Below, one piece after another: positions 1 through 64,000 of a DNA stretch of 64,000 nt. Below the pieces are notes generated by a model that was given only the letters and a program-made list of their open reading frames with translations, was not told the DNA's origin and made no database searches. The translations under genes were made by a program, and so were the position numbers. Source of the stretch: Psychromonas algarum (GTDB lineage Bacteria > Pseudomonadota > Gammaproteobacteria > Enterobacterales > Psychromonadaceae); the NCBI RefSeq assembly GCF_004376845.1, contig NZ_SNUW01000002.1, positions 372,001 to 436,000 of the forward strand. Direction: 5' to 3'. Position 1 is the stretch's first letter. Each line of letters starts with the position of its first letter.

Positions 1-37
1 ACTGTACTTTTTAATATTGGCCAACATTATAACACTT

Positions 38-829
38 ATGAATAAGATCCTTAGACTAATAACGACCACTTTTTTTATTACCATTCTTCTCGCTGGTTGT
101 TCATCTAAAAAAAATTCAAAGCCACAGGTGCCAGACAAACCACCTGTTGAATTATATCAAGATGCATCTGCCGCATTAGAATCAGCTAATTATGAAAAAG
201 CCTCTGAAATTTTAGAAGCTTTAGATAGCCGCTATCCATTTGGACCTCATTCTGAACAAGTACAATTAGACTTAATTTATTCGTATTACAAGCGTAATGA
301 AGTTGCATTAACATTGGCAAATATTGATAAATTTATTCGTTTAAATCCTACGCATAAAGACTTAGATTATCTTTATTACATGCGAGGCTTAACTAATTTA
401 GCGGGTGATGATCAATTCTTTCAAGATTTATTTGGAATTGATCGTTTTAATCGAGACCAAAGTAATTCACAAAAAGCCTTTAAAGACTTTAATCAGATCT
501 TAAAATATTACCCTGAAAGTGAATATGCAAAAGATGCTCGCCAACGTATGACGTATATTAAAAATCGTGTTGCTCGTTATGAGATATCCATTGCTGAATG
601 GTACCTAAAACGTGAAGCTTATATCGCGGCAATTAATCGTAGTAAAACGGTCTTAAATAATTACCCTGATACTCGCTCAGTCAAAGATGCACTGGAAATA
701 ATGATCCAATCATACAAAGAATTAGGATTAGCAGTACCAGAGAAAAATGCATTAGCAGTTTTGAAACTGAATTATCCTAACAGTATCGTGGTTCGACGCA
801 GTGAACGTTGGACAATATTTGATTGGTAA
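38..829 (+). CDS. bamD: Outer-membrane assembly lipoprotein BamD
   Basis: BamD is the essential lipoprotein of the BAM complex, which folds beta-barrel proteins into the outer membrane. The product (263 aa from ATG 38) begins with a lipoprotein signal ending LLAGC, so Cys21 is the lipidated residue, and Ser at +2 fits outer-membrane sorting. The rest is a run of TPR-like helical repeats (YQDASAALESANYEKASEIL and following), the usual BamD architecture and length. An in-frame TTG at 17 would add seven residues, but the ATG gives the better lipoprotein signal. The gene stands alone and faces glnB across a large palindrome. The promoter lies outside the window. Confidence 0.95.
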   Translation: MNKILRLITTTFFITILLAGCSSKKNSKPQVPDKPPVELYQDASAALESANYEKASEILEALDSRYPFGPHSEQVQLDLIYSYYKRNEVALTLANIDKFIRLNPTHKDLDYLYYMRGLTNLAGDDQFFQDLFGIDRFNRDQSNSQKAFKDFNQILKYYPESEYAKDARQRMTYIKNRVARYEISIAEWYLKREAYIAAINRSKTVLNNYPDTRSVKDALEIMIQSYKELGLAVPEKNALAVLKLNYPNSIVVRRSERWTIFDW

Positions 830-886
830 TAGCAATCACAATAAATGCAATCGGTATCATCATTTATAAAATGATTAAAAACGGAA

Positions 887-947
887 GCAATAAATAACGA
901 ATAAAAAAGGAGAACTAAGTTCTCCTTTTTTATTCGTTATTTATTGC
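887..947. terminator. 61-nt perfect palindrome, bidirectional terminator
   Basis: Two 30-nt arms are exact reverse complements around a single central A. The core GGAGAACT/AGTTCTCC is flanked by A6 on the left and T6 on the right, so each strand carries a GC stem followed by a U tract. It sits between the convergent bamD and glnB and can stop transcription from both. The arms extend about 16 bp beyond what a terminator needs. Confidence 0.85.
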
Positions 948-955
948 GATTAGTA

Positions 956-1594
<639 letters not shown>

Positions 1595-4500
1595 TTAATA
1601 AAGGTGGCGCCAGCTTAAACGACCCGTTAATTTCATATCATCAGGAAAACAAACAACTTTACCGGTACTTAAGGTAATACAAGTTTGTAATTGTGTTGAA
1701 CCATTTGAAATAACTTCTGATGTACTTCCATCTTCATTCTCAACAAATTCAGTTTTTGGTGAAGCAACAGTTGTCATCCCCGTTCCAACACCATCTAAGA
1801 ATTTATTTGAACCATCATCAGGCACTTCTAAAGACTCATCTTCTGGTGTACTAGGGTCATCAACAGAGGGAGTGCCAGGATTCCAACTTTTACCGGTATA
1901 AAGATTCAATTCCATATACCATCCTGTACCACCAACAACACAAGGATCCACACTTGGCATTAAAGTAATAAAGCTTACTTTATTCGCAAATACTGAACTA
2001 TTGCCAACTTGACGCTCACCTTTATTATCTAAATTTCCTTCATATGTATTAATAAGATCAAGGTAGAAACCACTCACATTCGCCCAATCCACACTATTTG
2101 TAGATAATAATCGATTAGTTGCACTTTCATTTACAATGGTTTGATTTTGTAAGTTTCCTAACTTATTCGCAGCACTTCCCGTATTAGTAAATTTATTACC
2201 ATTTGCACGATCCCTTGCTGCAGTAACCACAGAACCATCTAACATATCAGCAATAACATAAAAACTTTGAGTTGCTTGGTTATCAACTGACTTATCACTT
2301 GATTCAATGTATTTACCAGTACCAAACGCAACTAAAACACCAGTACCACTTGGATGACGAGCCACTGATGGGCGAGTTGTAATAGGTTGCGACATCAAAC
2401 TACCATCATCAGATTCTGTCGGACTACTGGTTGTGAATAACGGTTTATTACCGTCTATGTTATTACCCCATTGATTAACATCACTACTAGAAATATCAAA
2501 AACCCACATATTACCAAACAGATCTCCAACATAGATGTGATCGGCAATACCATTACCGTCATTATCAATCAAAGCCGGTTGAGCAAATGCATTTGCTCTA
2601 TCTGCCCCTGTAGGATCTGATTGAGTACCAACACTTAACCTTTTGATTAAACGCCCATCCTCAGCATTAGCAATATAAATGGCCCCATCTTTATTAACTG
2701 AGTTATAACCATTAGCAAAAATAACACTAACGTCTCCATTGGCTAATTTAGCCATAGTCGGAGCAGAAACACTGTAACCTAACCCTTCATAACCTGCTGA
2801 TTGTGGTGTAATTTCCCACTTCATCATACTACTATTTGGCGTTCTCATATCCGAGACATCAATGGCATAAAGCCCTTTCACACCTAAACCTAATCGACCA
2901 ACAAGTGTAGTTTTAACTATTCCACTATCCTGTTCTTCAGAATAAGCATTAATACCACCATCAACGGAATATTCATGGATATAACCACTTTTAACGTAGC
3001 TTCCTAGTGCATCATAAACACCACTTGGAACATATGCAGCAACTTCATTACCATCTGTAGCATCAACAATATGTACCATGCCATCATTGGCACCAAAAAC
3101 TAAAAGATCCTTTTTAACATCATGCCCATTAGCACTTGCAACATAATAAGGTGTTGAGTTAATAATATCGCCAAGAACGCTACTACGTTTTCTTAGGTCA
3201 TACGTTGAGCCACTTGCTTCATGCGTTCGGTCACCACGAATATAATCAACGGTTGCTTTTACATAAGAAAGTTTTTTATTCCCGCTCCTATCACCTAATA
3301 ATTCACTTAACTGATACTTAGAAAATGAATTATCGCTTCCATTTAATGAGTCTGGTGTTTCAAATTGAAATACCTTTCCCGTTGTATCATTACGAGAAAA
3401 TATTTTACGATTTGACCATGTCATTGCATCTAATTTAGTCGCCGCACTCCACGACGGTATAGTAGGATAAACACCATTTCTATCTGTTACGTAAGCATTA
3501 ACATTACCACTCCAAGTGATCTCTTCGAATGATGATTGATAAACTAATGTGCCACTGATTAAAAAGTTAGAAGAGAAAACAGGAGCAGAACCGGTTACTG
3601 TACCTTCATAAGCTAAATCAAATGCAGCCGAAAGTTGGTTTTTTAATTCACCAGCATTAGTTACAGGGAAGTAGTTATCAGGTTTACCATCACCGTCAGC
3701 ATCCCACTCACTTGTTAGATCAGGAAGTCCATTATTATTACTATCAGTAAAACCACCCCATTTAGCCGCATACCATAATGGTGACGGTAAAAACTCAGCT
3801 GCATCACTTGAACTAGGGAAAAAATTACGACTTGCATAATAAGGTAGTTCTGCAGTTGACCCGCTGTCTTTACGGTTTTGATACACATCAGTATTAGGAG
3901 TATCTAAATAATAAAGGTAGTCTTCTCCCTTATTATTAGTTGCACTGTCTTTGACTTCTAAGTACATACCGTCATTAGTTGTCCCTGATATAATATAACC
4001 AGCATGTTGTACAAAACTACCCGCTGCATAACTAGAATCAAGGGTGATCTCTACTCCTTTTTCTTTGTGATCGCTTTTACATTGACCGTTGCTACTCTTA
4101 GTACAAATATCCTTAACTTCATAGGTATAAGTAACGATCATATCCATATCATGATCAGCGCCTTGCTCAACATCTTCAAAGTTAATTCGAAACACGCCCT
4201 TCGTAGGAGAAATAGACTCGACATACCAATCTACGATTGTATTCGTTGGCTGAAAATAGCCCTCTAGGCTATTAATGACTCCTCCATAATGACCTTTAAC
4301 CGTTTTAGCAAAAGGAATTATTTTGATTTCTTGGCCATCAATATCAACACTTATTTCAGGTAAATTAGAAGCTAAAGCAACAACCATTGTGGTTACATGC
4401 TGCTCTTCAGGTTTATCTGCGTTTATATCATTATTCAAACCAAAATACGCTACACCAGCTGAACTATAACTTCCTTGTTTAGTAGGCTCAGCTGGAGCTA

Positions 4501-6013
4501 GCCCTCGAATAGTCCCAAGTCCAGATATCGCTTTAACCGTTGGTGCATTATCTGTATAGGATCCTGATTGCCCTATAAAATATTCACCCGATGTTTTACC
4601 TTCTGTTGCAGAAATAGTGCTTAACAGCGTGCTGATATTAAAGTTATTACCGTCATCTGCCGTTAATGTGCTTCCGTTATACGTTGAAGCAAATTCGGAA
4701 TATGCTCCAGGTAATTGATCAGAATCGTAAGAAGGGTTAATGTCACTAATTAATAACGTATTAGGTCGAGAACAAGTTCCTCGGCCGTCATATGGGTCAT
4801 CCCAACTAGGAGCTGGTAAATTTAAACTTTGATCATACTGATGGGATGATTTTTCGTATGAATAACTTCCACTTGCAGCCTTTTCTCCTGCAAAGTAACG
4901 CATCGCTTCGTATAACATTTCCCCAACAGGATTCCCCCAAGAGGCACATTCACCTTCATTAATAGCTCTATTGGGTATCCAACCACAATTAGTATTGTGA
5001 GTTTTATCACTATAATTAAATCCATGTATCTTTAATTTATTAATGGTGGCAACAATACCATTATCATGAGAGGTAAATTGTCCGGTATTTGCGTCCAATT
5101 CATCAGAAAACTCTTTAACAACTTCTCTTAATACACCACCTGATAAATTTTTATTATAACTACCCGTTAATAAACCAAATAACATTTGGTCATTTGCACC
5201 ATAATCATGCAACAACCCCGTTGGTTTATAGCTACCATTTGGATATAACTCACAGTTACTTTCTAGTAATCCTTCAACACAGACTTTGACTCTAACAGTG
5301 TAATCAGTACCACTATTATTCAGAACAGGACGTTCTGTAGAAGCCCAATTCCACACTCCCGAATTTGCATTTTGTCTTACTCTTAAAATAGGAGCTGCGT
5401 TATAACCTGTATAAGTAACACTCCCAAAAAAGTGTTGTTTATTCGAACTTGGCAATTCTAAGTTGGTATAATCTCGAATATCATATCCATCCACATCTTC
5501 AGACGTATAAGCTTTAGCCCAGCTATGTGCATCTTGAGGAATAAATACGCGTTCTAAAACGGTTTCAGACGCACTATCTATACTACGTGCACCGCCATAA
5601 AGTACTTTACGTAACACATCCATACGAGTCATCGTTAAATAGTTAAGGAAATTACCACTCCAAGGTGAGTCCGAATCTTGACACACATGATTATCTGACG
5701 TTGCCGCTTTCGACGGGACAAACATGCTTGATTCATATTCATAACAAGTCTCAGGATTAAAATAGCCTTCATAAGAATAATCAGGCATAAATTTGATATC
5801 GAGCACCCCATCACCATCAAGATCAGATGCATCATTATAAGCTTCATAATAAAGGGTATGATCACGCCCCATCACCAGCATCATCATAGGAGCTTCAGTC
5901 GTCCCTGTGTACAATGGTTTAGTCGCTAGCGATAAGCTACTTGCATCAGCTAATGTGCAAGCCAATAAAAGAGTGGATGAAAATAACACCTTATTTAATA
6001 ATAAATTTTTCAC
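1595..6013 (-). CDS. pilY1: Type IV pilus tip-associated adhesin PilY1
   Basis: PilY1/PilC proteins sit at the pilus tip and act in adhesion, calcium-dependent extension/retraction control and surface sensing. The ~1472-aa product has a C-terminal quinoprotein-like beta-propeller (LVFGANDGMVHIVDATDG and later blades). Asp/Asn-rich calcium loops include DNDGNGIAD late in the protein and DSNNNGLPD and DADGDGKPD near the middle. An RGD tripeptide (YIRGDRTHE) precedes the propeller, recalling the RGD reported for Pseudomonas PilY1. I chose the GTG at 6013: it has AAGGA seven bases upstream and opens a plain signal peptide (MKNLLLNKVLFSSTLLLACT). The alternative TTG at 6037 would put a charged leader before it. 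It is the last gene of the minor-pilin operon. No clear von Willebrand A domain was recognised at the N terminus. Confidence 0.9.
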   Translation of the reverse strand: MKNLLLNKVLFSSTLLLACTLADASSLSLATKPLYTGTTEAPMMMLVMGRDHTLYYEAYNDASDLDGDGVLDIKFMPDYSYEGYFNPETCYEYESSMFVPSKAATSDNHVCQDSDSPWSGNFLNYLTMTRMDVLRKVLYGGARSIDSASETVLERVFIPQDAHSWAKAYTSEDVDGYDIRDYTNLELPSSNKQHFFGSVTYTGYNAAPILRVRQNANSGVWNWASTERPVLNNSGTDYTVRVKVCVEGLLESNCELYPNGSYKPTGLLHDYGANDQMLFGLLTGSYNKNLSGGVLREVVKEFSDELDANTGQFTSHDNGIVATINKLKIHGFNYSDKTHNTNCGWIPNRAINEGECASWGNPVGEMLYEAMRYFAGEKAASGSYSYEKSSHQYDQSLNLPAPSWDDPYDGRGTCSRPNTLLISDINPSYDSDQLPGAYSEFASTYNGSTLTADDGNNFNISTLLSTISATEGKTSGEYFIGQSGSYTDNAPTVKAISGLGTIRGLAPAEPTKQGSYSSAGVAYFGLNNDINADKPEEQHVTTMVVALASNLPEISVDIDGQEIKIIPFAKTVKGHYGGVINSLEGYFQPTNTIVDWYVESISPTKGVFRINFEDVEQGADHDMDMIVTYTYEVKDICTKSSNGQCKSDHKEKGVEITLDSSYAAGSFVQHAGYIISGTTNDGMYLEVKDSATNNKGEDYLYYLDTPNTDVYQNRKDSGSTAELPYYASRNFFPSSSDAAEFLPSPLWYAAKWGGFTDSNNNGLPDLTSEWDADGDGKPDNYFPVTNAGELKNQLSAAFDLAYEGTVTGSAPVFSSNFLISGTLVYQSSFEEITWSGNVNAYVTDRNGVYPTIPSWSAATKLDAMTWSNRKIFSRNDTTGKVFQFETPDSLNGSDNSFSKYQLSELLGDRSGNKKLSYVKATVDYIRGDRTHEASGSTYDLRKRSSVLGDIINSTPYYVASANGHDVKKDLLVFGANDGMVHIVDATDGNEVAAYVPSGVYDALGSYVKSGYIHEYSVDGGINAYSEEQDSGIVKTTLVGRLGLGVKGLYAIDVSDMRTPNSSMMKWEITPQSAGYEGLGYSVSAPTMAKLANGDVSVIFANGYNSVNKDGAIYIANAEDGRLIKRLSVGTQSDPTGADRANAFAQPALIDNDGNGIADHIYVGDLFGNMWVFDISSSDVNQWGNNIDGNKPLFTTSSPTESDDGSLMSQPITTRPSVARHPSGTGVLVAFGTGKYIESSDKSVDNQATQSFYVIADMLDGSVVTAARDRANGNKFTNTGSAANKLGNLQNQTIVNESATNRLLSTNSVDWANVSGFYLDLINTYEGNLDNKGERQVGNSSVFANKVSFITLMPSVDPCVVGGTGWYMELNLYTGKSWNPGTPSVDDPSTPEDESLEVPDDGSNKFLDGVGTGMTTVASPKTEFVENEDGSTSEVISNGSTQLQTCITLSTGKVVCFPDDMKLTGRLSWRHLY

Positions 6014-6030
6014 AAATATATCCTTATATT

Positions 6031-6444
6031 CTACCAACAGTCTGTTGTGGCCGCACTTGTGCTACCTGTCTGCGTAATAGTTAATGTGCCACATTTATCA
6101 CTACTTTGTGCACTAGTAGAAATCGGTGTTGCTGATAATGTAAATGTTGATTTGGTCGCTACGGCAGTTAACTGGTAATAATCACTAAAGTCATCATTGA
6201 CTGTAAATGAAGTAACCTTTCCACCTGCAATTGCACCTGAATAATCCAAATTCATTGCATAATAACTTTCCATCATTTGCGATGCTTCAAGTAATGTTCT
6301 AACAGCTTCTTGGCGTCTTGTTTTTTCAAGTACCCCCGTATAGCTTGGGTAAGCAACCGCAGCTAAAATACCAATAATGGCAATAGCAATTAATAACTCT
6401 ATTAATGTAAAACCATGATTTCTTTTACGTTGTTGATATTCCAT
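6031..6444 (-). CDS. pilE: Type IV minor pilin PilE
   Basis: This is a prepilin (137 aa from ATG 6444) with a class III signal: a short basic leader, then the PilD cleavage site G|FTLIEL and a hydrophobic helix ending IGILAAVAYPSY. The C-terminal Cys pair (DKCGT and the final DCW) can form the D-loop disulfide typical of PilE/PilA-like subunits. The TTG at 6450 is a less likely start; the ATG has GGAG nine bases upstream. It sits between pilX and pilY1, whereas in Pseudomonas pilE follows pilY1. It probably forms the pilus priming complex with FimT, PilV, PilW and PilX. Confidence 0.88.
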   Translation of the reverse strand: MEYQQRKRNHGFTLIELLIAIAIIGILAAVAYPSYTGVLEKTRRQEAVRTLLEASQMMESYYAMNLDYSGAIAGGKVTSFTVNDDFSDYYQLTAVATKSTFTLSATPISTSAQSSDKCGTLTITQTGSTSAATTDCW

Positions 6445-6450
6445 ATCCAA

Positions 6451-6927
6451 TTACTCCAAAGTCGCATAATAAGTTTGGATGAAAGCCATTGCTTCCCCTT
6501 TACCTTGTGCTTTTGCTGTTACACGATAAAAGCGTCTTTTAATTCCTTTTGATCCAATCATCAAATCATTTATTCCATCATTTTCAATTAAATAAGCAGG
6601 CGCACCATCTGGAACATCATTAACAACTGTTGCACCTACCCAATTGCTCTCTTCTCGCCACCAATTAGGGCTCTCATTCATTTCCACTGAAAGAGCTTTA
6701 AGTGCATCTGGCGCCAAATAATTTACTCGGATCACTCTATCTGCTTCAGATAGTGCCGATTCTGCATGATTAAGACTTAATGTATGATCGTAATTACTCG
6801 TACTGGTTTTTCTTAAAGAAACAACCTGCTGACTTACTGCAACACCTAATATAGAAATAACCAATACCATTAATAGCGCTGTGATTAATGCCGCACCATC
6901 TTGATTTTTTTGAGTAATAAAATTCAC
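6451..6927 (-). CDS. pilX: Type IV minor pilin PilX
   Basis: PilX-type minor pilin of ~158 aa. It has the family's N-terminal segment QDGAALITALLMVLVISILGVAV, a single membrane helix, followed by a C-terminal globular part ending in the QTYYATLE tail. The processing site is the Gly of QDG|AALIT, a family variation on G|FTLIE. I chose GTG 6927 because AAGGTGG lies five bases upstream and the leader becomes short; the TTG at 6948 would overlap pilW. It lies one base downstream of the pilW stop, so it is translationally coupled within the minor-pilin operon. Confidence 0.85.
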   Translation of the reverse strand: MNFITQKNQDGAALITALLMVLVISILGVAVSQQVVSLRKTSTSNYDHTLSLNHAESALSEADRVIRVNYLAPDALKALSVEMNESPNWWREESNWVGATVVNDVPDGAPAYLIENDGINDLMIGSKGIKRRFYRVTAKAQGKGEAMAFIQTYYATLE

Positions 6928-6928
6928 A

Positions 6929-7693
6929 TTAACCACCTTGATTTCCAATTAGTACTGTTTCCATCACCACTGCTCTCAGATTAGTATCATTAGCAGCACT
7001 TACCGTATGATTAAAAAGGGTGTAAGTATTGTTATTGATTAACTTATTACCATTAACTTCTTGAGATAATAAAAATCCAATTTTTACGCGATTAACAGTA
7101 TCCCAATCATCTACATTAGCAGCGGTAAAATAACGTGTTGGGTTATCAGAAGTACCATAAAGCAGCTCTAAAAATTCCACGTTTTCATCTAAAAGTAATG
7201 CCGCTCCTGCATTATCTCGGCACATTAACTGGTTATTTACATTCACATAAATAGTCACTTCATGGACCGTTGTAGAGTTCAAGTTATTACCAGAGCAATC
7301 AACAATGCCGCTTTGATCTGCACCAGAAAAACGCAAAGCAATAATGTCAGAGTCAGCTTTCTCATCCGCTAACGTTGTTGAACTAACAGCGCCTTGTAAA
7401 ACTTGCCCTGTTCCCCAAACCCAACCGGCAGGTGATGTACCAGAATCATAAAGAGAGTTAAATTTAATCGCGTTAACATCCCTAAACCCAGCTTGTTGGA
7501 TATAAAGTCGTAATGTTTGTACTGTCATTCTACTTTTAGAGACTAAACCTTGAGTACCACGAGCTGATTCATAAGATTTCATATCTCCCATTACTGAATA
7601 AAAAAGACCTGAGATGATCAGCAGTGATACCACCATGGCGATCATCAACTCAATTAAACTAAAACCTTTATTAGATTTTTTTAAGGGATCCAT
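6929..7693 (-). CDS. pilW: Type IV minor pilin PilW
   Basis: PilW is the largest minor pilin of the set (254 aa). It has a prepilin leader ending NKG|FSLIELMIAMVVSLLIISGLFY and a long C-terminal domain with the family's ARGTQGLVSKSRMTVQTL segment. ATG 7693 is preferred because GGGAG lies nine bases upstream; it also makes the gene overlap the pilV stop by 13 bases, typical of these operons. It functions in pilus assembly initiation at the inner membrane and is expected to be processed by PilD, which is not in the window. Confidence 0.88.
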   Translation of the reverse strand: MDPLKKSNKGFSLIELMIAMVVSLLIISGLFYSVMGDMKSYESARGTQGLVSKSRMTVQTLRLYIQQAGFRDVNAIKFNSLYDSGTSPAGWVWGTGQVLQGAVSSTTLADEKADSDIIALRFSGADQSGIVDCSGNNLNSTTVHEVTIYVNVNNQLMCRDNAGAALLLDENVEFLELLYGTSDNPTRYFTAANVDDWDTVNRVKIGFLLSQEVNGNKLINNNTYTLFNHTVSAANDTNLRAVVMETVLIGNQGG

Positions 7694-8163
7694 ATATTCA
7701 TACTCCCGCATTGATATGAGTTAATCTTTGAGTTGTCACAAACAGCGCTACCAGCCCCTTTTTTAGCTGCATCCCAAATTAATGTAAGAGTATAAAGACT
7801 GCCTGCTCTCTCTACGGAAAAGCGAGGAGAAGGTAAGGTATTTTGTAAATGATTAAACCATTCGGCTAACTCTGCCGTTGCAAATTGATTATTAGTGCAA
7901 TCATCCTCAGAACAATTAGTGTCAGCGACAACTGCATCACCCGTATTTAAATTGCTTGCCACAAAGTGACTAGCCACAACTGAGTTGGAGCGCATGCGCT
8001 GAGCAAGATCTAATAATGCGGTATTTGCTGTTTGAGAAAAGCTTGCTCGTTGAGCGGTTTGCATGGAGGTCATTTGCATTTTGGCATGTCCAAGCACCCC
8101 AATGGCAACAATAATTAATGCAACTAACACTTCAATTAACGTAAATCCTTTATGTTTATTCAT
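7681..8163 (-). CDS. pilV: Type IV minor pilin PilV
   Basis: This 160-aa prepilin has the leader MNKHKG|FTLIEVLVALIIVAIG, the characteristic PilV hydrophobic segment followed by LGHAKMQMTSMQTAQRASF. It carries several Cys residues (CSEDDC, CDNS, YQCGS) that could form disulfides. Its ATG overlaps the fimT stop as TAATG and its end overlaps pilW, so translation is coupled along the operon. Known role of the family: a core minor pilin that primes pilus assembly and carries PilY1 to the tip. Confidence 0.88.
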   Translation of the reverse strand: MNKHKGFTLIEVLVALIIVAIGVLGHAKMQMTSMQTAQRASFSQTANTALLDLAQRMRSNSVVASHFVASNLNTGDAVVADTNCSEDDCTNNQFATAELAEWFNHLQNTLPSPRFSVERAGSLYTLTLIWDAAKKGAGSAVCDNSKINSYQCGSMNIWIP

Positions 8164-8666
8164 TAGCAGCCTCCTGCCGCTGCAGCATAACTAATACGCC
8201 CCATACGACTTAACTCTATTTCATAAACAACAGAATCATCTGTATTACTACAAACCTGAAAAGTATTAATAGTTGAATGCCCTGTTGGTGAAAAGGCAAT
8301 TTGAGACACTAAGCTTGCGATATGAGATGTTTTAGATGTGTTATTAGAAATAATAAGATCGCCAAGACTGGCATCTAAGGTCGCAGAACCGTCTGTATCT
8401 TCATAGATCAGCCAGTCGCTTCCCCAAGTACCAGAACAGCTACTACCATCTGTAGTAGGGCAGATATAAACATTGATTCGTTTACTTTGGGCTTGTTGTT
8501 TTGCAGCGTTGATAGATGCAACTAAAGCATCTCGAGTTGCGCGCTCTTTACTAGATTCAATCAGTCCTGTGAATGAAGGCACAACGACACTGATCAATAC
8601 AGCAGCCACTGCGATTGTCACCAATAGTTCAACTAAGGTGAAACCTCTTTTATTGGAGCTATCCAT
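8163..8666 (-). CDS. fimT: Minor pilin FimT/FimU (GspH family)
   Basis: First gene of the minor-pilin operon. The 167-aa product has a prepilin leader MDSSNKRG|FTLVELLVTI and a GspH-type C-terminal domain rich in short strands, with Cys pairs CPTTDGSSC and VCSNT...GGC. FimT and FimU are hard to tell apart by eye, and the symbol follows the usual Vibrio/Shewanella naming. The 163-bp gap to ispH upstream should hold the operon promoter. ispH followed by these pilin genes is an order I recall from other Alteromonadales. Confidence 0.85.
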   Translation of the reverse strand: MDSSNKRGFTLVELLVTIAVAAVLISVVVPSFTGLIESSKERATRDALVASINAAKQQAQSKRINVYICPTTDGSSCSGTWGSDWLIYEDTDGSATLDASLGDLIISNNTSKTSHIASLVSQIAFSPTGHSTINTFQVCSNTDDSVVYEIELSRMGRISYAAAAGGC

Positions 8667-8829
8667 AGCTTCCTCTATTATAAAATATGTTTATTAACTA
8701 AGAATACTCACAATTAAAAGCGTGTACTCAACAGTATATTAAACAAGTATTTTATCTAAAATAAAAACCTTAAATCTACCGATCAGACATCCATCACTAA
8801 ATCGTATTAGAAGTTTTCATTTTTATGAA

Positions 8830-9774
8830 CTACTGCACTTCCCTGATACGCAATTCAGCCGGTACTTCAAAGACAGTATTCTCTTCCACGCCAGGGTTTT
8901 CAATAACCACATTTCCACCCATTGTCTTTAACTTAGTAATAACAGCTTGCACTAATACATCTGGCGCTGAAGCTCCTGCTGTAACACCCACCGTTTGAAC
9001 ATTTTCAAACCAATCAATCTTAATATCTGATGCATTATCAATTAAATAAGCGTTTACACCTACACTGCTGGCTTTTTCACGTAAACGATTTGAGTTTGAA
9101 GAGTTTGTAGAGCCAACCACTAAAACAAGATCCGTTTTGTCAGCAAGATCTTTTACTGCATCTTGACGATTCTGCGTAGCATAACAAATGTCATTTTTTC
9201 TAGGCCCTTCAATAGCAGGAAACTTAGCACGTAAAGCACTGATCACATGGGCAGTATCATCTACAGATAAAGTAGTTTGAGAGCTATAACATAACTTACT
9301 AGTATCTTTGACTTCAAGATTTTGAACATCTTCAGGAGACTCAACAAGGTAAATACCACCTTTCTTGCTATCATATTGTCCCATAGTACCAATGACTTCC
9401 GGGTGGCCATGGTGGCCAATCAAAATACATTCTTGATCACGACGGCTTGCTCGTGTTACTTCCATATGTACTTTAGTTACCAATGGGCAAGTTGCATCAA
9501 ATACCTTTAGTTCACGTCGTTTAGCTTCTTCACGTACACTTTGCGCTACCCCATGAGCACTGAAGATAACAATATTGTTATCTGGCACTTCATCGAGCTC
9601 CTCAACAAAGACAGCACCTCTTGCCTTCAAGCCATCAACAACATATTGGTTATGCACCACTTCATGGCGTACATAAACAGGAGCAGGAAAAAGCTCTAAT
9701 GCGCGATCAACAATATTAATGGCTCGATGAACGCCAGCACAAAAACCACGAGGATTAGCTAAAATAATTTTCAT
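8830..9774 (-). CDS. ispH: 4-hydroxy-3-methylbut-2-enyl diphosphate reductase
   Basis: IspH (LytB) is the last enzyme of the MEP isoprenoid pathway. It reduces HMBPP to IPP and DMAPP with a [4Fe-4S] cluster. The three cluster cysteines are visible: Cys12 in RGFCAGV, one in DATCPLV near residue 96 and one in [10 protein letters not shown] near 197. The substrate-binding SSNSNRL loop is also present. At 314 aa it matches E. coli IspH. It lies 24 bp downstream of fkpB in the same direction, as in E. coli (ileS-lspA-fkpB-ispH). Confidence 0.96.
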
Positions 9775-9798
9775 AAGACTCTCAACATTGCCGTTTAT

Positions 9799-10266
9799 TT
9801 ATAAAACTTCTAATACGTCTACTTCAAAAGTAACGGTTTGCCCTGCTAAAGGGTGATTAAAATCAACCGTTACACTATCCGCTACGATTTCACGAATAAT
9901 ACCTGGTATATCACTACCATCTGGTTGAGTAAAACTAATAATAGTACCTACTTCAGCAGGTACATCAGCAGAGAATTTGCTTAATTCAATATAGTGGAAG
10001 TTATCTGGATTAGGTAATCCAAAAGCTGATTCAGGACCTAAAGTAAAGGTTTCAGAAGCCCCTTCAGCTAGGCCTAATAAACAAGCTTCAAAACCAGGTG
10101 TTAAACTACCATCGCCCATTACAAACTTTGCAGGCTTATTATCAACTTTAGTGCTATCAACCGCTGAACCGTCGGTCAGCTTAATTGAAAAGTGCATTAA
10201 CACTTCACTCTTTTCGCTAATAATTTTCTGCCCATTAACAGCGTTATTATTCGCTTCATTAGTCAT
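9799..10266 (-). CDS. fkpB: FKBP-type peptidyl-prolyl isomerase FkpB (SlpA)
   Basis: A cytoplasmic SlyD/FkpB-type proline isomerase and chaperone of 155 aa. It shows an FKBP half-domain (VLMHFSIKLTDGSAVDST), the inserted flap (MGDGSLTPGFEACLLGLAEG) and the returning FKBP strand (VDFNHPLAGQTVTFEV). I chose ATG 10266, which overlaps the lspA stop as ATGACTAA; an upstream in-frame codon at 10302 would run deep into lspA. It is part of the ileS-lspA-fkpB-ispH gene string. Confidence 0.92.
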   Translation of the reverse strand: MTNEANNNAVNGQKIISEKSEVLMHFSIKLTDGSAVDSTKVDNKPAKFVMGDGSLTPGFEACLLGLAEGASETFTLGPESAFGLPNPDNFHYIELSKFSADVPAEVGTIISFTQPDGSDIPGIIREIVADSVTVDFNHPLAGQTVTFEVDVLEVL

Positions 10267-10804
10267 GATTACTGTCCTTAGTTTGTTTATTTTTTTGTTC
10301 ACGCTTTTCAGCCCAAAACAATGAATCGATAATAATCATTGCAGCGCCAATAAAAATGGCAATATCAGCAACATTAAAAGTTGGCCAGCGATAAAAGCCT
10401 AAGTCAAAATCTAAAAAGTCTACAACATAACCAAAGAGCAAACGGTCCATTACATTACCAATTGCACCAGATAATACTAAGGCATAAGCACAATTCATCC
10501 AACGCTGAGTTGCACTCGTGGTTTTCATTGAATACAAAAGATAAGCTGAGACAACAAAAGCAATCGCAGTAAATAAATACTTCTGCCAACCACCCGCATC
10601 ACCTAAGAAACTAAATGCAGCACCGTAATTACGTGCATAAGTAAAATTAAAAAATGATAGAACTTCATAGGATTGATGTAGTTCTAACATCTGCACTGTT
10701 AAATACTTAGTTAACTGATCAAGTATCAACATAGCAATACTTAACCATAACCAAGGTAAACCAGAAGCAAATTTAGTTTCTAGTTTGGTTAATTTTTCAG
10801 ACAT
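10259..10804 (-). CDS. lspA: Lipoprotein signal peptidase II
   Basis: LspA is the inner-membrane aspartyl protease that removes signal peptides from diacylated prolipoproteins such as BamD. The 181-aa product has four hydrophobic segments. The conserved blocks are DQLTKY, NYGAAFSFL, GNVMDRLLFGYVVDF and FNVADIAI. By alignment with the family the catalytic aspartates are Asp129 and Asp147. The N terminus is about 15 residues longer than in E. coli. It overlaps fkpB by eight bases and is separated from ileS by a good terminator, so it may have its own promoter. Confidence 0.95.
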   Translation of the reverse strand: MSEKLTKLETKFASGLPWLWLSIAMLILDQLTKYLTVQMLELHQSYEVLSFFNFTYARNYGAAFSFLGDAGGWQKYLFTAIAFVVSAYLLYSMKTTSATQRWMNCAYALVLSGAIGNVMDRLLFGYVVDFLDFDLGFYRWPTFNVADIAIFIGAAMIIIDSLFWAEKREQKNKQTKDSNHD

Positions 10805-10828
10805 AACATTCCCAGTAAAAATATTAAA

Positions 10829-10868
10829 AAAAACGCCTTAAATCATTTTCATAACTAAGGCGTTTTAT
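10829..10868 (-). terminator. Terminator between ileS and lspA
   Basis: The arms AAAACGCCTTA and TAAGGCGTTTT are perfect, and the minus strand ends in T8. It would stop ileS transcripts before lspA. This is unusual, since E. coli co-transcribes the two genes, and suggests attenuation or a separate lspA promoter. Confidence 0.8.
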
Positions 10869-10887
10869 ATATTTATCGCATTGCTAA

Positions 10888-13722
10888 TTACGCAAACTGA
10901 CGCGTTTCACCTTCACCGTCAACATTGGTAATACAACGTCCACACAGTTCAGGATGTTGCTCATTTTGCCCTACTTCTTCACGGTGATGCCAACAACGAT
11001 CACATTTAGCAGCTGCACTTTTTTGTACTAAAACAGATAAACCTTTCAACTCAGTTGCAATTGCTTCTGCAGGTGCTTCAGAGAATGGTTTAACCGTTGC
11101 TTGTGATGTAATTAATACAAAACGCAATTCATCTTCTAAAGTATTTAACAATGCACTAATTTCATCAGAAGCATATAAAGTCACTTCTGCTTCTAAACCA
11201 CCACCAATAATCGCTTCTTTACGTGCTAGCTCTAATGCTTTGTTCGCTTCTGCACGAATAGTGATAATTTGCGTCCATTTGTCGTTATCTAATGATTCGT
11301 TATCAGATAAACCAAATAAACCTTCGTACCATGTTTCAGTGAAAACAAATTCACTACGTTCACCTGGTAAACGCCCCCAAATTTCATCAGCAGTAAAGCT
11401 AAGGATTGGAGCAATTAAACGAACTAATGATTCAGCAATATGGTAAAGCGCAGTTTGACAACTCAAATGAGCATTACTGCCTGTTTTAGCTGTGTATTGG
11501 CGATCTTTAATAATATCTAAATAGAAGCTACCTAGGTCAATTGAACAGAAGTGCATTAGTTTTTGATAAACAACATGCATGTTGTAATTATCATAAGCTT
11601 CGATCACTTCATTTTGCATGGTTAATGCTTTAGCCACAATCCAACGATCTAACGCTACCATCTCTTCTGGAGCAACTAAATCAGTTTGTGGATCAAAACC
11701 ATTTAAATTCGATAACAAGAAACGCGATGTATTGCGAATACGGCGGTAGCTATCAGCACTACGGTTAAGGATTTCATCAGAAACTGTGATCTCACCTGTG
11801 TAGTCAGTTGATGCAACCCATAAACGCAGAATATCGGCACCTAAGTTATTCATCACTGTTTGTGGTGACATTACGTTGCCTAAAGACTTAGACATTTTTT
11901 TACCGTCACCATCCACTACAAAGCCGTGCGTTAACACTTCTTTATACGGTGCAACACCATTAATCGCAGTACCCGTTAATAGTGAAGATTGGAACCAACC
12001 ACGATGTTGATCAGAACCTTCTAAATACATATCAGCTTGTGCTTGTGAACCATCAGCTTGAGTATACTCATTACGTACAGCAACCACTGAAGCATGGGTT
12101 GTACCAGAATCAAACCAAACATCTAAAGTATCTGTTACTTTACGGTATTGTTCAGCTTCGAAACCTAAAATAGATTCTGGATCTAAATCAAACCAAGCCT
12201 GAATCCCTTCTTTTTCAATTTTTTGTGCGATTAACTCCATCATTTCTACAGAGTTTTCGTGTAATTCATCGGTTTCTTTATTCACAAATAAAGTAATTGG
12301 TACACCCCAAGTACGTTGGCGAGAAACACACCAATCAGGACGACCTTCAATCATTTTTTCAATGCGGTTTTGACCCCAGTTTGGGATCCATTTAACATCT
12401 TTAATCTCTTTTAATGCACTATCACGTAAACCTTTTTGATCCATTGAGATGAACCATTGTGGTGTTGCACGGAAGATAATAGGTGTTTTATGTCTCCAAC
12501 AATGTGGGTAACTGTGTTTAATATTAACGTGATTAATTAATGCATTACGCTCTGTTAACACTTCTAATACTTTATCGTTTGCTTTAAAAACATGTAAACC
12601 CGCAAAGAATTCAGTATCTTCACGAAATACACCGTTATCAGCAACCGGATTAGCCACTTCTAAATCGTATTTCAAACCTGCAGAGTAATCGTCTTGACCA
12701 TGTCCTGGCGCAGTATGAACACAACCTGTACCCGCATCAATAGTTACATGGTCAGCAACAATTGCTGGTACTTGTAATGCTAAGAATGGATGTTGGAATA
12801 ATTGTTTTTCTAACGCAGCTCCAGTTGTGATTGCCAGTACACTGAACTCTTCAATGTTGTAACGTGCCATACAATCAGCAACGAGATCTGTCGCTAAAAT
12901 TAAACGACGCTCACCCGCTTGTACTAATGAGTACTCAACTTTAGCTGCTAATGCGATTGCTCGGTTAGCTGGTAATGTCCAAGGCGTTGTTGTCCAGATA
13001 ACAGCTGAAATATTACCTTCACCAAAATCTGCACCTTGCTTGTCAAAACAAGCTAACACAGCATCAACATCGATCGCGTTAAATGCAACGTCAATCGCAG
13101 GAGATAATTTATCTTCGTATTCCACTTCAGCTTCTGCTAATGCAGAACCACAATCTGTACACCAATGAACAGGTTTTGAACCTTTATGAAGATGATCGTT
13201 TTTAATGATATTAGCTAATGCACGAACAATATTTGCTTCTGTTTCAAAGTTCATAGTTAGGTATGGGTTATCCCACTCTCCTAACACACCTAAACGTTTA
13301 AAGTCTTTACGTTGACCGTCAACTTGACGAGCAGCATATTCACGACATTTAACGCGGAATTCAGCAGCCGTTAATTTTTTACCCGGCTTGCCATGTTTTT
13401 GCTCAACTTTAAGCTCGATAGGTAAACCATGACAATCCCAACCAGGAATGTACGGTGCATCAAAATCAGATAATGTTTTAGATTTAATAATAATATCTTT
13501 AAGGATTTTATTAACTGAGTGACCAATATGAATATCACCATTTGCATAAGGAGGACCATCATGCAAAATGAATGTTTTTTTACCTTTTTTGGCAGCACGG
13601 ATCTTTCCGTAAAGATCTTGCTTGTACCAGTTTTTCAGCATGTTCGGTTCACGGTTAGCCAAGTTGGCACGCATCGGGAATCCAGTTTTTGGTAAATTTA
13701 ATGTACTTTTGTAATCACTCAT
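10888..13722 (-). CDS. ileS: Isoleucyl-tRNA synthetase
   Basis: Class Ia aminoacyl-tRNA synthetase that charges tRNA-Ile and edits misactivated valine. The 944-aa product carries the HIGH signature as [12 protein letters not shown] near residue 60, the CP1 editing domain ([16 protein letters not shown]), KMSKSLGN near residue 600 and a C-terminal zinc ribbon (CDRCWHH ... CGRC). Length and motif order match the bacterial IleS type with the zinc tail. It lies 26 bp downstream of ribF in the same direction. Confidence 0.97.
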
Positions 13723-13748
13723 CAGTTTTTATTCCATCTAACGATTTA

Positions 13749-14678
13749 TTAATTAAGCAGGTGCCATTCTCTAGCTTGCTGAATATCTTTATCAATTTGT
13801 ATTTTTAGTTCTGCAAATGAATCAAAACGAACTTCATCGCGCAATTTTTGTTCTAATAAAACTTCAAGTTGAATACCATATAGGTCACCTTGAAAATCAA
13901 ATATATGCACTTCTAACTGTTGTCTTTCACCCTGTACTGTCGGGCGACGACCAATATTAGCAACACCATGATAAACCTTATCATCAATGCCTAATACTGA
14001 GACCACGAAAACACCTGAAACAGGCGATACGCGGCGTTTTAAAAATAAATTAGCCGTTGGCACACCTATAGTACGCCCTAATTTTCGACCATGTCCAACA
14101 CGCCCAGCGATACTGTATTTTCTACCCAGCATCTGTTCCGCTTGTTGCAATTGACCTTTTGCCAAGGCATTACGAATACGGGTACTGCTAACTCGAGATG
14201 CATCCTGTGACAGACTTTTTGTGTCTACCACTTCAAACCCATATTTTTTGCCAGCTTCTTGTAATAAAGCAAAATCACCTAAGCGTTGATAACCAAAATG
14301 AAAATCATCACCAACGACTAAGAATTTTACATTCAGCTTATTAATCAATAACTGTTCAATAAATTGTTCTGCACTGAGGTTCGCAAATTCATGTGTGAAA
14401 GAGACACACAATAATCGGTCTAAATGTAATTTATCAAGCTGCACAAACTTATCACGTAAACGACTTAAACGAGCAGGTGCATTATTACCTGAAAATAACT
14501 CTGCCGGCTGTGGTTCAAATGTCATCACAGTTGCAGGTACTTGTAAACGCTTCGCTTCTTTCAGTAAGCGCGATAAAACCGCATGGTGGCCAAGATGAAT
14601 ACCATCAAAGTTACCTATGCTTAAAACACAACCTTGTTGTTGCTGTTGTAGATTGTGAATTCCGCGTATTAATTCCAT
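13749..14678 (-). CDS. ribF: Bifunctional riboflavin kinase / FAD synthetase
   Basis: RibF converts riboflavin to FMN and then FAD. The N-terminal adenylyltransferase domain shows GNFDGIHLGHHAVL and the SSTRIRNAL motif. The C-terminal kinase domain shows GRTIGVPTANLFL, GVFVVSVLG and RRPTVQ...LEVHIFDF. At 309 aa it has the usual bacterial length. It sits between murJ and ileS on the same strand, the order found in E. coli. Confidence 0.95.
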   Translation of the reverse strand: MELIRGIHNLQQQQQGCVLSIGNFDGIHLGHHAVLSRLLKEAKRLQVPATVMTFEPQPAELFSGNNAPARLSRLRDKFVQLDKLHLDRLLCVSFTHEFANLSAEQFIEQLLINKLNVKFLVVGDDFHFGYQRLGDFALLQEAGKKYGFEVVDTKSLSQDASRVSSTRIRNALAKGQLQQAEQMLGRKYSIAGRVGHGRKLGRTIGVPTANLFLKRRVSPVSGVFVVSVLGIDDKVYHGVANIGRRPTVQGERQQLEVHIFDFQGDLYGIQLEVLLEQKLRDEVRFDSFAELKIQIDKDIQQAREWHLLN

Positions 14679-14720
14679 GATAATATCTTAATTAGCTAAC
14701 CAATTGAGCATTGAAAATGC

Positions 14721-14763
14721 AAAAAAGCCGATTATATATTAAGGCAACAAAGTAATCAGCTTT
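14721..14763 (-). terminator. Terminator after murJ
   Basis: Minus strand: AAAGCTGATTA pairs with TAATCGGCTTT (one G-U pair) across an 18-nt loop and runs into T6. It lies between murJ and ribF. Confidence 0.65.
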
Positions 14764-14781
14764 CATTTTCGAGATTTCCTA

Positions 14782-16347
14782 TTAATTCTCTTTATTAACT
14801 TGAAAATGATGCACGCGTAAGCCAAAAATAAAATTACTTATTAAATACACTAAAACACCACCTAAAATAAGCGAAAATAAGTGCGCTGCTGCTTCTAATA
14901 AAGTATAGGTAGCCCACATGTCTAAGGTCGGAGTCATTACAAATAATCCACCCGCCATGACTAATCCAGAAAAGACAATACGAGAGAAAACAGCAATACT
15001 TTGTGGCTGCAGTTTGTAAACGCCACTTTTATACAAACCAAACCATAACAACCCTGCATTTAAAGTTGCAGAAATAGAGGTCGCAATTGCCAAGCCAACA
15101 TAACCAAACGGAATAGCAAAAATAATATTTAATACCATGTTACTAAGCATGGCAATAATACCAAATTTAACAGGGGTTCTAGTATCTTGACGAGAGTAAT
15201 AACCAGGCGCTAGTACCTTAACTAACATAAAGCTCAGTAAACCACTGCCATAAGCCCATAAACTCATTGCTGACATGCTGACATCTTGCATATCAAATTC
15301 ACCACGCATAAATAAAACACGCAACATAGGTTCAGCTAAAACAATCAAGCCTAACATTGCAGGAAAACCTAAAAATAAAACAGTACGGATCCCCCAGTCT
15401 AAAGTTTTCGTAAACCCTAACGGTGATTTACTCACATGAGAAGAGGACAAGCTTGGTAAAATAACCGTCGCTATCGCAATACCAAATAAACCCAATGGAA
15501 ATTCTAATAAACGATCAGAATAATATAACCAACTGATAGAGCCCGTTTGTAAAAAACTTGCAATAAAGGTATCTAACAATAAATTAATTTGACTAACAGA
15601 CACACCGAATAACGCAGGGATCATCAAAGTACGAATTTTAACAACACCCGGGTGATGCCATTGCCAACTTGGCTTAACTAATAATTTTTCTTTTTTCAAA
15701 AATGGAATTTGAAATAAAAACTGAATAAGCCCACCAATAAACACACCGATTGCTAAACCAATTTCTGGTTGAGCAAGGTGCGGTGAAACAAACACGGCAC
15801 AAGTAATAATGGCAACATTTAAAAATACAGGCGTAAATGCAGCAACAGCAAACTTACCTAATGTGTTGAGGATTGCTCCCGATAAAGCCGTAAAAGTAAT
15901 AAACCATAAATAAGGGAAAGTGATTTTTAGCATTTCCGATGCAAGTTCAAACTTATAAGCATCTGGACCGCCGTTCCACCATTCTAAAAACCAACCAAAA
16001 CCAAATAAAGCAGTGATCACCGAAGAGCCTACAACACCTAAAATGGTGATAATGGTAATGATTGTCCCCAAGGTCCCTGAAACAGCAGAAATTAACTCTT
16101 TTACTTTATCGCGTGATTGTGTTTTTTCATATTCTGTTAATACAGGCACAAAAGCTTGAGCAAAAGCTCCTTCGGCAAATAAACGACGTAAAAAATTAGG
16201 AATTTTATTTGCGAAGAAAAATAAATCTGCAGCAGCCCCCGCTCCCATTAAATTTGCAATGACAATATCACGCGCCAAACCTAATACACGTGATATTAAA
16301 GTCATAGAACTGACGATCATGCCTGATTTTATTAGTTTTTTACTCAC
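14782..16347 (-). CDS. murJ: Lipid II flippase MurJ
   Basis: MurJ moves lipid II across the inner membrane for peptidoglycan synthesis (MOP exporter superfamily). The 521-aa product is almost entirely membrane helices. Family blocks are SRVLGLARDIVIA, FFFANKIPNFLRRLFAEGAF and FAQAFVPVLTEY, with conserved arginines in the N-terminal lobe, and SDRLLEFPLGLFGIAIATVILP further on. It is the first gene of the minus-strand run after the divergent rpsT and is followed by a probable terminator. Confidence 0.95.
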   Translation of the reverse strand: MSKKLIKSGMIVSSMTLISRVLGLARDIVIANLMGAGAAADLFFFANKIPNFLRRLFAEGAFAQAFVPVLTEYEKTQSRDKVKELISAVSGTLGTIITIITILGVVGSSVITALFGFGWFLEWWNGGPDAYKFELASEMLKITFPYLWFITFTALSGAILNTLGKFAVAAFTPVFLNVAIITCAVFVSPHLAQPEIGLAIGVFIGGLIQFLFQIPFLKKEKLLVKPSWQWHHPGVVKIRTLMIPALFGVSVSQINLLLDTFIASFLQTGSISWLYYSDRLLEFPLGLFGIAIATVILPSLSSSHVSKSPLGFTKTLDWGIRTVLFLGFPAMLGLIVLAEPMLRVLFMRGEFDMQDVSMSAMSLWAYGSGLLSFMLVKVLAPGYYSRQDTRTPVKFGIIAMLSNMVLNIIFAIPFGYVGLAIATSISATLNAGLLWFGLYKSGVYKLQPQSIAVFSRIVFSGLVMAGGLFVMTPTLDMWATYTLLEAAAHLFSLILGGVLVYLISNFIFGLRVHHFQVNKEN

Positions 16348-16587
16348 TGTTGGTTCCCTAGAAGTAACAATTTAATCCACCACATAAGACCACTCAACTT
16401 ATTCATAATTGATAATTAGGACGATAAAATACACTTTTTAGTTAAATTTAATAGGTTTAACTGGTGTGATATCTAAGAAACATACGACACTGCGTTTGCA
16501 TCTGTAATGGGTTGAGTATAAAATGCGCGCAGTTTAACCATCCACCTGGTTCAATACCAGTTTTTTAATTGGTTAATAAGAAACCAT
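16348..16587. other. Divergent murJ/rpsT upstream region
   Basis: About 240 bp of AT-rich sequence between the murJ start (minus) and the rpsT promoter (plus). It should carry the murJ promoter; no clear consensus boxes were identified for it. Confidence 0.5.
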
Positions 16588-16616
16588 TTGACAATATACG
16601 TGTTACAGGGCATATT
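16588..16616 (+). promoter_or_regulatory. Sigma-70 promoter of rpsT
   Basis: A perfect -35 TTGACA, a 17-bp spacer and a -10 CATATT lie 50 bp upstream of the rpsT start. The predicted 5' leader is about 40 nt and contains the strong TTAGGAG ribosome-binding site at 16651-16657. Confidence 0.7.
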
Positions 16617-16665
16617 CCACGACCTTTGATTATCCCTTGTTATACAGAATTTAGGAGTTAAGGTC

Positions 16666-16926
16666 TTGGCTAATATCAAGTCTGCTAAAAAACGTGCTTT
16701 ATTATCTGAAAAAAGCCGTAAACATAATGCAAGTCGTCGTACAATGATGCGTACTTTCATCAAGAAAGTTGTTGTTGCTATCGAAGCTGCTGACAAAGAA
16801 CTAGCATCAGCTGAGTTCATTAAATTACAATCAGTTTTAGATGCTTACGCAACTAAAGGCCTGATCAGCAAAAACATGGCAGCTCGTAAGAAAAGCCGTC
16901 TTTCTGCTAAAATTAAAGCGCTTTAA
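16666..16926 (+). CDS. rpsT: 30S ribosomal protein S20
   Basis: S20 is a primary 16S rRNA-binding protein of the small subunit. The 86-aa product is highly basic and helical ([20 protein letters not shown] ...) and matches the family in length and sequence. It starts with TTG, not ATG; the E. coli rpsT start is also UUG, where the weak start is part of S20 autoregulation, so the feature seems conserved. TTAGGAG lies eight bases upstream, a -35/-10 pair 50 bp upstream and a clear terminator just downstream, so the gene is monocistronic. Confidence 0.96.
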
Positions 16927-16962
16927 TTCTTATTTAAGAATTAGCTTTTTAATCAGCTTAAT

Positions 16963-16990
16963 AAAAAACCGACTTAGTGTCGGTTTTTTT
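16963..16990 (+). terminator. rpsT terminator
   Basis: AAAAAACCGAC-ttagt-GTCGGTTTTTTT is a perfect stem with a T7-8 tract, 37 bp after the stop. The A run on the other side lets it act also on the convergent unknown gene at 17067. Confidence 0.9.
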
Positions 16991-17066
16991 ATATCTAAAA
17001 TTTACTATTAAAAAGAAAAGTGACTTAAATAATCTCATTTCAGAATAATAGTGACTGTGATTGCTA

Positions 17067-17327
17067 TTAAATACCCATCCCCGATAATGCATTCATTAAA
17101 TCTTTTATTACTTTTCCTACAACCGGGTTTGTTTCTTCTAAGAGTAATAATTGTTCGGATATTTTTTTATCTCTAATTAATTGTGCAGGATCTCTAGACT
17201 GAATAGCAAGCTGTAATTGATCATGCACTTTTTGTAATTCTCCGGCTGTGCATTCATCTGCAATAACACCATCGGCTAATATATCTGATAATTTATCAAA
17301 TTCGGATTGTACTTGTTTAATCGGCAT
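17067..17327 (-). CDS. Hypothetical protein, small helical
   Basis: I do not recognise this 86-aa protein. It is acidic to neutral and predicted all-helical (MPIKQVQSEFDKLSDILADG ... KVIKDLMNALSGMGI), with no membrane segment or signal. ATG 17327 has GAGG five bases upstream and is better than the GTG two codons earlier. It lies just downstream of another small gene on the same strand and may share its transcript. The clean ribosome-binding site and length make a real gene likely. Confidence 0.65.
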   Translation of the reverse strand: MPIKQVQSEFDKLSDILADGVIADECTAGELQKVHDQLQLAIQSRDPAQLIRDKKISEQLLLLEETNPVVGKVIKDLMNALSGMGI

Positions 17328-17375
17328 ACACACCTCACTCTTCTGTAATTTATAAATTATGTTTTTATTGTAGCA

Positions 17376-17603
17376 TCAGTCTGTTACGGTCAACTTCAAA
17401 AAGCGATCAATAAAACGTGTGAATATTAAAAAGAAGATCACAAATACCACACTGAGTGCTATTAAGCCTATTTTGAACCACGTTTCATGCTCATAAGTTT
17501 GAAGAAATAAGCTAGAAATATAAATAGCAAATAACCAATATAAAATACGTAATAAATAAGACCAAATAGGGTAACTCTTATCTGTTAACCATAACCTTGC
17601 CAT
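17376..17603 (-). CDS. Hypothetical small membrane protein
   Basis: A 75-aa protein with two hydrophobic segments (about residues 14-34 and 44-62) separated by a short polar loop, and a basic end FIDRFLKLTVTD. I do not recognise a family. It sits 47 bp downstream of epmA and upstream of the small helical gene, all on the minus strand, so the three may form one operon. Function unknown. Confidence 0.6.
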   Translation of the reverse strand: MARLWLTDKSYPIWSYLLRILYWLFAIYISSLFLQTYEHETWFKIGLIALSVVFVIFFLIFTRFIDRFLKLTVTD

Positions 17604-17650
17604 TTTTATCTTCTCTCTTTTGTTGTCGATATCATCTTTTAGGAATTATT

Positions 17651-18631
17651 TTACGCATTATCGATATTAAAACTTAATACATCATCAATATGTGGCTGTT
17701 GACTACAAAGCATGAGTAATCTGTCTAATCCCAAAGCCACTCCTGCGCAATTTGGTAAATGATCTAAACAAGTAACAAAACGTTGATCAATTGGCATTTC
17801 AGCTAATCCCATTTGTTGACGTAATTGATTGTCAGCTTGAAAACGTTTTAACTGCTCTGCGCTGCTATTAAGTTCATAAAATCCATTGGCTAGCTCAACA
17901 CTTTTATAATACACCTCAAAACGATCTGCCACTCTAGGATCTTGTTTGTTTATTCTCGCAAGCGCTGCTTGTGAAGCAGGAAAATCATAAACAAAATACG
18001 GTACGTCTTGGCCTATTTTTGATTCAATAGCCACACAAAATAATAGCTGCAAAATAGTATCTTTATCGGTTTCATTATCCAGTACATCACCTAATGCGAG
18101 GTGTGCTCCAGCTAACTTCAATTGTGCAACTGTAGCAGTTAACGGATCAACTTGTAGGTGTGCTAAAAAAGCGGCTTGGTAAGTACAACGTACTGGTGTT
18201 TCACACTTTAAAAGTGACTTTAATAAATCAGCCATTTCATCCATTAATTGATGATGGTCAAAATCAACACGATACCATTCTAATAACGAGAACTCAGGAT
18301 TATGGAAACGTCCAGATTCTTCATTACGATACACTTTTGATATTTGATAAATACAGCCACTGCCCGCAGCTAATAAACGCTTCATATGAAATTCAGGTGA
18401 AGTTTGTAAATACAATGCAACCGCACCATCAACTAGCGGTTTATCACTAATATTACGGCCAACAAACTGAGTTTTAAAACAATGTAAATGTACATCTGTC
18501 ACAGCAGCTTGGCTTAAAGAGGGTGTTTCAACTTCTAATACTTGGCGCTGGTTAAAAAAGTCTCTAATTGTTTTTAGCATGGCTGCACGCGCATGTAATT
18601 GTGCTAATGAAGCATTCGGTAGCCAATTCAT
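17651..18631 (-). CDS. epmA: EF-P beta-lysylation ligase EpmA
   Basis: EpmA (PoxA/GenX) is a truncated class II lysyl-tRNA synthetase homologue without an anticodon domain. It attaches beta-lysine to EF-P Lys34. The 326-aa product has class II motif 2 ([21 protein letters not shown]), the substrate-pocket segment [10 protein letters not shown] and motif 3 ([12 protein letters not shown]). Length matches E. coli EpmA (325). It is divergent from frdABCD, as in E. coli, and both efp and epmB lie 4 kb away. Confidence 0.94.
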
Positions 18632-18822
18632 TGAATATCCTTTATTAAACTTTAATTAATTTCTCTACTTATTAAATTCAGTCTTTATTTAATAGATAAA
18701 TACACATTAAAAATTATTATTACAATCTGTATTTACTGGTTCTATGCTTGTTTGGGTCAATGTTTTTTACATTTTAACTGATAGACTAAATTGAAAGTGA
18801 ATTTACCATTTTATGGGAAAAT

Positions 18823-20595
18823 ATGATGCAAATAATAAAAACAGATGTTGCCATTATTGGTGCGGGTGGTTCAGGTCTAAGAGCTGCTATAGAAATTGCT
18901 GAAAATCATCCACAACTTGATATCGCCCTTATCTCCAAAGTTTATCCAATGCGTAGTCACACTGTTGCCGCAGAAGGCGGCGCGGCTGGCGTAGCACAAG
19001 ATAATGATTCCCTCGAAGATCATTTTAACGATACCGTTGCTGGCGGAGATTGGCTATGCGAACAAGATGTAGTGGAATACTTTGTTAATAATGCTGCAAA
19101 ACAACTTACCCAGTTAGAACATTGGGGATGCCCTTGGAGCCGTAAAGATGACGGCAGTATCAATGTACGTGCTTTTGGTGGTATGAAAATAGAGCGCACA
19201 TGGTTTGCCGCTGATAAAAGTGGATTTCATATTCTACACACGCTTTTCCAAACATCACTTCAACATCCCAAAATAACACGTTTTGATGAGCATTTTTGCC
19301 TAGATTTAATTGTTGAAGATGAAAAAATTCAAGGAGTTGTGATCCTTGATATTGCCGAAGGTGAAGCCAAATTAATTCAAGCAAAATCAGTGATCATGGC
19401 TACCGGAGGTGCTGCTCGCGTATATACCTATAATACCAATGGCGGTATCGTAACGGGTGACGGTATGTCCTTAGCTTATCGTCATGGTGTCGCGTTAAGA
19501 GATATGGAGTTTGTACAATACCATCCAACAGGATTACCTGGTTCTGGAATATTAATGACTGAAGGTTGTCGAGGTGAAGGTGGTGTTTTAACCAATAAAC
19601 AAGGTTATCGCTATTTACAAGACTATGGTCTTGGCCCTGAAACAGCAATCGGCTCCCCTAAAAACAAACATATGGAATTAGGACCTCGTGACAAACTTAG
19701 TCAATGTTTTTGGCAAGAACAGCAAAAAGGTAATGTAATCACTGGCGAGCGAGGTGATTACGTGAATCTCGATTTACGTCATCTAGGTGAAGCAAAAATA
19801 AATGAGCGTTTACCTTTTATACGCGAACTTGCTAAAGCTTATGTTGGAGTGGATCCTGTACACGCCCCTATTCCCGTTCGCCCAACAGTACATTACACCA
19901 TGGGTGGCATTGCAACTGATGCAAAAACAGCGACTAGTTTGGCGGGATTATACGCCATTGGTGAATGTGCATCTGTCGGTTTACATGGTGCAAATCGTTT
20001 AGGCTCTAATTCATTAACTGAGTTAGCCGTTTTTGGACAACTTGCAGGTCAACAAGCTGCACAATACGCTGAAAATACAAAACACCAAAAAATCACACCA
20101 TTACGTAAACAAGCAGAACAAATCATTGCTAAAACGGAAGCGCTTTTAAATAGTAATGGTACTGAAAAAATGGCCGATATACGTCAACAAATGGGGGACT
20201 GTATGGAAGCAGGTGTAGGTATCTACCGCACTCAAGAATCAATGCAAAAAACCATTGATACGTTAGCAGAGTTAAAACAACGTTATAAAAATATCCAAAT
20301 AAATGATAAATCCAGTGTATTTAATACCGAACTTTTATATGCCATTGAATTAGGTTATTTATTAGATACCGCAGAAGCCATGGCTCATAGTGCAATTTTG
20401 CGTAAAGAGTCTCGAGGTTCACATCAACGCATTGATGGTTTTGAAGAGCGTGATGATATTAATTACCTAAAACACTCATTAGCTTATTATCAAGCAGATA
20501 GTGCTCCAATAATTAAATACTCAGATGTCACCATCACTAAAAGCCAACCTGCAGAACGTGTTTACGGTGCAGCTTCTGAAGCGAAGGAGAAATAA
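18823..20595 (+). CDS. frdA: Fumarate reductase flavoprotein subunit
   Basis: FrdA is the catalytic subunit of quinol:fumarate reductase in anaerobic respiration, located on the cytoplasmic side of the inner membrane. The 590-aa product shows the FAD dinucleotide fold ([12 protein letters not shown]), the covalent flavin site SHTVAAEGG with His46, and the active-site block [14 protein letters not shown]. It opens frdABCD, with frdB two bases downstream. The 191-bp upstream region is AT-rich; no good FNR box (TTGAT-N4-ATCAA) was found. Four separate subunits with two membrane anchors identify Frd rather than succinate dehydrogenase. Confidence 0.95.
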
Positions 20596-20597
20596 TC

Positions 20598-21356
20598 ATG
20601 TCGCAAGCAATAAACATGACTGATGAAATTATCGAAATAGAAATTCTTCGCTATCGCCCAGAGCAAGATGAAAAACCATTCCCGCAAGTTTTTGAAATTC
20701 CTTACACTCCAGACCTATCCATTTTAGAAGCATTGCAATACATTAAAGATCATCTTGATAGCACAATAAGCTTCCGCTGGTCATGCAGAATGGCGATTTG
20801 TGGTAGCTGTGGTTTGATGGTAAATGGCGCGCCAAAATTGGGCTGTAAAGCTTTCTTACGAGACTATTATCCTAAAAAAGTAAAACTTGAGGCTCTTGCT
20901 AACTTCCCCATTGAACGAGATCTTGTGGTGGTGATGGATGACTTTATTAAAAAACTAGAAGAAGTTAAAGCCTACCTTATCCCAGAAGTAAAAAATAAAC
21001 CTTTATCTGATGGACCTTATCAACAAACACCCGAACAGCTAGAGAAATACAGACAATTTTCAATGTGTATTAACTGTGGATTATGTTATTCCGCTTGTCC
21101 GCAATACGCTTTAGACAATAAATTTATCGGTCCAGCAGCATTAACATTATTAGCGCGTTATAACCGAGATGGTCGTGACGCAGGTACCGCTGAACGCATG
21201 AAAATAGTCAATCAAGAAGAAGGTGTTTGGGGTTGTACTTTTGTCGGTTATTGCTCAGTGGTTTGCCCTAAAGGTGTTGATCCTGCGGCAGCAATACAAT
21301 TATTAAAAGTTGAAAGCAGCAAAGATTACCTGATTGGCATGTTCAAACCAGAATAA
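20598..21356 (+). CDS. frdB: Fumarate reductase iron-sulfur subunit
   Basis: FrdB carries electrons from the membrane quinol to FrdA. The 252-aa product has the plant-type [2Fe-2S] cluster segment ([16 protein letters not shown] ... CKAF). The two C-terminal cysteine groups [12 protein letters not shown] and [17 protein letters not shown] ligate the [4Fe-4S] and [3Fe-4S] centres. It sits two bases after frdA, with the ribosome-binding site GGAG inside the frdA end. Confidence 0.95.
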
Positions 21357-21398
21357 ACGATAGTTAAAAATAATAGGAAAATAAAGAAGGACAACAGC

Positions 21399-21788
21399 AT
21401 GAGTAAACGTAAACCTTATACGCGGGAAATGAAGTCTGACTGGTGGTTAAAAGATCTGTTTTATAGCAAGTATATGCTTCGAGAAGGCAGTAGCATTCTA
21501 ATCACCCTGTATAGCCTTATTCTGGCATGGGGTGTTTTCCGTTTAAGCCAAGGGGAAGTTGCATTTAATGCTTGGATGGAGGCATTACAAAGCCCTCTTT
21601 CGATTATATTACATATAGTGGCGTTAATATTTGCTTTGTACCACAGCATTACTTGGTTTTCATTAGCTCCAAAAGCGCTAGATCTATGGATAAAAGGCAA
21701 GCGAGTAGATGACAAAATAATTGTGACAGGTCATTACGTAGCATTCGCTGTGATCAGTCTATTTTGTTTAGTGAGCATTCTGATATAG
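21399..21788 (+). CDS. frdC: Fumarate reductase membrane anchor C
   Basis: FrdC (129 aa) is a membrane anchor with three hydrophobic helices that, with FrdD, binds menaquinol. The N terminus MSKRKPYTREMKSDWWLKDLFYSKYMLREGS has the family hallmark; conserved residues include the RE of YMLREG and His near the second helix (ALYHSITWF). It lies 42 bp after frdB and 10 bp before frdD. Confidence 0.92.
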   Translation: MSKRKPYTREMKSDWWLKDLFYSKYMLREGSSILITLYSLILAWGVFRLSQGEVAFNAWMEALQSPLSIILHIVALIFALYHSITWFSLAPKALDLWIKGKRVDDKIIVTGHYVAFAVISLFCLVSILI

Positions 21789-21798
21789 GGAGTTAACA

Positions 21799-22212
21799 AT
21801 GAACAATAAACAGATTAAAAATAACGAGATAAATAATAGCTCGACTAAAAAATATAGCAGAAGCCATGAACCTATCTTTTGGGGGTTATTTGGTGCAGGA
21901 GGCATGTTAACTGCTTTTTTTACACCCATAATGATTTTAATAACAGGTTTATTAATTCCACTCGGTATTATTAATGCGGATAATTTAAGTTATCAAAAAA
22001 TATATCAGTTTACTGGTACTTGGTATGGAGCAGCAATTCTCTTTGTATTAGTTGCCCTACCACTTTGGCATACTTTACATCGTATTTTTCACTCATTACA
22101 TGACTTAAGGATCAAACGAGGTCGTGATTGGCAGCAAGTACTTTGTTATGGTTTTGCATTTGCAGTGAGTGTTTTTGTTTTCACTTTATTATTACAAATG
22201 CTAACGCTATAA
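21799..22212 (+). CDS. frdD: Fumarate reductase membrane anchor D
   Basis: FrdD (137 aa) is the second membrane anchor. Features are RSHEPIFWGLFGAGGMLTAF in helix 1, a second helix with ILFVLVALPLWHTLHRIFHSLHDL carrying the conserved His residues, and a final helix. The N-terminal polar extension (about 20 residues) is longer than in E. coli (119 aa). It is the last gene of the operon, followed by a strong bidirectional terminator shared with efp. Confidence 0.92.
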   Translation: MNNKQIKNNEINNSSTKKYSRSHEPIFWGLFGAGGMLTAFFTPIMILITGLLIPLGIINADNLSYQKIYQFTGTWYGAAILFVLVALPLWHTLHRIFHSLHDLRIKRGRDWQQVLCYGFAFAVSVFVFTLLLQMLTL

Positions 22213-22221
22213 CGCTTAAAC

Positions 22222-22250
22222 AAAAAAACCAGCTTCAAAAGCTGGTTTTT
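22222..22250. terminator. Bidirectional terminator between frdD and efp
   Basis: AAAAAACCAGC-ttcaaaa-GCTGGTTTTT has A and T runs on both sides, so it serves both convergent genes. Confidence 0.88.
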
Positions 22251-22274
22251 AATTCAGTATTTAATTCGTCATGG

Positions 22275-22844
22275 TTATTTTTTAACACGTCCAACATATT
22301 CGCCACTACGAGTATCAACTTTAATCACTTCACCAATTTGAATGAATAAAGGAACACGTACAACCGCACCTGTTGATAATGTAGCAGGTTTACCACCCGT
22401 TCCAGCAGTATCACCTTTTAAACCAGGATCTGTTTCAGTCACTTCTAACTCAACAAAGTTAGGTGGCATAACAGCGATAGGGCTATCGTTCCAAGTTGTG
22501 ATAGTACAAATATTTTGCTCTACTAACCACTTGTCCATATCACCTACTGCATTTGCATCAGCTGCGATCTGTTCAAAAGTGTCGTTATCCATAAAGTGAA
22601 AGAATTCACCATCGTTATAAAGATAAGCTAGGTCAAAATCCATTACATCGGCAGATTCAACTGTTTCATTTGATTTGAATGTTTTATCTACCACTTTGCC
22701 TGAAATTAACTTACGGTATTTAACGCGACTAAATGCTTGGCCTTTACCAGGTTTAACATATTCATTTTCCATGATCACACATGGCTCGTTATCGAGCATG
22801 AATTTTAGCCCGCCTTTAAAATCACTGGTACTATATGTTGCCAT
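22275..22844 (-). CDS. efp: Translation elongation factor P
   Basis: EF-P rescues ribosomes stalled at polyproline stretches. The 189-aa product has the family length, three KOW/OB-like domains and the modification loop VKPGKGQAF in which Lys34 is the beta-lysylated residue in E. coli. The modifying enzymes EpmA and EpmB are both encoded nearby, which supports beta-lysylation at this site. It is divergent from epmB with only 29 bp between the starts, so the two promoters must overlap or enter coding sequence. Confidence 0.96.
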
Positions 22845-22873
22845 TATAACCTCTATTACTAAACTGATAAAAA

Positions 22874-23890
22874 ATGCCTGAAATAATTAACGTGAATAAT
22901 ACCGCTGACTTGCCAACATGGCAAAAGGAACTCGCAGAAGCAGTGAAAAATCCACTGCAACTGTTAGAAATATTGGAGATTGAGCAACAAAATGGCCTAA
23001 TTAGTCAACTTGCTCGCAAACAATTCCCTATGTTAGTCCCTTTGCCCTTTATTAAAAAAATGCAAAAAGGCAATATTAATGATCCTTTATTAAAACAAGT
23101 ATTGCCAATCCTTGATGAAGAATTAATAATAAGTGGTTACACTACAGATCCATTAGTGGAACAAAATAATCAGCAAAAAGGTTTATTACACAAATACAAA
23201 AGCCGAGTTTTAATCATTTTAAAAACAGGCTGTGCAGTGAATTGTCGATATTGCTTCAGACGCCATTTCCCTTACGCTGAAAACAGCGTGAACAAATCAC
23301 AAATTGTTGAAATTATCAGTTACATACAAAATACCCCTGACGTAAATGAAGTTATTTTAAGCGGTGGCGATCCATTAATGTGTAAAGATAAACAGCTTTT
23401 TGAATTAATCACGCAACTTGAGGCTTTACCACAATTAACTCGTTTGAGAATTCATACACGTTTACCCGTTGTTATTCCTTCACGTATTACTCCCGATTTA
23501 GTAGCGCGTTTACAGCAAAGCCGCTTTAAAATTGTATTAGTGTTACACATTAATCATGCACAAGAAGTTGATCAAGATTTTGCACAAGCAATGCAACTTT
23601 GCCATCAAGCAGGTATTCAGTTATTAAATCAAAGTGTTTTATTAAAAGGGGTAAATAATGATGTCAAATCACTTGTAGAACTGAGTGAAGCGTTATTCTC
23701 AGTTAACGTCCTGCCTTATTACCTATTTTTACTTGATAAAGTGCAAGGTGCCGCTCATTTTGATATTGCAGAAAAACAAGCACAGCAATTACATCAACAA
23801 ATGCAAATCGAGTTACCGGGCTATTTAGTGCCACGTTTAAGCAGAGAAATTGCAGGTCAACAAAGTAAAACCTTAATACATTCGTTATAA
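22874..23890 (+). CDS. epmB: Lysine 2,3-aminomutase-like EpmB
   Basis: EpmB (YjeK) is a radical SAM, PLP-dependent enzyme that makes (R)-beta-lysine for EpmA to attach to EF-P. The 338-aa product shows the radical SAM motif CAVNCRYC (Cys120, Cys124, Cys127) followed by FRRHFPY, and the glycine-rich SGGDPL SAM loop. It is shorter than catabolic lysine aminomutases (about 410 aa), as expected for EpmB. It is divergent from efp. Confidence 0.94.
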
Positions 23891-23930
23891 TGTTGAAAAA
23901 CTCAATGACTAAATTGCACAGGAGAAGAGC

Positions 23931-24251
23931 ATGAGCAAAGAAAGCGTGCAAGCACAGCTTCAAGAAAACATTAAAATTATTTATCACCGAGCAGTAGATG
24001 CTGACCAAGCGTTAGCTGAATTACGTAAACAAAAGACTGCTGGCTTCGCTCATATTTTTGCAGATGATACGCCATTCACTAAACATGCTGATACTTTCTT
24101 GCCTTATGTAGAAGAATTAGCTGCTGATTTACAGGCGATTCAAACAGATACAGAAGAGCATTATATGGAGCAATTACCTGCTATCGTGGTTAAAATTGAA
24201 TTGTTATTTAAAACATTAAATGCCTTTAAAGAGAATTTAAAAGCCAAATAA
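23931..24251 (+). CDS. Hypothetical protein downstream of epmB
   Basis: A 106-aa soluble helical protein with AGGAGAAG seven bases before the ATG, 40 bp after epmB, probably co-transcribed. The sequence (ENIKIIYHRAVDADQALAEL ... LLFKTLNAFKENLKAK) is acidic in the middle and shows no motif I can name. The good ribosome-binding site and position support a real gene; its function is unknown. Confidence 0.7.
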   Translation: MSKESVQAQLQENIKIIYHRAVDADQALAELRKQKTAGFAHIFADDTPFTKHADTFLPYVEELAADLQAIQTDTEEHYMEQLPAIVVKIELLFKTLNAFKENLKAK

Positions 24252-24283
24252 CCTTAATATGACATAATACTAAATTCCCCAAT

Positions 24284-24329
24284 AGTTAAGTTATTAATTA
24301 CTTCAAGAATTAATAACTTAACTTATTTT
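24284..24329 (+). terminator. AT-rich hairpin after the epmB unit
   Basis: Perfect 16-bp arms (AGTTAAGTTATTAATT and its complement) around an 8-nt loop, followed by TATTTT. Low GC makes it a weak terminator, but it is in the right place. Confidence 0.5.
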
Positions 24330-24556
24330 AAAATCCATGTCTGAGTAACCACTCAAAAAATCCAACCTTTAAAATAACCTATTTAAAGTCAAAAAAAGAT
24401 TACAAAACCAATAATTTACCCTCTCCGCTAGCAATGGTCTTTATAAACATAAGAAAAATACCGGTGAATTTGATATCATCCTGCGCTTATTCATTTCTTC
24501 CACTGCGTTTTAATAACTTAAACGGACTCGGCGCAATCATTCAACAAGGTAACTTT

Positions 24557-25969
24557 ATGCAATCGCTGCTTAATGCAATTAATGGTTTGTTATGGGGACA
24601 AGTCCTCGTATATTTACTTATCGGCACGGGAGTTTATTTCACAGTAAGATTGGGTTTTATCCAATTCCGTCATTTTTTCCATACTTTTACTGTCATGAGA
24701 GGCAGCCGTAAATCAGATAAAGAAGGTATTTCTTCTTTCCAAGCTCTTTCTACTAGTTTAGCCGCTCGTGTTGGTACGGGTAACTTAGCAGGTGTTGCAA
24801 TCGCTATTACAGTAGGTGGCGCAGGTGCTATTTTCTGGATGTGGTTAATTGCACTATTAGGTATGGCAACAAGTTTTGCTGAAAGTACCTTAGCTCAAGC
24901 TTATAAAGTACATGATAAAGATGGTAATTTCCGTGGTGGTCCAGCTTATTATATGGAACGAGGCTTAAATGCACGTTGGATGGGTAGCTTATTTGCTATC
25001 TTCTTAATCATTGCATTTGGTTTAGTCTTTAATGCAGTTCAAGCAAACTCAATTACAGCCGCTTTACATGAATCATTTAAATTCGATAAATTAACCGTTG
25101 GCATTATATTAGCTATTATCTCTGGTGCTGTTATTTTTACAGGTATTCGAGGTATTGCTAAAGTAGCTGAAAAAATTGTTCCTGCAATGGCACTCATTTA
25201 TTTATCAATTGCTTTATACGTTGTTGTTATCAACGTAACAGAAATACCTGCAATTTTAAAAATAATCTTTGATTCAGCCTTTGGTTGGCAAGAAGCGGCA
25301 GGTGGTGCTTTTGGTGCAATGGTTATGACTGGTGTTCAACGTGGTTTATTTTCCAATGAAGCAGGTATGGGTAGTGCTGCAAATGCAGCAGCAACTGCAT
25401 CACCTTATCCTGCACATCCTGCATCACAAGGTTATGTACAAATGTTAGGTGTTTTCATTGATACCATCGTTATTTGTACTGCAACAGCATCTATTATTCT
25501 ATTATCAGGTGGAGTTGAATCATTCTCAGGAATGGGCGGGGTTGAAATAACACAACGTGCACTGGACATTCAAGTAGGTGATTGGGGTGGTTCATTTGTT
25601 GCTATTGCATTACTGTTTTTTGCCTTTACTTCAATTATCGCAAACTACTCTTATGCAGAAACAAACCTTGTATTTTTACAGCATAAAAATACACGTGGAG
25701 TGATGATTTTACGTATTGCAGTACTAGGTATGATTCTATTTGGAGCGACACAAAGTAACACTGTTATTTGGTCATTAGCTGATGTATCAATGGGACTAAT
25801 GGCACTAGTCAATCTCATTGCTATTTTATTACTATCAAATGAGGTTATAAAACTGGCTAAAGATTATAATCAGCAACTTAATGCAGGAAAATCACCTACT
25901 TTTGACCGTACTAAACTACCTGAGTTAGATAAAAAAATCGAACCGGGTATTTGGGAAGTTAAAAAATAA
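24557..25969 (+). CDS. AGCS-family sodium/alanine(glycine) symporter
   Basis: An inner-membrane amino-acid carrier of the alanine/glycine:cation symporter family (AlsT/DagA type), expected to import alanine or glycine with sodium. The 470-aa product contains the family blocks GTGNLAGVAIAI and AIFWMWLIALLGMATSFAES, the segment GGPAYYMERGL and AMVMTGVQRGLFSNEAGMGSA. I chose ATG 24557, where the first membrane helix begins 10 residues in; an upstream ORF start at 24434 would add 41 unlike residues. It is monocistronic. Substrate is inferred from the family only. Confidence 0.88.
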   Translation: MQSLLNAINGLLWGQVLVYLLIGTGVYFTVRLGFIQFRHFFHTFTVMRGSRKSDKEGISSFQALSTSLAARVGTGNLAGVAIAITVGGAGAIFWMWLIALLGMATSFAESTLAQAYKVHDKDGNFRGGPAYYMERGLNARWMGSLFAIFLIIAFGLVFNAVQANSITAALHESFKFDKLTVGIILAIISGAVIFTGIRGIAKVAEKIVPAMALIYLSIALYVVVINVTEIPAILKIIFDSAFGWQEAAGGAFGAMVMTGVQRGLFSNEAGMGSAANAAATASPYPAHPASQGYVQMLGVFIDTIVICTATASIILLSGGVESFSGMGGVEITQRALDIQVGDWGGSFVAIALLFFAFTSIIANYSYAETNLVFLQHKNTRGVMILRIAVLGMILFGATQSNTVIWSLADVSMGLMALVNLIAILLLSNEVIKLAKDYNQQLNAGKSPTFDRTKLPELDKKIEPGIWEVKK

Positions 25970-25997
25970 TTAACACATTATTTTTTAAGCAATAACT

Positions 25998-26038
25998 ATT
26001 ATTGTACTTATTATCCTAATCGAGATAAGTACAATAAT
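25998..26038. repeat. Stem-loop downstream of the AGCS symporter gene
   Basis: Perfect 14-bp arms (ATTATTGTACTTAT / ATAAGTACAATAAT) with a 13-nt loop. No T run follows, so it is either a weak terminator or an mRNA 3'-end stabiliser. Confidence 0.5.
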
Positions 26039-26196
26039 CCTATCACTCCCTCCCCCTCACCTTTTCTCTACGATTTACACAATTAACCCCTATAAAAAGT
26101 GAATAAATAGAATAAAAATTGATATATTTGATCACTAACACTAAAACATGTAATGCTTTTTTATACACTCAAAGAAAATAGACTCAGGGAGAGAAA

Positions 26197-26574
26197 ATGT
26201 ATCCAAATCTGAAAGACATCGGTATTAAGAATCCAGAAGATATCCAACGTTATTCTTTACGTCAGGAAGGCGACAAAGATATTTTAAAAGTCTATTTCCG
26301 CAAAAATAGTCGGATGTTAATCGCACGCAGTAGTAAATTTAAATTTCAGCGACAAATGAAAAAAGTAAGTGGAGGACAAAATACTGACAAATTTACACAT
26401 TTATCAGAAATTAATCCGACCTTGCATAAAATAATCAAAGAGCTAGATAGTCTAAGCTTGCACGTTAGTACAGAAAAAGAGCTTAAAGAACAAATATTAT
26501 CTGACTTAAAACATCTACAACTTGTAGTCGATAGTAAAATTAAAGAATTAGAAGATAAATTAGAAAAACTCTAA
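26197..26574 (+). CDS. yaeH: UPF0325/DUF3461 family protein YaeH
   Basis: A 125-aa conserved protein of unknown function. The opening MYPNLKDIGIKNPEDIQRYS and the following LRQEGDKDILKVYFRK track E. coli YaeH closely, as does the C-terminal helix (LKHLQLVVDSKIKELEDKLEKL). GGGAGAGAAA lies before the ATG. It is monocistronic; the region after it contains an AT-rich stem (AATAAACAG ... CTGTTTATT, 26601-26643) that may end the transcript. Confidence 0.9.
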   Translation: MYPNLKDIGIKNPEDIQRYSLRQEGDKDILKVYFRKNSRMLIARSSKFKFQRQMKKVSGGQNTDKFTHLSEINPTLHKIIKELDSLSLHVSTEKELKEQILSDLKHLQLVVDSKIKELEDKLEKL

Positions 26575-26999
26575 AAAATTATTTGCTAAATATAATAAAC
26601 AGTAAACAAAGTCATTTTTTATTTTACTTTTTTGCTGTTTATTTGCCCTCAAAAATCATAAAAAATAACTATCAAGCAAATTCATCACTGCTGTTTATTT
26701 AACCTATTATTGACCTTACTCAATAACTCGTGAAAGACTACTCAAATTGCCCCTTCCCTATTTCCATGATCTTGTATTTAAGTAATACAAATGATATAAA
26801 ACACGCACCGATAGGGCTCAAAGAGTCATGCCCTGCCAAGACAGCCAATGATAAGTTTTATAAAAACACAATAAGCCCTAAATGGATAATACCTTTAGGC
26901 TAAATTATTGCAGCTGGATATTAATTTCAACGCTCTAGAGAGGGATGATTTCTCAAGGGTAAAGTACAAATTTATTAACTCCAAAATTAGAGGTATTAA
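26575..26999. other. Upstream region of the oligoalginate lyase gene
   Basis: 425 bp without a gene. It holds an AT-rich stem after yaeH, a stem-loop AGCCCTAAA ... TTTAGGCT at 26874-26901, and the ribosome-binding site GAGGTATTAA before the lyase ATG. The length suggests a regulated promoter with a 5' leader, but no operator could be identified. Confidence 0.5.
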
Positions 27000-29078
27000 A
27001 TGTCTAACAAGTCTTTTGACGCAATCAAAGCGATCAAATTAGAAAACGACAAATCTGCTGGTAATCTACTTGATGTGATGCCTGTTAAAGTCGAAAAAAC
27101 TAAGATTGATCTTTCTTTCCTTGACAACTTAAGCGTTGAACACCCTCGCCTATTAGTTCAAAGCAAAGATCTTCCTGCATTCAAAGCTAATCTAAAAAAT
27201 GATGCTGGCTACTGTAAATTTGATGCATTCATGAACAACTCTACAAACAAGTTCTTGGATACAACACCTTACGCAGAACCAAAAGCTTACCCAGAAGAAA
27301 CGGTTGGTAAAGCTTCATTATGGCGTCCTTACTGGCGTCAAATGTACGTTAGCTGCCAAGAAGCATTCAATGCTACACGTAACCTATCAATCGCTGGTAT
27401 CGTATTAGAAGATGATGCGATCATCGCTAAAGCAAAAGCATGGACATTACAACTAGCTTCTTACGATCCAGAAGGCGTAACGTCTCGTGGTTATAACGAT
27501 GAAGCAGCTTTCCGTGTTATTGCAGCAATGGCTTGGGGCTTCGATTGGCTACATGCTTACTTCTCTGATGAAGAGCGTGAAACAGTTAAACAAGCATTGA
27601 TCGTTCGTTTAGAAGAAATCATGCACCACTTACAAGTAACAGTTGACCTACTAGCTAACCCGCTAAACAGTCACGGTGTACGTTCAATTTCTTCAGCTGT
27701 TATTCCAACTTGTATCGCACTTTACAATGAATATCCTAAAGCACGTGAATACATCGAATACGGTATCGAATACTATGCAACTCATTACCCACCATGGGGC
27801 GGTAAAGACGGTGCATGGGCTGAAGGTCCAGATTACTGGAACACACAAATGGCATTCTTAGGTGAGTCTTTTGATCTATTAAAAAGCTACACATCTATCG
27901 ACATGTTCAACAAAGAATTCTACAAAAACACAGGTGACTTCATTCTGTACTGTATGCCAGTACATTCTAAGCGCGCAAGTTTCTGTGACCAATCAAGTAT
28001 TGGTGACTTCCCAGGTCTTAAACTAGCTTACAACATCAAACATTTTGCTGGTGTAAACAACAAACCTGAGTACATTTGGTACTACAACCAATTAAAAGCA
28101 CGTGATACTGAAGCACATACAAAATTCTACAACTTCGGTTGGTGGGACTTTGGTTACGACGATCTACGTTTTGATTACCTATGGAACGATATGCCTGAAG
28201 TTGTGCCTTCTAACAAGCCACTACTTAAAGTATTCCCAATCACAGGTTGGGCAGCATTCCACAGCAACATGACAAACCGTGAAGAGCACATCCACATGGT
28301 TTACAAATGTAGCCCGTTTGGTTCTATCAGTCATTCACATGGCGACCAAAATGCATACACATTACATGCATTTGGCGATACGTTAGCGGCTATCACTGGT
28401 TACTACGGTGGTTTCGGTGTTGACATGCACATTAAATGGCGTCGTCGTACTTTCTCTAAAAACCTTCCATTATTTAATGGCAAAGGTCAATATGCAGAAA
28501 ATACAACAACTAAATTCGAAGGCGTTCACCAAGATCGTTACTGTGTTGAAGCTGGTGGTCAAATTACTGATTACGATACAGAGTCTGACGTGTTATTTGT
28601 TGAAGGTGATGCATCAACTTCATACCAATTCCACAACCCAGATCTTGAATCTTACAAACGTAAAATCTGGTTTGCTAAAGGTAAAGTATTCGTAATGCGT
28701 GATACAGCGACATTAAAATCTGAGCAAGATTTAACGTGGTTATTACACACTACATTCAAAACTGAAACAGCAGCTGAGTCTTTCCAAATAATCGGTGACA
28801 ACGCGCTATTAGACGTTACATTCATTAACGATAGCAAAAAAGATCTTCTATCAATTGAAAACGTTGAAGGTTTTGGTGAAGTTGACCCAGCTGAATATGC
28901 TGATTTAGAAGTTCATCGTCATGTTGAAGCTAAATTCAAAGCGAAAAAAGACCACGATATCCTAACATTATTAGTACCAAGCAAAATCAATGGTCCTAAA
29001 ACTGAAGTTAGCCACAAATTAGTAGGCAACACTTTAGAGTTAACTATCGATGGTGAAGTAGTAACTATCGAGCTTTAA
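27000..29078 (+). CDS. PL15-type oligoalginate lyase (heparinase II/III fold), cytoplasmic
   Basis: This 692-aa protein has an N-terminal DUF4962-like helical toroid (HPRLLVQSKDLPAFKANL, then WGGKDGAWAEGPDYW) and a C-terminal heparinase II/III-like beta domain (SISHSHGDQNAYTLHAFGD). Candidate catalytic residues are His225, Arg228, Tyr279 and His445. Their offsets (+3, +54, +220) equal those I recall for Agrobacterium exo-oligoalginate lyase Atu3025 (His311, Arg314, Tyr365, His531), the PL15 reference. There is no signal peptide, so it should act in the cytoplasm on imported oligosaccharides, releasing unsaturated uronate. Codon use is strongly biased (AAC, TAC, GAA, CGT), suggesting high expression. 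Two hexuronate-type transporters lie downstream. Another uronic-acid substrate cannot be excluded. Confidence 0.8.
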   Translation: MSNKSFDAIKAIKLENDKSAGNLLDVMPVKVEKTKIDLSFLDNLSVEHPRLLVQSKDLPAFKANLKNDAGYCKFDAFMNNSTNKFLDTTPYAEPKAYPEETVGKASLWRPYWRQMYVSCQEAFNATRNLSIAGIVLEDDAIIAKAKAWTLQLASYDPEGVTSRGYNDEAAFRVIAAMAWGFDWLHAYFSDEERETVKQALIVRLEEIMHHLQVTVDLLANPLNSHGVRSISSAVIPTCIALYNEYPKAREYIEYGIEYYATHYPPWGGKDGAWAEGPDYWNTQMAFLGESFDLLKSYTSIDMFNKEFYKNTGDFILYCMPVHSKRASFCDQSSIGDFPGLKLAYNIKHFAGVNNKPEYIWYYNQLKARDTEAHTKFYNFGWWDFGYDDLRFDYLWNDMPEVVPSNKPLLKVFPITGWAAFHSNMTNREEHIHMVYKCSPFGSISHSHGDQNAYTLHAFGDTLAAITGYYGGFGVDMHIKWRRRTFSKNLPLFNGKGQYAENTTTKFEGVHQDRYCVEAGGQITDYDTESDVLFVEGDASTSYQFHNPDLESYKRKIWFAKGKVFVMRDTATLKSEQDLTWLLHTTFKTETAAESFQIIGDNALLDVTFINDSKKDLLSIENVEGFGEVDPAEYADLEVHRHVEAKFKAKKDHDILTLLVPSKINGPKTEVSHKLVGNTLELTIDGEVVTIEL

Positions 29079-29112
29079 TCTTAACTTTATAAGTTAACAA
29101 TTTAAGCTTAAT

Positions 29113-29148
29113 AAAAGGCCGCCTATAGCAATATAGGCGGTCTTTTTG
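29113..29148 (+). terminator. Terminator of the oligoalginate lyase gene
   Basis: AAAAGGCCGCCTATA and TATAGGCGGTCTTTTT form a long stem (one G-U pair) with a GCAA tetraloop and T5. Confidence 0.9.
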
Positions 29149-29159
29149 TTTGCTGCTTT

Positions 29160-29178
29160 GGGCGCAGGATCCATCCTG
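29160..29178 (-). repeat. REP-like hairpin repeat, copy A
   Basis: CAGGAT-cc-ATCCTG preceded by GGGCG; on the minus strand it reads CAGGATGGATCCTGCGCCC, matching the dispersed repeat found also at 30234, 30311, 52122, 59991 and 61475. Confidence 0.7.
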
Positions 29179-29242
29179 TAATGGTCAATAATACCAATTC
29201 CAATAATTTTGTGATCTAATATAACCTCATAAAGGAGCTATT

Positions 29243-30007
29243 ATGGTTCATCATTTCATTAGATTAATTACATCGACATCAAAGCATATGTAATTGATAA
29301 CGCAGTAAAAAAGAAGTTGGCCGTTTACAAGCGAAGGATATAAAAGAATATATCGAAACTAACTTCAACGTCACTTATCAAAAAAGTAATATCTATCACT
29401 TACTACATGAACTAAACCTCAGTTAGATAACAACACGCTCAATGCATCCTAAACAATCAATTGAGGCGCAAGAAGCTTTTAAAAAAATTCCAAATAGAAA
29501 CGATCCTTAAGATCCCTGGGCATGTCAGTCTAGATAACGTCAATGTATGGTTTCAAGATGAAGCAAGGTTTGGACAGCGTAATACGACAACGCGAATTTG
29601 GGCAGAAAAAGACTCAAGACCAAGAGTCGTTCAGCAACAACCATTTCAATACGCTTACCTTTTTGCTGCCGTTGGTGTGAATACAGGGCAAACAGAAGCA
29701 ATTGTTGCACCTGTTAGTAATATGGAAGTAATGACAAAGCATCTTCAATTGATTTCAGACGCTACGCCAAAGGGTAAACATTCATTCAGTGATCATTATG
29801 GCTCAGGCCAGTTGGCATTAAGCTTATTTAGAGGAGCAGTTTGATAACATCTCGATAATTCATCTTCTCCCATACTCACCAGAGCTTGATCCGATTGAAC
29901 AAGTATGGAGTTGGTTACGTCAGAATGAAATAGCGAATTGGTATTTTAAAGACTATAACGAGATAGTTGATAAATGTTGTATCGACCCTGTAAATCATTC
30001 TGTGTAA
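29243..30007 (+). pseudogene. Decayed IS630-family transposase
   Basis: Fragments of an IS630-type transposase lie in shifting frames. First comes an HTH/linker part (DIKEYIETNFNVTYQKSNIY then HLLHELNLS), then a stop in place of the usual Trp, then RSMHPKQSIEAQEAFKK. After a frameshift comes VWFQDEARFGQRNTTTRIWAEKD, which carries the first DDE Asp, and finally SIIHLLPYSPELDPIEQVWSW with the last catalytic Glu. The middle block with the second Asp is deleted or scrambled near 29780-29830. It is inactive. Terminal inverted repeats were not identified. Confidence 0.8.
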
Positions 30008-30016
30008 CTGCGGTTT

Positions 30017-30233
30017 TTAAACGTAGTCTTTAAGACGGTCTTCGAACGCTATCATAAAGCGATTCAAGGTCGTTTTCCAATTTCTTATCTACATCGTCCA
30101 TTTCTTTGATGCATCCATGATAGCAAGATAAACCACCTTTTTGGCCGACTCATCCGTTGGGAACACCTTACGTTTCTTGATAGCTTTACGTATTACACTG
30201 TTCAATGACTCAATCGCATTGGTCGTATATATC
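30017..30233 (-). pseudogene. 3' remnant of an IS256-family transposase
   Basis: The minus strand encodes IYTTNAIESLNSVIRKAIKK, then VFPTDESAKKVVYLAIM and KKWTM, a stop, then IRNWKTTLNRFMIAFEDRL and KDYV-stop. This is the C-terminal end of an IS256 (MULE-like) transposase with a nonsense codon where Pro is expected. The upstream three quarters of the gene are missing: the reading frame runs straight into REP copy B at 30234. It abuts the IS630 remnant. Confidence 0.82.
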
Positions 30234-30268
30234 GGCAGGATAAATCCTGCGCCCCAATGTTCCACATC
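30234..30268 (+). repeat. REP-like hairpin repeat, copy B
   Basis: GGCAGGAT-aa-ATCCTGC followed by the conserved tail GCCCCAATGTTCCACAT. Its edge coincides with the break in the IS256 transposase remnant. Confidence 0.8.
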
Positions 30269-30310
30269 CAAATAGTAATTAGTATCGTTTTTAAATGATA
30301 TTTAGCATTC

Positions 30311-30347
30311 TGGCAAGATCAATCCTGCGTCCCAATGATCCACATTG
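30311..30347 (+). repeat. REP-like hairpin repeat, copy C
   Basis: TGGCAAGATCAATCCTGC with the tail GTCCCAATGATCCACATTG. The hairpin has one mismatch. It lies 43 bp after copy B in the same orientation. Confidence 0.75.
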
Positions 30348-30369
30348 TTGCTGTAACTAGCCAAAAGAT

Positions 30370-30882
30370 AAAATATCTGCAAATAAAAGTAAAACAATCA
30401 GCACATCAAATGACATAAAAATTCCCAGCATCAAAGAAGAATCTATCAGAGTATTATCTTTTTAGACTTGTAATTGTTTGACTAAAACATTGTAAATAGT
30501 GTGGTTATTTAACTGTTTTTCGCTTATTTAATAACCTTTACACTAAAATTTTAACGTTAAAATCTAGCAACATCCGCTACTTACTCGCTCTTTTATCTTC
30601 ACACCATTAACATATGCACTACAAATAAGTATCAAAAATAAATTCATATCAACATCTACAGTGACCTGTACGTTACTTTTCAATACTCACCTGTAAATCA
30701 TCTATGACAAATATAAATTAATGCTAACATCGCTCACCTTGGTCACATCAACTAAAGGTGAAATGAGTACCCTTTACTAGTTATGACATTTTAAAATTTT
30801 TCGAATGTTCACATTGGTTAAATTAACACTTCATTAAGGATTTAGAAGTGCGTAATGTTTTTTAGGAAACATTTTATTTGTA
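30370..30882 (+). promoter_or_regulatory. Long upstream region of MFS copy 1
   Basis: About 510 bp shared with copy 2 (32346-32885). The best-conserved blocks are TTAACGTTAAAATCTAGC, AACATCCGCTACTTACT, AAATAAGTATCAAAAATAAA and TTAAATTAACACTTCATTAA. Such conservation outside coding sequence suggests a promoter region and a structured leader under selection or of recent origin. Confidence 0.6.
30548..30563. promoter_or_regulatory. 16-bp perfect palindrome, candidate operator
   Basis: ATTTTAAC/GTTAAAAT is a perfect dyad with an AACGTT centre, a form common among LacI-type operators. The copy before the second MFS gene has one mismatch (32551-32566). It lies about 390 bp before the start codon. 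Confidence 0.4.
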
Positions 30883-30951
30883 ATGGAATTTATATATATG
30901 TCGCAGTGTAAATGTACTGCAACACAACCGTTTACAAAGGAACAATCATGA
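30883..30951 (+). other. Leader ORF / hairpin before MFS copy 1
   Basis: A 22-codon frame starts at ATG 30883 and its TGA overlaps the transporter ATG (ATGA). It contains a hairpin GCAGT ... ACTGC. The second leader has the same frame, but most substitutions change amino acids, so it may be a structured leader rather than a peptide gene. No good ribosome-binding site precedes it. Confidence 0.35.
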
Positions 30952-32243
30952 AAATCAAAAACTTAAGATGGTGGATTATTGCTTTAATCGCATTGGCCAC
31001 TGTTATTAATTACATTGACCGTTCAGCACTTAGCGTATTATGGCCTGATATTGCAAAAGATCTTTTCCCTAACGAAACTGCATTTGAAAGAAAACAAATT
31101 TATGCAGACATCTCAATTGTATTTATTTTATCGTATGCTTTTGGACAAGCAATATTTGGCAAAATATTTGACCGCGTTGGTAGTCGCTTAGGCTTTGTAC
31201 TATCAATTGGTATTTGGTCATTAGCAACTGCAGCCCATGCTTTAGCACAAGGCGTACTTAGCTTTGGTCTTTTCCGCTCTATTCTTGGTATTTCTGAAGC
31301 TGGGAACTGGCCTGGCGCAGCAAAAAGTAATGCAGACTGGTTTCCAACTAAAGAACGCGCATTAGCACAAGGTATCTTTAATTCAGGTGCTGCCATTGGT
31401 GGTATTATCGCGATTCCACTAATCGCATTATTAACAGCATTCTTCAGTTGGAAAATGGTTTTTGTTGTGATTGGTTTAACGGGCCTTTTATGGTTAATTC
31501 CTTGGATTGTTCTAGTGAAAGCGCCACCTAAATCACACCCTTGGATCACTGATGAAGAGCGTGAATACATCTTAACAGGTCAACGCACTTCGGATGTTGA
31601 AACAAATGAAGAAGATGAATACAACCCTTCAACAAAAGAGCTATTAACACGTAAAGAAAGTTGGGGAGTTATTGTTGCATCGGCAGCGATCGATCCTATC
31701 TGGTGGTTATTTGTATTTTGGATCCCAATCTACCTTAATGAAGTTTATGCGATGAATGTTAAAACTATTGGTATTTATGGCTGGGTACCTTACGTAGGTG
31801 CAATGCTTGGAGCTTGGTTCGGTGGCTTACTTGCACAAAATCGCTTAAAAGCAGGCTGGAATACAAATAAAACTCGTAAATTAACTATTACTTTAGGTTG
31901 CGGGATCATGTTACCAGCTTTATTAGCAATGGCTAACCCAGGTGGCCCAACAAGTGCGGTGATCATTATGGCTGTTATTTTATTTGGTTTCCAAACAGCG
32001 ATTGGTAACGTTCAAACATTACCAAGTGACTTATATGGTAAAAAAGCGGTTGGTACACTTTCAGGTTTGTCTGGTATGGCAGCTAAGCTAGGCGCGTTAG
32101 GTTTAACGGCTTTAGTCCCTATTTTAACTGCTGATGGTAATTATGCCCCTGCATTCATTATTGGTGCATCTTTAGCAATCATTGCAGTAGCGGCTGTTTG
32201 GATTTTAATTCCAAAAGTTGAACGACTAGAAAGCAAACGTTAA
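30948..32243 (+). CDS. MFS transporter, hexuronate (ACS) type, copy 1
   Basis: A 431-aa major facilitator protein with 12 predicted membrane helices. The opening KNLRWWIIALIALATVINYI followed by DRSALSVLWP is the hallmark of the anion:cation symporter group that includes ExuT, GudP and related sugar-acid carriers. ATG 30948 has AAAGGAA five bases upstream and aligns exactly with copy 2; an upstream start at 30912 is less likely. Context (oligoalginate lyase upstream, mannonate dehydratase at the window end) suggests uptake of uronates or short alginate products; this is inferred. It differs from copy 2 mainly in membrane helices (for example ISVLVIGIWSLAT versus SMGFWALGT). Confidence 0.85.
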   Translation: MKIKNLRWWIIALIALATVINYIDRSALSVLWPDIAKDLFPNETAFERKQIYADISIVFILSYAFGQAIFGKIFDRVGSRLGFVLSIGIWSLATAAHALAQGVLSFGLFRSILGISEAGNWPGAAKSNADWFPTKERALAQGIFNSGAAIGGIIAIPLIALLTAFFSWKMVFVVIGLTGLLWLIPWIVLVKAPPKSHPWITDEEREYILTGQRTSDVETNEEDEYNPSTKELLTRKESWGVIVASAAIDPIWWLFVFWIPIYLNEVYAMNVKTIGIYGWVPYVGAMLGAWFGGLLAQNRLKAGWNTNKTRKLTITLGCGIMLPALLAMANPGGPTSAVIIMAVILFGFQTAIGNVQTLPSDLYGKKAVGTLSGLSGMAAKLGALGLTALVPILTADGNYAPAFIIGASLAIIAVAAVWILIPKVERLESKR

Positions 32244-32267
32244 ACACTGCTCTAGCACAACATAATT

Positions 32268-32320
32268 AAGAGTCAGATTTTGTTCTTACTTGAAATAGTA
32301 AAAGATAAATCTGGCTCTTC
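32268..32320 (+). terminator. Terminator of MFS copy 1
   Basis: AAGAGTCAGATTT pairs with AAATCTGGCTCTT (one G-U pair) around a 26-nt loop. The same position in copy 2 has a related stem with a different sequence. Confidence 0.7.
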
Positions 32321-32345
32321 TAGCCACTTTTACCTGCTGATATAA

Positions 32346-32885
32346 TACTACAAATAAAAGTAAAACAATCACCATATAAAATGGCATTAAAACTTCCCAC
32401 ATCAAACAATAATCTATCTGAGTATTGCCTTCTAGCATTTAAGAAAGAAGTAAGTTTTCTCTTTTTACACTTTTCATTACTTACTTAAAACGTTGTAAAA
32501 ATAGGGTTATTTACTTATCTTTAGCTTCATTTAGTAATCTTTATACTAAAATATTAACGTTAAAATCTAGCAACATCCGCTACTTACTACTTATTTTACA
32601 TTCACCCCATTAACATGTTCATTACAAATAAGTATCAAAAATAAACTCATATCAACATATCTAGCCGCTTAAACATTTTTTTTTTAATTAGCACTAAAAA
32701 TACATGTATTACAAATTGAAATTAATGCTATTATCGCCCGCCTTGTTCATGTCAACTAAAGGTAAAATGAATACCCTTTACTGGCTATGGCGTTTTGGAT
32801 TTTTCAAATGTTTACATTGGTTAAATTAACACTTCATTAAGGATTTAGAAGTGCATAATGTTTTTTAGGAAACATTTTATTTGTA
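32346..32885 (+). promoter_or_regulatory. Long upstream region of MFS copy 2
   Basis: The 700-bp gap between the two transporter genes consists of the copy 1 terminator and this duplicated leader. It includes the near-palindrome ATATTAACGTTAAAAT at 32551-32566 and the conserved TTAAATTAACACTTCATTAA block. Confidence 0.6.
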
Positions 32886-32951
32886 ATGGAATTTAGATAT
32901 ATGTCGCAGTGTAATTGCACTGAAACACAACCGTTTACAAAGGTACAATAA
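32886..32951 (+). other. Leader ORF / hairpin before MFS copy 2
   Basis: A 21-codon frame whose TAA overlaps the transporter start (TAATG). The hairpin here is CAGTG-taattg-CACTG, a pair longer than in copy 1 where the matching base differs. The stem is kept while the peptide changes. Confidence 0.35.
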
Positions 32952-34246
32952 TGAAAATTAAAAACTTAAGATGGTGGATTGTTGCTTTAATCGCATTGGC
33001 TACTGTTATTAACTACATTGATCGTTCTGCACTTAGCGTATTATGGCCTGATATAGCAAAAGATCTTTTCCCTAACGAAACAGCATTTGAAAGAAAACAA
33101 ATTTATGCAAATATCTCAATTGTATTTATCTTCTCGTATGCCTTTGGCCAGGCTATGTTTGGAAAAATATTTGACTGGGTTGGCAGCCGTTTAGGTTTTG
33201 TATTGTCAATGGGATTCTGGGCGCTAGGAACCGCGGCCCATGCTTTCGCACAAGGCGTACTTAGCTTTAGTATTTTCCGTTCTATTATTGGTTTTGCTGA
33301 AGCGGGAAATTGGCCTGGTGCTGCAAAAAGTAATGCTGATTGGTTTCCAACTAAAGAACGCGCATTAGCACAAGGTGTCTTCAATTCAGGTGCCGCCATT
33401 GGTGGTATTATCGCTATTCCATTAGTTGCATTACTCACTACTTTCTTTAGCTGGAGAATGGTTTTTGTAGCCATTGGTGCAGCTGGATTTTTATGGTTAA
33501 TTCCTTGGCTAATTCTTGTAAAAGCGCCAGCTAAAACACATCCTTGGCTCACTGATGAAGAGCGTGAATACATCTTAACTGGTCAACGTACTTCTGATGT
33601 TGAAACAAACGAAGAAGATCAATATAACCCGACCACAAAAGAATTATTAACACGTAAAGAAAGTTGGGGTGTCATTATCGCTTCTGCAGCGATCGATCCT
33701 ATCTGGTGGTTATTTGTATTTTGGATCCCAATTTATCTTAATGAAGTTTATCATATGGATGTTAAATCCATTGGTATTTACGGTTGGGTACCTTACGTAG
33801 GTGCAATGCTTGGAGCTTGGTTCGGTGGTTTACTTGCACAAAACCGTTTAAAAGCTGGCTGGAATATTAATAAAGCGCGTAAATTAACTATTTCTCTAGG
33901 CTGTATGATCATGCTACCTGCTTTATTGGCAATGGCAAACCCAGGCGGTCCAACAGGTGCAGTTATTATTATGGCGATTATTTTGTTTGGTTTCCAAACG
34001 GCTATTGGTAACGTTCAAACATTACCAAGTGACTTATATGGTAAAAAAGCGGTTGGCACACTTTCAGGTTTATCAGGAATGGCTGCGAAGTTAGGTGCAT
34101 TAGGTTTAACGGCTTTAGTACCTATTTTAACTGCTGATGGTAACTATGCTCCAGCATTTATTATTGGTGCATCTTTAGCAATTACTGCGATGGCAGCAGT
34201 TTGGATTTTAATTCCAAAAATCGAACCATTAGAAAGTAAAAATTAA
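32951..34246 (+). CDS. MFS transporter, hexuronate (ACS) type, copy 2
   Basis: A 431-aa paralogue of the preceding transporter, by eye well above 80% identical, with the same length and start. It shows the WWIVALIALATVINYIDR opening, the conserved NWPGAAKSNADWFPTKERAL block of the ACS group, and a polar central loop (TDEEREYILTGQRTSDVET). AAAGG lies six bases before the ATG. Its retention as an intact frame after duplication suggests dosage or a slightly different substrate. Substrate assignment (uronate or oligoalginate) rests on neighbours only. Confidence 0.85.
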   Translation: MKIKNLRWWIVALIALATVINYIDRSALSVLWPDIAKDLFPNETAFERKQIYANISIVFIFSYAFGQAMFGKIFDWVGSRLGFVLSMGFWALGTAAHAFAQGVLSFSIFRSIIGFAEAGNWPGAAKSNADWFPTKERALAQGVFNSGAAIGGIIAIPLVALLTTFFSWRMVFVAIGAAGFLWLIPWLILVKAPAKTHPWLTDEEREYILTGQRTSDVETNEEDQYNPTTKELLTRKESWGVIIASAAIDPIWWLFVFWIPIYLNEVYHMDVKSIGIYGWVPYVGAMLGAWFGGLLAQNRLKAGWNINKARKLTISLGCMIMLPALLAMANPGGPTGAVIIMAIILFGFQTAIGNVQTLPSDLYGKKAVGTLSGLSGMAAKLGALGLTALVPILTADGNYAPAFIIGASLAITAMAAVWILIPKIEPLESKN

Positions 34247-34269
34247 AAAACGCTTTACCCCACACTATT

Positions 34270-34323
34270 AAGGATCAGTTTTGTTTTTTGCTTTAAGTAG
34301 CAAAGAACAGAACTGATCCTTTT
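34270..34323 (+). terminator. Terminator of MFS copy 2
   Basis: AAGGATCAGTT ... AACTGATCCTT with an inner stem TTTGCT-ttaagt-AGCAAA, ending in TTTTG. Confidence 0.8.
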
Positions 34324-34459
34324 GTCGTTTATAGTGATTACATTAAATTTTACGCTTAAAAATAGATCTGCTAAATGAGTGTGGTTGGTATTAATAGCAT
34401 TCCATAAGCTTTACAGTATTATGATAAATAACCTTTAACATTCTAACGTAGAGATAAAC

Positions 34460-34825
34460 ATGCACTATATCCCTTTTATACTGGTCTTATTTGTTGCTAT
34501 AGAACATATGTATATTCTTATATTAGAAATGTTTCTTTGGCATAGAGACAAAACCCTTAAGATTTTTGGCATCCCTAAAAAAGATGGAAAATGACTAAAA
34601 ACAATGGCTGCTAATCAAGGTCTTTATAATGGATTTTTAGCAACTGGTTTGTTTTTGGGGTTATTACACCCAAATGAATCATTCGGGCTACAAATACAAA
34701 TATACTTTTTATTGTGCATCATCATTGCAGCAATATATGGTGGCTTTACGGTAAAAAAATCAATATGGATAGTTCAGGGGATACCAGCATTTTTAGCTTT
34801 GTTATCAATAAGTTTTATTAGTTAA
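34460..34825 (+). pseudogene. DUF1304 membrane protein with an in-frame TGA
   Basis: Read through in one frame from ATG 34460, this is a ~121-codon DUF1304-like protein: MHYIPFILVLFVAIEHMYIL, LEMFLWHRDKTLKIFGIP, then a TGA at 34592-34594, then AANQGLYNGFLATGLFLGLL, IIAAIYGGF and a last helix. Only the stop codon breaks the family pattern; no shift is needed. It is most likely a recent nonsense mutation or a sequencing error. The downstream half could be translated from ATG 34604, but it would lack the first helix. Function of DUF1304 is unknown. Confidence 0.75.
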
Positions 34826-34907
34826 GTAGAAAAAATAATAGAGTTATATTTGCCCTTTGCAACTGAAATAGTATTCATTAAGTTAGAAAAAATTTAAGGA
34901 AAAGCTT

Positions 34908-35843
34908 ATGCGCCAAGTTAGCCCAAAACTTAAGCCATGGTTAGAAACTTTCAATAAACAGTCCATTATGATGCTTAACAATGGCTTTAAACCTACTGCA
35001 ACAAATGCACGTGAAGGTTTAGCTAATTTAACTAAAAGTTTAGTGACTGATATACCAGATATTAAATGGGTTCAAGATGATTTAGTCTTACACTCTGATT
35101 ACAACGTACCTGTTCGAATCTATCACCCTGCACCTGAGCAATCCTTACCTGTCATTATCTATATCCATGGTGGAGGGCACACATCAGGTAGCGTTACGGT
35201 TTATGATCCTATTTGTCGTAAGCTAGCGAATACTAGTCAACATGTTGTTGTTTCTGTTGATTATCGACTAGCACCAGAATGCCCTTACCCTGCAGCTGTC
35301 AATGATGCTTATAATGTAGTTAAAAATATTTGGGCAACATTAGATTCTCGCCATCTAAATTATCAAAAGAAGTTATCTTTAGTGGGTGATTCTGGTGGAG
35401 GAGCATTAGTTGCCACTGTCAGTAACAAAGCTCAATTTGATCACTCCGTTAACATTAGCAAACAAGCAATGATTTACCCGAGCTTAGATTACACAATGGG
35501 CTCAGGGTCTATCCAAGAAAATGCAACAGGTTACCTATTACAAAGCAAACAAATAGCTTGGTATTTTGATAACTACTTCCAGCATGATGAAAATAGAAAA
35601 TCAGTTTCCCCCGTACATGGTGATTTTACAAAAGGGTTACCTGAAACCTTATTATTTACAGCTGAATTTTGTCCTCTACGTGATGAAGGTTTGTTGTATG
35701 TTGAAAAAGTAAAACAAGCAGGTGTTATAACAAAACATGTACACTTTCCCGATATGATTCATACGTTTATGAATATGGAAGATTTAGTTAAAGATGAGTG
35801 TGAAAGGGTTTATCAAAACATTAATCATTTTTTAAATAACTAA
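34908..35843 (+). CDS. Alpha/beta hydrolase, HSL (family IV) esterase
   Basis: A 311-aa serine esterase. The oxyanion-hole motif is HGGG (residues 87-90) and the nucleophile is in GDSGGG (Ser162). The likely acid and base are Asp259 (PLRDEG) and His285 (IHTFMNM). This is the full triad of the hormone-sensitive lipase family, acting on short-chain esters in the cytoplasm (no signal peptide). AAGGAAAAGCTT precedes the ATG. The natural substrate is unknown; deacetylation of an imported sugar is only speculation from the neighbouring uronate genes. Confidence 0.85.
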   Translation: MRQVSPKLKPWLETFNKQSIMMLNNGFKPTATNAREGLANLTKSLVTDIPDIKWVQDDLVLHSDYNVPVRIYHPAPEQSLPVIIYIHGGGHTSGSVTVYDPICRKLANTSQHVVVSVDYRLAPECPYPAAVNDAYNVVKNIWATLDSRHLNYQKKLSLVGDSGGGALVATVSNKAQFDHSVNISKQAMIYPSLDYTMGSGSIQENATGYLLQSKQIAWYFDNYFQHDENRKSVSPVHGDFTKGLPETLLFTAEFCPLRDEGLLYVEKVKQAGVITKHVHFPDMIHTFMNMEDLVKDECERVYQNINHFLNN

Positions 35844-35903
35844 TATCGATTGATTCTGCAAGTGATGCGTTCAAACCTAAAGCTGTTATTAAAAAAATAT
35901 GAA

Positions 35904-35933
35904 CAGGTCTTATTTAGCAAATAATAAGACCTG
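35904..35933. terminator. Hairpin between the esterase and urease operon ends
   Basis: Perfect 11-bp arms CAGGTCTTATT / AATAAGACCTG with an 8-nt loop, between convergent genes. No strong T run. Confidence 0.6.
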
Positions 35934-35949
35934 ATTACGTATTTTACAG

Positions 35950-36132
35950 TTAAGATTTTTTGCTTTTTTTATGCTTAAAATAAACTACTGCTTTTACTAT
36001 AACTGCAGTAAATAACACCCAAAAAACAGCATGGAAAAACAGATGAGAGAGACCATCTTCCATTCCGTGTCCGGGATGAGCAAATGCTTGCGATGATAAT
36101 AACAGCGCAAAAATTAGAGTAAAAAATTTCAT
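35950..36132 (-). CDS. Small HPGHG membrane protein at the urease operon end
   Basis: A 60-aa protein with a signal peptide (MKFFTLIFALLLSSQAFA, cleavage after AFA), a mature N terminus HPGHGMEDGLSH, one membrane helix and a basic tail KHKKSKKS. The His-rich periplasmic start resembles the N termini of HupE/UreJ nickel-related proteins, but it is far too short to be one. It lies 28 bp after ureG and is probably the last gene of the ure operon. A role in metal handling is a guess from location and histidines. Confidence 0.65.
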   Translation of the reverse strand: MKFFTLIFALLLSSQAFAHPGHGMEDGLSHLFFHAVFWVLFTAVIVKAVVYFKHKKSKKS

Positions 36133-36160
36133 GATAATTCCTTTTAAAGTTCAATAATAT

Positions 36161-36772
36161 TTACTTAAGCATACCTTGTGTTTCAATGAATTCTATAATG
36201 TCAGCTAAACCTTGTTGAGTTTTCATGTTACTGAAAACAAAAGGTTTAACACCACGCATTTTTTTTGTATCTCTATCCATCACGTCTAATGACGCTCCAA
36301 CTAAATCCGCGACATCTATTTTATTAATGATTAACAGATCTGACTTAGTAATACCCGGACCACCTTTACGAGGGATTTTATCACCCGCAGAGACATCAAT
36401 TACATATAATGTCAAATCAGATAGCTCAGGGCTAAATGTCGCACTAAGATTATCCCCCCCACTTTCTACTAATACAAAATCTAAGTCTGGATGGCGTTCA
36501 TGTAATTCATCAATCGCCGCTAAATTCATTGAAGCATCTTCACGAATAGCCGTATGCGGACATCCTCCAGTTTCAACCCCCATAATACGATCACCACTAA
36601 GCGCATCATTACGCGTTAAAAACTGTGCATCTTCATAGGTATAAATATCATTTGTGACCACTGCCATAGAATACTTATTGCGTAGTGCTAAACATAATTG
36701 GCTTAATAAAGCCGTTTTACCTGATCCAACTGGACCACCGACACCGATACGTAAAAGTTGTTTTTTTCTCAT
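36161..36772 (-). CDS. ureG: Urease accessory GTPase UreG
   Basis: UreG is a SIMIBI-class GTPase that delivers nickel to apo-urease in the UreDFG complex. The 203-aa product has the P-loop [13 protein letters not shown] near residue 11, the CPH nickel motif in [13 protein letters not shown], and NKID guanine specificity ([14 protein letters not shown]). Length is standard. It lies 47 bp after ureF. Confidence 0.96.
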
Positions 36773-36819
36773 TCTGTTTCTCTTATATTTCTAAAATAAT
36801 TAGTATGCGCTTAATCAGT

Positions 36820-37515
36820 TTATGATCGGAATAAACGTGTGTACTGCGTTTCATGCCAAGCACTCGCCATTGCAAGTCGAGGTAGACTCGCTCCAATATC
36901 ATCCAGTGCAATACTATTTGCTGTATTAATTGCCTCAGCGACTTTCTCACCTAATTCAAACAATAAGTTTTGTGATTGTGTTTGTCCTAAGGGAACTAGC
37001 TTAGTTGCTGCCGCTACTTGGTTATCTAAATAGGTCCAACAATAACCACTTTGTGCAGAAATTAAATCTAACTTACAAAGGTAAGCTGCAATCGCAAAAA
37101 TACTCACAAAGCTACTATCTGATTCATTAAATAAGTCGTTATAAGGTTCGCTATCTACCCCATCGAGTTTCTTTAATAAACGAATTAACGCTTTCCCCAT
37201 TGCAACATCAGCAAGACGTAATTCACTACTTTCTCGGCAGGCGATGAGTTGTTGGTTATAAAGTTTAAAGCGAGCAAAATCATTGACCTCTAATGCTTCA
37301 TACAAATGTTTTAATAGTGCTAAGTCAGTATGAGCAATAGATTCATTAAGATTCATTTCAACCCAATCAAAAGTGCTTTTTTGACAGCTTACCCAACCCA
37401 TTTCCGTTGCATACTCCAGCCCCTGTGAAAATGAAAATCCTCCTACAGGGAGGTTTGCACTACAGAGTTGCAATAAGCGATTAAGCTTAAGTGGATCAGC
37501 AATATTAATGTTCAT
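36820..37515 (-). CDS. ureF: Urease accessory protein UreF
   Basis: UreF couples UreD to UreG during nickel insertion. The product from ATG 37515 is 231 aa with the family opening [20 protein letters not shown] followed by EYA. It is all-helical with the conserved C-terminal [20 protein letters not shown]. The chosen start overlaps the ureE stop by 11 bases; an earlier in-frame codon at 37578 would read through the ureE histidine tail. Confidence 0.92.
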
Positions 37516-37972
37516 GACTATGCGAGTGCCCATGTGAATGACCAGAGCCTTTTGCATAAGCCCCATTTTCAGGTTCAAATATTGCAGGTGTTTTATTGAT
37601 ACTTAAACCGTATTTTTCAGCTAATTCTTCTAATACATGATCGGGTTTAAAACGCACCCATAATTCACCCACTTGTAATGTAGTATGGCGGTTTCCTAAA
37701 TGATAACAAACCTTACTAAAAGCCAACCAATCTGTACCAACTGCAGTTGAAACATCTTCAGCTAGTCCTTTCACTTCAACCAATAAACCACATTCTGTTT
37801 TTAAGATTTCACCCACTAATAGCGGATGTCCACGTTCAACAAAAATACCGATATCAGCACCTTTATCCGTCACGCCTTTGATACGTGATTTTTTACGCGT
37901 ATCGTGATCTAATGTGATCGAATCATTAATCTCATCATGTGTGTGATCCAACCTTTCAAATACTTGTAACAT
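37505..37972 (-). CDS. ureE: Urease accessory metallochaperone UreE
   Basis: UreE binds nickel and hands it to UreG. The 155-aa product has the peptide-binding N domain, the metal-site segment [12 protein letters not shown] in the C domain, and a histidine-rich tail ([12 protein letters not shown]) as in Klebsiella UreE. It overlaps ureF and lies 14 bp after ureC. Confidence 0.94.
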
Positions 37973-37986
37973 TATTTTTTCCTAAC

Positions 37987-39690
37987 CTAAAAGAGACAAT
38001 AGCGTTGAGCTAACGGAAGCTCTGTTGCAGGTTCACAAGTTAATAACTCACCATTAGCTCGCACTTCATAAGTTTGCGGATCCACTTCGATATTAGGCAT
38101 CCAATCATTATGGATCATGTCTTTTTTGCCTACATTACGAGTGTTTTTACACACACCAACTAAGCGCGTCATGCCTGCCACTTCTGGTACATTTTTATCT
38201 ACCGCTGCTTGCGATAAGAAGGTCATTGACGTTTGAGCAGCCGCAGAGCCGTGAGAACCAAACATAGGACGATAATAAACAGGCTGTGGCGTTGGGATTG
38301 AGGCATTAGCATCCCCCATTGGCGCAGCAGCAATAAAACCAGACTTTAAAATCATTGATGGTTTAATACCAAAGAAAGCCGGTTTCCATAATACTAAATC
38401 TGCTAATTTTCCAACTTCAATTGACCCTACTTCATGGCTGATACCATGACTAATCGCAGGATTAATTGTGTATTTAGCAATATAACGCTTCGCTCGGAAG
38501 TTATCGTTACGCTCAGTATCTGGTGCTAACGGGCCACGTTGTTGTTTCATTTTATGAGCCGTTTGCCAAGTACGAGTGATCATTTCACCAACACGTCCCA
38601 TCGCTTGAGAATCCGATGAGATCATACTGATCGCCCCTAAGTCATGCATGATATCTTCTGCAGCAATACTTTCTTTACGAATACGCGAATCAGCAAAAGC
38701 AATATCTTCTGGAATAGATGGATTTAAATGATGGCAAACCATTAACATATCTAAATGCTCATCAATGGTATTCACCGTATACGGACGTGTTGGATTAGTT
38801 GATGACGGTAATACATTTGGCTCACCACAAGCGCGGATAATATCAGGCGAATGGCCGCCTCCAGCACCTTCCGTATGGTAAGTATGGATTGTACGACCTT
38901 TAAATGCGCCTAATGTATCTTCTAAAAATCCAGATTCATTTAACGTATCTGTATGGATTGCCACTTGTACATCATATCGATCAGCAACCGATAAACAGTT
39001 ATCGATAGCGGCTGGCGTTGTCCCCCAGTCTTCATGTAGTTTTAAACCACAAACACCCGCTTCAATTTGCTCTTCAATAGCTTTTGGTAAGCTCACATTG
39101 CCTTTACCTAAAAAACCAAAATTCATGGCAAAGTCATTGGTTGCTTGTAACATTTTATGGATATTCCAAGGCCCAGGTGTACAAGTAGTTGCTTTCGTTC
39201 CGGTTGCAGGGCCAGTACCACCACCGATCATGGTAGTAACACCTGACATTTGTGCTTCTTCAATTTGCTGTGGACAAATAAAATGAATATGTGCGTCTAT
39301 ACCACCAGCAGTCAATATTTGCCCTTCACCTGCAATGACTTCGGTACCAGCACCGATTTCAATATCGATATTGTCTTGGATATCAGGATTACCAGCTTTA
39401 CCGATAATCGCAATACGTCCATCTTTAATACCGACATCTGCTTTAACAATACCCCAATGATCTAGAATTAAAGCGTTAGTGATAACCAGATCAACGGTTT
39501 CTAAACAAGAAGCTTGGCTTTGCCCCATGCCATCTCGAATAACTTTACCGCCACCAAAAGTAACTTCTTCACCGTATTCAGTTGCATCTTTTTCAACTTC
39601 AATCCATAGATCCGTATCGCCTAAACGAACACGGTCACCAACGGTTGGACCAAACATATGTGCGTAAGAATGTTTATCAATCGTTGCCAT
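37987..39690 (-). CDS. ureC: Urease alpha subunit
   Basis: The catalytic subunit of nickel urease (urea to ammonia and carbamate). At 567 aa its active-site residues fall at the Klebsiella numbering: His134 and His136 (HIHF), the carbamylated Lys217 (GLKLHEDWG), His219, His246, His272, Cys319-His320 on the mobile flap (VCHH) and Asp360. It is therefore predicted fully active. ureA, ureB and ureC are separate genes, the usual bacterial arrangement. It lies two bases after ureB. Confidence 0.98.
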
Positions 39691-39692
39691 GA

Positions 39693-40034
39693 TTATTTAT
39701 CTCCCTCTAAGCTACTTGTCGTCTCGTTTTGAAGGTCACCTTGAATATCACCACGAAAGCCAAATACACGGCGATGTCCACGGTAAGGGATAAGTGTCAC
39801 TTCTCGCTTTTGTCCTGGTTCAAAACGAACCGCTGTACTTGAGGTAATATCTAAACGATAACCTTTGGTTATTTCACGATCAAAAATCAACGCACTATTT
39901 ACTTCATAAAAATGATAATGAGAGCCAATTTGAATTGGTCTATCACCTGAATTTGCAACAGTGACTTTTAATTGTTCACGACCAACATTTAATTTTCGGT
40001 CACCGCTATCCGTTTTTATTTCACCAGGGATCAT
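39693..40034 (-). CDS. ureB: Urease beta subunit
   Basis: The structural beta subunit (113 aa) starts [20 protein letters not shown] and keeps the conserved [19 protein letters not shown] segment, [18 protein letters not shown] and the [10 protein letters not shown] end. It has slightly more C-terminal residues than Klebsiella UreB (106). It is coupled with ureC two bases downstream. Confidence 0.96.
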
Positions 40035-40045
40035 CAGTTACTCCA

Positions 40046-40348
40046 TTAAATAATTGGGTTATGAACAGTCACTAATTTAGTGCCATCGGGGAAAGTAGCT
40101 TCAACTTGTACTTCTGGAATTAATTCCGCAATGCCGTCCATTACTTGGTCTCGTGTTAATAAGGTACGACCATAATCCATCATTTCAGCAACAGTTTTAC
40201 CATCGCGAGCGCCTTCCATAATTTCCATTGATATATAAGCCATCGCTTCAGGATAATTTAGTTTTACACCACGCTTTAAACGACGTTCAGCTAATAACGC
40301 GGCAGTAAAAATCAGTAATTTATCTTTTTCTCTTGGTAATAAGTCCAT
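40046..40348 (-). CDS. ureA: Urease gamma subunit
   Basis: The structural gamma subunit. From ATG 40348 the product is 100 aa, the exact family length, starting [18 protein letters not shown]. Conserved parts are [20 protein letters not shown] and the C-terminal [20 protein letters not shown] followed by PI. An upstream in-frame codon at 40384 would add 12 residues foreign to the family. Confidence 0.96.
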
Positions 40349-40430
40349 AACATTCTCTTCTATGTATGAAAAATTCAAAGGCATTAGTCAGTAATAAATC
40401 AGCTAATAAACCCCAATAATATTTTATTCT

Positions 40431-41348
40431 TTATGTATGCCAAACTCTTGGTTGCACTGCGACTTTGTCTATTAATATCGGCCTCAATATTTCCCATAAA
40501 CTAATAAATAGTTGTTTGCACTCTTGTGCATGTGCCCCTAGATAGCGGGTCACTAATAACCCATCAATATCAGTAATACTGATATTTTTCTGTGCGCCCT
40601 GCTCTATTATTTTTTCACGTAATGTAGAAACTAATTCAGCTCGTTGACTGCTGCTTATGAGTTTTTCTGGCACGAGGGCTAAAAAAGTAGCAAAGACACT
40701 ATTATTCGCGAGTCCAGCGGGGTGGGTTAATAAACTGTTTGCAGGCGATAACGCAATACGGTCATGATAAATTAATTTACCATCACAAAAGAGGCGATTT
40801 AATTGACAAAATTTTCCTTCAATAAAAGGCTCGTCTGAATCAGGTAAACCTAAACAAGTGATGTCCCATCCGAGATAAACAGCGCTGCTAGTTAATTCGA
40901 TATCGACAGTATTAAAACCATCAGCTCCTTCATAAACAATGGTTTCTTGTGGAAAATTTTCACACTTAGCGTTGCCTTCAAGTACTAATTTAGTGATTTG
41001 CGCTTGCTTAGATTCACCAATATCTAAATTGGTTCGAGCACGATAAAATCGTCCTGCACCGGGAGTGGTAAATAATAAATGAGCATCTTCTTTTACCGCA
41101 ACACTGACACGAAGCTCATCGCCCGAAACAATACCTGCAGGAGGGTGCAAAAGATAAATATGCGCGCAATCTCGCCCTTCTGGATAAAATGTTTTTTGAA
41201 CGGAAAGTGGACCTTTGCGTTGTGTGCGAGTGAGTTGGGTGCCTACGGGAGTATTACTGAATTCTAGAAACAAATGTGCAAGCCACTGGTTTTTAAGTGG
41301 CTTGTTAAATATTGAAGTTGTTCTGGATGTGCTTTCTGGGACTGTCAT
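40431..41348 (-). CDS. ureD: Urease accessory protein UreD (UreH)
   Basis: UreD is the scaffold that binds apo-urease and forms the channel for nickel with UreF and UreG. The 305-aa product has the family blocks GPLSVQKTFYPEGRDCAHIY, HPPAGIVSGDELRV and TTPGAGRFYRAR. It is first in ureDABCEFG, 147 bp downstream of urtE. The gap carries no obvious terminator, so the urt and ure genes may be read together. Confidence 0.94.
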   Translation of the reverse strand: MTVPESTSRTTSIFNKPLKNQWLAHLFLEFSNTPVGTQLTRTQRKGPLSVQKTFYPEGRDCAHIYLLHPPAGIVSGDELRVSVAVKEDAHLLFTTPGAGRFYRARTNLDIGESKQAQITKLVLEGNAKCENFPQETIVYEGADGFNTVDIELTSSAVYLGWDITCLGLPDSDEPFIEGKFCQLNRLFCDGKLIYHDRIALSPANSLLTHPAGLANNSVFATFLALVPEKLISSSQRAELVSTLREKIIEQGAQKNISITDIDGLLVTRYLGAHAQECKQLFISLWEILRPILIDKVAVQPRVWHT

Positions 41349-41495
41349 TCTTACCCTAATGTTAAGTATCTATTTAGCATCTCTTAATGTTTTATATTAA
41401 ATATTATCGAACCTTAATGCTATGGACTGAATCATTTACTCTTCGTTTATTATCGAGAAATAGATGTAGATGGCGAAGACCATAGCACAACAGGA

Positions 41496-42191
41496 TTAAA
41501 CAGCTAAATACTTACTAACCAATTCATCATCAAGATCACCCATTGGACCAGACGCAATCACTTGGCCTTTTTCCATAATATGAAAATTCTCACCAACGGC
41601 ACGTGCAAAGGGTAATTTTTGCTCAACCAGAATAATAGTCATGCCCTCTTCTTTGTTTAGTTTTAATAATACATCTCGAATCAACTGCACGATATTAGGT
41701 TGAATACCTTCATTGGGTTCATCTAGAATCAAAATATCAGGGTTCAAAACCAAAGCACGAGCGATGGCTAATTGCTGCTGCTGCCCACCCGATAAATCAC
41801 CACCACGACGATGTAGCATCTCTTTCAACACAGGAAAAAGTTTATAAATATGATGAGGGATAGTTTTACTTTTTTGTCTTGAACAATTCAGACTGATTTT
41901 TAAATTTTCTTCAACTGTCAATTGCGGGAAAATGTGACGCCCTTGAGGAACATATCCCACCCCAATTTCAGGACGTTTTTCAACACTACTTTTACTCATG
42001 TCGACATCGTTAATGGTTAGACTACCTGAACTGATCGGCAATAGACCCATAATAGTTTTTAATAGTGTCGTTTTACCGACACCATTGCGGCCCATAATAC
42101 AGGTACGTGAGCCCTTTTCTATTTTTAGGTCAAGATCCCAAAGAATTTGAGTGCCGCCATACTTTTGATTTACTTGCTTTAACTCAATCAT
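41496..42191 (-). CDS. urtE: Urea ABC transporter ATP-binding protein UrtE
   Basis: One of two ATPases of the Urt urea importer (LivF-type). The 231-aa product has Walker A GRNGVGKTTLLKT, the GRHIFPQLTVEENL Q-loop region, signature LSGGQQQQLAIARAL and Walker B ILILDEP. Located two bases after urtD and last in the urtABCDE order, it partners UrtD below the UrtBC channel. Confidence 0.95.
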   Translation of the reverse strand: MIELKQVNQKYGGTQILWDLDLKIEKGSRTCIMGRNGVGKTTLLKTIMGLLPISSGSLTINDVDMSKSSVEKRPEIGVGYVPQGRHIFPQLTVEENLKISLNCSRQKSKTIPHHIYKLFPVLKEMLHRRGGDLSGGQQQQLAIARALVLNPDILILDEPNEGIQPNIVQLIRDVLLKLNKEEGMTIILVEQKLPFARAVGENFHIMEKGQVIASGPMGDLDDELVSKYLAV

Positions 42192-42193
42192 GA

Positions 42194-43000
42194 TTAGTGC
42201 TCCTCACCTAAATAAACTTCACGTACATCTTTATTGGCTTGCACTTCATCCATCGAACCTTCTGCTAATACTGTACCTTGATGTAATACCGTCACCTTAC
42301 GCGCAATCGAGCGAACAAAGGCCATGTCATGTTCAACCACAACCACTGAATGCTTACCTGCTAATGAGGTTAACAATTCAGCAGTACGCTCTGTTTCTTG
42401 TGTTGTCATGCCAGTTACCGGTTCATCAACTAACAATAAACGCGGCTCAGCGGCTAATAACATACCAATTTCTAACCACTGTTTTTGACCGTGAGATAAA
42501 CGTCCAGCAGGATAATGTTGTTCAGCAGTTAAACCGATAGTTGTTAATACTTCATCAATTTTGTCTTTTTGCTCGCCACTTAGTTTATGAAATAACGAAG
42601 TCCAAATACCTTTGTCACCCGATAGGCTTAGCTCAATATTTTCAAATACGGTTAATGCTTCAAAAACGGTTGGTTTTTGGAATTTACGCCCAATACCTGC
42701 TCGTGCAATTTCAGATTCATCGAGTTCTAATAAATCAATTTGCTGACCAAAGCTGACTTTACCAGTATCAGGTCTGGTTTTACCTGTGATCACATCCATT
42801 AATGTGGTTTTACCGGCACCATTTGCACCGATTAAACAGCGTAATTCACCATCACCGATATATAAGTTAAGGTCATTCAATGCTTTGAAACCATCGAAAC
42901 TCACACTGACATCTTCTACGTATAAAATCATGCCGTGCCTAGTGTCAGGCTTTAGATTTTCAGCCGATGAAAGCGGTGAACCATTTTTATCTACAATCAT
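42194..43000 (-). CDS. urtD: Urea ABC transporter ATP-binding protein UrtD
   Basis: LivG-type ATPase of the Urt importer. In the 268-aa product the Walker A is GANGAGKTTLMDV, the signature region LSHGQKQWLEIGMLL (the usual UrtD variation on LSGGQ) and the Walker B LLLVDEPVTGMTTQE. An N-terminal extension of about 25 residues precedes the first strand. The ATG overlaps the urtC stop. Confidence 0.95.
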   Translation of the reverse strand: MIVDKNGSPLSSAENLKPDTRHGMILYVEDVSVSFDGFKALNDLNLYIGDGELRCLIGANGAGKTTLMDVITGKTRPDTGKVSFGQQIDLLELDESEIARAGIGRKFQKPTVFEALTVFENIELSLSGDKGIWTSLFHKLSGEQKDKIDEVLTTIGLTAEQHYPAGRLSHGQKQWLEIGMLLAAEPRLLLVDEPVTGMTTQETERTAELLTSLAGKHSVVVVEHDMAFVRSIARKVTVLHQGTVLAEGSMDEVQANKDVREVYLGEEH

Positions 43001-44172
43001 TATTTATTCTCCGCAGTTGTTGCTATCGCAGCTTGATCTTCATTAACTTGATCTTTTTTAGCTGTAGATGGTGGATCAACTTTATCCATTAAGTTAGATA
43101 CCAAACCAGCTAGTCCTTTAGGTAATAGCAAGGTAACAAGAACAAATAATCCACCTAATCCAAATAACCAAGCTTCAGGCATAATGGCTGTAAAACGTGT
43201 TTTAGCGTAACTCACCACAATCGCACCAATTAATGCGCCGTATAATGTGCCACGACCACCAATAGCGACCCAAATTACAATTTCAATTGAGTTTAATGGA
43301 GAGAACTCACCTGGATTAATAATACCCACTTGTGGTACATATAATGCCCCAGCTACACCCGCTAACATGGCTGATACTACGAAGATCCATACTTTATAAT
43401 GTTGTGGTTTATAGCCTACAAATCGCACTCGGTTTTCAGCATCACGAATGGCCGTAACAACACGTCCCATTTTAGAGTTCATAATAAAGTGACTAATTGC
43501 ATAACCAATCGCCAACATTATTGAGGTTGCAACAAATAAAGCTAACTTAGTATCTGGTGACTGTAATGAGAATCCAAAGATCTCTTTAAAGTCCGTTAAA
43601 CCATTATTACCACCAAAGCCCATTTCATTACGGAAGAATGCTAATAACAGAGCGTAAGTCATTGCTTGCGTCATGATTGATAAATAAACACCACTCACAC
43701 GAGAACGGAACGCTAACGTACCAAAGAGGTAAGCTAATAAACCAGGACCTGCAAACACTAATAAAATCATCACTAATGCATTATCAGAACCCGCCCAATA
43801 CCAAGGTAAATCAGTCCAGTTTAAGAACACCATAAAATCAGGTAATTCAGCATTACCATAAACACCTCGGTCCCCAATTTGGCGCATCAAATACATGCCC
43901 ATTGCGTAACCACCAAGTGCAAAGAATGCACCATGACCTAAGCTCAAAATACCGCAGTATCCCCAAACTAGATCAACCGCTAAAGCAAGTAATGCATAGC
44001 AAAGGTATTTACCTAATAAGCTAACCGTATAATCACTAACATATAACATTGATCCTTCAGCAAAAGCTAAGTTACAAACAGTAACGTAAAGCGTTGATAT
44101 AAATAGAATTGCAATAACACAATGCAAACTACTCATTTTTTTCACAAGAGGTGAATTAAGTAAATTTTTCAT
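43000..44172 (-). CDS. urtC: Urea ABC transporter permease UrtC
   Basis: LivM-type membrane subunit of 390 aa with about ten helices. The family block GVAGALYVPQVGIINPGEFS and the EAA-like VIWVAIGGRGTLYGALIGAI are clear. The C-terminal tail (about 25 residues, KVDPPSTAKKDQVNEDQAA) is polar and variable. It overlaps urtB and urtD by single bases (TAATG), so translation of the membrane and ATPase genes is coupled. Confidence 0.95.
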   Translation of the reverse strand: MKNLLNSPLVKKMSSLHCVIAILFISTLYVTVCNLAFAEGSMLYVSDYTVSLLGKYLCYALLALAVDLVWGYCGILSLGHGAFFALGGYAMGMYLMRQIGDRGVYGNAELPDFMVFLNWTDLPWYWAGSDNALVMILLVFAGPGLLAYLFGTLAFRSRVSGVYLSIMTQAMTYALLLAFFRNEMGFGGNNGLTDFKEIFGFSLQSPDTKLALFVATSIMLAIGYAISHFIMNSKMGRVVTAIRDAENRVRFVGYKPQHYKVWIFVVSAMLAGVAGALYVPQVGIINPGEFSPLNSIEIVIWVAIGGRGTLYGALIGAIVVSYAKTRFTAIMPEAWLFGLGGLFVLVTLLLPKGLAGLVSNLMDKVDPPSTAKKDQVNEDQAAIATTAENK

Positions 44173-45794
44173 TATTCTGCTGATCTCCCTTTTTGCGGAA
44201 ATAATCCCTTAGGTCGTTTTTGGATAAACAACACTAAACTTACTAATACAATAATATTGGCTAATACAGGCCCCATTGACGGTTCTAATAATTTGTTGAA
44301 CGTCCCCATAGTCATTGCAGCAACTAAGGTTCCCCATAAATTACCTACACCACCAAAGACCACAACAAGGAATGAGTCGATGATATAAGCTTGTCCTAAG
44401 TTAGGCCCTACGTTAGTTAACTGACTTAATGCAACACCAGCAACACCCGCAATACCAGAACCTAGACCAAAGGTGATCGCATCTACCCATGAACTTTTAA
44501 TACTCAGTGCTCTTGCCATATCACGGTTTTGTGAAACAGCACGAACATGTAAACCTAACGATGATTTTTTAAGGATCATTAACAAGGTAAAGAACACACC
44601 CAATGCAAATAAGATGATGTATAAACGGTTATAAGTAAGTGACAACATTGGATTGATTTCTAATGAACCACTCATCCATTGTGGCGCTTCAACTTGACGA
44701 TTTAATGGAGAGAAAACCGTTCTTACAAGTTGTTGTAGAATTAAGCTGATACCAAAGGTTGCTAATAGCGTTTCCAGAGGGCGACCTTTTAAGAAGCGGA
44801 TAACACCACGTTCAATTAATACACCGACAAAACCAGAAACAAGGAAAGCTGCAGGTACTGCCATTAATAATGAGTATTCAATTAAATTAGGGAAGGTTTG
44901 TTGGATAACGTAAGTGGTATAAGCACCTAACATCATCATTTCACCATGCGCCATATTAATAACGCCCATTACACCAAAGGTAATAGTTAAACCAATTGCA
45001 GCCAGTAATAAAACAGATCCTAGGCTTAAACCAAAGAATAAGTTCTCAACCATGCCATAAACACTGGCCGTCTGTTCTATATCATCAATTGCTTTAGTTA
45101 ATACCTTTCTTAATTCCGCTGTTTCAGGTTGTTCTGATAATGAAGAAAGTTGTTTTACTAATGCGTTTTTAACTGTTGGTTCTAAACGGCCAGACAATTG
45201 TTGAGCGGCTGTTAATTTTTCAGCTTTATTGCCCGTTTCTAATTGGTCAACCAATAGGATAACTGACATTAATTCACGTGCGTCTTCGTCTTTCTCTTCT
45301 TTAATCAGTTTGTTAACAGAGGCAATACCTATTTCATTAGGATTATTTAATAATTGATTTAATGCTGTAATACGAATACTCGCATCGTCACTACGCAGAT
45401 CTAAGTTCGCCAATATATCGCGAATTTTTCCACGTAAACGGTTATTTGTTCTTACTTTTTTAATAGCCGATTTATCCACTGCTGGCAGAGTTTCCGCAGT
45501 AAATACATCAGTTAATTCATATTGGTCTTGCTTATTTCGATAAGCAGAAACAACTTGTTTATTTGACTTTAAGTAATATAAATCGCCAGTCAAAAGAGGA
45601 TCTAAAATGGCACGTGTTTGAGGTGCAGATGTCGCGACAATCTTATCGATTAGTGGCGCCATTCTATTTAATTTAGTGGTTGGTAGTTGTTCGATAAGTG
45701 CAGGAAGTGCAGATTTATCTTGTATTTCACTAACAGCTGCTGAGGCGTTGAATGACATTACATAGAGAAACAATAGGGGAAGTAGACGCAACAT
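44172..45794 (-). CDS. urtB: Urea ABC transporter permease UrtB
   Basis: LivH-type permease with the long N-terminal periplasmic extension typical of UrtB. The 540-aa product has a signal peptide (MLRLLPLLFLYVMSFNASA), a helical extension to about residue 245, then the membrane domain starting VENLFFGLSLGSVLLLAAIG. Other blocks are GVINMAHGEMMMLGAYTTYV and VVVFGGVGNLWGTLVAA. It lies 87 bp after urtA, across a hairpin. Confidence 0.95.
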   Translation of the reverse strand: MLRLLPLLFLYVMSFNASAAVSEIQDKSALPALIEQLPTTKLNRMAPLIDKIVATSAPQTRAILDPLLTGDLYYLKSNKQVVSAYRNKQDQYELTDVFTAETLPAVDKSAIKKVRTNNRLRGKIRDILANLDLRSDDASIRITALNQLLNNPNEIGIASVNKLIKEEKDEDARELMSVILLVDQLETGNKAEKLTAAQQLSGRLEPTVKNALVKQLSSLSEQPETAELRKVLTKAIDDIEQTASVYGMVENLFFGLSLGSVLLLAAIGLTITFGVMGVINMAHGEMMMLGAYTTYVIQQTFPNLIEYSLLMAVPAAFLVSGFVGVLIERGVIRFLKGRPLETLLATFGISLILQQLVRTVFSPLNRQVEAPQWMSGSLEINPMLSLTYNRLYIILFALGVFFTLLMILKKSSLGLHVRAVSQNRDMARALSIKSSWVDAITFGLGSGIAGVAGVALSQLTNVGPNLGQAYIIDSFLVVVFGGVGNLWGTLVAAMTMGTFNKLLEPSMGPVLANIIVLVSLVLFIQKRPKGLFPQKGRSAE

Positions 45795-45831
45795 GGGCTG
45801 TTCCTTAGTTTTAATTTATTCAAATTCATAA

Positions 45832-45858
45832 AATGGGAGGTAACTATCCCCTCCCATT
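45832..45858 (-). terminator. Hairpin between urtA and urtB
   Basis: Nine-bp arms AATGGGAGG / CCTCCCATT. On the minus strand it is followed by TTTATG, a poor T run, so it probably acts as a partial terminator or 3' stabiliser that keeps urtA mRNA in excess of the permease genes, a common arrangement for binding-protein genes. Confidence 0.6.
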
Positions 45859-45881
45859 AGGTGTTTATTTAGATTTTATGA

Positions 45882-47165
45882 TTAGAATTTTTGACCAGAA
45901 CATTTCGCAGTTGTTACATCGAAGTTGCCACAGCTAATTGGGGCAGTCCAATCTGATACTAGGTTTTTCGAACTAGGTAGGAAGTCAGACCATGCATCAC
46001 CGATAACTGTATCAGGTGTTTCCCATACCACTTCAAATTGACCATCTTCTTGAATTTCACCAATTAATACTGGCTTAGATAGATGGTGGTTTGAGTTCAT
46101 CACTGCAATGCCACCAGTTAAGTTAGGCACAGCAATACCGATCATTGCTTGTTCAACCGCATCAACATCTGTAGTCCCCGCTTTCTCAACAGCTTTTACC
46201 CACATTTTAAAACCAAGGTAAGTTGCTTCCATTGGGTCATTTGTTACACGTTTGTCGTTACCAATGTATTTTTTCCATTGTGCAATAAAGGCTTTGTTTT
46301 CTTTTGTATCAACACTTTGGAAGTAGTTCCACGCAGCTAAATGGCCAACAAGTGGTTTAGCATCAAAACCAGATAATTCTTCTTCACCTACAGAGAATGC
46401 AATAACAGGAATATCTTCAGCAGAAATACCTTGGTTACCTAATTCTTTATAGAATGGAATATTTGCATCACCATTTACTGTTGAAATTACAGCTGTTTGT
46501 TTACCTTCAGAACCAAAGCGTTTTACTTCAGCAACAATGTTCTGCCAATCTGAGTGACCAAATGGCGTGTAATTAATCATGATGTCTTCTTTTTTAACAC
46601 CTTTAGACATCAAATAAGCTTCTAAAATTTTGTTCGTTGTACGTGGGTAAACATAATCGGTACCTAATAAAACAAAACGTTCCGCACCGATATCATCCAT
46701 CAAATAATCAACTGCTGGGATAGCTTGTTGGTTTGGCGCAGCCCCTGTGTAGAATACGTTTCTAGATGATTCTTCACCTTCATATTGAACAGGGTAAAAC
46801 ATTAAACCGTTCAACTCTTCTAAAACAGGTAAAACCGATTTACGAGAAACTGATGTCCAACCACCAAAAATAACATCTACTTTATCTTTTGCTAATAATT
46901 CACGGCCTTTTTCTGCAAATAAAGGCCAGTTTGATGCTGGGTCAACCACAACAGCTTCTAGCTTTCTACCTAATACACCACCTTTAGCATTTTGATCTTC
47001 TATCATCATTAACACTGTATCTTTTAGTGTTGTTTCACTAATCGCCATAGTGCCTGATAAAGAATGTAAAACACCGACTTTAATATTATCAGCAGCGTAA
47101 GCAAAATTAGTCATTAAGCTCGTTGCAACGATCGAGCTTGCAACAATCAGTTTTTTTAATTTCAT
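45882..47165 (-). CDS. urtA: Urea-binding periplasmic protein UrtA
   Basis: The binding protein of the high-affinity urea importer (LivK/AmiC fold). The 427-aa product has a signal peptide (MKLKKLIVASSIVATSLMTN ... YAA), then IKVGVLHSLSGTMAISETTL and VFGGWTSVSRKSVLPVLEEL. It also shows the UrtA-typical GLMFYPVQYEGEESSRNVFY and the C-terminal pair CGNFDVTTAKC. The first gene of urtABCDE, it is divergent from the permease-kinase gene across 230 bp. Confidence 0.95.
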   Translation of the reverse strand: MKLKKLIVASSIVATSLMTNFAYAADNIKVGVLHSLSGTMAISETTLKDTVLMMIEDQNAKGGVLGRKLEAVVVDPASNWPLFAEKGRELLAKDKVDVIFGGWTSVSRKSVLPVLEELNGLMFYPVQYEGEESSRNVFYTGAAPNQQAIPAVDYLMDDIGAERFVLLGTDYVYPRTTNKILEAYLMSKGVKKEDIMINYTPFGHSDWQNIVAEVKRFGSEGKQTAVISTVNGDANIPFYKELGNQGISAEDIPVIAFSVGEEELSGFDAKPLVGHLAAWNYFQSVDTKENKAFIAQWKKYIGNDKRVTNDPMEATYLGFKMWVKAVEKAGTTDVDAVEQAMIGIAVPNLTGGIAVMNSNHHLSKPVLIGEIQEDGQFEVVWETPDTVIGDAWSDFLPSSKNLVSDWTAPISCGNFDVTTAKCSGQKF

Positions 47166-47395
47166 CTGTAATTCCTTTTATTTATCATCTATGTATTAGA
47201 AAATTTATAATATGAAGACCCTAGCAACGGCCTATTTCGAGTAGGGTTAGTATCTAGGAATTACAGCAAGCATTAAATGCGCAAAAGCACGCAACGACCT
47301 ACGCATAAATGCGCATATCATGCTCAATCACTTTGCAGTAAACTTGCTGAGCTACAAGCTCAAGGTTGAGCCTCTAACCAAATAAACGAATACAC
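47166..47395. promoter_or_regulatory. Divergent urtA / permease-kinase control region
   Basis: 230 bp containing two perfect dyads: CGCAT-aa-ATGCG at 47302-47313 and GCTCAA-gg-TTGAGC near 47368-47381. A related half-site cluster (ATGCGCAAAAGCACGCA) lies at 47277-47293, and GAGCT-aca-AGCTC near 47359. The AGGAATT ribosome-binding region of urtA is at its left edge. The dyads are candidate sites for the adjacent LuxR-type regulator or for a global nitrogen regulator. Confidence 0.5.
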
Positions 47396-50300
47396 ATGCA
47401 GTCAAATCAGAAAATAATTAAAACTCGTCGCACCTATAACAAACTCGTTGCTAACGAGATGATGGAAGATTTTGCATTACGTTTTACCGCAAAGCGGGCA
47501 AGGAAATGGTCATTAAGCCGCATTGCTATGACCGCATTAGGTATTGTTTCGTTTCTGGTATTAGAAGCAATCGGAGGTGCGATCACCATACATTATGGTT
47601 TTGAGAATGCAGCTTGGGCTATTTTAGCGGTCACGCTCATTGTTTTTTTTACTGGATTACCCATCAGCTATTATGCCGCCAAATATGGTGTGGATATTGA
47701 CTTGCTAAGCCGAGGCGCAGGGTTTGGTTACATTGGCTCTAGCATCGCCTCTCTTGTATATGCATCCTTTACATTTATCTTTTTTGCGCTTGAAGCTGCT
47801 GTCATGGCCATGGCGCTACAAATGCTTTTAGGTATGCCCTTACCCATAGGCTATATCGTCAGTACTTTACTGGTGATCCCATTAGTAACACATGGCATCA
47901 CCTACATCAGTCGCTTTCAAGCTTGGACATCTCCAATTTGGGTCGTACTGCAATTATTACCGCTATTTTTTGTATTCACTCATATAGATACCCCTTTACA
48001 GCTTGACGGATGGGTTGATTTTAATGGGGAGGCGGGTGAGGCAGGAGCCACCTTTAACTTATTATTATTTGGTGGCGCATCCGCTGTTTTATTAGCATTA
48101 GTTGCTCAAATTGGTGAACAGGTAGACTTTTTACGTTTCTTACCAGAAAAACCCAAAACAAAAGCATGGCGTTGGTGGTTGGCTTTAATTGCAGGCGGCC
48201 CTGGTTGGATCATCTTTGGCGCATTAAAATTATTGCTTGGTTCATTTCTCGCTTACTTCGCATTAACCCAAGGAATTGCACCGCATTTAGCAAGTGACCC
48301 TTCACATATGTATCAACTTGCTTATGGTTATGTTTTTAATGATCCGCGCTTGGTCATTTTTGTTACTTGTACTTTTGTCATTATTTCTCAATTAAAGATT
48401 AATGTGGCAAATGCTTATGCAGGTTCACTTGCTTGGTCTAACTTTTTCTCTCGTATTACCCATAATCACCCTGGGCGTGTTGTCTGGATGGTTTTTAATG
48501 TAGCTATTGCATTATTATTAATGGAATTAGGCATTTACCAAACGATTGCAAGCATGCTCTCTGTTTATTCAGTGTTAGTACTCGCTTGGTTAAGTTCCGT
48601 TGTTGCCGATCTTGTGATCAATAAACCGTTAGGCATCAGCCCAAAACATATCGAATTTAAACGCTCTCATCTCTACGATATTAACCCTGTTGGTGTTGGC
48701 TCAATGTTGATTGCATCAGTAGCTGGATTTGCAGGTCACATGGGAGTATTTGGTGAAACAGGCGAAGCGCTCGCTTCATTTATAGCTTGTTTCTTACCTT
48801 TTATCACAGTCCCCTTTATTGGTTGCTTAACAAAGGGAAAATATTATCTAGTTGATACACAACAAGAACAAATTAAAACCTTCACCCAATGCCATATTTG
48901 TGAAAATAGCTTTGATCATCAAGACATGACCTTCTGCCCTGCTTACGGCAAAGCAATCTGTTCATTATGCTGTAGTTTAGATGTTCGTTGTGCCGACCAA
49001 TGTCGACCCGATGCAACCTTATCTCAGCAATCTCATAACTTTTTCACTCGCTTTATTAAAGATGAAGTCTTTAAAATGTTTACCACTCCCTTAATGCAAT
49101 TTATCGCGCTTACATTAGGGTTAAGTCTTATCGGTGCCGGTATTTTATTTTTAGTACATTTACAGGTTCCATTAGAAAATGCAGAAGTAAAGCAAGTTTT
49201 TGCCAGTACCCTGATAAAGATATTTTTCTTATTGATGATCATTATAGGGGTTGTCAGCTGGTTATTTATTCTCGCTCGCAATGGTAATCAAACCGCTTTA
49301 AAAGAATTACGTTCACAAACTAAAGCACTGGCGAAAGAGATTGATGCTCACAAACAAACCTCTGTAGCCTTACAAAGTGCCAAGAATATAGCAGAATCCG
49401 CCAATGAAGCTAAAAGCCGTTATCTAGCAGCATTAAGCCATGAATTACGTACCCCATTAAACGTTTTATTAGGTTATGCGCAACTCTTAATGCGCGATCA
49501 AGTTTTACCTCCGAAACAACGTGAAACCATTGCAATTATTAGACGTAATGGTGAGCACTTAGCGGATCTTATTGAAAGTTTATTAGAAGTATCAAAGATT
49601 GAAGCAGGCAAGGTAACGTTACAACGTGATGAATTTAATTTAAAAGCGATTCTGCAACAATTAGTGGATATGTTTCAGATGCAAGCTAGTAAAAAAGGCA
49701 TTAAATTTTATTATGAAGCGAGCTCTAACTTACCTGAATATGTTGCAACAGATAAACAGCGTTTTAGACAAATCCTAATTAACCTTATTTCCAATGCCAT
49801 TAAATATACTGAACAAGGCTCAGTTACCTTTAAAATTACCTATCGCAGTGAAGTTGCTAACTTTAGCATTATTGATACAGGGGTCGGTATTGCAAAAACA
49901 AATCAAGATCTAATCTTTAAACCTTTTGAACAAATTCGTAATGCTCATACTCAATCTATTGGTGGAACAGGTTTGGGATTAACGATTTCACGCTCTCTAG
50001 CAGAGTTAATGGGTGGCGAAATAAATTTAACCAGCAAAGTAGGCCAAGGCTCTACTTTCAACTTCCGCCTCATGTTATTTAAATTACACAAAGATCCTAA
50101 AGAACCAGAGTTAAATAAATCAGAAGCCATAGGTTATAACGGTGATCAGCAAACTATTTTAGTCGTTGACGACAATATGAATCAACGAGAGTTAATATTT
50201 AATTTATTAGCACCAATCGGCTTTAATGTATTACTCGCAGAAGATGCACAACAAGGGTTTATCAAACTACAAGAAAACGATATCCACCTTATTTTAATGG

Positions 50301-50761
50301 ATGTCAGAATGCCAACAGTAAATGGTTGGGAAATGGTAAAAAGCTTACGAGAACAACATTACCAAATGCCTGTATTGATGGTTTCTGCTAATGCTCGTGA
50401 TGCAGAATACAATTTACAAGCTGAAGGCTACCACAATGGTTATATTGCAAAGCCGGTTAATTTAGATGCTTTATTAGGCAAAATAGCACAATTATTAAAT
50501 TTACAATGGCAATATAAAAGTACTGATAACACACAAAAAACAATATCTGAACCTAATAAACCACTTGCTACAAGTGAACAATACCAAGCATTAATAGCAT
50601 TAGCTGAAATTGGTTACCTATCTGGTTTTAAAGAAAAATTTACAGAAATAGAATCTGAATATCGTTATCCTGAAGATAGTGCATCACAAATACTTGAGTA
50701 CGTTGAAGTGTGTAACTTCCCCAAAATTATTGAATATTTAAATGAGTTAAACAATGGATAA
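47396..50761 (+). CDS. Hybrid histidine kinase with an NCS1-type permease sensor domain
   Basis: A 1121-aa fusion. Residues 1 to about 490 form a 12-helix NCS1 (purine/cytosine permease-like) domain (MTALGIVSFLVLEAIGGAIT, LSRGAGFGYIGSS, QLKINVANAYAGSLAWSNFF). Residues 499-540 are a Cys-rich module (CHIC ... FCPAYGKAICSLCC ... C). Two more membrane helices follow (about 560-640), then a short coiled coil. The HisKA domain has SHELRTPLN with His682, and the ATPase has NLISNAIKYT (near 797), DTGVGI and GGTGLGLT. The receiver domain (about 920-1035) has Asp969 in LMDVRMP. Divergence from urtA and the urease genes suggest urea or a related nitrogen compound as ligand (inference). The stop overlaps the response-regulator start by eight bases. 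Confidence 0.88.
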   Translation: MQSNQKIIKTRRTYNKLVANEMMEDFALRFTAKRARKWSLSRIAMTALGIVSFLVLEAIGGAITIHYGFENAAWAILAVTLIVFFTGLPISYYAAKYGVDIDLLSRGAGFGYIGSSIASLVYASFTFIFFALEAAVMAMALQMLLGMPLPIGYIVSTLLVIPLVTHGITYISRFQAWTSPIWVVLQLLPLFFVFTHIDTPLQLDGWVDFNGEAGEAGATFNLLLFGGASAVLLALVAQIGEQVDFLRFLPEKPKTKAWRWWLALIAGGPGWIIFGALKLLLGSFLAYFALTQGIAPHLASDPSHMYQLAYGYVFNDPRLVIFVTCTFVIISQLKINVANAYAGSLAWSNFFSRITHNHPGRVVWMVFNVAIALLLMELGIYQTIASMLSVYSVLVLAWLSSVVADLVINKPLGISPKHIEFKRSHLYDINPVGVGSMLIASVAGFAGHMGVFGETGEALASFIACFLPFITVPFIGCLTKGKYYLVDTQQEQIKTFTQCHICENSFDHQDMTFCPAYGKAICSLCCSLDVRCADQCRPDATLSQQSHNFFTRFIKDEVFKMFTTPLMQFIALTLGLSLIGAGILFLVHLQVPLENAEVKQVFASTLIKIFFLLMIIIGVVSWLFILARNGNQTALKELRSQTKALAKEIDAHKQTSVALQSAKNIAESANEAKSRYLAALSHELRTPLNVLLGYAQLLMRDQVLPPKQRETIAIIRRNGEHLADLIESLLEVSKIEAGKVTLQRDEFNLKAILQQLVDMFQMQASKKGIKFYYEASSNLPEYVATDKQRFRQILINLISNAIKYTEQGSVTFKITYRSEVANFSIIDTGVGIAKTNQDLIFKPFEQIRNAHTQSIGGTGLGLTISRSLAELMGGEINLTSKVGQGSTFNFRLMLFKLHKDPKEPELNKSEAIGYNGDQQTILVVDDNMNQRELIFNLLAPIGFNVLLAEDAQQGFIKLQENDIHLILMDVRMPTVNGWEMVKSLREQHYQMPVLMVSANARDAEYNLQAEGYHNGYIAKPVNLDALLGKIAQLLNLQWQYKSTDNTQKTISEPNKPLATSEQYQALIALAEIGYLSGFKEKFTEIESEYRYPEDSASQILEYVEVCNFPKIIEYLNELNNG

Positions 50762-51641
50762 TAAAAGCAGTGACGTGGTACTAGTAGTTGATGACTCACC
50801 CGAATCATTAGGCATGCTCAATGTCGCCCTAAATAGTCAAGGTTATACGGCATTAGTGGCATTAAGTGGTCAGCAGGCATTGGCCATTGCCGAAAAAGTA
50901 CCGCCCGATGTAGTGTTATTAGACGCCATGATGCCAGAGATGGATGGTTTTGAAACTTGTCGACGTTTAAAAGAAATTCTACCTAATACGCCCATTATTT
51001 TTATGACCGGCTTAACCGACGTAGAAGATATCGTAAAAGGTATTGAAGCAGGCGGTGTTGATTATGTCACTAAACCTATTTCTCCCGATGAAGTGATTGT
51101 GCGTATTAAACGTCATGTTGCAACTGCAAAACTTGCGTTAAGTGCACAAGATGCCTTAGACCACGCAGGTAAAAATGTATTTTGTGTGAGTGAATTAGGA
51201 CGACTCTCTTGGGCAACACCACACGTACATGAATTAATCGAAGAAATATCTGAAGGTAATTACAGTCCTTGGGCAACCTTAGCACCACTCATTGAAAAAT
51301 GGTTATTAACCGATACCAGCAAAGATCTTCATCTGCATTGTTTTTCAGAAACAATGAGCATTGCTTACGAACGACAACAACAGCAAATGCATTTGTTACG
51401 TATCGTACAAGTTAAAGTTGAAAAATCACCTAGCGATTTAAAAGATAAATTACCTATTACCAAGCGCGAATCTGAAGTTTTATATTGGGTTTCTTACGGT
51501 AAAACTAGCTGGGAAATTTCTCAGATTTTAGAAATGAGCCCACGAACAGTAAACAAGCACCTAGAGCAAATTTATAGGAAGCTAGGGGTTGATAATAGAA
51601 CATCGGCGGCAGCGATTGCATTAAGAATTTTAGAGGGGTAG
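50754..51641 (+). CDS. REC-LuxR response regulator paired with the permease-kinase
   Basis: A 295-aa two-domain regulator. The N-terminal receiver has the acidic pair Asp13-Asp14, phosphoacceptor Asp57 (LLDAMMPEMDG) and Lys in VTKPISP. A ~110-residue linker of unknown fold follows, then a LuxR/FixJ-type HTH (about 233-290: TKRESEVLYWVSYGKTSWEI, MSPRTVNKHLEQIYRKLGV). Its ATG overlaps the kinase stop (ATGGATAA), so the two are translated together and almost surely form a phosphorelay. Likely target: the urtA/kinase intergenic region. A terminator follows immediately. Confidence 0.9.
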   Translation: MDNKSSDVVLVVDDSPESLGMLNVALNSQGYTALVALSGQQALAIAEKVPPDVVLLDAMMPEMDGFETCRRLKEILPNTPIIFMTGLTDVEDIVKGIEAGGVDYVTKPISPDEVIVRIKRHVATAKLALSAQDALDHAGKNVFCVSELGRLSWATPHVHELIEEISEGNYSPWATLAPLIEKWLLTDTSKDLHLHCFSETMSIAYERQQQQMHLLRIVQVKVEKSPSDLKDKLPITKRESEVLYWVSYGKTSWEISQILEMSPRTVNKHLEQIYRKLGVDNRTSAAAIALRILEG

Positions 51642-51657
51642 AAGTTTATTCAGCAGT

Positions 51658-51683
51658 AAAGGATGACTGAGTGATCCTTTTTC
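51658..51683 (+). terminator. Terminator after the response regulator
   Basis: AAAGGAT-gactgagtg-ATCCTTTTTCT: a 7-bp stem plus T5, 17 bp after the stop. Confidence 0.75.
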
Positions 51684-51757
51684 TCGTTCCCATGATCTTC
51701 GTGGGAATACATATTGTTTATGCCTCGTTCCCATGGTCCTCCGTGGGAATGCATATT
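51683..51757. repeat. Two tandem REP-like palindromes (CTCGTTCCC type)
   Basis: Copies at 51683-51715 and 51724-51757: CTCGTTCCCATG(a/g)TC followed by CGTGGGAA(t) and CATATT. The arms TTCCCA ... TGGGAA pair. This repeat type is common in intergenic regions of many gammaproteobacteria (recalled, not searched). Confidence 0.75.
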
Positions 51758-51786
51758 TTAGAACGTTGGTGATTTCAACAGTAAGA

Positions 51787-52064
51787 TTCGTCTGCGCTCA
51801 TTAACACTACATTAATAATTTTTTGCTTGGTATTCCGCCCTGTCGGCGTGTTCATTTTCTTTATACGAACAAAAAAAACGAACCAAAAGAAAATCGCCCC
51901 AATCGTTTTTTAATCTGAATAAATAACAGCCTTCTTAACGCACCGCTCATACGCCACGTCCGTGTTGCGAGCTGAGCTAGCTACGGCATCCTTGCCTCCA
52001 CTTGCTAAAGGCAGTGATTGATTCAGAAAAACTCAACGGGGGAATGGATGTAGCCACATTGAGT
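51787..52064 (-). repeat. Composite structured intergenic repeat, copy 1
   Basis: On the minus strand the order is ACTCAATGTGGCTAC, a hairpin CACG-ga-CGTG (51955-51964), a long stem AAAGAAAAT/ATTTTCTTT (51854-51894), CGCCGACAGGG, then TGAGCGCAGACGAA. The same modules in the same order and over nearly the same distance (278 versus 273 bp) occur on the plus strand at 59688-59960. No ORF is conserved between the copies. With its flanks it fills most of the gap between the regulator gene and the decayed island. Confidence 0.65.
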
Positions 52065-52079
52065 AAAGCTTTATTACTT

Positions 52080-52119
52080 GAGAAAGCTCAACGGTTAGAT
52101 TGACGTAGCCGCACTGAAT
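52080..52119 (-). repeat. CTCAA...TTGAG 40-bp repeat element
   Basis: On the minus strand: ATTCAGTGCGGCTACGTC then CCGTTGAGCTTTCTC. It matches the left end of the composite repeat at 52026-52064 (minus) and copies at 59688-59726 and 60021-60057 (plus). The CTCAA/TTGAG ends can pair. Confidence 0.6.
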
Positions 52120-52121
52120 AT

Positions 52122-52148
52122 CGTTGGGGGGCAGGATTCATCCTGCCA
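52122..52148 (-). repeat. REP-like hairpin repeat, copy D
   Basis: Minus strand GGCAGGAT-ga-ATCCTGCC then CCCCCAA. The tail is shorter than in the other copies. Confidence 0.7.
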
Positions 52149-52393
52149 TTGTTTTTTAATACTACTTTGAAAAATATTAAAATATTTTTAACTAACTCTA
52201 TTCTGCATTTCCGTTGTTAATACGAAGCAATACTATCGCCCCACATGATAACGGTATAACTTTTGCCTTTAATCCATTGATTCGTGATATGCACAGAGTA
52301 TTATTACTGTAATTTTAATAAATTAAACTATCCTGCATTTCCACTGGATATACGGGATGATTCTGCTTAATTATACTGTGATGTAAATAGACT
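52149..52393. other. AT-rich intergenic stretch
   Basis: No gene. A short motif (CTGCATTTCC ... ATACG) occurs twice about 125 bp apart, near 52203 and 52330; otherwise nothing recognisable. Confidence 0.4.
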
Positions 52394-52670
52394 ATGAGTA
52401 CATATTTTTATACATGGAATCCAAATAAATGGCATTGGAGTGATTTACAAGAGGCTATTTATCGCGTCAAAATAATGAAACATATGATATGTATTGGAGC
52501 TGCGGTAACACAAAACGCCTCTCTATTGGTGATATGTTTTTTTAATGAAACTTGGTGTTGAACCAAAAGGTGTAATTGGTTGTGGTTATATTTCATCAGA
52601 GCCATATGACCTGCCTCAGCGGGATGAAATAAAACTCTATTCCGAAGGTAGGTCTAAAACTGTCACATAT
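52394..52670 (+). pseudogene. Decayed EVE/HNH-type protein fragment
   Basis: After correcting two frameshifts (near 52468 and in the T7 run near 52540) the reading is MSTYFYTWNPNKWHWSDLQE, NNETYDMYWSCGNTKRLSIG, FFLMKLGVEPKGVIGCGYIS, SEPYDLP. This resembles the N-terminal EVE-like module found before HNH nucleases in restriction-like proteins; the nuclease part is gone. The frame ends where the IS1111-type element begins, so the insertion probably removed the 3' part. Family assignment is tentative. Confidence 0.5.
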
Positions 52671-52675
52671 ACGTA

Positions 52676-53990
52676 TATGGACTCCACGTATTTTACAATA
52701 TGATTTTTCATAAACATTAAGATGCGGTCGTATATACGGCTTTTAGTGAAAGAGCTACTTTCTAGCCTATGATGTTTGCGCACCTGCTATCTAACAGTCT
52801 TAATGACTTTCGCAATGGACAGGTTTTTAACAGGTTGGTCTTACCGTTTATGCTTCATCATTATTGTAAAAAATTTGGTGATTGTTGTTTTTCTTATACT
52901 TACTATATTACTAAAATTTGCTGTTCATATTTATTCTCATAACGTAGCATTGCCCAGGCGGCTCTAACCATTTTATTTGCCAATGCGATACAACTTAGTT
53001 TAATGCCAGCACGTTCAACTAACTTTATAAGCCATGCTTGCTTGGCTGTTTTGGGCACCTCTGGCAACCGACAGATATAAGACAGCGCCCTTGATACAAA
53101 GCTGACCTCAGTTCTTTAATTCCACCTGCACGATCAATTCCAGTCATAAACACTTTACCGCCGGAACTATGCTGTTTAGGGTTAATCCAATAAATGCTGA
53201 TGCTTCACGGCCATTTTTGAACTGTTTTCCATCACCAATTGAGGAATACAACATACCTGCATAAACTTCAGCAACACCTTCTAAATCCATTAATGCTTTA
53301 CAGGGCTGTAATTGACGAACCAAAGCGTTTTTGGTTTTAATTAACAGAGCTAACTCTGTTTTTAAGTTCAAATATGTCACCCAAAGTTGGTTGACGACTG
53401 ACTGTAAACACTTTGGTAATAAGTTCGCTTCATCAAGCGTTTCCAGTACCGCTTTCGTTAAGCCTTTAACGCCAACTTTACTGACAATGCCATATTCGTA
53501 TAACAACATACAGGGGGGGTCAAAGCGGTAATACTACGAGACAAAAACAGTCGGCTTGTATCTAATGTTTGTATCGTTTGCTGTTCTTCGCTTTTAGGTT
53601 TACTTGTTTTCAACCCTATCTGTAATGATGCATTGGCAATTGCTAAGGCATCATTAGCATCTGTTTTTATGGCCTTGTAAAAAGCCTTTTACTTTTTTAG
53701 AGCTAATAACACGTACATCATGACCAAATTGCTCAGCGTATCGCCCCCAATAATGGTTACTGCCACAGCCTTCTATCGCAACAACAGTTGGTTTTGCTTT
53801 TGCTAGTAATTCTTTAAGTTTTTGACGGCTAACAGCTTTATTACTTACTAACTCGCATGTTTGCTAATTTGGCAAACCTGAATGATATTTTTAGCTAAAT
53901 CAATTCCAAAGATAGTAGATTTCAACATAATATGGTCTCCTAAGTAGTTACAGCAACTCTAGACTACTTGCTAGAGTTGTGGAGTCCATA
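52676..53990 (-). mobile_element. IS1111-type (IS110 family) insertion element, inactive
   Basis: A 12-bp perfect inverted repeat (TATGGACTCCAC at 52676-52687, its complement at 53979-53990) brackets a DEDD transposase remnant. Such sub-terminal repeats are the mark of the IS1111 subgroup. True ends should lie a few bases outside. About 215 bp of non-coding sequence (52688-52902) follows the transposase, where IS1111 elements are reported to encode their bridge RNA; it contains a CGTATATACG dyad. Confidence 0.75.
52903..53928 (-). pseudogene. Broken IS1111/IS110 transposase
   Basis: Pieces in three frames: the N-terminal RuvC-like part STIFGIDLAKNIIQVCQI and VAIEGCGSNHYWGRYAEQFG with the first acidic residues. 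The middle and Transposase_20 part follows (LMDLEGVAEVYAGMLYSSIG then DGKQFKNGREASAFIGL). Last is the C-terminal MVRAAWAMLRYENKYEQQIL and a stop at 52903. At least three frameshifts or stops (near 53860, 53685, 53520 and 53140) make it non-functional. Confidence 0.82.
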
Positions 53991-54047
53991 CATCGACTTA
54001 CGACAGAAGCCCTAGGCAGTCAAAAACACTGACGAATTATTTTTATC

Positions 54048-54087
54048 AAGCTACCTCTTAAAAGTATTTTTGTACTAAGAGGTAGTT
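54048..54087 (-). terminator. Terminator of the hut operon
   Basis: AAGCTACCTCTTA and TAAGAGGTAGTTT form a 10-bp GC-containing core stem with inner AGTA/TACT pairing, 23 bp after the hutG stop. Confidence 0.7.
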
Positions 54088-54109
54088 TGTTATGACTTAA
54101 TCTCACCAA

Positions 54110-54925
54110 TCATAAGTTCGGGACATTAGGCAATAAAAAATGCTCTAATGCAGATTTTATGACTGATCGCGCTATATCTGCTTTTTTATCATCCCAATAT
54201 AGTGGGCTTAGTTCTGTCATGTAGCTAGACTGTGCAAGTTCCAACTGAATGGCATGAATTCCTTTGTTTGGTTGACCATAATGACGGGTTATATAACCTC
54301 CCTTGTAACGCCCATTTACTACATGGGTAAAAGTAGAGGAGTTTGATAGCTCACTAACGACTAACTCAAGCCTTTCTAGTGCACAGCTTTTGCCACTGTT
54401 AGTACCAAAATTAAAATCTGGTAGCGTCCCTTTGAAGTGAAGAGGTAAAACAGAGCGAATAGAATGAGCATCCCATAATTGAACATGTCCATGCATTGTT
54501 TTTAGGCGTTTTAATTCCTGCTGAACACAGTCATGCCAAGGTTGCCAATATAGCTCTCTACGGCGTGAAATTTCATCTTCTGTTAATTCATGGTCATTAT
54601 AATAAATAGGCTCTCCATCAAAGGTTTCAAGCGGGCAAAGTGAGGTTGTAGTTTGTCCTGGATATAGGCTTTGATTATCAGGAGGTCTGTTTAAATCGAC
54701 TACGTAGCGAGAAAACTTGGCGATAATAATCGTTACATCTAATGCTTTGGCAAAATTGTATAATCGTTCTAAATGCCAGTCTGTATCGATCAGGCTTAGG
54801 CCTGTGTTATTGAGATGTATGCGGATATTATCTGGAATTTTCGTTCCCACATGCGGCATTGTGATGATTAATGGCTGGTTCCCTCGATGTATTTCAAAAA
54901 TAGATGCAGGCTCAATCATTTTCAT
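54110..54925 (-). CDS. hutG: N-formylglutamate deformylase
   Basis: HutG hydrolyses N-formylglutamate to glutamate and formate, the last step of the HutF branch of histidine breakdown. The 271-aa product from ATG 54925 has the FGase blocks ITMPHVGTKIPDN, TDWHLERLY, RYVVDLNRPP and LWDAHSIRSVLP (the His/Asp set expected to bind zinc), then GYITRHYG and IQLELAQSSYM. The longer frame to 55150 overlaps hutF deeply and is not the gene. The start overlaps the hutF stop by 14 bases. Confidence 0.9.
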   Translation of the reverse strand: MKMIEPASIFEIHRGNQPLIITMPHVGTKIPDNIRIHLNNTGLSLIDTDWHLERLYNFAKALDVTIIIAKFSRYVVDLNRPPDNQSLYPGQTTTSLCPLETFDGEPIYYNDHELTEDEISRRRELYWQPWHDCVQQELKRLKTMHGHVQLWDAHSIRSVLPLHFKGTLPDFNFGTNSGKSCALERLELVVSELSNSSTFTHVVNGRYKGGYITRHYGQPNKGIHAIQLELAQSSYMTELSPLYWDDKKADIARSVIKSALEHFLLPNVPNL

Positions 54926-56291
54926 ATTCCAAATATTTATTTCTAAGTGCACAAAGTGCTTCTGGTAATGGGTACCTTGGCTGTGATGTGGTATCAATAA
55001 GAAGTTTTCCTGCCGACCATACTCTACGGATACTATCTTTATGAGAATCTGCAAAAATATATTGACTAAGAATAAAGTCACCACTTTTATTTGCATGAGT
55101 GAATTGTTGATTAGCGAGTTCAATAAAATCTGCTCGATAGCCGACTTCAATTTTACCGACTTTCAAACCACTCGCTTTTTCTCCTCCTACAAGTGCTTGT
55201 TGATATAAATTTGTTGCAACGTGTGGTTCATTGGGACTACTTGCTATATTGCGTTGGCGATGTAGTAAACGTTGTCCATATTCCAATAACATTAACTCTT
55301 CTCTTGCATCAATCAATATATTGCTATCAGAGCCAATTCCCCATGTACCTATATGTTGGCCATAAGTCACATAGTCAAAGATGCCATCCCCTAGATTAGC
55401 CTCTGTTATTGGGCATAACGCAACCGTTGCCTCACATTGGGCGATGGCTTTTAACTCTTCTTTATCAAAATGTGTGCCGTGAACTAAGCACCATTTATCA
55501 TCTACATCGCATATGCTTTGTAAAAAATTAAAAGGCCTTTTTCCTGTGAAAGCGAGGCAATCTTCTACTTCCTTTATTTGTTCTGAAATATGAATATGAA
55601 CAGGTGCTTCAGGCGATAAATGCTTGATTCTTTCTACCAAGGTTTTTAAATCTGCACCACTCACTGCGCGTAACGAGTGTGGGGCAATGCCTAATGCAAA
55701 ACCTGCTCGTTGTGATTGCTGAAATAGTTTATTCCATCGTTTTAGGTAAGCATCGAGGGATAAAGCAAAACGTTGTTGGCTTTTTTCACAATCGGCTTTA
55801 TCAAAACCTGCTCGATTATAATAAACAGGTAATAATGTTAAACCGATGCCACTTTTATTTGCTGCGTTAATTAAACTGTCAAAAAAAGCGTTACTATTTT
55901 TGTATGGCTGTCCGTTTACATCATTATGCAAGTAATTAAACTCACAGACGGAGGTGTAACCTGCTGCTAACATTTCTGAATAGAGGTGGGTTGCTATGGC
56001 CTCTAGTTGTTCTGGTGTGATTTTATCTGCTAACGCGTACATTAATTTACGCCAACTCCAGAAACTGTCTTGTTCAGTGGAACGATACTCAGTGAGCCCT
56101 GCGCACAATCTCTGGAATGCATGCGAATGAATGTTAGGCATACCGGCGACGATAGTATGTGCTTTTTCTCCTGTGTATCCTTCTGGTATTAACCCGATAC
56201 TGGTAATTATGCCGGTATCATCCCATTGTATTAATTTGTCCTTAGCCCACCCCGATGACAGAAGAAGTTGTTGTACGGCTAGTTGTCCCAT
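54912..56291 (-). CDS. hutF: Formimidoylglutamate deiminase
   Basis: HutF converts N-formimino-glutamate to N-formylglutamate plus ammonia. The 459-aa product is an amidohydrolase: metal-site HSHAFQR near residue 55, HIHISEQ, VHGTHFD and DSNILIDAREEL for the C-terminal Asp. TAGAGGAA precedes the ATG. hutF-hutG together define the five-step hut pathway, but hutU, hutH and hutI are not in the window. ATPase, permease and binding-protein genes of an ABC importer precede it. Confidence 0.92.
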   Translation of the reverse strand: MGQLAVQQLLLSSGWAKDKLIQWDDTGIITSIGLIPEGYTGEKAHTIVAGMPNIHSHAFQRLCAGLTEYRSTEQDSFWSWRKLMYALADKITPEQLEAIATHLYSEMLAAGYTSVCEFNYLHNDVNGQPYKNSNAFFDSLINAANKSGIGLTLLPVYYNRAGFDKADCEKSQQRFALSLDAYLKRWNKLFQQSQRAGFALGIAPHSLRAVSGADLKTLVERIKHLSPEAPVHIHISEQIKEVEDCLAFTGKRPFNFLQSICDVDDKWCLVHGTHFDKEELKAIAQCEATVALCPITEANLGDGIFDYVTYGQHIGTWGIGSDSNILIDAREELMLLEYGQRLLHRQRNIASSPNEPHVATNLYQQALVGGEKASGLKVGKIEVGYRADFIELANQQFTHANKSGDFILSQYIFADSHKDSIRRVWSAGKLLIDTTSQPRYPLPEALCALRNKYLEYEND

Positions 56292-56305
56292 AAAATATTC
56301 CTCTA

Positions 56306-57061
56306 TTAGGCATTTAGTACGGTATGTAAAAATTCTTGTGTACGTGGATGTTTAGGAGCTGTAAAAAAATCATCAGGCTTTCCTTGCTCAATGATGATGC
56401 CGTTATCTATCATTACTACGCGGTCAGCAACTTCTCTTGCAAAATTCATTTCATGCGTTACAACAACCATGGTCATGCCATCCTTTGCTAATAATTTCAT
56501 TACTTGTAGTACTTCTCCCACCAGTTCAGGATCGAGTGCGGATGTTGGTTCGTCGAATAAAAGAACCGATGGTTTCATTGCTAGAGCTCGTGCTATAGCA
56601 ACGCGTTGCTTCTGCCCCCCAGATAAATTTGCGGGCATTGCATTGGCTTTATTCGCTAAACCTACTTTTTCAAGTAATGCCATTGCTGTTTTTTTCGAAT
56701 TTTCTTTTGTTGCTATTTTTAGAGTGACAGGCGCGACACTGATGTTTTCGATTACACTCAAATGTGGAAACAAGTTAAATGATTGAAATACCATTCCTAC
56801 ATCTTGGCGTAATTCATTTAATTCATCATCACCTAACAATACTCCGTCATTTAATAGCTTTTGGCCACATACTGAGATATCACCTTCTTGAGCAATTTCT
56901 AAACCGCTGCAGCAGCGCAACAGGGTACTTTTACCTGATCCGCTTGGACCAATTAGCACTACAACTTCACCTGAATTAACAGAAAAATCAACATTCTTTA
57001 ATACCTGATTATCACCATAAAACTTATTGATCTTTTCTAAAGTGACAGCTTTATATTTCAT
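56306..57061 (-). CDS. Polar amino-acid ABC transporter ATPase (GlnQ/HisP type)
   Basis: A 251-aa ATPase with Walker [16 protein letters not shown]-loop [11 protein letters not shown], signature [15 protein letters not shown], Walker [15 protein letters not shown] and the switch His in VVTHEM. This is the PAAT subfamily that energises uptake of polar amino acids. It is 14 bp upstream of hutF and 15 bp downstream of the permease gene, so the substrate is probably histidine or formimino-glutamate (inference). Confidence 0.9.
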
Positions 57062-57076
57062 GTTATCTCCTAAAAG

Positions 57077-57745
57077 CTAGTTTGCTTGTGATTTTAATTG
57101 GCGGTTTTCAAAGCTTCTTAAAATGAAGGTCGAAATATTAGTCAAGACAAAATAAATGACTGCAATAACTAAGTAAGTCTCCAGGTCTCGGTAGGATGTA
57201 CTGATAATATTGGTACCTTCATGCATAAGATCATGGATTGTAATCAATGAAATCAATGCTGAATTTTTGATTAAGGCTATAAATTCATTACCAAGAGGGG
57301 GCAACATACGAACAATTGCTTGTGGAATGATAATTTTTGTCATCCCCTGACGCTTACTCATACCTAGAGAGCGCGCTGCTTCCATTTGACCCTTTTCAAT
57401 AGACTGAATTGCCCCCCTTACGATTTCAGAAATATATGCGCTGGAATAAAGACTTAATCCTAAAATACCGCAAAGAAATGATGGCAGCATTATGCCTACA
57501 CGGGGGAGACCGTAATACCAAATGAATAATTGAACTAATAATGGCGTACCTCGTATTACTGAAACATAAACGTTAAAAAAACAACTTAATACAGAGTTTC
57601 CATTACTGCGTACTACGCCAATGAGCATACCTATCACACATGCAATAATAAGAGATATGATCGTTACTGATATGGTTATCATCGTGCCATCTAGCAGTGC
57701 AGGAAAGCTTTCGATGACAGGGGTAAAATCTAGATCTAAACCCAT
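57077..57745 (-). CDS. Polar amino-acid ABC transporter permease
   Basis: A 222-aa HisM/GlnP-type permease with five helices. The family blocks are VYVSVIRGTPLLVQLFIWYY, SAYISEIVRGAIQSIEKGQM (start of the EAA loop) and EAARSLGMSKRQGMTKIIIP. Only one permease gene is present, so it should form a homodimer over the adjacent ATPase. Confidence 0.9.
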   Translation of the reverse strand: MGLDLDFTPVIESFPALLDGTMITISVTIISLIIACVIGMLIGVVRSNGNSVLSCFFNVYVSVIRGTPLLVQLFIWYYGLPRVGIMLPSFLCGILGLSLYSSAYISEIVRGAIQSIEKGQMEAARSLGMSKRQGMTKIIIPQAIVRMLPPLGNEFIALIKNSALISLITIHDLMHEGTNIISTSYRDLETYLVIAVIYFVLTNISTFILRSFENRQLKSQAN

Positions 57746-57781
57746 AACTTTTTCCTTAAAATGTTTTAAATAGAAATATAA

Positions 57782-58516
57782 TTACGATGCCGGAAACCAC
57801 TTCTGGTAAATTTTTTCGTAAGAACCATCTAATTGCATTTCAGTAATTACTTGATTAATTTGATCTTTTAAATTACCCGTACCTTTTTTAACGGCAATAC
57901 CATATTTCTCTGTTGTTAGTTGTTCTGGTAGAATTTTTACACCGCCACGCGCGTTTGCATAGGTATAAGCGGCTGGCTTTCCTGTTACTGAAGCATCGGC
58001 TCTGCCAATTGACACAAGATTAAACATTTGCTGGTTTTTCTCGACTTCAATGAGTTTAGTTTCTGGAAAGTGTTCCTTAAGGTAAGCGACTGATTTTGTA
58101 CCTATTTGCACACTTACTTTTTTCCCTTTCAGATCTTGTGCCGATTTAATGGAATTATCACCTTCTTTCGCCACCACGACCAAACCTCCGGATAAATAGC
58201 TTTCTGTAAAGTCCACTACTTTAGCGCGAGCTTCGGTAATATAAATGCCAGAAATGGCGACATCAGCACGCCCAGAAACAAGGCTAGGAATCAAACCTTT
58301 AAAGTCTACTTGCACCCATTTGATCGTTTTATCAAGGCGTTTACCCACTTCATTAAATAGTTCGATATCAAAGCCGGTTAGTTTGCCATCTTGCTTAAAT
58401 TCAAGCGGAGGGAAGGTCGCATCTGTCACGACAGTCAGTGACGTTGCATTGCTAATTCCAACTAGCGATATAGACAGTAATAATGCTGAAATAATTGATG
58501 TGATTATTTTTTTCAT
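57782..58516 (-). CDS. Periplasmic amino-acid binding protein (family 3)
   Basis: Solute-binding protein of the PAAT importer. From ATG 58516 the product is 244 aa with a signal peptide MKKIITSIISALLLSISLVG then SNAT; the mature part begins LTVVTDATFPPLEF. The family 3 marks are GFDIELFNEVGKRL, SGRADVAISGIYITEARAKV and GTKSVAYLKEH. The start is set by AAGGAAATCACC upstream. Ligand not determinable by eye. Confidence 0.9.
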   Translation of the reverse strand: MKKIITSIISALLLSISLVGISNATSLTVVTDATFPPLEFKQDGKLTGFDIELFNEVGKRLDKTIKWVQVDFKGLIPSLVSGRADVAISGIYITEARAKVVDFTESYLSGGLVVVAKEGDNSIKSAQDLKGKKVSVQIGTKSVAYLKEHFPETKLIEVEKNQQMFNLVSIGRADASVTGKPAAYTYANARGGVKILPEQLTTEKYGIAVKKGTGNLKDQINQVITEMQLDGSYEKIYQKWFPAS

Positions 58517-58547
58517 GGTGATTTCCTTTCTCATTGATTAATTAAAT

Positions 58548-59270
58548 TTACTTTTTTGTAACCATTTGTGCTGCTATTTGTGTCTTTTGAATGAATTGAT
58601 TTTTGTTTGCTTCTGCTCTTGAAATAGGCGCCATTAATGAAATACAGCTATAGATTGCGTTATCTGGAAATAATGAAATAGGTGCACTGACTCCCCATAT
58701 TCCATTGTCTAATTCACTTTCACTCGTGGCATAGCCTTGCTTATTTATTTGTAACAATTCCTTGAATAATTCAGCTTGCTTAATGTGGCTTTTTTCTAAC
58801 TTTTTAATCGCACTTATCTGTTTGTCTTTATTAAATTGTGCGAGTAAACATTTTGCAGTGGCGCCTCGATTCAATTTAATTGAGCTATTCTTCTCTATGG
58901 AACATCGAAGAGCACTAGAACCTTCGATCATTTGTACGCAGAATACGAAATCTTCATATACGATATTAATTGCTACAGTTTCACCAGTTACTTGATTCAA
59001 GTATTGCAAAGCACTTTGTGAGCATGATTTTAATAAATGGATATAATTATTTTTTTTGCTTAATTGAAGGGCGGTGACGCCGGCATAATATCTTCCTTCT
59101 ATTTCGCACATTAACCCCCAACGTTTTAAATATCCTAACTGTCGATAAAGTGTACTTTTTGAAAAACCTGAAATTTGCATAAAGTCATTTGCCGTTAATG
59201 GTTCGTTATACTCTGCTAATATCTTTAGCAGAAATAAATTTTTTTCTTGTGATGAAATGCTTTCATTCAT
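58548..59270 (-). CDS. IclR-family transcriptional regulator
   Basis: A 240-aa regulator with an N-terminal winged HTH (LTANDFMQISGFSKSTLYRQ, LGYLKRWGLM) and a GAF-like effector domain (ETVAINIVYEDFVFCVQMIE, RGATAKCLL, GVSAPISLFPD). It is the first gene of the operon containing the ABC importer, hutF and hutG, and should sense a pathway compound and regulate this operon. GammaHut pathways are more often controlled by HutC (GntR), so IclR control is less usual. Confidence 0.88.
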   Translation of the reverse strand: MNESISSQEKNLFLLKILAEYNEPLTANDFMQISGFSKSTLYRQLGYLKRWGLMCEIEGRYYAGVTALQLSKKNNYIHLLKSCSQSALQYLNQVTGETVAINIVYEDFVFCVQMIEGSSALRCSIEKNSSIKLNRGATAKCLLAQFNKDKQISAIKKLEKSHIKQAELFKELLQINKQGYATSESELDNGIWGVSAPISLFPDNAIYSCISLMAPISRAEANKNQFIQKTQIAAQMVTKK

Positions 59271-59687
59271 GACTAACGAACCTTAAAAAATTAAATATGT
59301 TTATTAAACAAAAGCATAGGTTGTGCCAATATATAAAACTAGGAATCCCGCATTCTGGGACCTGTTAAATAAGTCATTTTTATTCAAAGTTTTATATTTA
59401 AAATAATTTTATTGTCTGATGGGAAAATATGAAAAAACAAAAGAGCTAACCAAATAAAATACTTGATGCGCTATATTAATGAGCATTAATGGTGCAAGAA
59501 TTCAGCGGTTTTGTTTTTTTGGTGCAATGTTGAAGTACATGTGGCTTTCAAGTCACCTAAATAAGTATTCATTAATTATTTATAAGACCGTTGTTTATCT
59601 GTAACTCAGTATTAACTGTCATGTGACAATGGGGTCTTGTTTTTTGACTTTTAATACATTTTCATCAAAAGCCACGATATAGCCGAC
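59271..59687. other. Upstream region of the hut operon
   Basis: About 415 bp without a gene. A gapped dyad TCCC-gcattct-GGGA at 59346-59360 lies about 80 bp before the regulator start and could be an operator. The rest is AT-rich and unremarkable. Confidence 0.4.
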
Positions 59688-59960
59688 ACTCAATACGGCT
59701 ACAACTCTCCCACCGTTGCGCTTTCCCAAGCAATTTTTTCATTTTAGTAAAACCAAACTGGATGTTTAGGTTAGTTGAGGCTAGTGCATGGATGCACGTC
59801 CGAAATGGTACGTTTAAAATGAATTGATTGATTGGATAAGAAAGCGATTCTGTGGCCAGTTTCTTTGTATCCTTTCTTTTCTGGTAAAAGAAAGGATGTC
59901 GCCGACAGGGTGAAAACACTGCCAATAAAAATTAAACTGCCTCGATGAGCACAGACGAAC
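59688..59960 (+). repeat. Composite structured intergenic repeat, copy 2
   Basis: Plus-strand copy of the element at 51787-52064. It contains ACTCAATACGGCTACAAC, the hairpin GTGCAT-gg-ATGCAC (59784-59797), a perfect 12-bp stem ATCCTTTCTTTT/AAAAGAAAGGAT with a 5-nt loop (59869-59897), CGCCGACAGGG, and ATGAGCACAGACGAA. The stems are at matching places in copy 1 but with different paired bases. Confidence 0.65.
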
Positions 59961-59990
59961 CAAGCGTACATAGAGATTAGTATAAATGTT

Positions 59991-60026
59991 GGCAGGATGA
60001 ATCCTGCGCCCCAATGATCCACATTG
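59991..60026 (+). repeat. REP-like hairpin repeat, copy E
   Basis: GGCAGGAT-ga-ATCCTGC plus the full tail GCCCCAATGATCCACATTG; the best match to the consensus. Confidence 0.8.
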
Positions 60027-60057
60027 TAGCTACAACTCTCCTACCACAGAACTTTCC
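60021..60057 (+). repeat. 40-bp repeat element downstream of REP copy E
   Basis: ACATTGTAGCTACAACTCTC then CTACC ... ACTTTCC, matching the element at 59688-59726 in 24-25 positions by eye; it is fused to the end of REP copy E. Confidence 0.5.
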
Positions 60058-60127
60058 TGAACGATAAACAAGTATCAGCAACAACAAACCGTATCAATGG
60101 ACGCAGACGAAGCAAAGCTAAATAGTC

Positions 60128-60625
60128 TTACTTCTTCGCAAACTCATGAATATATTTAACTTGCGCATCTTTAGTAAACGCGCCCGGTCTTAGGGACTGA
60201 ACTTGAGTAATAATATCTTCCAACTCCCAGCCTTGCTCTAATAAAATATGAGCGGCAAGTAAACCAGTACGACCTGAACCGCCCATACAATGTATCGCAA
60301 CCTTGTCGCCATTATCTAAAGCCTTACGCAATGATGATGCAATGCCTTGCCAACGCGAATGGAATGCGATGTTAGGTATTGAGTCATCTTTGATTGGAGT
60401 ATGAAACCACTGCAAACCTGCATTCGCTATTTCTTCAGGCAAAGCGCCCACGCCACTTTCAATCATCTCTTCAGTGCTTAAAGCCGTGACAACGACCGTA
60501 GCACCTTGACTCTTTAGTTGTGCAACACTTTCAATGAGTGAAGCCCCTTTTGTACCAGGACAAGGTGTTAATATTAGCGCCGCATTATTGTTAATTGGGA
60601 GTTCCCAAGTTGGATGTTCCATCAT
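60128..60625 (-). CDS. Dual-specificity/tyrosine-type protein phosphatase
   Basis: A 165-aa cytoplasmic phosphatase of the CDKN3-like type. The catalytic P-loop is HCMGGSGRTG with nucleophile Cys113 and Arg119; the general acid is likely Asp80 or Asp81 in PIKDDSIPN. Most of the chain matches single-domain family members. GAGGAAATG lies before the double-Met start. The substrate is unknown. It is flanked by intergenic repeats on its 3' side and stands alone. Confidence 0.82.
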   Translation of the reverse strand: MMEHPTWELPINNNAALILTPCPGTKGASLIESVAQLKSQGATVVVTALSTEEMIESGVGALPEEIANAGLQWFHTPIKDDSIPNIAFHSRWQGIASSLRKALDNGDKVAIHCMGGSGRTGLLAAHILLEQGWELEDIITQVQSLRPGAFTKDAQVKYIHEFAKK

Positions 60626-60899
60626 TCGTTGCCATTTCCTCAGTTGAATATGAATATAATTATTATATTTATGGATCTAATCCCGAATATCTTAAGGCTT
60701 AATAGTAAAACAGTCTATACATATGAGTATTCAGTCACGGGTAGCTATAAACTCTTTTTTATAAAATACCTCTACAAATAAAAAACATACAAGTAATTTC
60801 AATAGGACAAAAAAACAGCTATTTGTGTCCTGCCTCATTGATTTAAACCAGTGATTTTATTATCTTGAAATAAGGTGTTTACATATCGAGGGAGGTTTA
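60626..60899. other. Divergent upstream region
   Basis: 274 bp between the phosphatase gene (minus) and the DUF6653-like gene (plus); AT-rich, with no clear operators. Confidence 0.4.
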
Positions 60900-61409
60900 G
60901 TGGATATCGTTAAGTATGCTGAAAAGATAATGTCGATGGATGATGAAACATGGCATAGGCATTCTAATCCTTGGAGTGTATATACTCGATTTACAACCTT
61001 GCCTCTTATCTCTTTTACCTTTTGGTCAAGAGAATGGATTGATATTTATTCTATTGCATTAATTGCTATTTCATTTTTGTGGGTTTGGTTGAACCCTCGC
61101 TTATTTAGCGCTCCTAGCAATACAAATAACTGGGCTTCGATGGGGACGTTTGGAGAGCGTATATACATAAATCGTCATAATGAAATTATACCGAACCATC
61201 ACATCAAAGCTTGCCGCATCCTTCAGTTATTATCTGCAATGGGGTTACCGTTTTTTATATATGGGCTTTATAGTTTAAATCTTTGGATTTTGATACTTGG
61301 TAATTTTTGGATAATGGTATCCAAAGCATGGTTCGTGGATCGCATGGTTTGGTTATATTTGGATATGAAAGAATCAAACCCTATTTATCAATCGTGGTTA
61401 AAAACATAA
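60900..61409 (+). CDS. DUF6653-like membrane protein
   Basis: A 169-aa protein starting at GTG (GGAGG six bases upstream) with the family-like opening KIMSMDDETWHRHSNPWSVY and segments NPRLFSAPSNTNNWASMGTF and VSKAWFVDRMVWLYLDM. Two pairs of hydrophobic helices suggest an inner-membrane location. The function of the family is unknown and the assignment is from memory. It is monocistronic, followed by a REP-like repeat. Confidence 0.7.
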   Translation: MDIVKYAEKIMSMDDETWHRHSNPWSVYTRFTTLPLISFTFWSREWIDIYSIALIAISFLWVWLNPRLFSAPSNTNNWASMGTFGERIYINRHNEIIPNHHIKACRILQLLSAMGLPFFIYGLYSLNLWILILGNFWIMVSKAWFVDRMVWLYLDMKESNPIYQSWLKT

Positions 61410-61474
61410 TAAATCAAGTAAATGTGACTAAAAATAGTTAGTCGTCTTTGTCATTTAACTTGAAAAACAATGAC

Positions 61475-61510
61475 GGCAGGATGAATCATGCCCCCCAATG
61501 ATCCACATTA
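61475..61510 (+). repeat. REP-like hairpin repeat, copy F
   Basis: GGCAGGATGAATCATGCC then CCCCAATGATCCACATTA; the hairpin has one mismatch. A TGCCTCGAAGAGCGCAGAT module from the composite repeat follows at 61526-61547. Confidence 0.75.
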
Positions 61511-61554
61511 GAGTAAAACTCAAATTGCCTCGAAGAGCGCAGATAAAACTACAA

Positions 61555-61965
61555 TTACAGGTTATTTTTTAGTTTTTCTGTCGTCTCTACAAAAGCTTTT
61601 AATTGCTCTGCTGGAATATCGTGAGTCATTTTATTGAACACTTTTTTTTCTACTTTTTTAAAAGTATTCATTACTTCTAGCCCTTTTTCTGACAAGGCTA
61701 ATATCTGACTACGTTTATCTACTTTATTTTCTATTTTGTTAATCAACTCTTGGCTAACTAACTCTTTGATTAATCGGTTTATTTGGGCTTTATCTCGTCC
61801 CATAAGTTCAGTTAGTTTTTGACCCGTACAGTTATCAATTCGAGAAATTGCTTTTAAAGATTTGAAGTGCATTGGGGATAAATCTAATGCTAGTTGTTTT
61901 ATTTCATACTTCATATTATTGCGCACTGCGTGAACCAAGGTAAAAAGTGCTTCACTTAATTCCAT
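61555..61965 (-). CDS. MarR-family transcriptional regulator
   Basis: A 136-aa winged-helix regulator: LSPMHFKSLKAISRIDNCTG, the recognition region LTELMGRDKAQINRLIKEL, the wing VDKRSQILALSEKG and a C-terminal dimerisation helix. I chose ATG 61965, preceded by TTTTGGAG, over the upstream codons at 62001. It is divergent from a DUF2798 gene with 86 bp between, so it probably represses that unit and responds to a small effector. Confidence 0.85.
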   Translation of the reverse strand: MELSEALFTLVHAVRNNMKYEIKQLALDLSPMHFKSLKAISRIDNCTGQKLTELMGRDKAQINRLIKELVSQELINKIENKVDKRSQILALSEKGLEVMNTFKKVEKKVFNKMTHDIPAEQLKAFVETTEKLKNNL

Positions 61966-62051
61966 AAAAACTCCAAAACAAAAATTGGTTGACAACATCA
62001 ACCAAATTAAACATAGTAGACTTTATCAACTATATTTAAAAAGGTTTTATA

Positions 62052-62507
62052 ATGCAATCTAATTTAAAAAAAATAGCGATCATGCTTTCAATCATGTTTA
62101 TCCTGATCGCTTCAATTACCGCTATCATGACCTTCGCAAACCTCTCTGCTTCACAACATTTTATCGGTGCTTGGATACACTCTTTTATCTTTGCATTTTT
62201 GATTTTGTTACCTCTTGGTGCAGGCATTTTTATTACGCTCAACAAGTTAATTAATCGAGCCCTTCCATCATGGTCGACATTACACAAAAATTTATTACAA
62301 GGTGCATTAATGGCGTTAATAATGGAATCTTTTATGGCGGTTATAACGGTATTAAGTGGCCACTCTTACGAGTCGATTAATCAGTTTTCTACATTGTTTT
62401 TCAATAGCTTACTCTATGCCTTGCCGGTAGGGCTTAGTCTATCTCTATTGATGACTTTACTAATAAAACCAAAACTTGAAAAACATCTATTTAATACAGC
62501 GGCTTAA
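62052..62507 (+). CDS. DUF2798 membrane protein
   Basis: A 151-aa protein with four membrane helices in two similar halves (MLSIMFILIASITAIMTFAN, HFIGAWIHSFIFAFLILLPL, LMALIMESFMAVITVLSG, LFFNSLLYALPVGLSLSL), the layout of DUF2798 proteins. Function unknown. It is divergent from the marR gene and 16 bp upstream of the siderophore-interacting-protein gene, so it is in a MarR-controlled operon with it. Confidence 0.82.
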   Translation: MQSNLKKIAIMLSIMFILIASITAIMTFANLSASQHFIGAWIHSFIFAFLILLPLGAGIFITLNKLINRALPSWSTLHKNLLQGALMALIMESFMAVITVLSGHSYESINQFSTLFFNSLLYALPVGLSLSLLMTLLIKPKLEKHLFNTAA

Positions 62508-62523
62508 TCATTTGCGAGGAAAT

Positions 62524-63288
62524 ATGATGGAAGTAAAAACAGCAGTTTCTGCACCTAAAATGCGTATGACACAGGTATTATCTATTGAAGATTTATCTCC
62601 ACATATGAGAAGAATTTTTTTAACTGGAGAGTCCCTTTCAGACTTCCCTGAAAATAAAGAAAGTGCTCATGTTAAAGCTATTTTCCCAGATCCAAATTCT
62701 GACGATAATAAACCCAAATTAGGCATCTACACAGGTTTTAAAAAATGGATGCGCTCTTATACAATTAGAGCCTTTGATCTAACGCATTTAACACTAACCA
62801 TCGACTTTGCAGTGAACGACCATGAAGGGTTAGCAAGTAGTTGGGCTCTTAGAGCACAAGTAGGCGATTTTTTAGGTATCGCGGGTCCCAGTGAAGTAAA
62901 ACATACTGATCTATCAGCTTCCCAACACCTTTTTTTTGGTGACATAACCGCATTACCTGCGATTGCTGCTACGTTAGAAAATTTACCTAACGCGTCAATT
63001 GGCGATGCTTATATTCAGGTCCCAGATCAACAAGATATCCAAAATTTAATAAAACCAAGTGCTATCAATGTGCATTGGATTGTCACAAGGGATAAATTCA
63101 CACCTTTATTTTTAAAAGGACTTAAATCACAAGGCAATGATTTAAGTTCTACTGCTATTTTTATTGCCACTGAGGCCGGTGTGGTGAGACAACTAAAAGA
63201 GCACCTGAATCAATATTGTGAATATGATAAATCAAAGTTATACGCAAGCGCGTATTGGAATAAAAAAGATAATGGTTTTGTCTGCTGA
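62524..63288 (+). CDS. Siderophore-interacting protein (ViuB/FAD-binding 9 family)
   Basis: A flavin-dependent ferric-siderophore reductase type, 254 aa from ATG 62524 (GAGGAAAT upstream). The FAD-binding motif RSYT sits at Arg77-Thr80 in KKWMRSYTIRAFD. The ASSWALRAQVGDFLGIAGPS stretch and the NAD(P)-side block FFGDITALPAIAATLENL are family marks. Lacking a siderophore receptor nearby, it may also act as a general flavin reductase under MarR control. Confidence 0.85.
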   Translation: MMEVKTAVSAPKMRMTQVLSIEDLSPHMRRIFLTGESLSDFPENKESAHVKAIFPDPNSDDNKPKLGIYTGFKKWMRSYTIRAFDLTHLTLTIDFAVNDHEGLASSWALRAQVGDFLGIAGPSEVKHTDLSASQHLFFGDITALPAIAATLENLPNASIGDAYIQVPDQQDIQNLIKPSAINVHWIVTRDKFTPLFLKGLKSQGNDLSSTAIFIATEAGVVRQLKEHLNQYCEYDKSKLYASAYWNKKDNGFVC

Positions 63289-63331
63289 TAGTGTAGAGGC
63301 AATTACTGGCAGTTGTATATTGAAGATAAGT

Positions 63332-63372
63332 CCATCGAGCTATCAGACTTGATCAAAGGCTCAGCTCGATGG
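63332..63372. terminator. Hairpin between convergent genes
   Basis: Perfect 10-bp arms CCATCGAGCT / AGCTCGATGG with a 21-nt loop. A second weak stem (CGCTAATG ... CATTAGTG) follows at 63384-63408. Confidence 0.6.
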
Positions 63373-63429
63373 TAAATAACAACGCTAATGGAAAATAAAC
63401 ATTAGTGTATAAGTGATATTTTTAGTTTA

Positions 63430-64000
63430 TTAATAATTCCACACAGTGCCATCTTCTAAACGAGTTACAGGGTGATAACCTCGTTTAAATTCATAACGTT
63501 CAGCTTCTTTCTCATCAAAATCAACACCTAAACCCGGTGCATCACTGACGTAGAAGAAGCCTTTTTCCATCTTATGCTCTGATGGGAATAGTGCATCACA
63601 TTCAGGCGTGCCTAATACTAAGTACTCTTGTACTCCAAAGTTAGGCGCCCAAGCATTTAAATGCCCTTGCGCTGCCATCGAAATTGGTGAGTGACTCGGC
63701 GCACCATGGAAACCTGTTTGCACATTATGTAAAGCCGCTAAATCTACAATTCGTTTCAGTGATGTAATACCACCACCGTAAGTTGCTGATATTCTGATAA
63801 AATCAATCAAGTTACTTTGGATCAGCTTATTACAATCGTAAATTGAATTAAAAACTTCCCCTATTGCAATCGGTGTTGTTGAATGTTGTCTAATAATTTC
63901 TAGAGCGGATTGATCTTCCGCTGGTGTTGGATCTTCTAACCAATATAAACGATGTTGTTCTACTTCTTTGGCAAATTGCGCAGCTTCTCTTGGTAATAAA
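63430..64000 (-). CDS. Mannonate dehydratase / RspA-type enolase-superfamily protein (partial)
   Basis: The C-terminal ~190 residues of a ManD/RspA protein; the 5' part lies beyond the window. Seen are HRLYWLEDPTPAEDQSALEI and AIGEVFNSIYDCNKLI (two metal-ligand Glu blocks). FHGAPSHSPISMAAQGHLNAW (His acid/base region) follows, and the strongly conserved ending LEDGTVWNY. Family members dehydrate D-mannonate or D-gluconate to keto-deoxy sugars; some are starvation-sensing proteins with low activity. Whether this one is catalytic depends on N-terminal residues not present. It fits the uronate theme at 27-34 kb only loosely. Confidence 0.85.
   Translation of the reverse strand, partial: LLPREAAQFAKEVEQHRLYWLEDPTPAEDQSALEIIRQHSTTPIAIGEVFNSIYDCNKLIQSNLIDFIRISATYGGGITSLKRIVDLAALHNVQTGFHGAPSHSPISMAAQGHLNAWAPNFGVQEYLVLGTPECDALFPSEHKMEKGFFYVSDAPGLGVDFDEKEAERYEFKRGYHPVTRLEDGTVWNY

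Follow-up and report, generated by a model that had tools for sequence, protein, structure and literature searches.

A permease-headed hybrid kinase and its LuxR-type regulator probably form a switch for urea and small-amide nitrogen use

In soil and sea water, urea and small amides serve as sources of nitrogen. In the window (the whole analyzed stretch of 64,000 nucleotides of Psychromonas algarum DNA), genes for urea uptake and urease stand back to back with a histidine kinase gene whose product begins with a permease-like domain, which raises the question of what such a kinase reads and which genes it controls. The uptake genes are on the minus strand: urtA (45882 to 47165; TIGR03407, 575.6 bits against a cut-off of 492.75), urtB (44172 to 45794; TIGR03409, over cut-off), urtC (43000 to 44172; TIGR03408, over cut-off), and urtD (42194 to 43000) and urtE (41496 to 42191), both assigned from position and general ABC ATPase models (ABC_tran with BCA_ABC_TP_C for urtD, ABC_tran for urtE). 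With UrtA, UrtB, and UrtC above their NCBIfam cut-offs, the importer is, by these models, a Urt urea ABC transporter. The urease genes follow on the same strand: ureD (40431 to 41348; PF01774), ureC (37987 to 39690; TIGR01792, over cut-off), ureE (37505 to 37972; PF05194 and PF02814), ureF (36820 to 37578; PF01730), and ureG (36161 to 36772; TIGR00101, over cut-off), with ureA (40046 to 40384) and ureB (39693 to 40034) predicted from gene order and sequence.

On the plus strand, the kinase gene (47396 to 50761; 1,121 amino acids) shares 8 bp with the gene of a 295-amino-acid response regulator (50754 to 51641). The kinase was delineated from its open reading frame, Pfam, alignments, AlphaFold, and Foldseek. 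An N-terminal NCS1-type 12-helix domain (about residues 1 to 486) is followed by a Cys-rich module (about residues 495 to 540), two further helices (565 to 639), HisKA (672 to 738, phosphoacceptor His682), HATPase_c (786 to 893), and a C-terminal receiver (Response_reg, 921 to 1030, Asp969), the last three over their Pfam cut-offs. Because it combines the HisKA His, HATPase_c, and a C-terminal receiver Asp, and because His682 and Asp969 are invariant in 15/15 aligned kinases, the protein is a hybrid histidine kinase. A tripartite, TorS-like arrangement was ruled out: the tail of about 90 residues has no conserved His, and past residue 1035 His occurs in at most 3 of the 15 kinases in any column. 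The regulator, defined by its reading frame, Pfam, and structure searches, has a receiver (Response_reg, residues 9 to 118, Asp57 invariant) and a LuxR-type helix-turn-helix (GerE, 235 to 289), both over cut-off, around an alpha/beta insert (142 to 219) that looks PAS-like by eye. It is of the NarL/FixJ type, with FixJ, LiaR, and StyR as its top structures. Reading frames, Pfam, alignment, and model thus bear out the architecture that a preliminary description of this DNA had proposed for the pair and its position divergent from urtABCDE-ureDABCEFG. Among the family matches listed, 15 are plasmid records; 14 of these annotate the kinase as "ATP-binding protein," and the other lists no gene.

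That description called the sensor domain NCS1-type, and here structure and sequence give different answers. The AlphaFold model (70-row alignment, mean pLDDT of 86.9) predicts 12 membrane helices with TM1 broken at residues 50 to 53, then a small Cys-rich module and two long helices (helices counted by eye). Foldseek ranked CodB (7qoa, TMt of 0.76) and Mhp1 (2jln, TMt of 0.67) first, so the modeled domain is a 12-TM LeuT fold as in these two proteins. SLC5-type structures (SiaT and NIS) ranked below the NCS1 structures, and an SLC5 identity was rejected. By sequence, the Pfam NCS1 model (Transp_cyt_pur, PF02133) gave no match to the kinase even at an E value of 10, and NCBIfam codB reached 7e−6 at best, over residues 24 to 199 only, so an NCS1 assignment drawn from sequence is weak. 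The N-terminal profile found nothing in the PDB, where single-sequence searches gave unrelated chance matches only. The free-standing permease closest to the kinase domain in the order draw (locus L057; 27 to 29% identity) does pass PF02133, unlike the kinase domain, and it neighbors a two-domain CN_hydrolase, an AmiC-like gene, and an AmiR-like gene. A close homologue (L221) likewise has a two-domain CN_hydrolase and an AmiC-like gene beside it.

The neighborhood of the kinase recurs far beyond the window. In the host genus, a UrtA match (E value of 1e−100) was present in 13/13 kinase-bearing and 0/11 kinase-less genomes. Of the 36 genomes of the host order that match the kinase strongly, 34 have it adjoining urtA or a urtA-like gene; the exceptions are G039, where a contig start truncates the kinase and UrtA lies on a different contig with other neighbors, and G392, which has no UrtA match. 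Of 398 Pseudomonadota genomes drawn, 51 encode a member of the family. Among the 52 kinases of this phylum draw outside the host order, 36 are accompanied by amide genes (formamidase, a UrtA-like ABC transporter, or both) and 14 by urea genes, and 2 sit at contig ends. Urea or amide genes thus occur in the fetched stretch of all 50 informative kinases, and a chance neighborhood was rejected. A named set of 80 kinases gave 58 amide and 15 urea loci, 5 contig ends, and 2 loci with neither, whose genomes carry urtA and ureC elsewhere. The predicted enrichment of such kinases near urt and ure genes was therefore strongly positive. That the pair is an unrelated neighbor that does not regulate the urea genes is extremely improbable: kinase-less genomes with urtA are indeed common (in the order draw, 56 of 91 genomes with UrtA have no strong kinase match), but the kinase neighborhood persists throughout the phylum draw and among named-set loci from alpha-, beta-, and gammaproteobacteria.

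These counts also show that, taken together, the kinases of the family mainly form an amide system. Amide-type loci encode formamidases (in L049, FmdA scores 774.5 bits, the cut-off being 500) and carry UrtA-like ABC genes as well. Given 36 amide against 14 urea loci among 52, the label "urea sensor" is apt for the window locus and too narrow for the family. On a kinase tree of 125 rows (145 before removal of near-duplicates), in which the branch of L055 is very long and 37 of 124 inner branches are open, the urea/amide label changes 5 times, against a mean of 31 in shuffled labels (0/500 shuffles as low). Five split, cut, or short-frame loci (L041, L054, L092, L112, and L136) were left off the tree, and L056 had no N-terminal match.

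In most loci, the divergent neighbor of the kinase is a substrate-binding protein gene, as would be expected if the ligand-loaded periplasmic UrtA or its amide homologue contacted the kinase and were the actual sensor. We regard this as improbable, because the kinase is retained in unlinked loci and in stretches with urease and no urt genes (L135, L157, and L212), and because the model has no sizeable soluble extramembrane domain before the Cys module, at the predicted sidedness.

If the pair controls these operons, their promoters may have a common control site. A dyad of the TACGTCA-N2-TGACGTA type (a 7-2-7 inverted repeat) precedes urea and amide clusters alike. The divergent kinase/binding-protein region was short enough for a dyad search in 87 of the 125 rows (78 amide and 9 urea), and TACG-N8-CGTA occurs in 49 of these 87; the best dyad of any of 10 shuffles reached 7. 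A matrix was then scored on the 122 rows with enough upstream sequence. It matched 42 of 73 held-out kinase loci, which are related to the training loci, at P ≤ 0.01. Twenty-three of the 73 had no match even at P of 0.05, including L135, L157, and L212 and both of the loci (L216 and L218) whose kinase is short and lacks a neighboring regulator gene. A matrix built from amide sites only matched 20/36 urea loci (P ≤ 0.01). The full 49-site matrix matched 1/40 control promoters from kinase-less genomes, all of urtA type and none from kinase-less formamidase genes. For the two named-set kinases with neither urea nor amide genes nearby, the distant urtA promoters scored 26.7 and 21.0 (0/300 shuffles as good); at the distant urtA of G914 (L280), the operator is absent. 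The near absence of the operator from control promoters and its presence at distant urtA promoters argue further against an unrelated neighbor.

In the window, the predicted operator TACGCATAAATGCGCA (47300 to 47315, unstranded; matrix score of about 8, P of 0.015 to 0.02) sits 81 to 96 bp before the kinase start and 135 to 150 bp before the urtA start. It is a modest match (7.8), with a chance site at position 43193 scoring slightly above it, yet it is footprinted, i.e., conserved in the host genus. The exact operator TACGTCAWWTGACGYA was found in 5 of 190 genomes (4/21 kinase-bearing and 1/169 kinase-less) and its reversed pattern in 1 of 190; exact matches in kinase-less G469 lie inside unrelated genes and reflect chance or another use. 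As a promoter motif, the common operator would tie the kinase/regulator pair to urea and amide promoters. Given that kinase, regulator, and common control site adjoin urea or amide genes, the permease-headed pair is probably a switch for the use of urea and small-amide nitrogen. The preliminary proposal that the pair controls urt-ure is thus supported by operator and context and is widened to amide operons, with regulation itself predicted from these patterns.

What the switch may read was approached through the binding pocket. The profile alignment of the permease domain to CodB covered residues 31 to 177 only, at low probability, so the pocket map was based on ungapped anchors. TM1, TM3, and TM8 align to CodB without gaps, and CodB Tyr285 is conserved in the kinases; the register of TM6 is the second-best ungapped offset, anchored on Asp213/Arg216. 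CodB Trp108, Phe204, and Gln105 correspond to Phe129, Leu235, and Thr126. The NCS1 aromatic sandwich (TM3 Trp and TM6 Phe/Trp) is therefore absent, with Phe129 and, at this second-best TM6 register, mostly Leu235 in its place. The Na2 Ser/Thr pair in TM8 (CodB Thr278/Thr279) is likewise absent, replaced by Lys334/Ile335 in 70/70 rows. The comparison with CodB, of the kind that the preliminary description had advised for Mhp1, thus finds fold and Tyr285 kept and sandwich and sodium pair gone, and a domain lacking both is no plain NCS1 transporter.

These substitutions bear on whether the domain still imports urea or amides actively while signaling, as a true transceptor and flux sensor. The full predicted 12-helix fold with its TM1 break would suit such a role, and CbrA, which likewise has Lys in its Na2 site, is described in the available texts as transporting histidine without sodium while signaling (PMC13022988, PMC7096432). 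Most clusters, however, already have an ABC importer, the sodium pair is replaced throughout, and TM6 (residues 222 to 246), broken in CodB, is a single helix in the model. We consider active import rather unlikely.

The mapped pocket is nearly constant between the 82 amide-type and the 40 urea-clade kinases compared. F53, E57, E133, Q238, E241, K334, and N336 are invariant across both groups, T126 is present in all kinases except one, and F129 is replaced by Leu in one urea clade and in a single further row. Four sensor columns passed a urea-versus-amide test (234, 301, 325, and 345), but random amide clades yielded at least four in 27/200 draws, and we therefore claim no specificity column. 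Near-identical pockets suggest that the sensor probably reads the common H2N-C=O group; they are compatible with one ligand class or with a common product.

The latter would mean that the pair controls the operons in response to a product or nitrogen state common to them (ammonium, carbon dioxide, formate, or pH). The kinase core or the cysteine module would sense it, and the permease-like domain would only modulate, as reported for CbrA. The lack of a systematic urea/amide difference in the pocket fits this possibility, as does the module itself: its eight cysteines (499, 502, 514, 522, 525, 526, 532, and 536) are as invariant as the pocket (15/15 aligned kinases, and again 70/70 in the larger alignment), and a search by the module alone returned kinases of the NCS1-headed family at 12/12 fetched loci. 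According to the available texts, moreover, the SLC5 domain of CbrA is dispensable for signaling (PMC9100948, PMC7096432) and ammonia represses the Methylophilus fmd cluster (PMC10781810). Long conservation of E133, K334, N336, and E241 argues instead for a working binding site, and the loss of nucleobase-stacking residues is consistent with a small non-aromatic ligand. We judge product sensing unlikely.

We propose, with a probability of roughly 0.7, that a transceptor-type receptor for carboxamides (urea or short-chain amides) and its REC-LuxR regulator drive operons for their uptake and hydrolysis. The NCS1-fold receptor would take the place of the usual sensor domain of a two-component system, and its 12-helix domain would bind urea or a short-chain amide. 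From there the signal may pass through the cytoplasmic eight-cysteine module and along the two extra helices before it reaches the HisKA dimer, a route suggested by the sequence and modeled architecture. The kinase would then alter phosphorylation of the regulator, directly or through its own receiver. The regulator, in turn, would bind the inverted repeat, as the family-wide promoter motif suggests, and switch the adjacent operon: urtABCDE-ureDABCEFG in the window, and a UrtA-like ABC transporter with a formamidase or amidase in most relatives. Gene context would thus set the use of a sensor for one chemical group. The earlier idea of a urea transceptor fits the window locus, with urea as the putative ligand, and is too narrow for the family.

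Among known systems, UreR of Proteus and relatives regulates urease genes in response to urea; unlike the membrane kinase described here, it is a soluble transcription factor of the AraC type. Urease regulators in the titles that our literature search returned concern acid, nitric oxide, iron, nickel, and similar signals. The SLC5-STAC kinase systems CbrA/CbrB, CrbS/CrbR, and RpuS/R likewise fuse a LeuT-fold transporter domain to a histidine kinase. In the available texts, CrbS and RpuS are described as hybrid kinases paired with regulators of the LuxR type, RpuS/R controls an adjoining pyruvate symporter gene, and CrbR works via an imperfect inverted repeat (PMC9100948, PMC5715377). The window kinase differs in having an NCS1-type rather than an SLC5 domain and, in the model, a Cys-rich module and two helices in place of STAC and PAS; its family sits at amide/urea rather than histidine, acetate, or pyruvate clusters and has a different operator. 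CodB and Mhp1 are the best matches to the predicted fold; the kinase fusion and the substituted pocket residues set the window kinase apart from them. KsAmt5, from an anammox bacterium, is likewise a transporter domain fused to a kinase as a receptor for a nitrogen compound, but with an Amt fold and ammonium as ligand (PMC5764959, PMC8534201, as available). Methylophilus fmdCABDEF resembles the amide loci in its formamidase, porin, and amide/urea ABC uptake genes and is induced by formamide and urea, but the available text names, within the cluster, a putative positive regulator and no kinase pair (PMC10781810). The nearest report from our literature search concerns Ectopseudomonas guguanensis G3, whose second urtABCDE operon (III) neighbors genes for a hybrid kinase and a regulator of the LuxR family, the adjoining locus tag being that of fmdA; the available text gives this kinase by annotation only and discusses no permease domain, ligand, family, or operator (PMC13296017). 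That search returned, in the texts available, no NCS1-fused kinase and no two-component system for this urea/amide operon family.

If our reading is true, these bacteria would have, in the membrane, a sensor devoted to the urea and amides of their surroundings, and the sensor class would be carried by Klebsiella plasmids too. The family would add NCS1 to the few transporter folds recruited as kinase receptors. At somewhat less than even odds, we conjecture a widespread transceptor-kinase class in which an NCS1 fold, having lost its sodium site and stacking residues, now serves as a receptor for the bare carboxamide and has been reused about five times for amide or urea. The predicted operator makes the regulon testable in many species, and some five amide/urea switches with a nearly constant pocket would be a natural experiment on signaling specificity.

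The urea uptake and urease cluster urtABCDE-ureDABCEFG (36161-47165, minus strand) and the kinase and regulator genes form two divergent transcription units in the window, the former running leftward and the latter rightward. The hybrid histidine kinase gene (47396-50761, plus strand, 1121 amino acids) overlaps the REC-LuxR regulator gene (50754-51641, plus strand, 295 amino acids) by 8 bp. Elsewhere in the window, two adjacent MFS transporter genes (30912-32243 and 32951-34246) match PF07690 over a similar range, and an alpha/beta hydrolase gene lies downstream of them.

The Pfam NCS1 model did not match the N-terminal part of the kinase at E 10, and the NCBIfam codB model matched it weakly. 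In a structure model of the kinase built on 70 sequences (mean pLDDT 86.9), we counted by eye twelve membrane helices, with TM1 broken and TM6 drawn unbroken, followed after TM12 by a small Cys-rich module and then by a further pair of long helices running towards the dimerisation helix. The best PDB matches of the sensor half are CodB (TMt 0.76) and Mhp1 (0.67). Given these helices and fold matches, the preliminary description was right about the anatomy, namely a 12-helix NCS1-type fold, a Cys-rich module and two further helices. The eight cysteines of the module are invariant (70/70 sequences). Used alone as a query against 185 genomes of the class, the module gave 13 matches in 12 genomes, and all 12 loci fetched with it encode kinases of the same family. 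The kinase core is canonical, with HisKA (His682), HATPase_c and receiver (Asp969) domains. Among the aligned kinases, no conserved His was found in the tail beyond the receiver, and an HPt domain in the kinase is therefore unlikely. The regulator consists of a receiver, a predicted alpha/beta insert (residues 142-219) and a LuxR HTH, and its top fold matches are FixJ, LiaR and StyR; the insert, which has no separate fold match, looks PAS-like by eye.

In the source genus, the kinase is present in 13 of 24 genomes, and a UrtA match (E 1e-100) occurs in exactly those 13. Across 394 genomes drawn from the order, 47 have some kinase match and 36 a strong one, at a cut of E 1e-80 that we chose; the 11 weaker matches comprise nine short ones, a truncated kinase in genome G138 and a single free-standing permease. 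The expected enrichment of the kinase beside urtA was borne out, in that a UrtA-type gene adjoins the kinase in 34 of the 36 strong-match genomes. The exceptions are G039, where the contig start cuts the kinase and UrtA lies on a different contig among other genes, and G392, which has no UrtA match.

The family also adjoins amide-type clusters. A draw of Pseudomonadota genomes yielded the kinase in 51 of 398, and the 52 kinases of this draw from outside the order comprise 36 amide-type, 14 urea-type and 2 at contig ends, the labels being taken from the genes present in the sequence fetched, at most 20 kb long. The ABC genes of amide clusters share ~35-50% identity with the window's urtABCDE, and the accompanying enzyme is either FmdA formamidase (774.5 bits in locus L049, where the cut-off is 500) or a formamidase or amidase resembling AmiF. 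Locus L197, which combines an amide-type transporter with urease, was entered as urea; in L216 and L218, FmdA is nearby, the kinase is shorter and no regulator adjoins it. Among the best 80 of at least 585 named relative loci, 58 are amide-type, 15 are urea-type, 5 are at contig ends and 2 are neither. The latter two (Marinomonas L141 and Oceanospirillum L152) fall within a urea clade on the tree, and their genomes carry urtA and ureC at other places. The amide/urea label changes 5 times on the tree of 125 kinases, at least 3 of these changes being forced by starred branches, compared with a mean of ~31 in shuffled labels (0/500 shuffles as low). Five genomes (G347, G541, G598, G615 and G719) have one amide-type and one urea-type kinase, each with its own cluster.

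A dyad TACG-N8-CGTA is present in 49 of 87 divergent regions between the kinase and binding-protein genes, while the best same-length dyad in any of ten shuffles reached 7. This predicted operator takes the form TACGTCA-N2-TGACGTA or TACGCA-N4-TGCGTA, plus variants, and starts 58 to 98 bp (quartiles) ahead of the binding-protein start. The 7-2-7 inverted repeat is a known form for sites of NarL-type regulators. A matrix derived from the 49 dyad-bearing loci was applied to 73 loci outside the training set; measured against resampled sequence, 42 of them scored at P ≤ 0.01 and 50 at P ≤ 0.05. When built solely from amide sites, the matrix recovered 20 of the 36 urea loci at P ≤ 0.01. The full matrix matched 1 of 40 control promoters from kinase-less genomes, all of them of urtA type. 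In the unlinked cases L141 and L152, the distant urtA has a near-perfect operator (scores 26.7 and 21.0; 0/300 shuffles as good). The urtA of G913 scored 23.0, and the matrix scan gave no operator for that of G914. Of 190 genomes, 21 of them with the kinase, 5 contain the exact sequence TACGTCAWWTGACGYA, and 4 of these 5 are kinase genomes. The backwards control pattern matches 1 genome. In the four kinase genomes, every site lies inside a urea or amide cluster, including one ahead of the formamidase gene in L170 and one ahead of urtA 12 kb from the kinase in G525; in the fifth genome, the kinase-less G469, both sites are in unrelated genes. These two exact operator-like sites are ~8.4 kb apart on contig C84 (L281), in a region that resembles restriction-modification genes and gave no match to the reference-set urea and amide genes.

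The predicted operator of the window, TACGCATAAATGCGCA (47300-47315), has a modest matrix score (7.8, P 0.015 to 0.02), and one chance site in the window scores slightly higher. The pattern TRCGYMNNNNKRCGYA fits four places in the genome, including 47300-47315, and its backwards control fits two. Phylogenetic footprinting supports this candidate site: both halves are recognisable in 11 of 12 genus relatives, with a variable middle, and mean column identity is 0.85 over the operator versus 0.67 elsewhere. Conservation among these relatives peaks in 16-base windows that overlap either the site or the flank to its left. One core base is changed in L020, and L015 does not align at the site. Taken together, these sequence comparisons strongly support the view that the pair regulates the neighbouring operon.

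We propose that the NCS1-type domain may be the sensing part of the kinase. For the pocket map, we used the site residues of CodB given in PMC9379551, anchoring TM1, TM3 and TM8 ungapped and TM6 via its Asp and Arg at the second-best offset. On this map, Phe33, Gln105, Trp108 and Asn280 of CodB correspond to Phe53, Thr126, Phe129 and Asn336, Phe204 to Leu235 (TM6, second-best offset), and the Na2 pair Thr278/Thr279 to Lys334/Ile335 (ungapped TM8 anchor); the position of Mhp1 Gln121 is, by our count, Glu133. Because of the replacements at Phe129, Leu235 and Lys334/Ile335, the NCS1 aromatic sandwich and sodium ligands are absent from the kinase. In CbrA, an SLC5-type fusion, the Na2 site likewise contains a Lys, and its transport is described as sodium-independent (PMC13022988 and PMC7096432).

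The mapped pocket positions are almost alike in 82 amide-type and 40 urea-clade kinases. Among the positions that do differ, Phe129 is replaced by Leu in one urea clade and Ser52 mostly by Ala in a second, and some urea rows have Thr, Met or Asn in place of Ile239. Sensor columns that follow the amide/urea label are no more numerous than chance allows. These data would fit a ligand class shared by urea and amides and, equally well, a signal common to both cluster types such as the product ammonium. Ammonia represses the fmd cluster of Methylophilus (PMC10781810), and the transporter domain of CbrA is dispensable for signaling (PMC9100948).

In the order draw, the free-standing permease nearest to the NCS1-type domain (27-29% identical) is in L057 (5130-10135), beside a double CN_hydrolase, an AmiC-like binding protein and an AmiR-like regulator, and a close homologue in L221 (9953-14365) also accompanies a double CN_hydrolase and an AmiC-like gene. 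These neighbours are amide-type genes, as in the kinase clusters, and the two loci may represent an uncharacterised operon for the uptake of amides or nitriles. Kinase relatives also occur in 505 plasmid records, 338 of them from Klebsiella, and the 15 plasmid-borne relatives among the matches listed are 47.8-49.9% identical to the kinase. The one plasmid inspected, Klebsiella pKP062-1 (L275, 9001-13243), carries the kinase together with a regulator of the family type and a near-consensus operator; its neighbours there also include an amide-type ABC transporter and an AmiF-like formamidase. The truncated kinase of G138 (L058, 7857-10705) has no permease domain and an incomplete cysteine module, and the family-type regulator beside it is oppositely oriented. 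At the threshold applied, UrtA had no match in this genome. In G223 (L046, 5873-9244), urtA adjoins the kinase and no regulator gene lies beside it. The kinase reading frame is split in four relatives (L041, L054, L092 and L112), by sequencing error or decay. In L042 (7411-8379), L043, L044, L047 and L048, a gene of 317-381 amino acids lies between the kinase and urtA; those of L042 and L048 match porin families and recall FmdC, the fmd cluster's porin.

UreR is a urea-responsive, soluble urease regulator, and transporter-fused kinases are already known (CbrA, CrbS, RpuS and KsAmt5). The literature searched, which covers few subscription papers, yielded neither an NCS1-fused kinase nor a two-component regulator of the form of this pair for urea or amide clusters. 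One genome paper (PMC13296017) notes a second urtABCDE operon with a hybrid kinase and a LuxR regulator alongside. The NCS1-type kinase family is widespread and open to direct testing.
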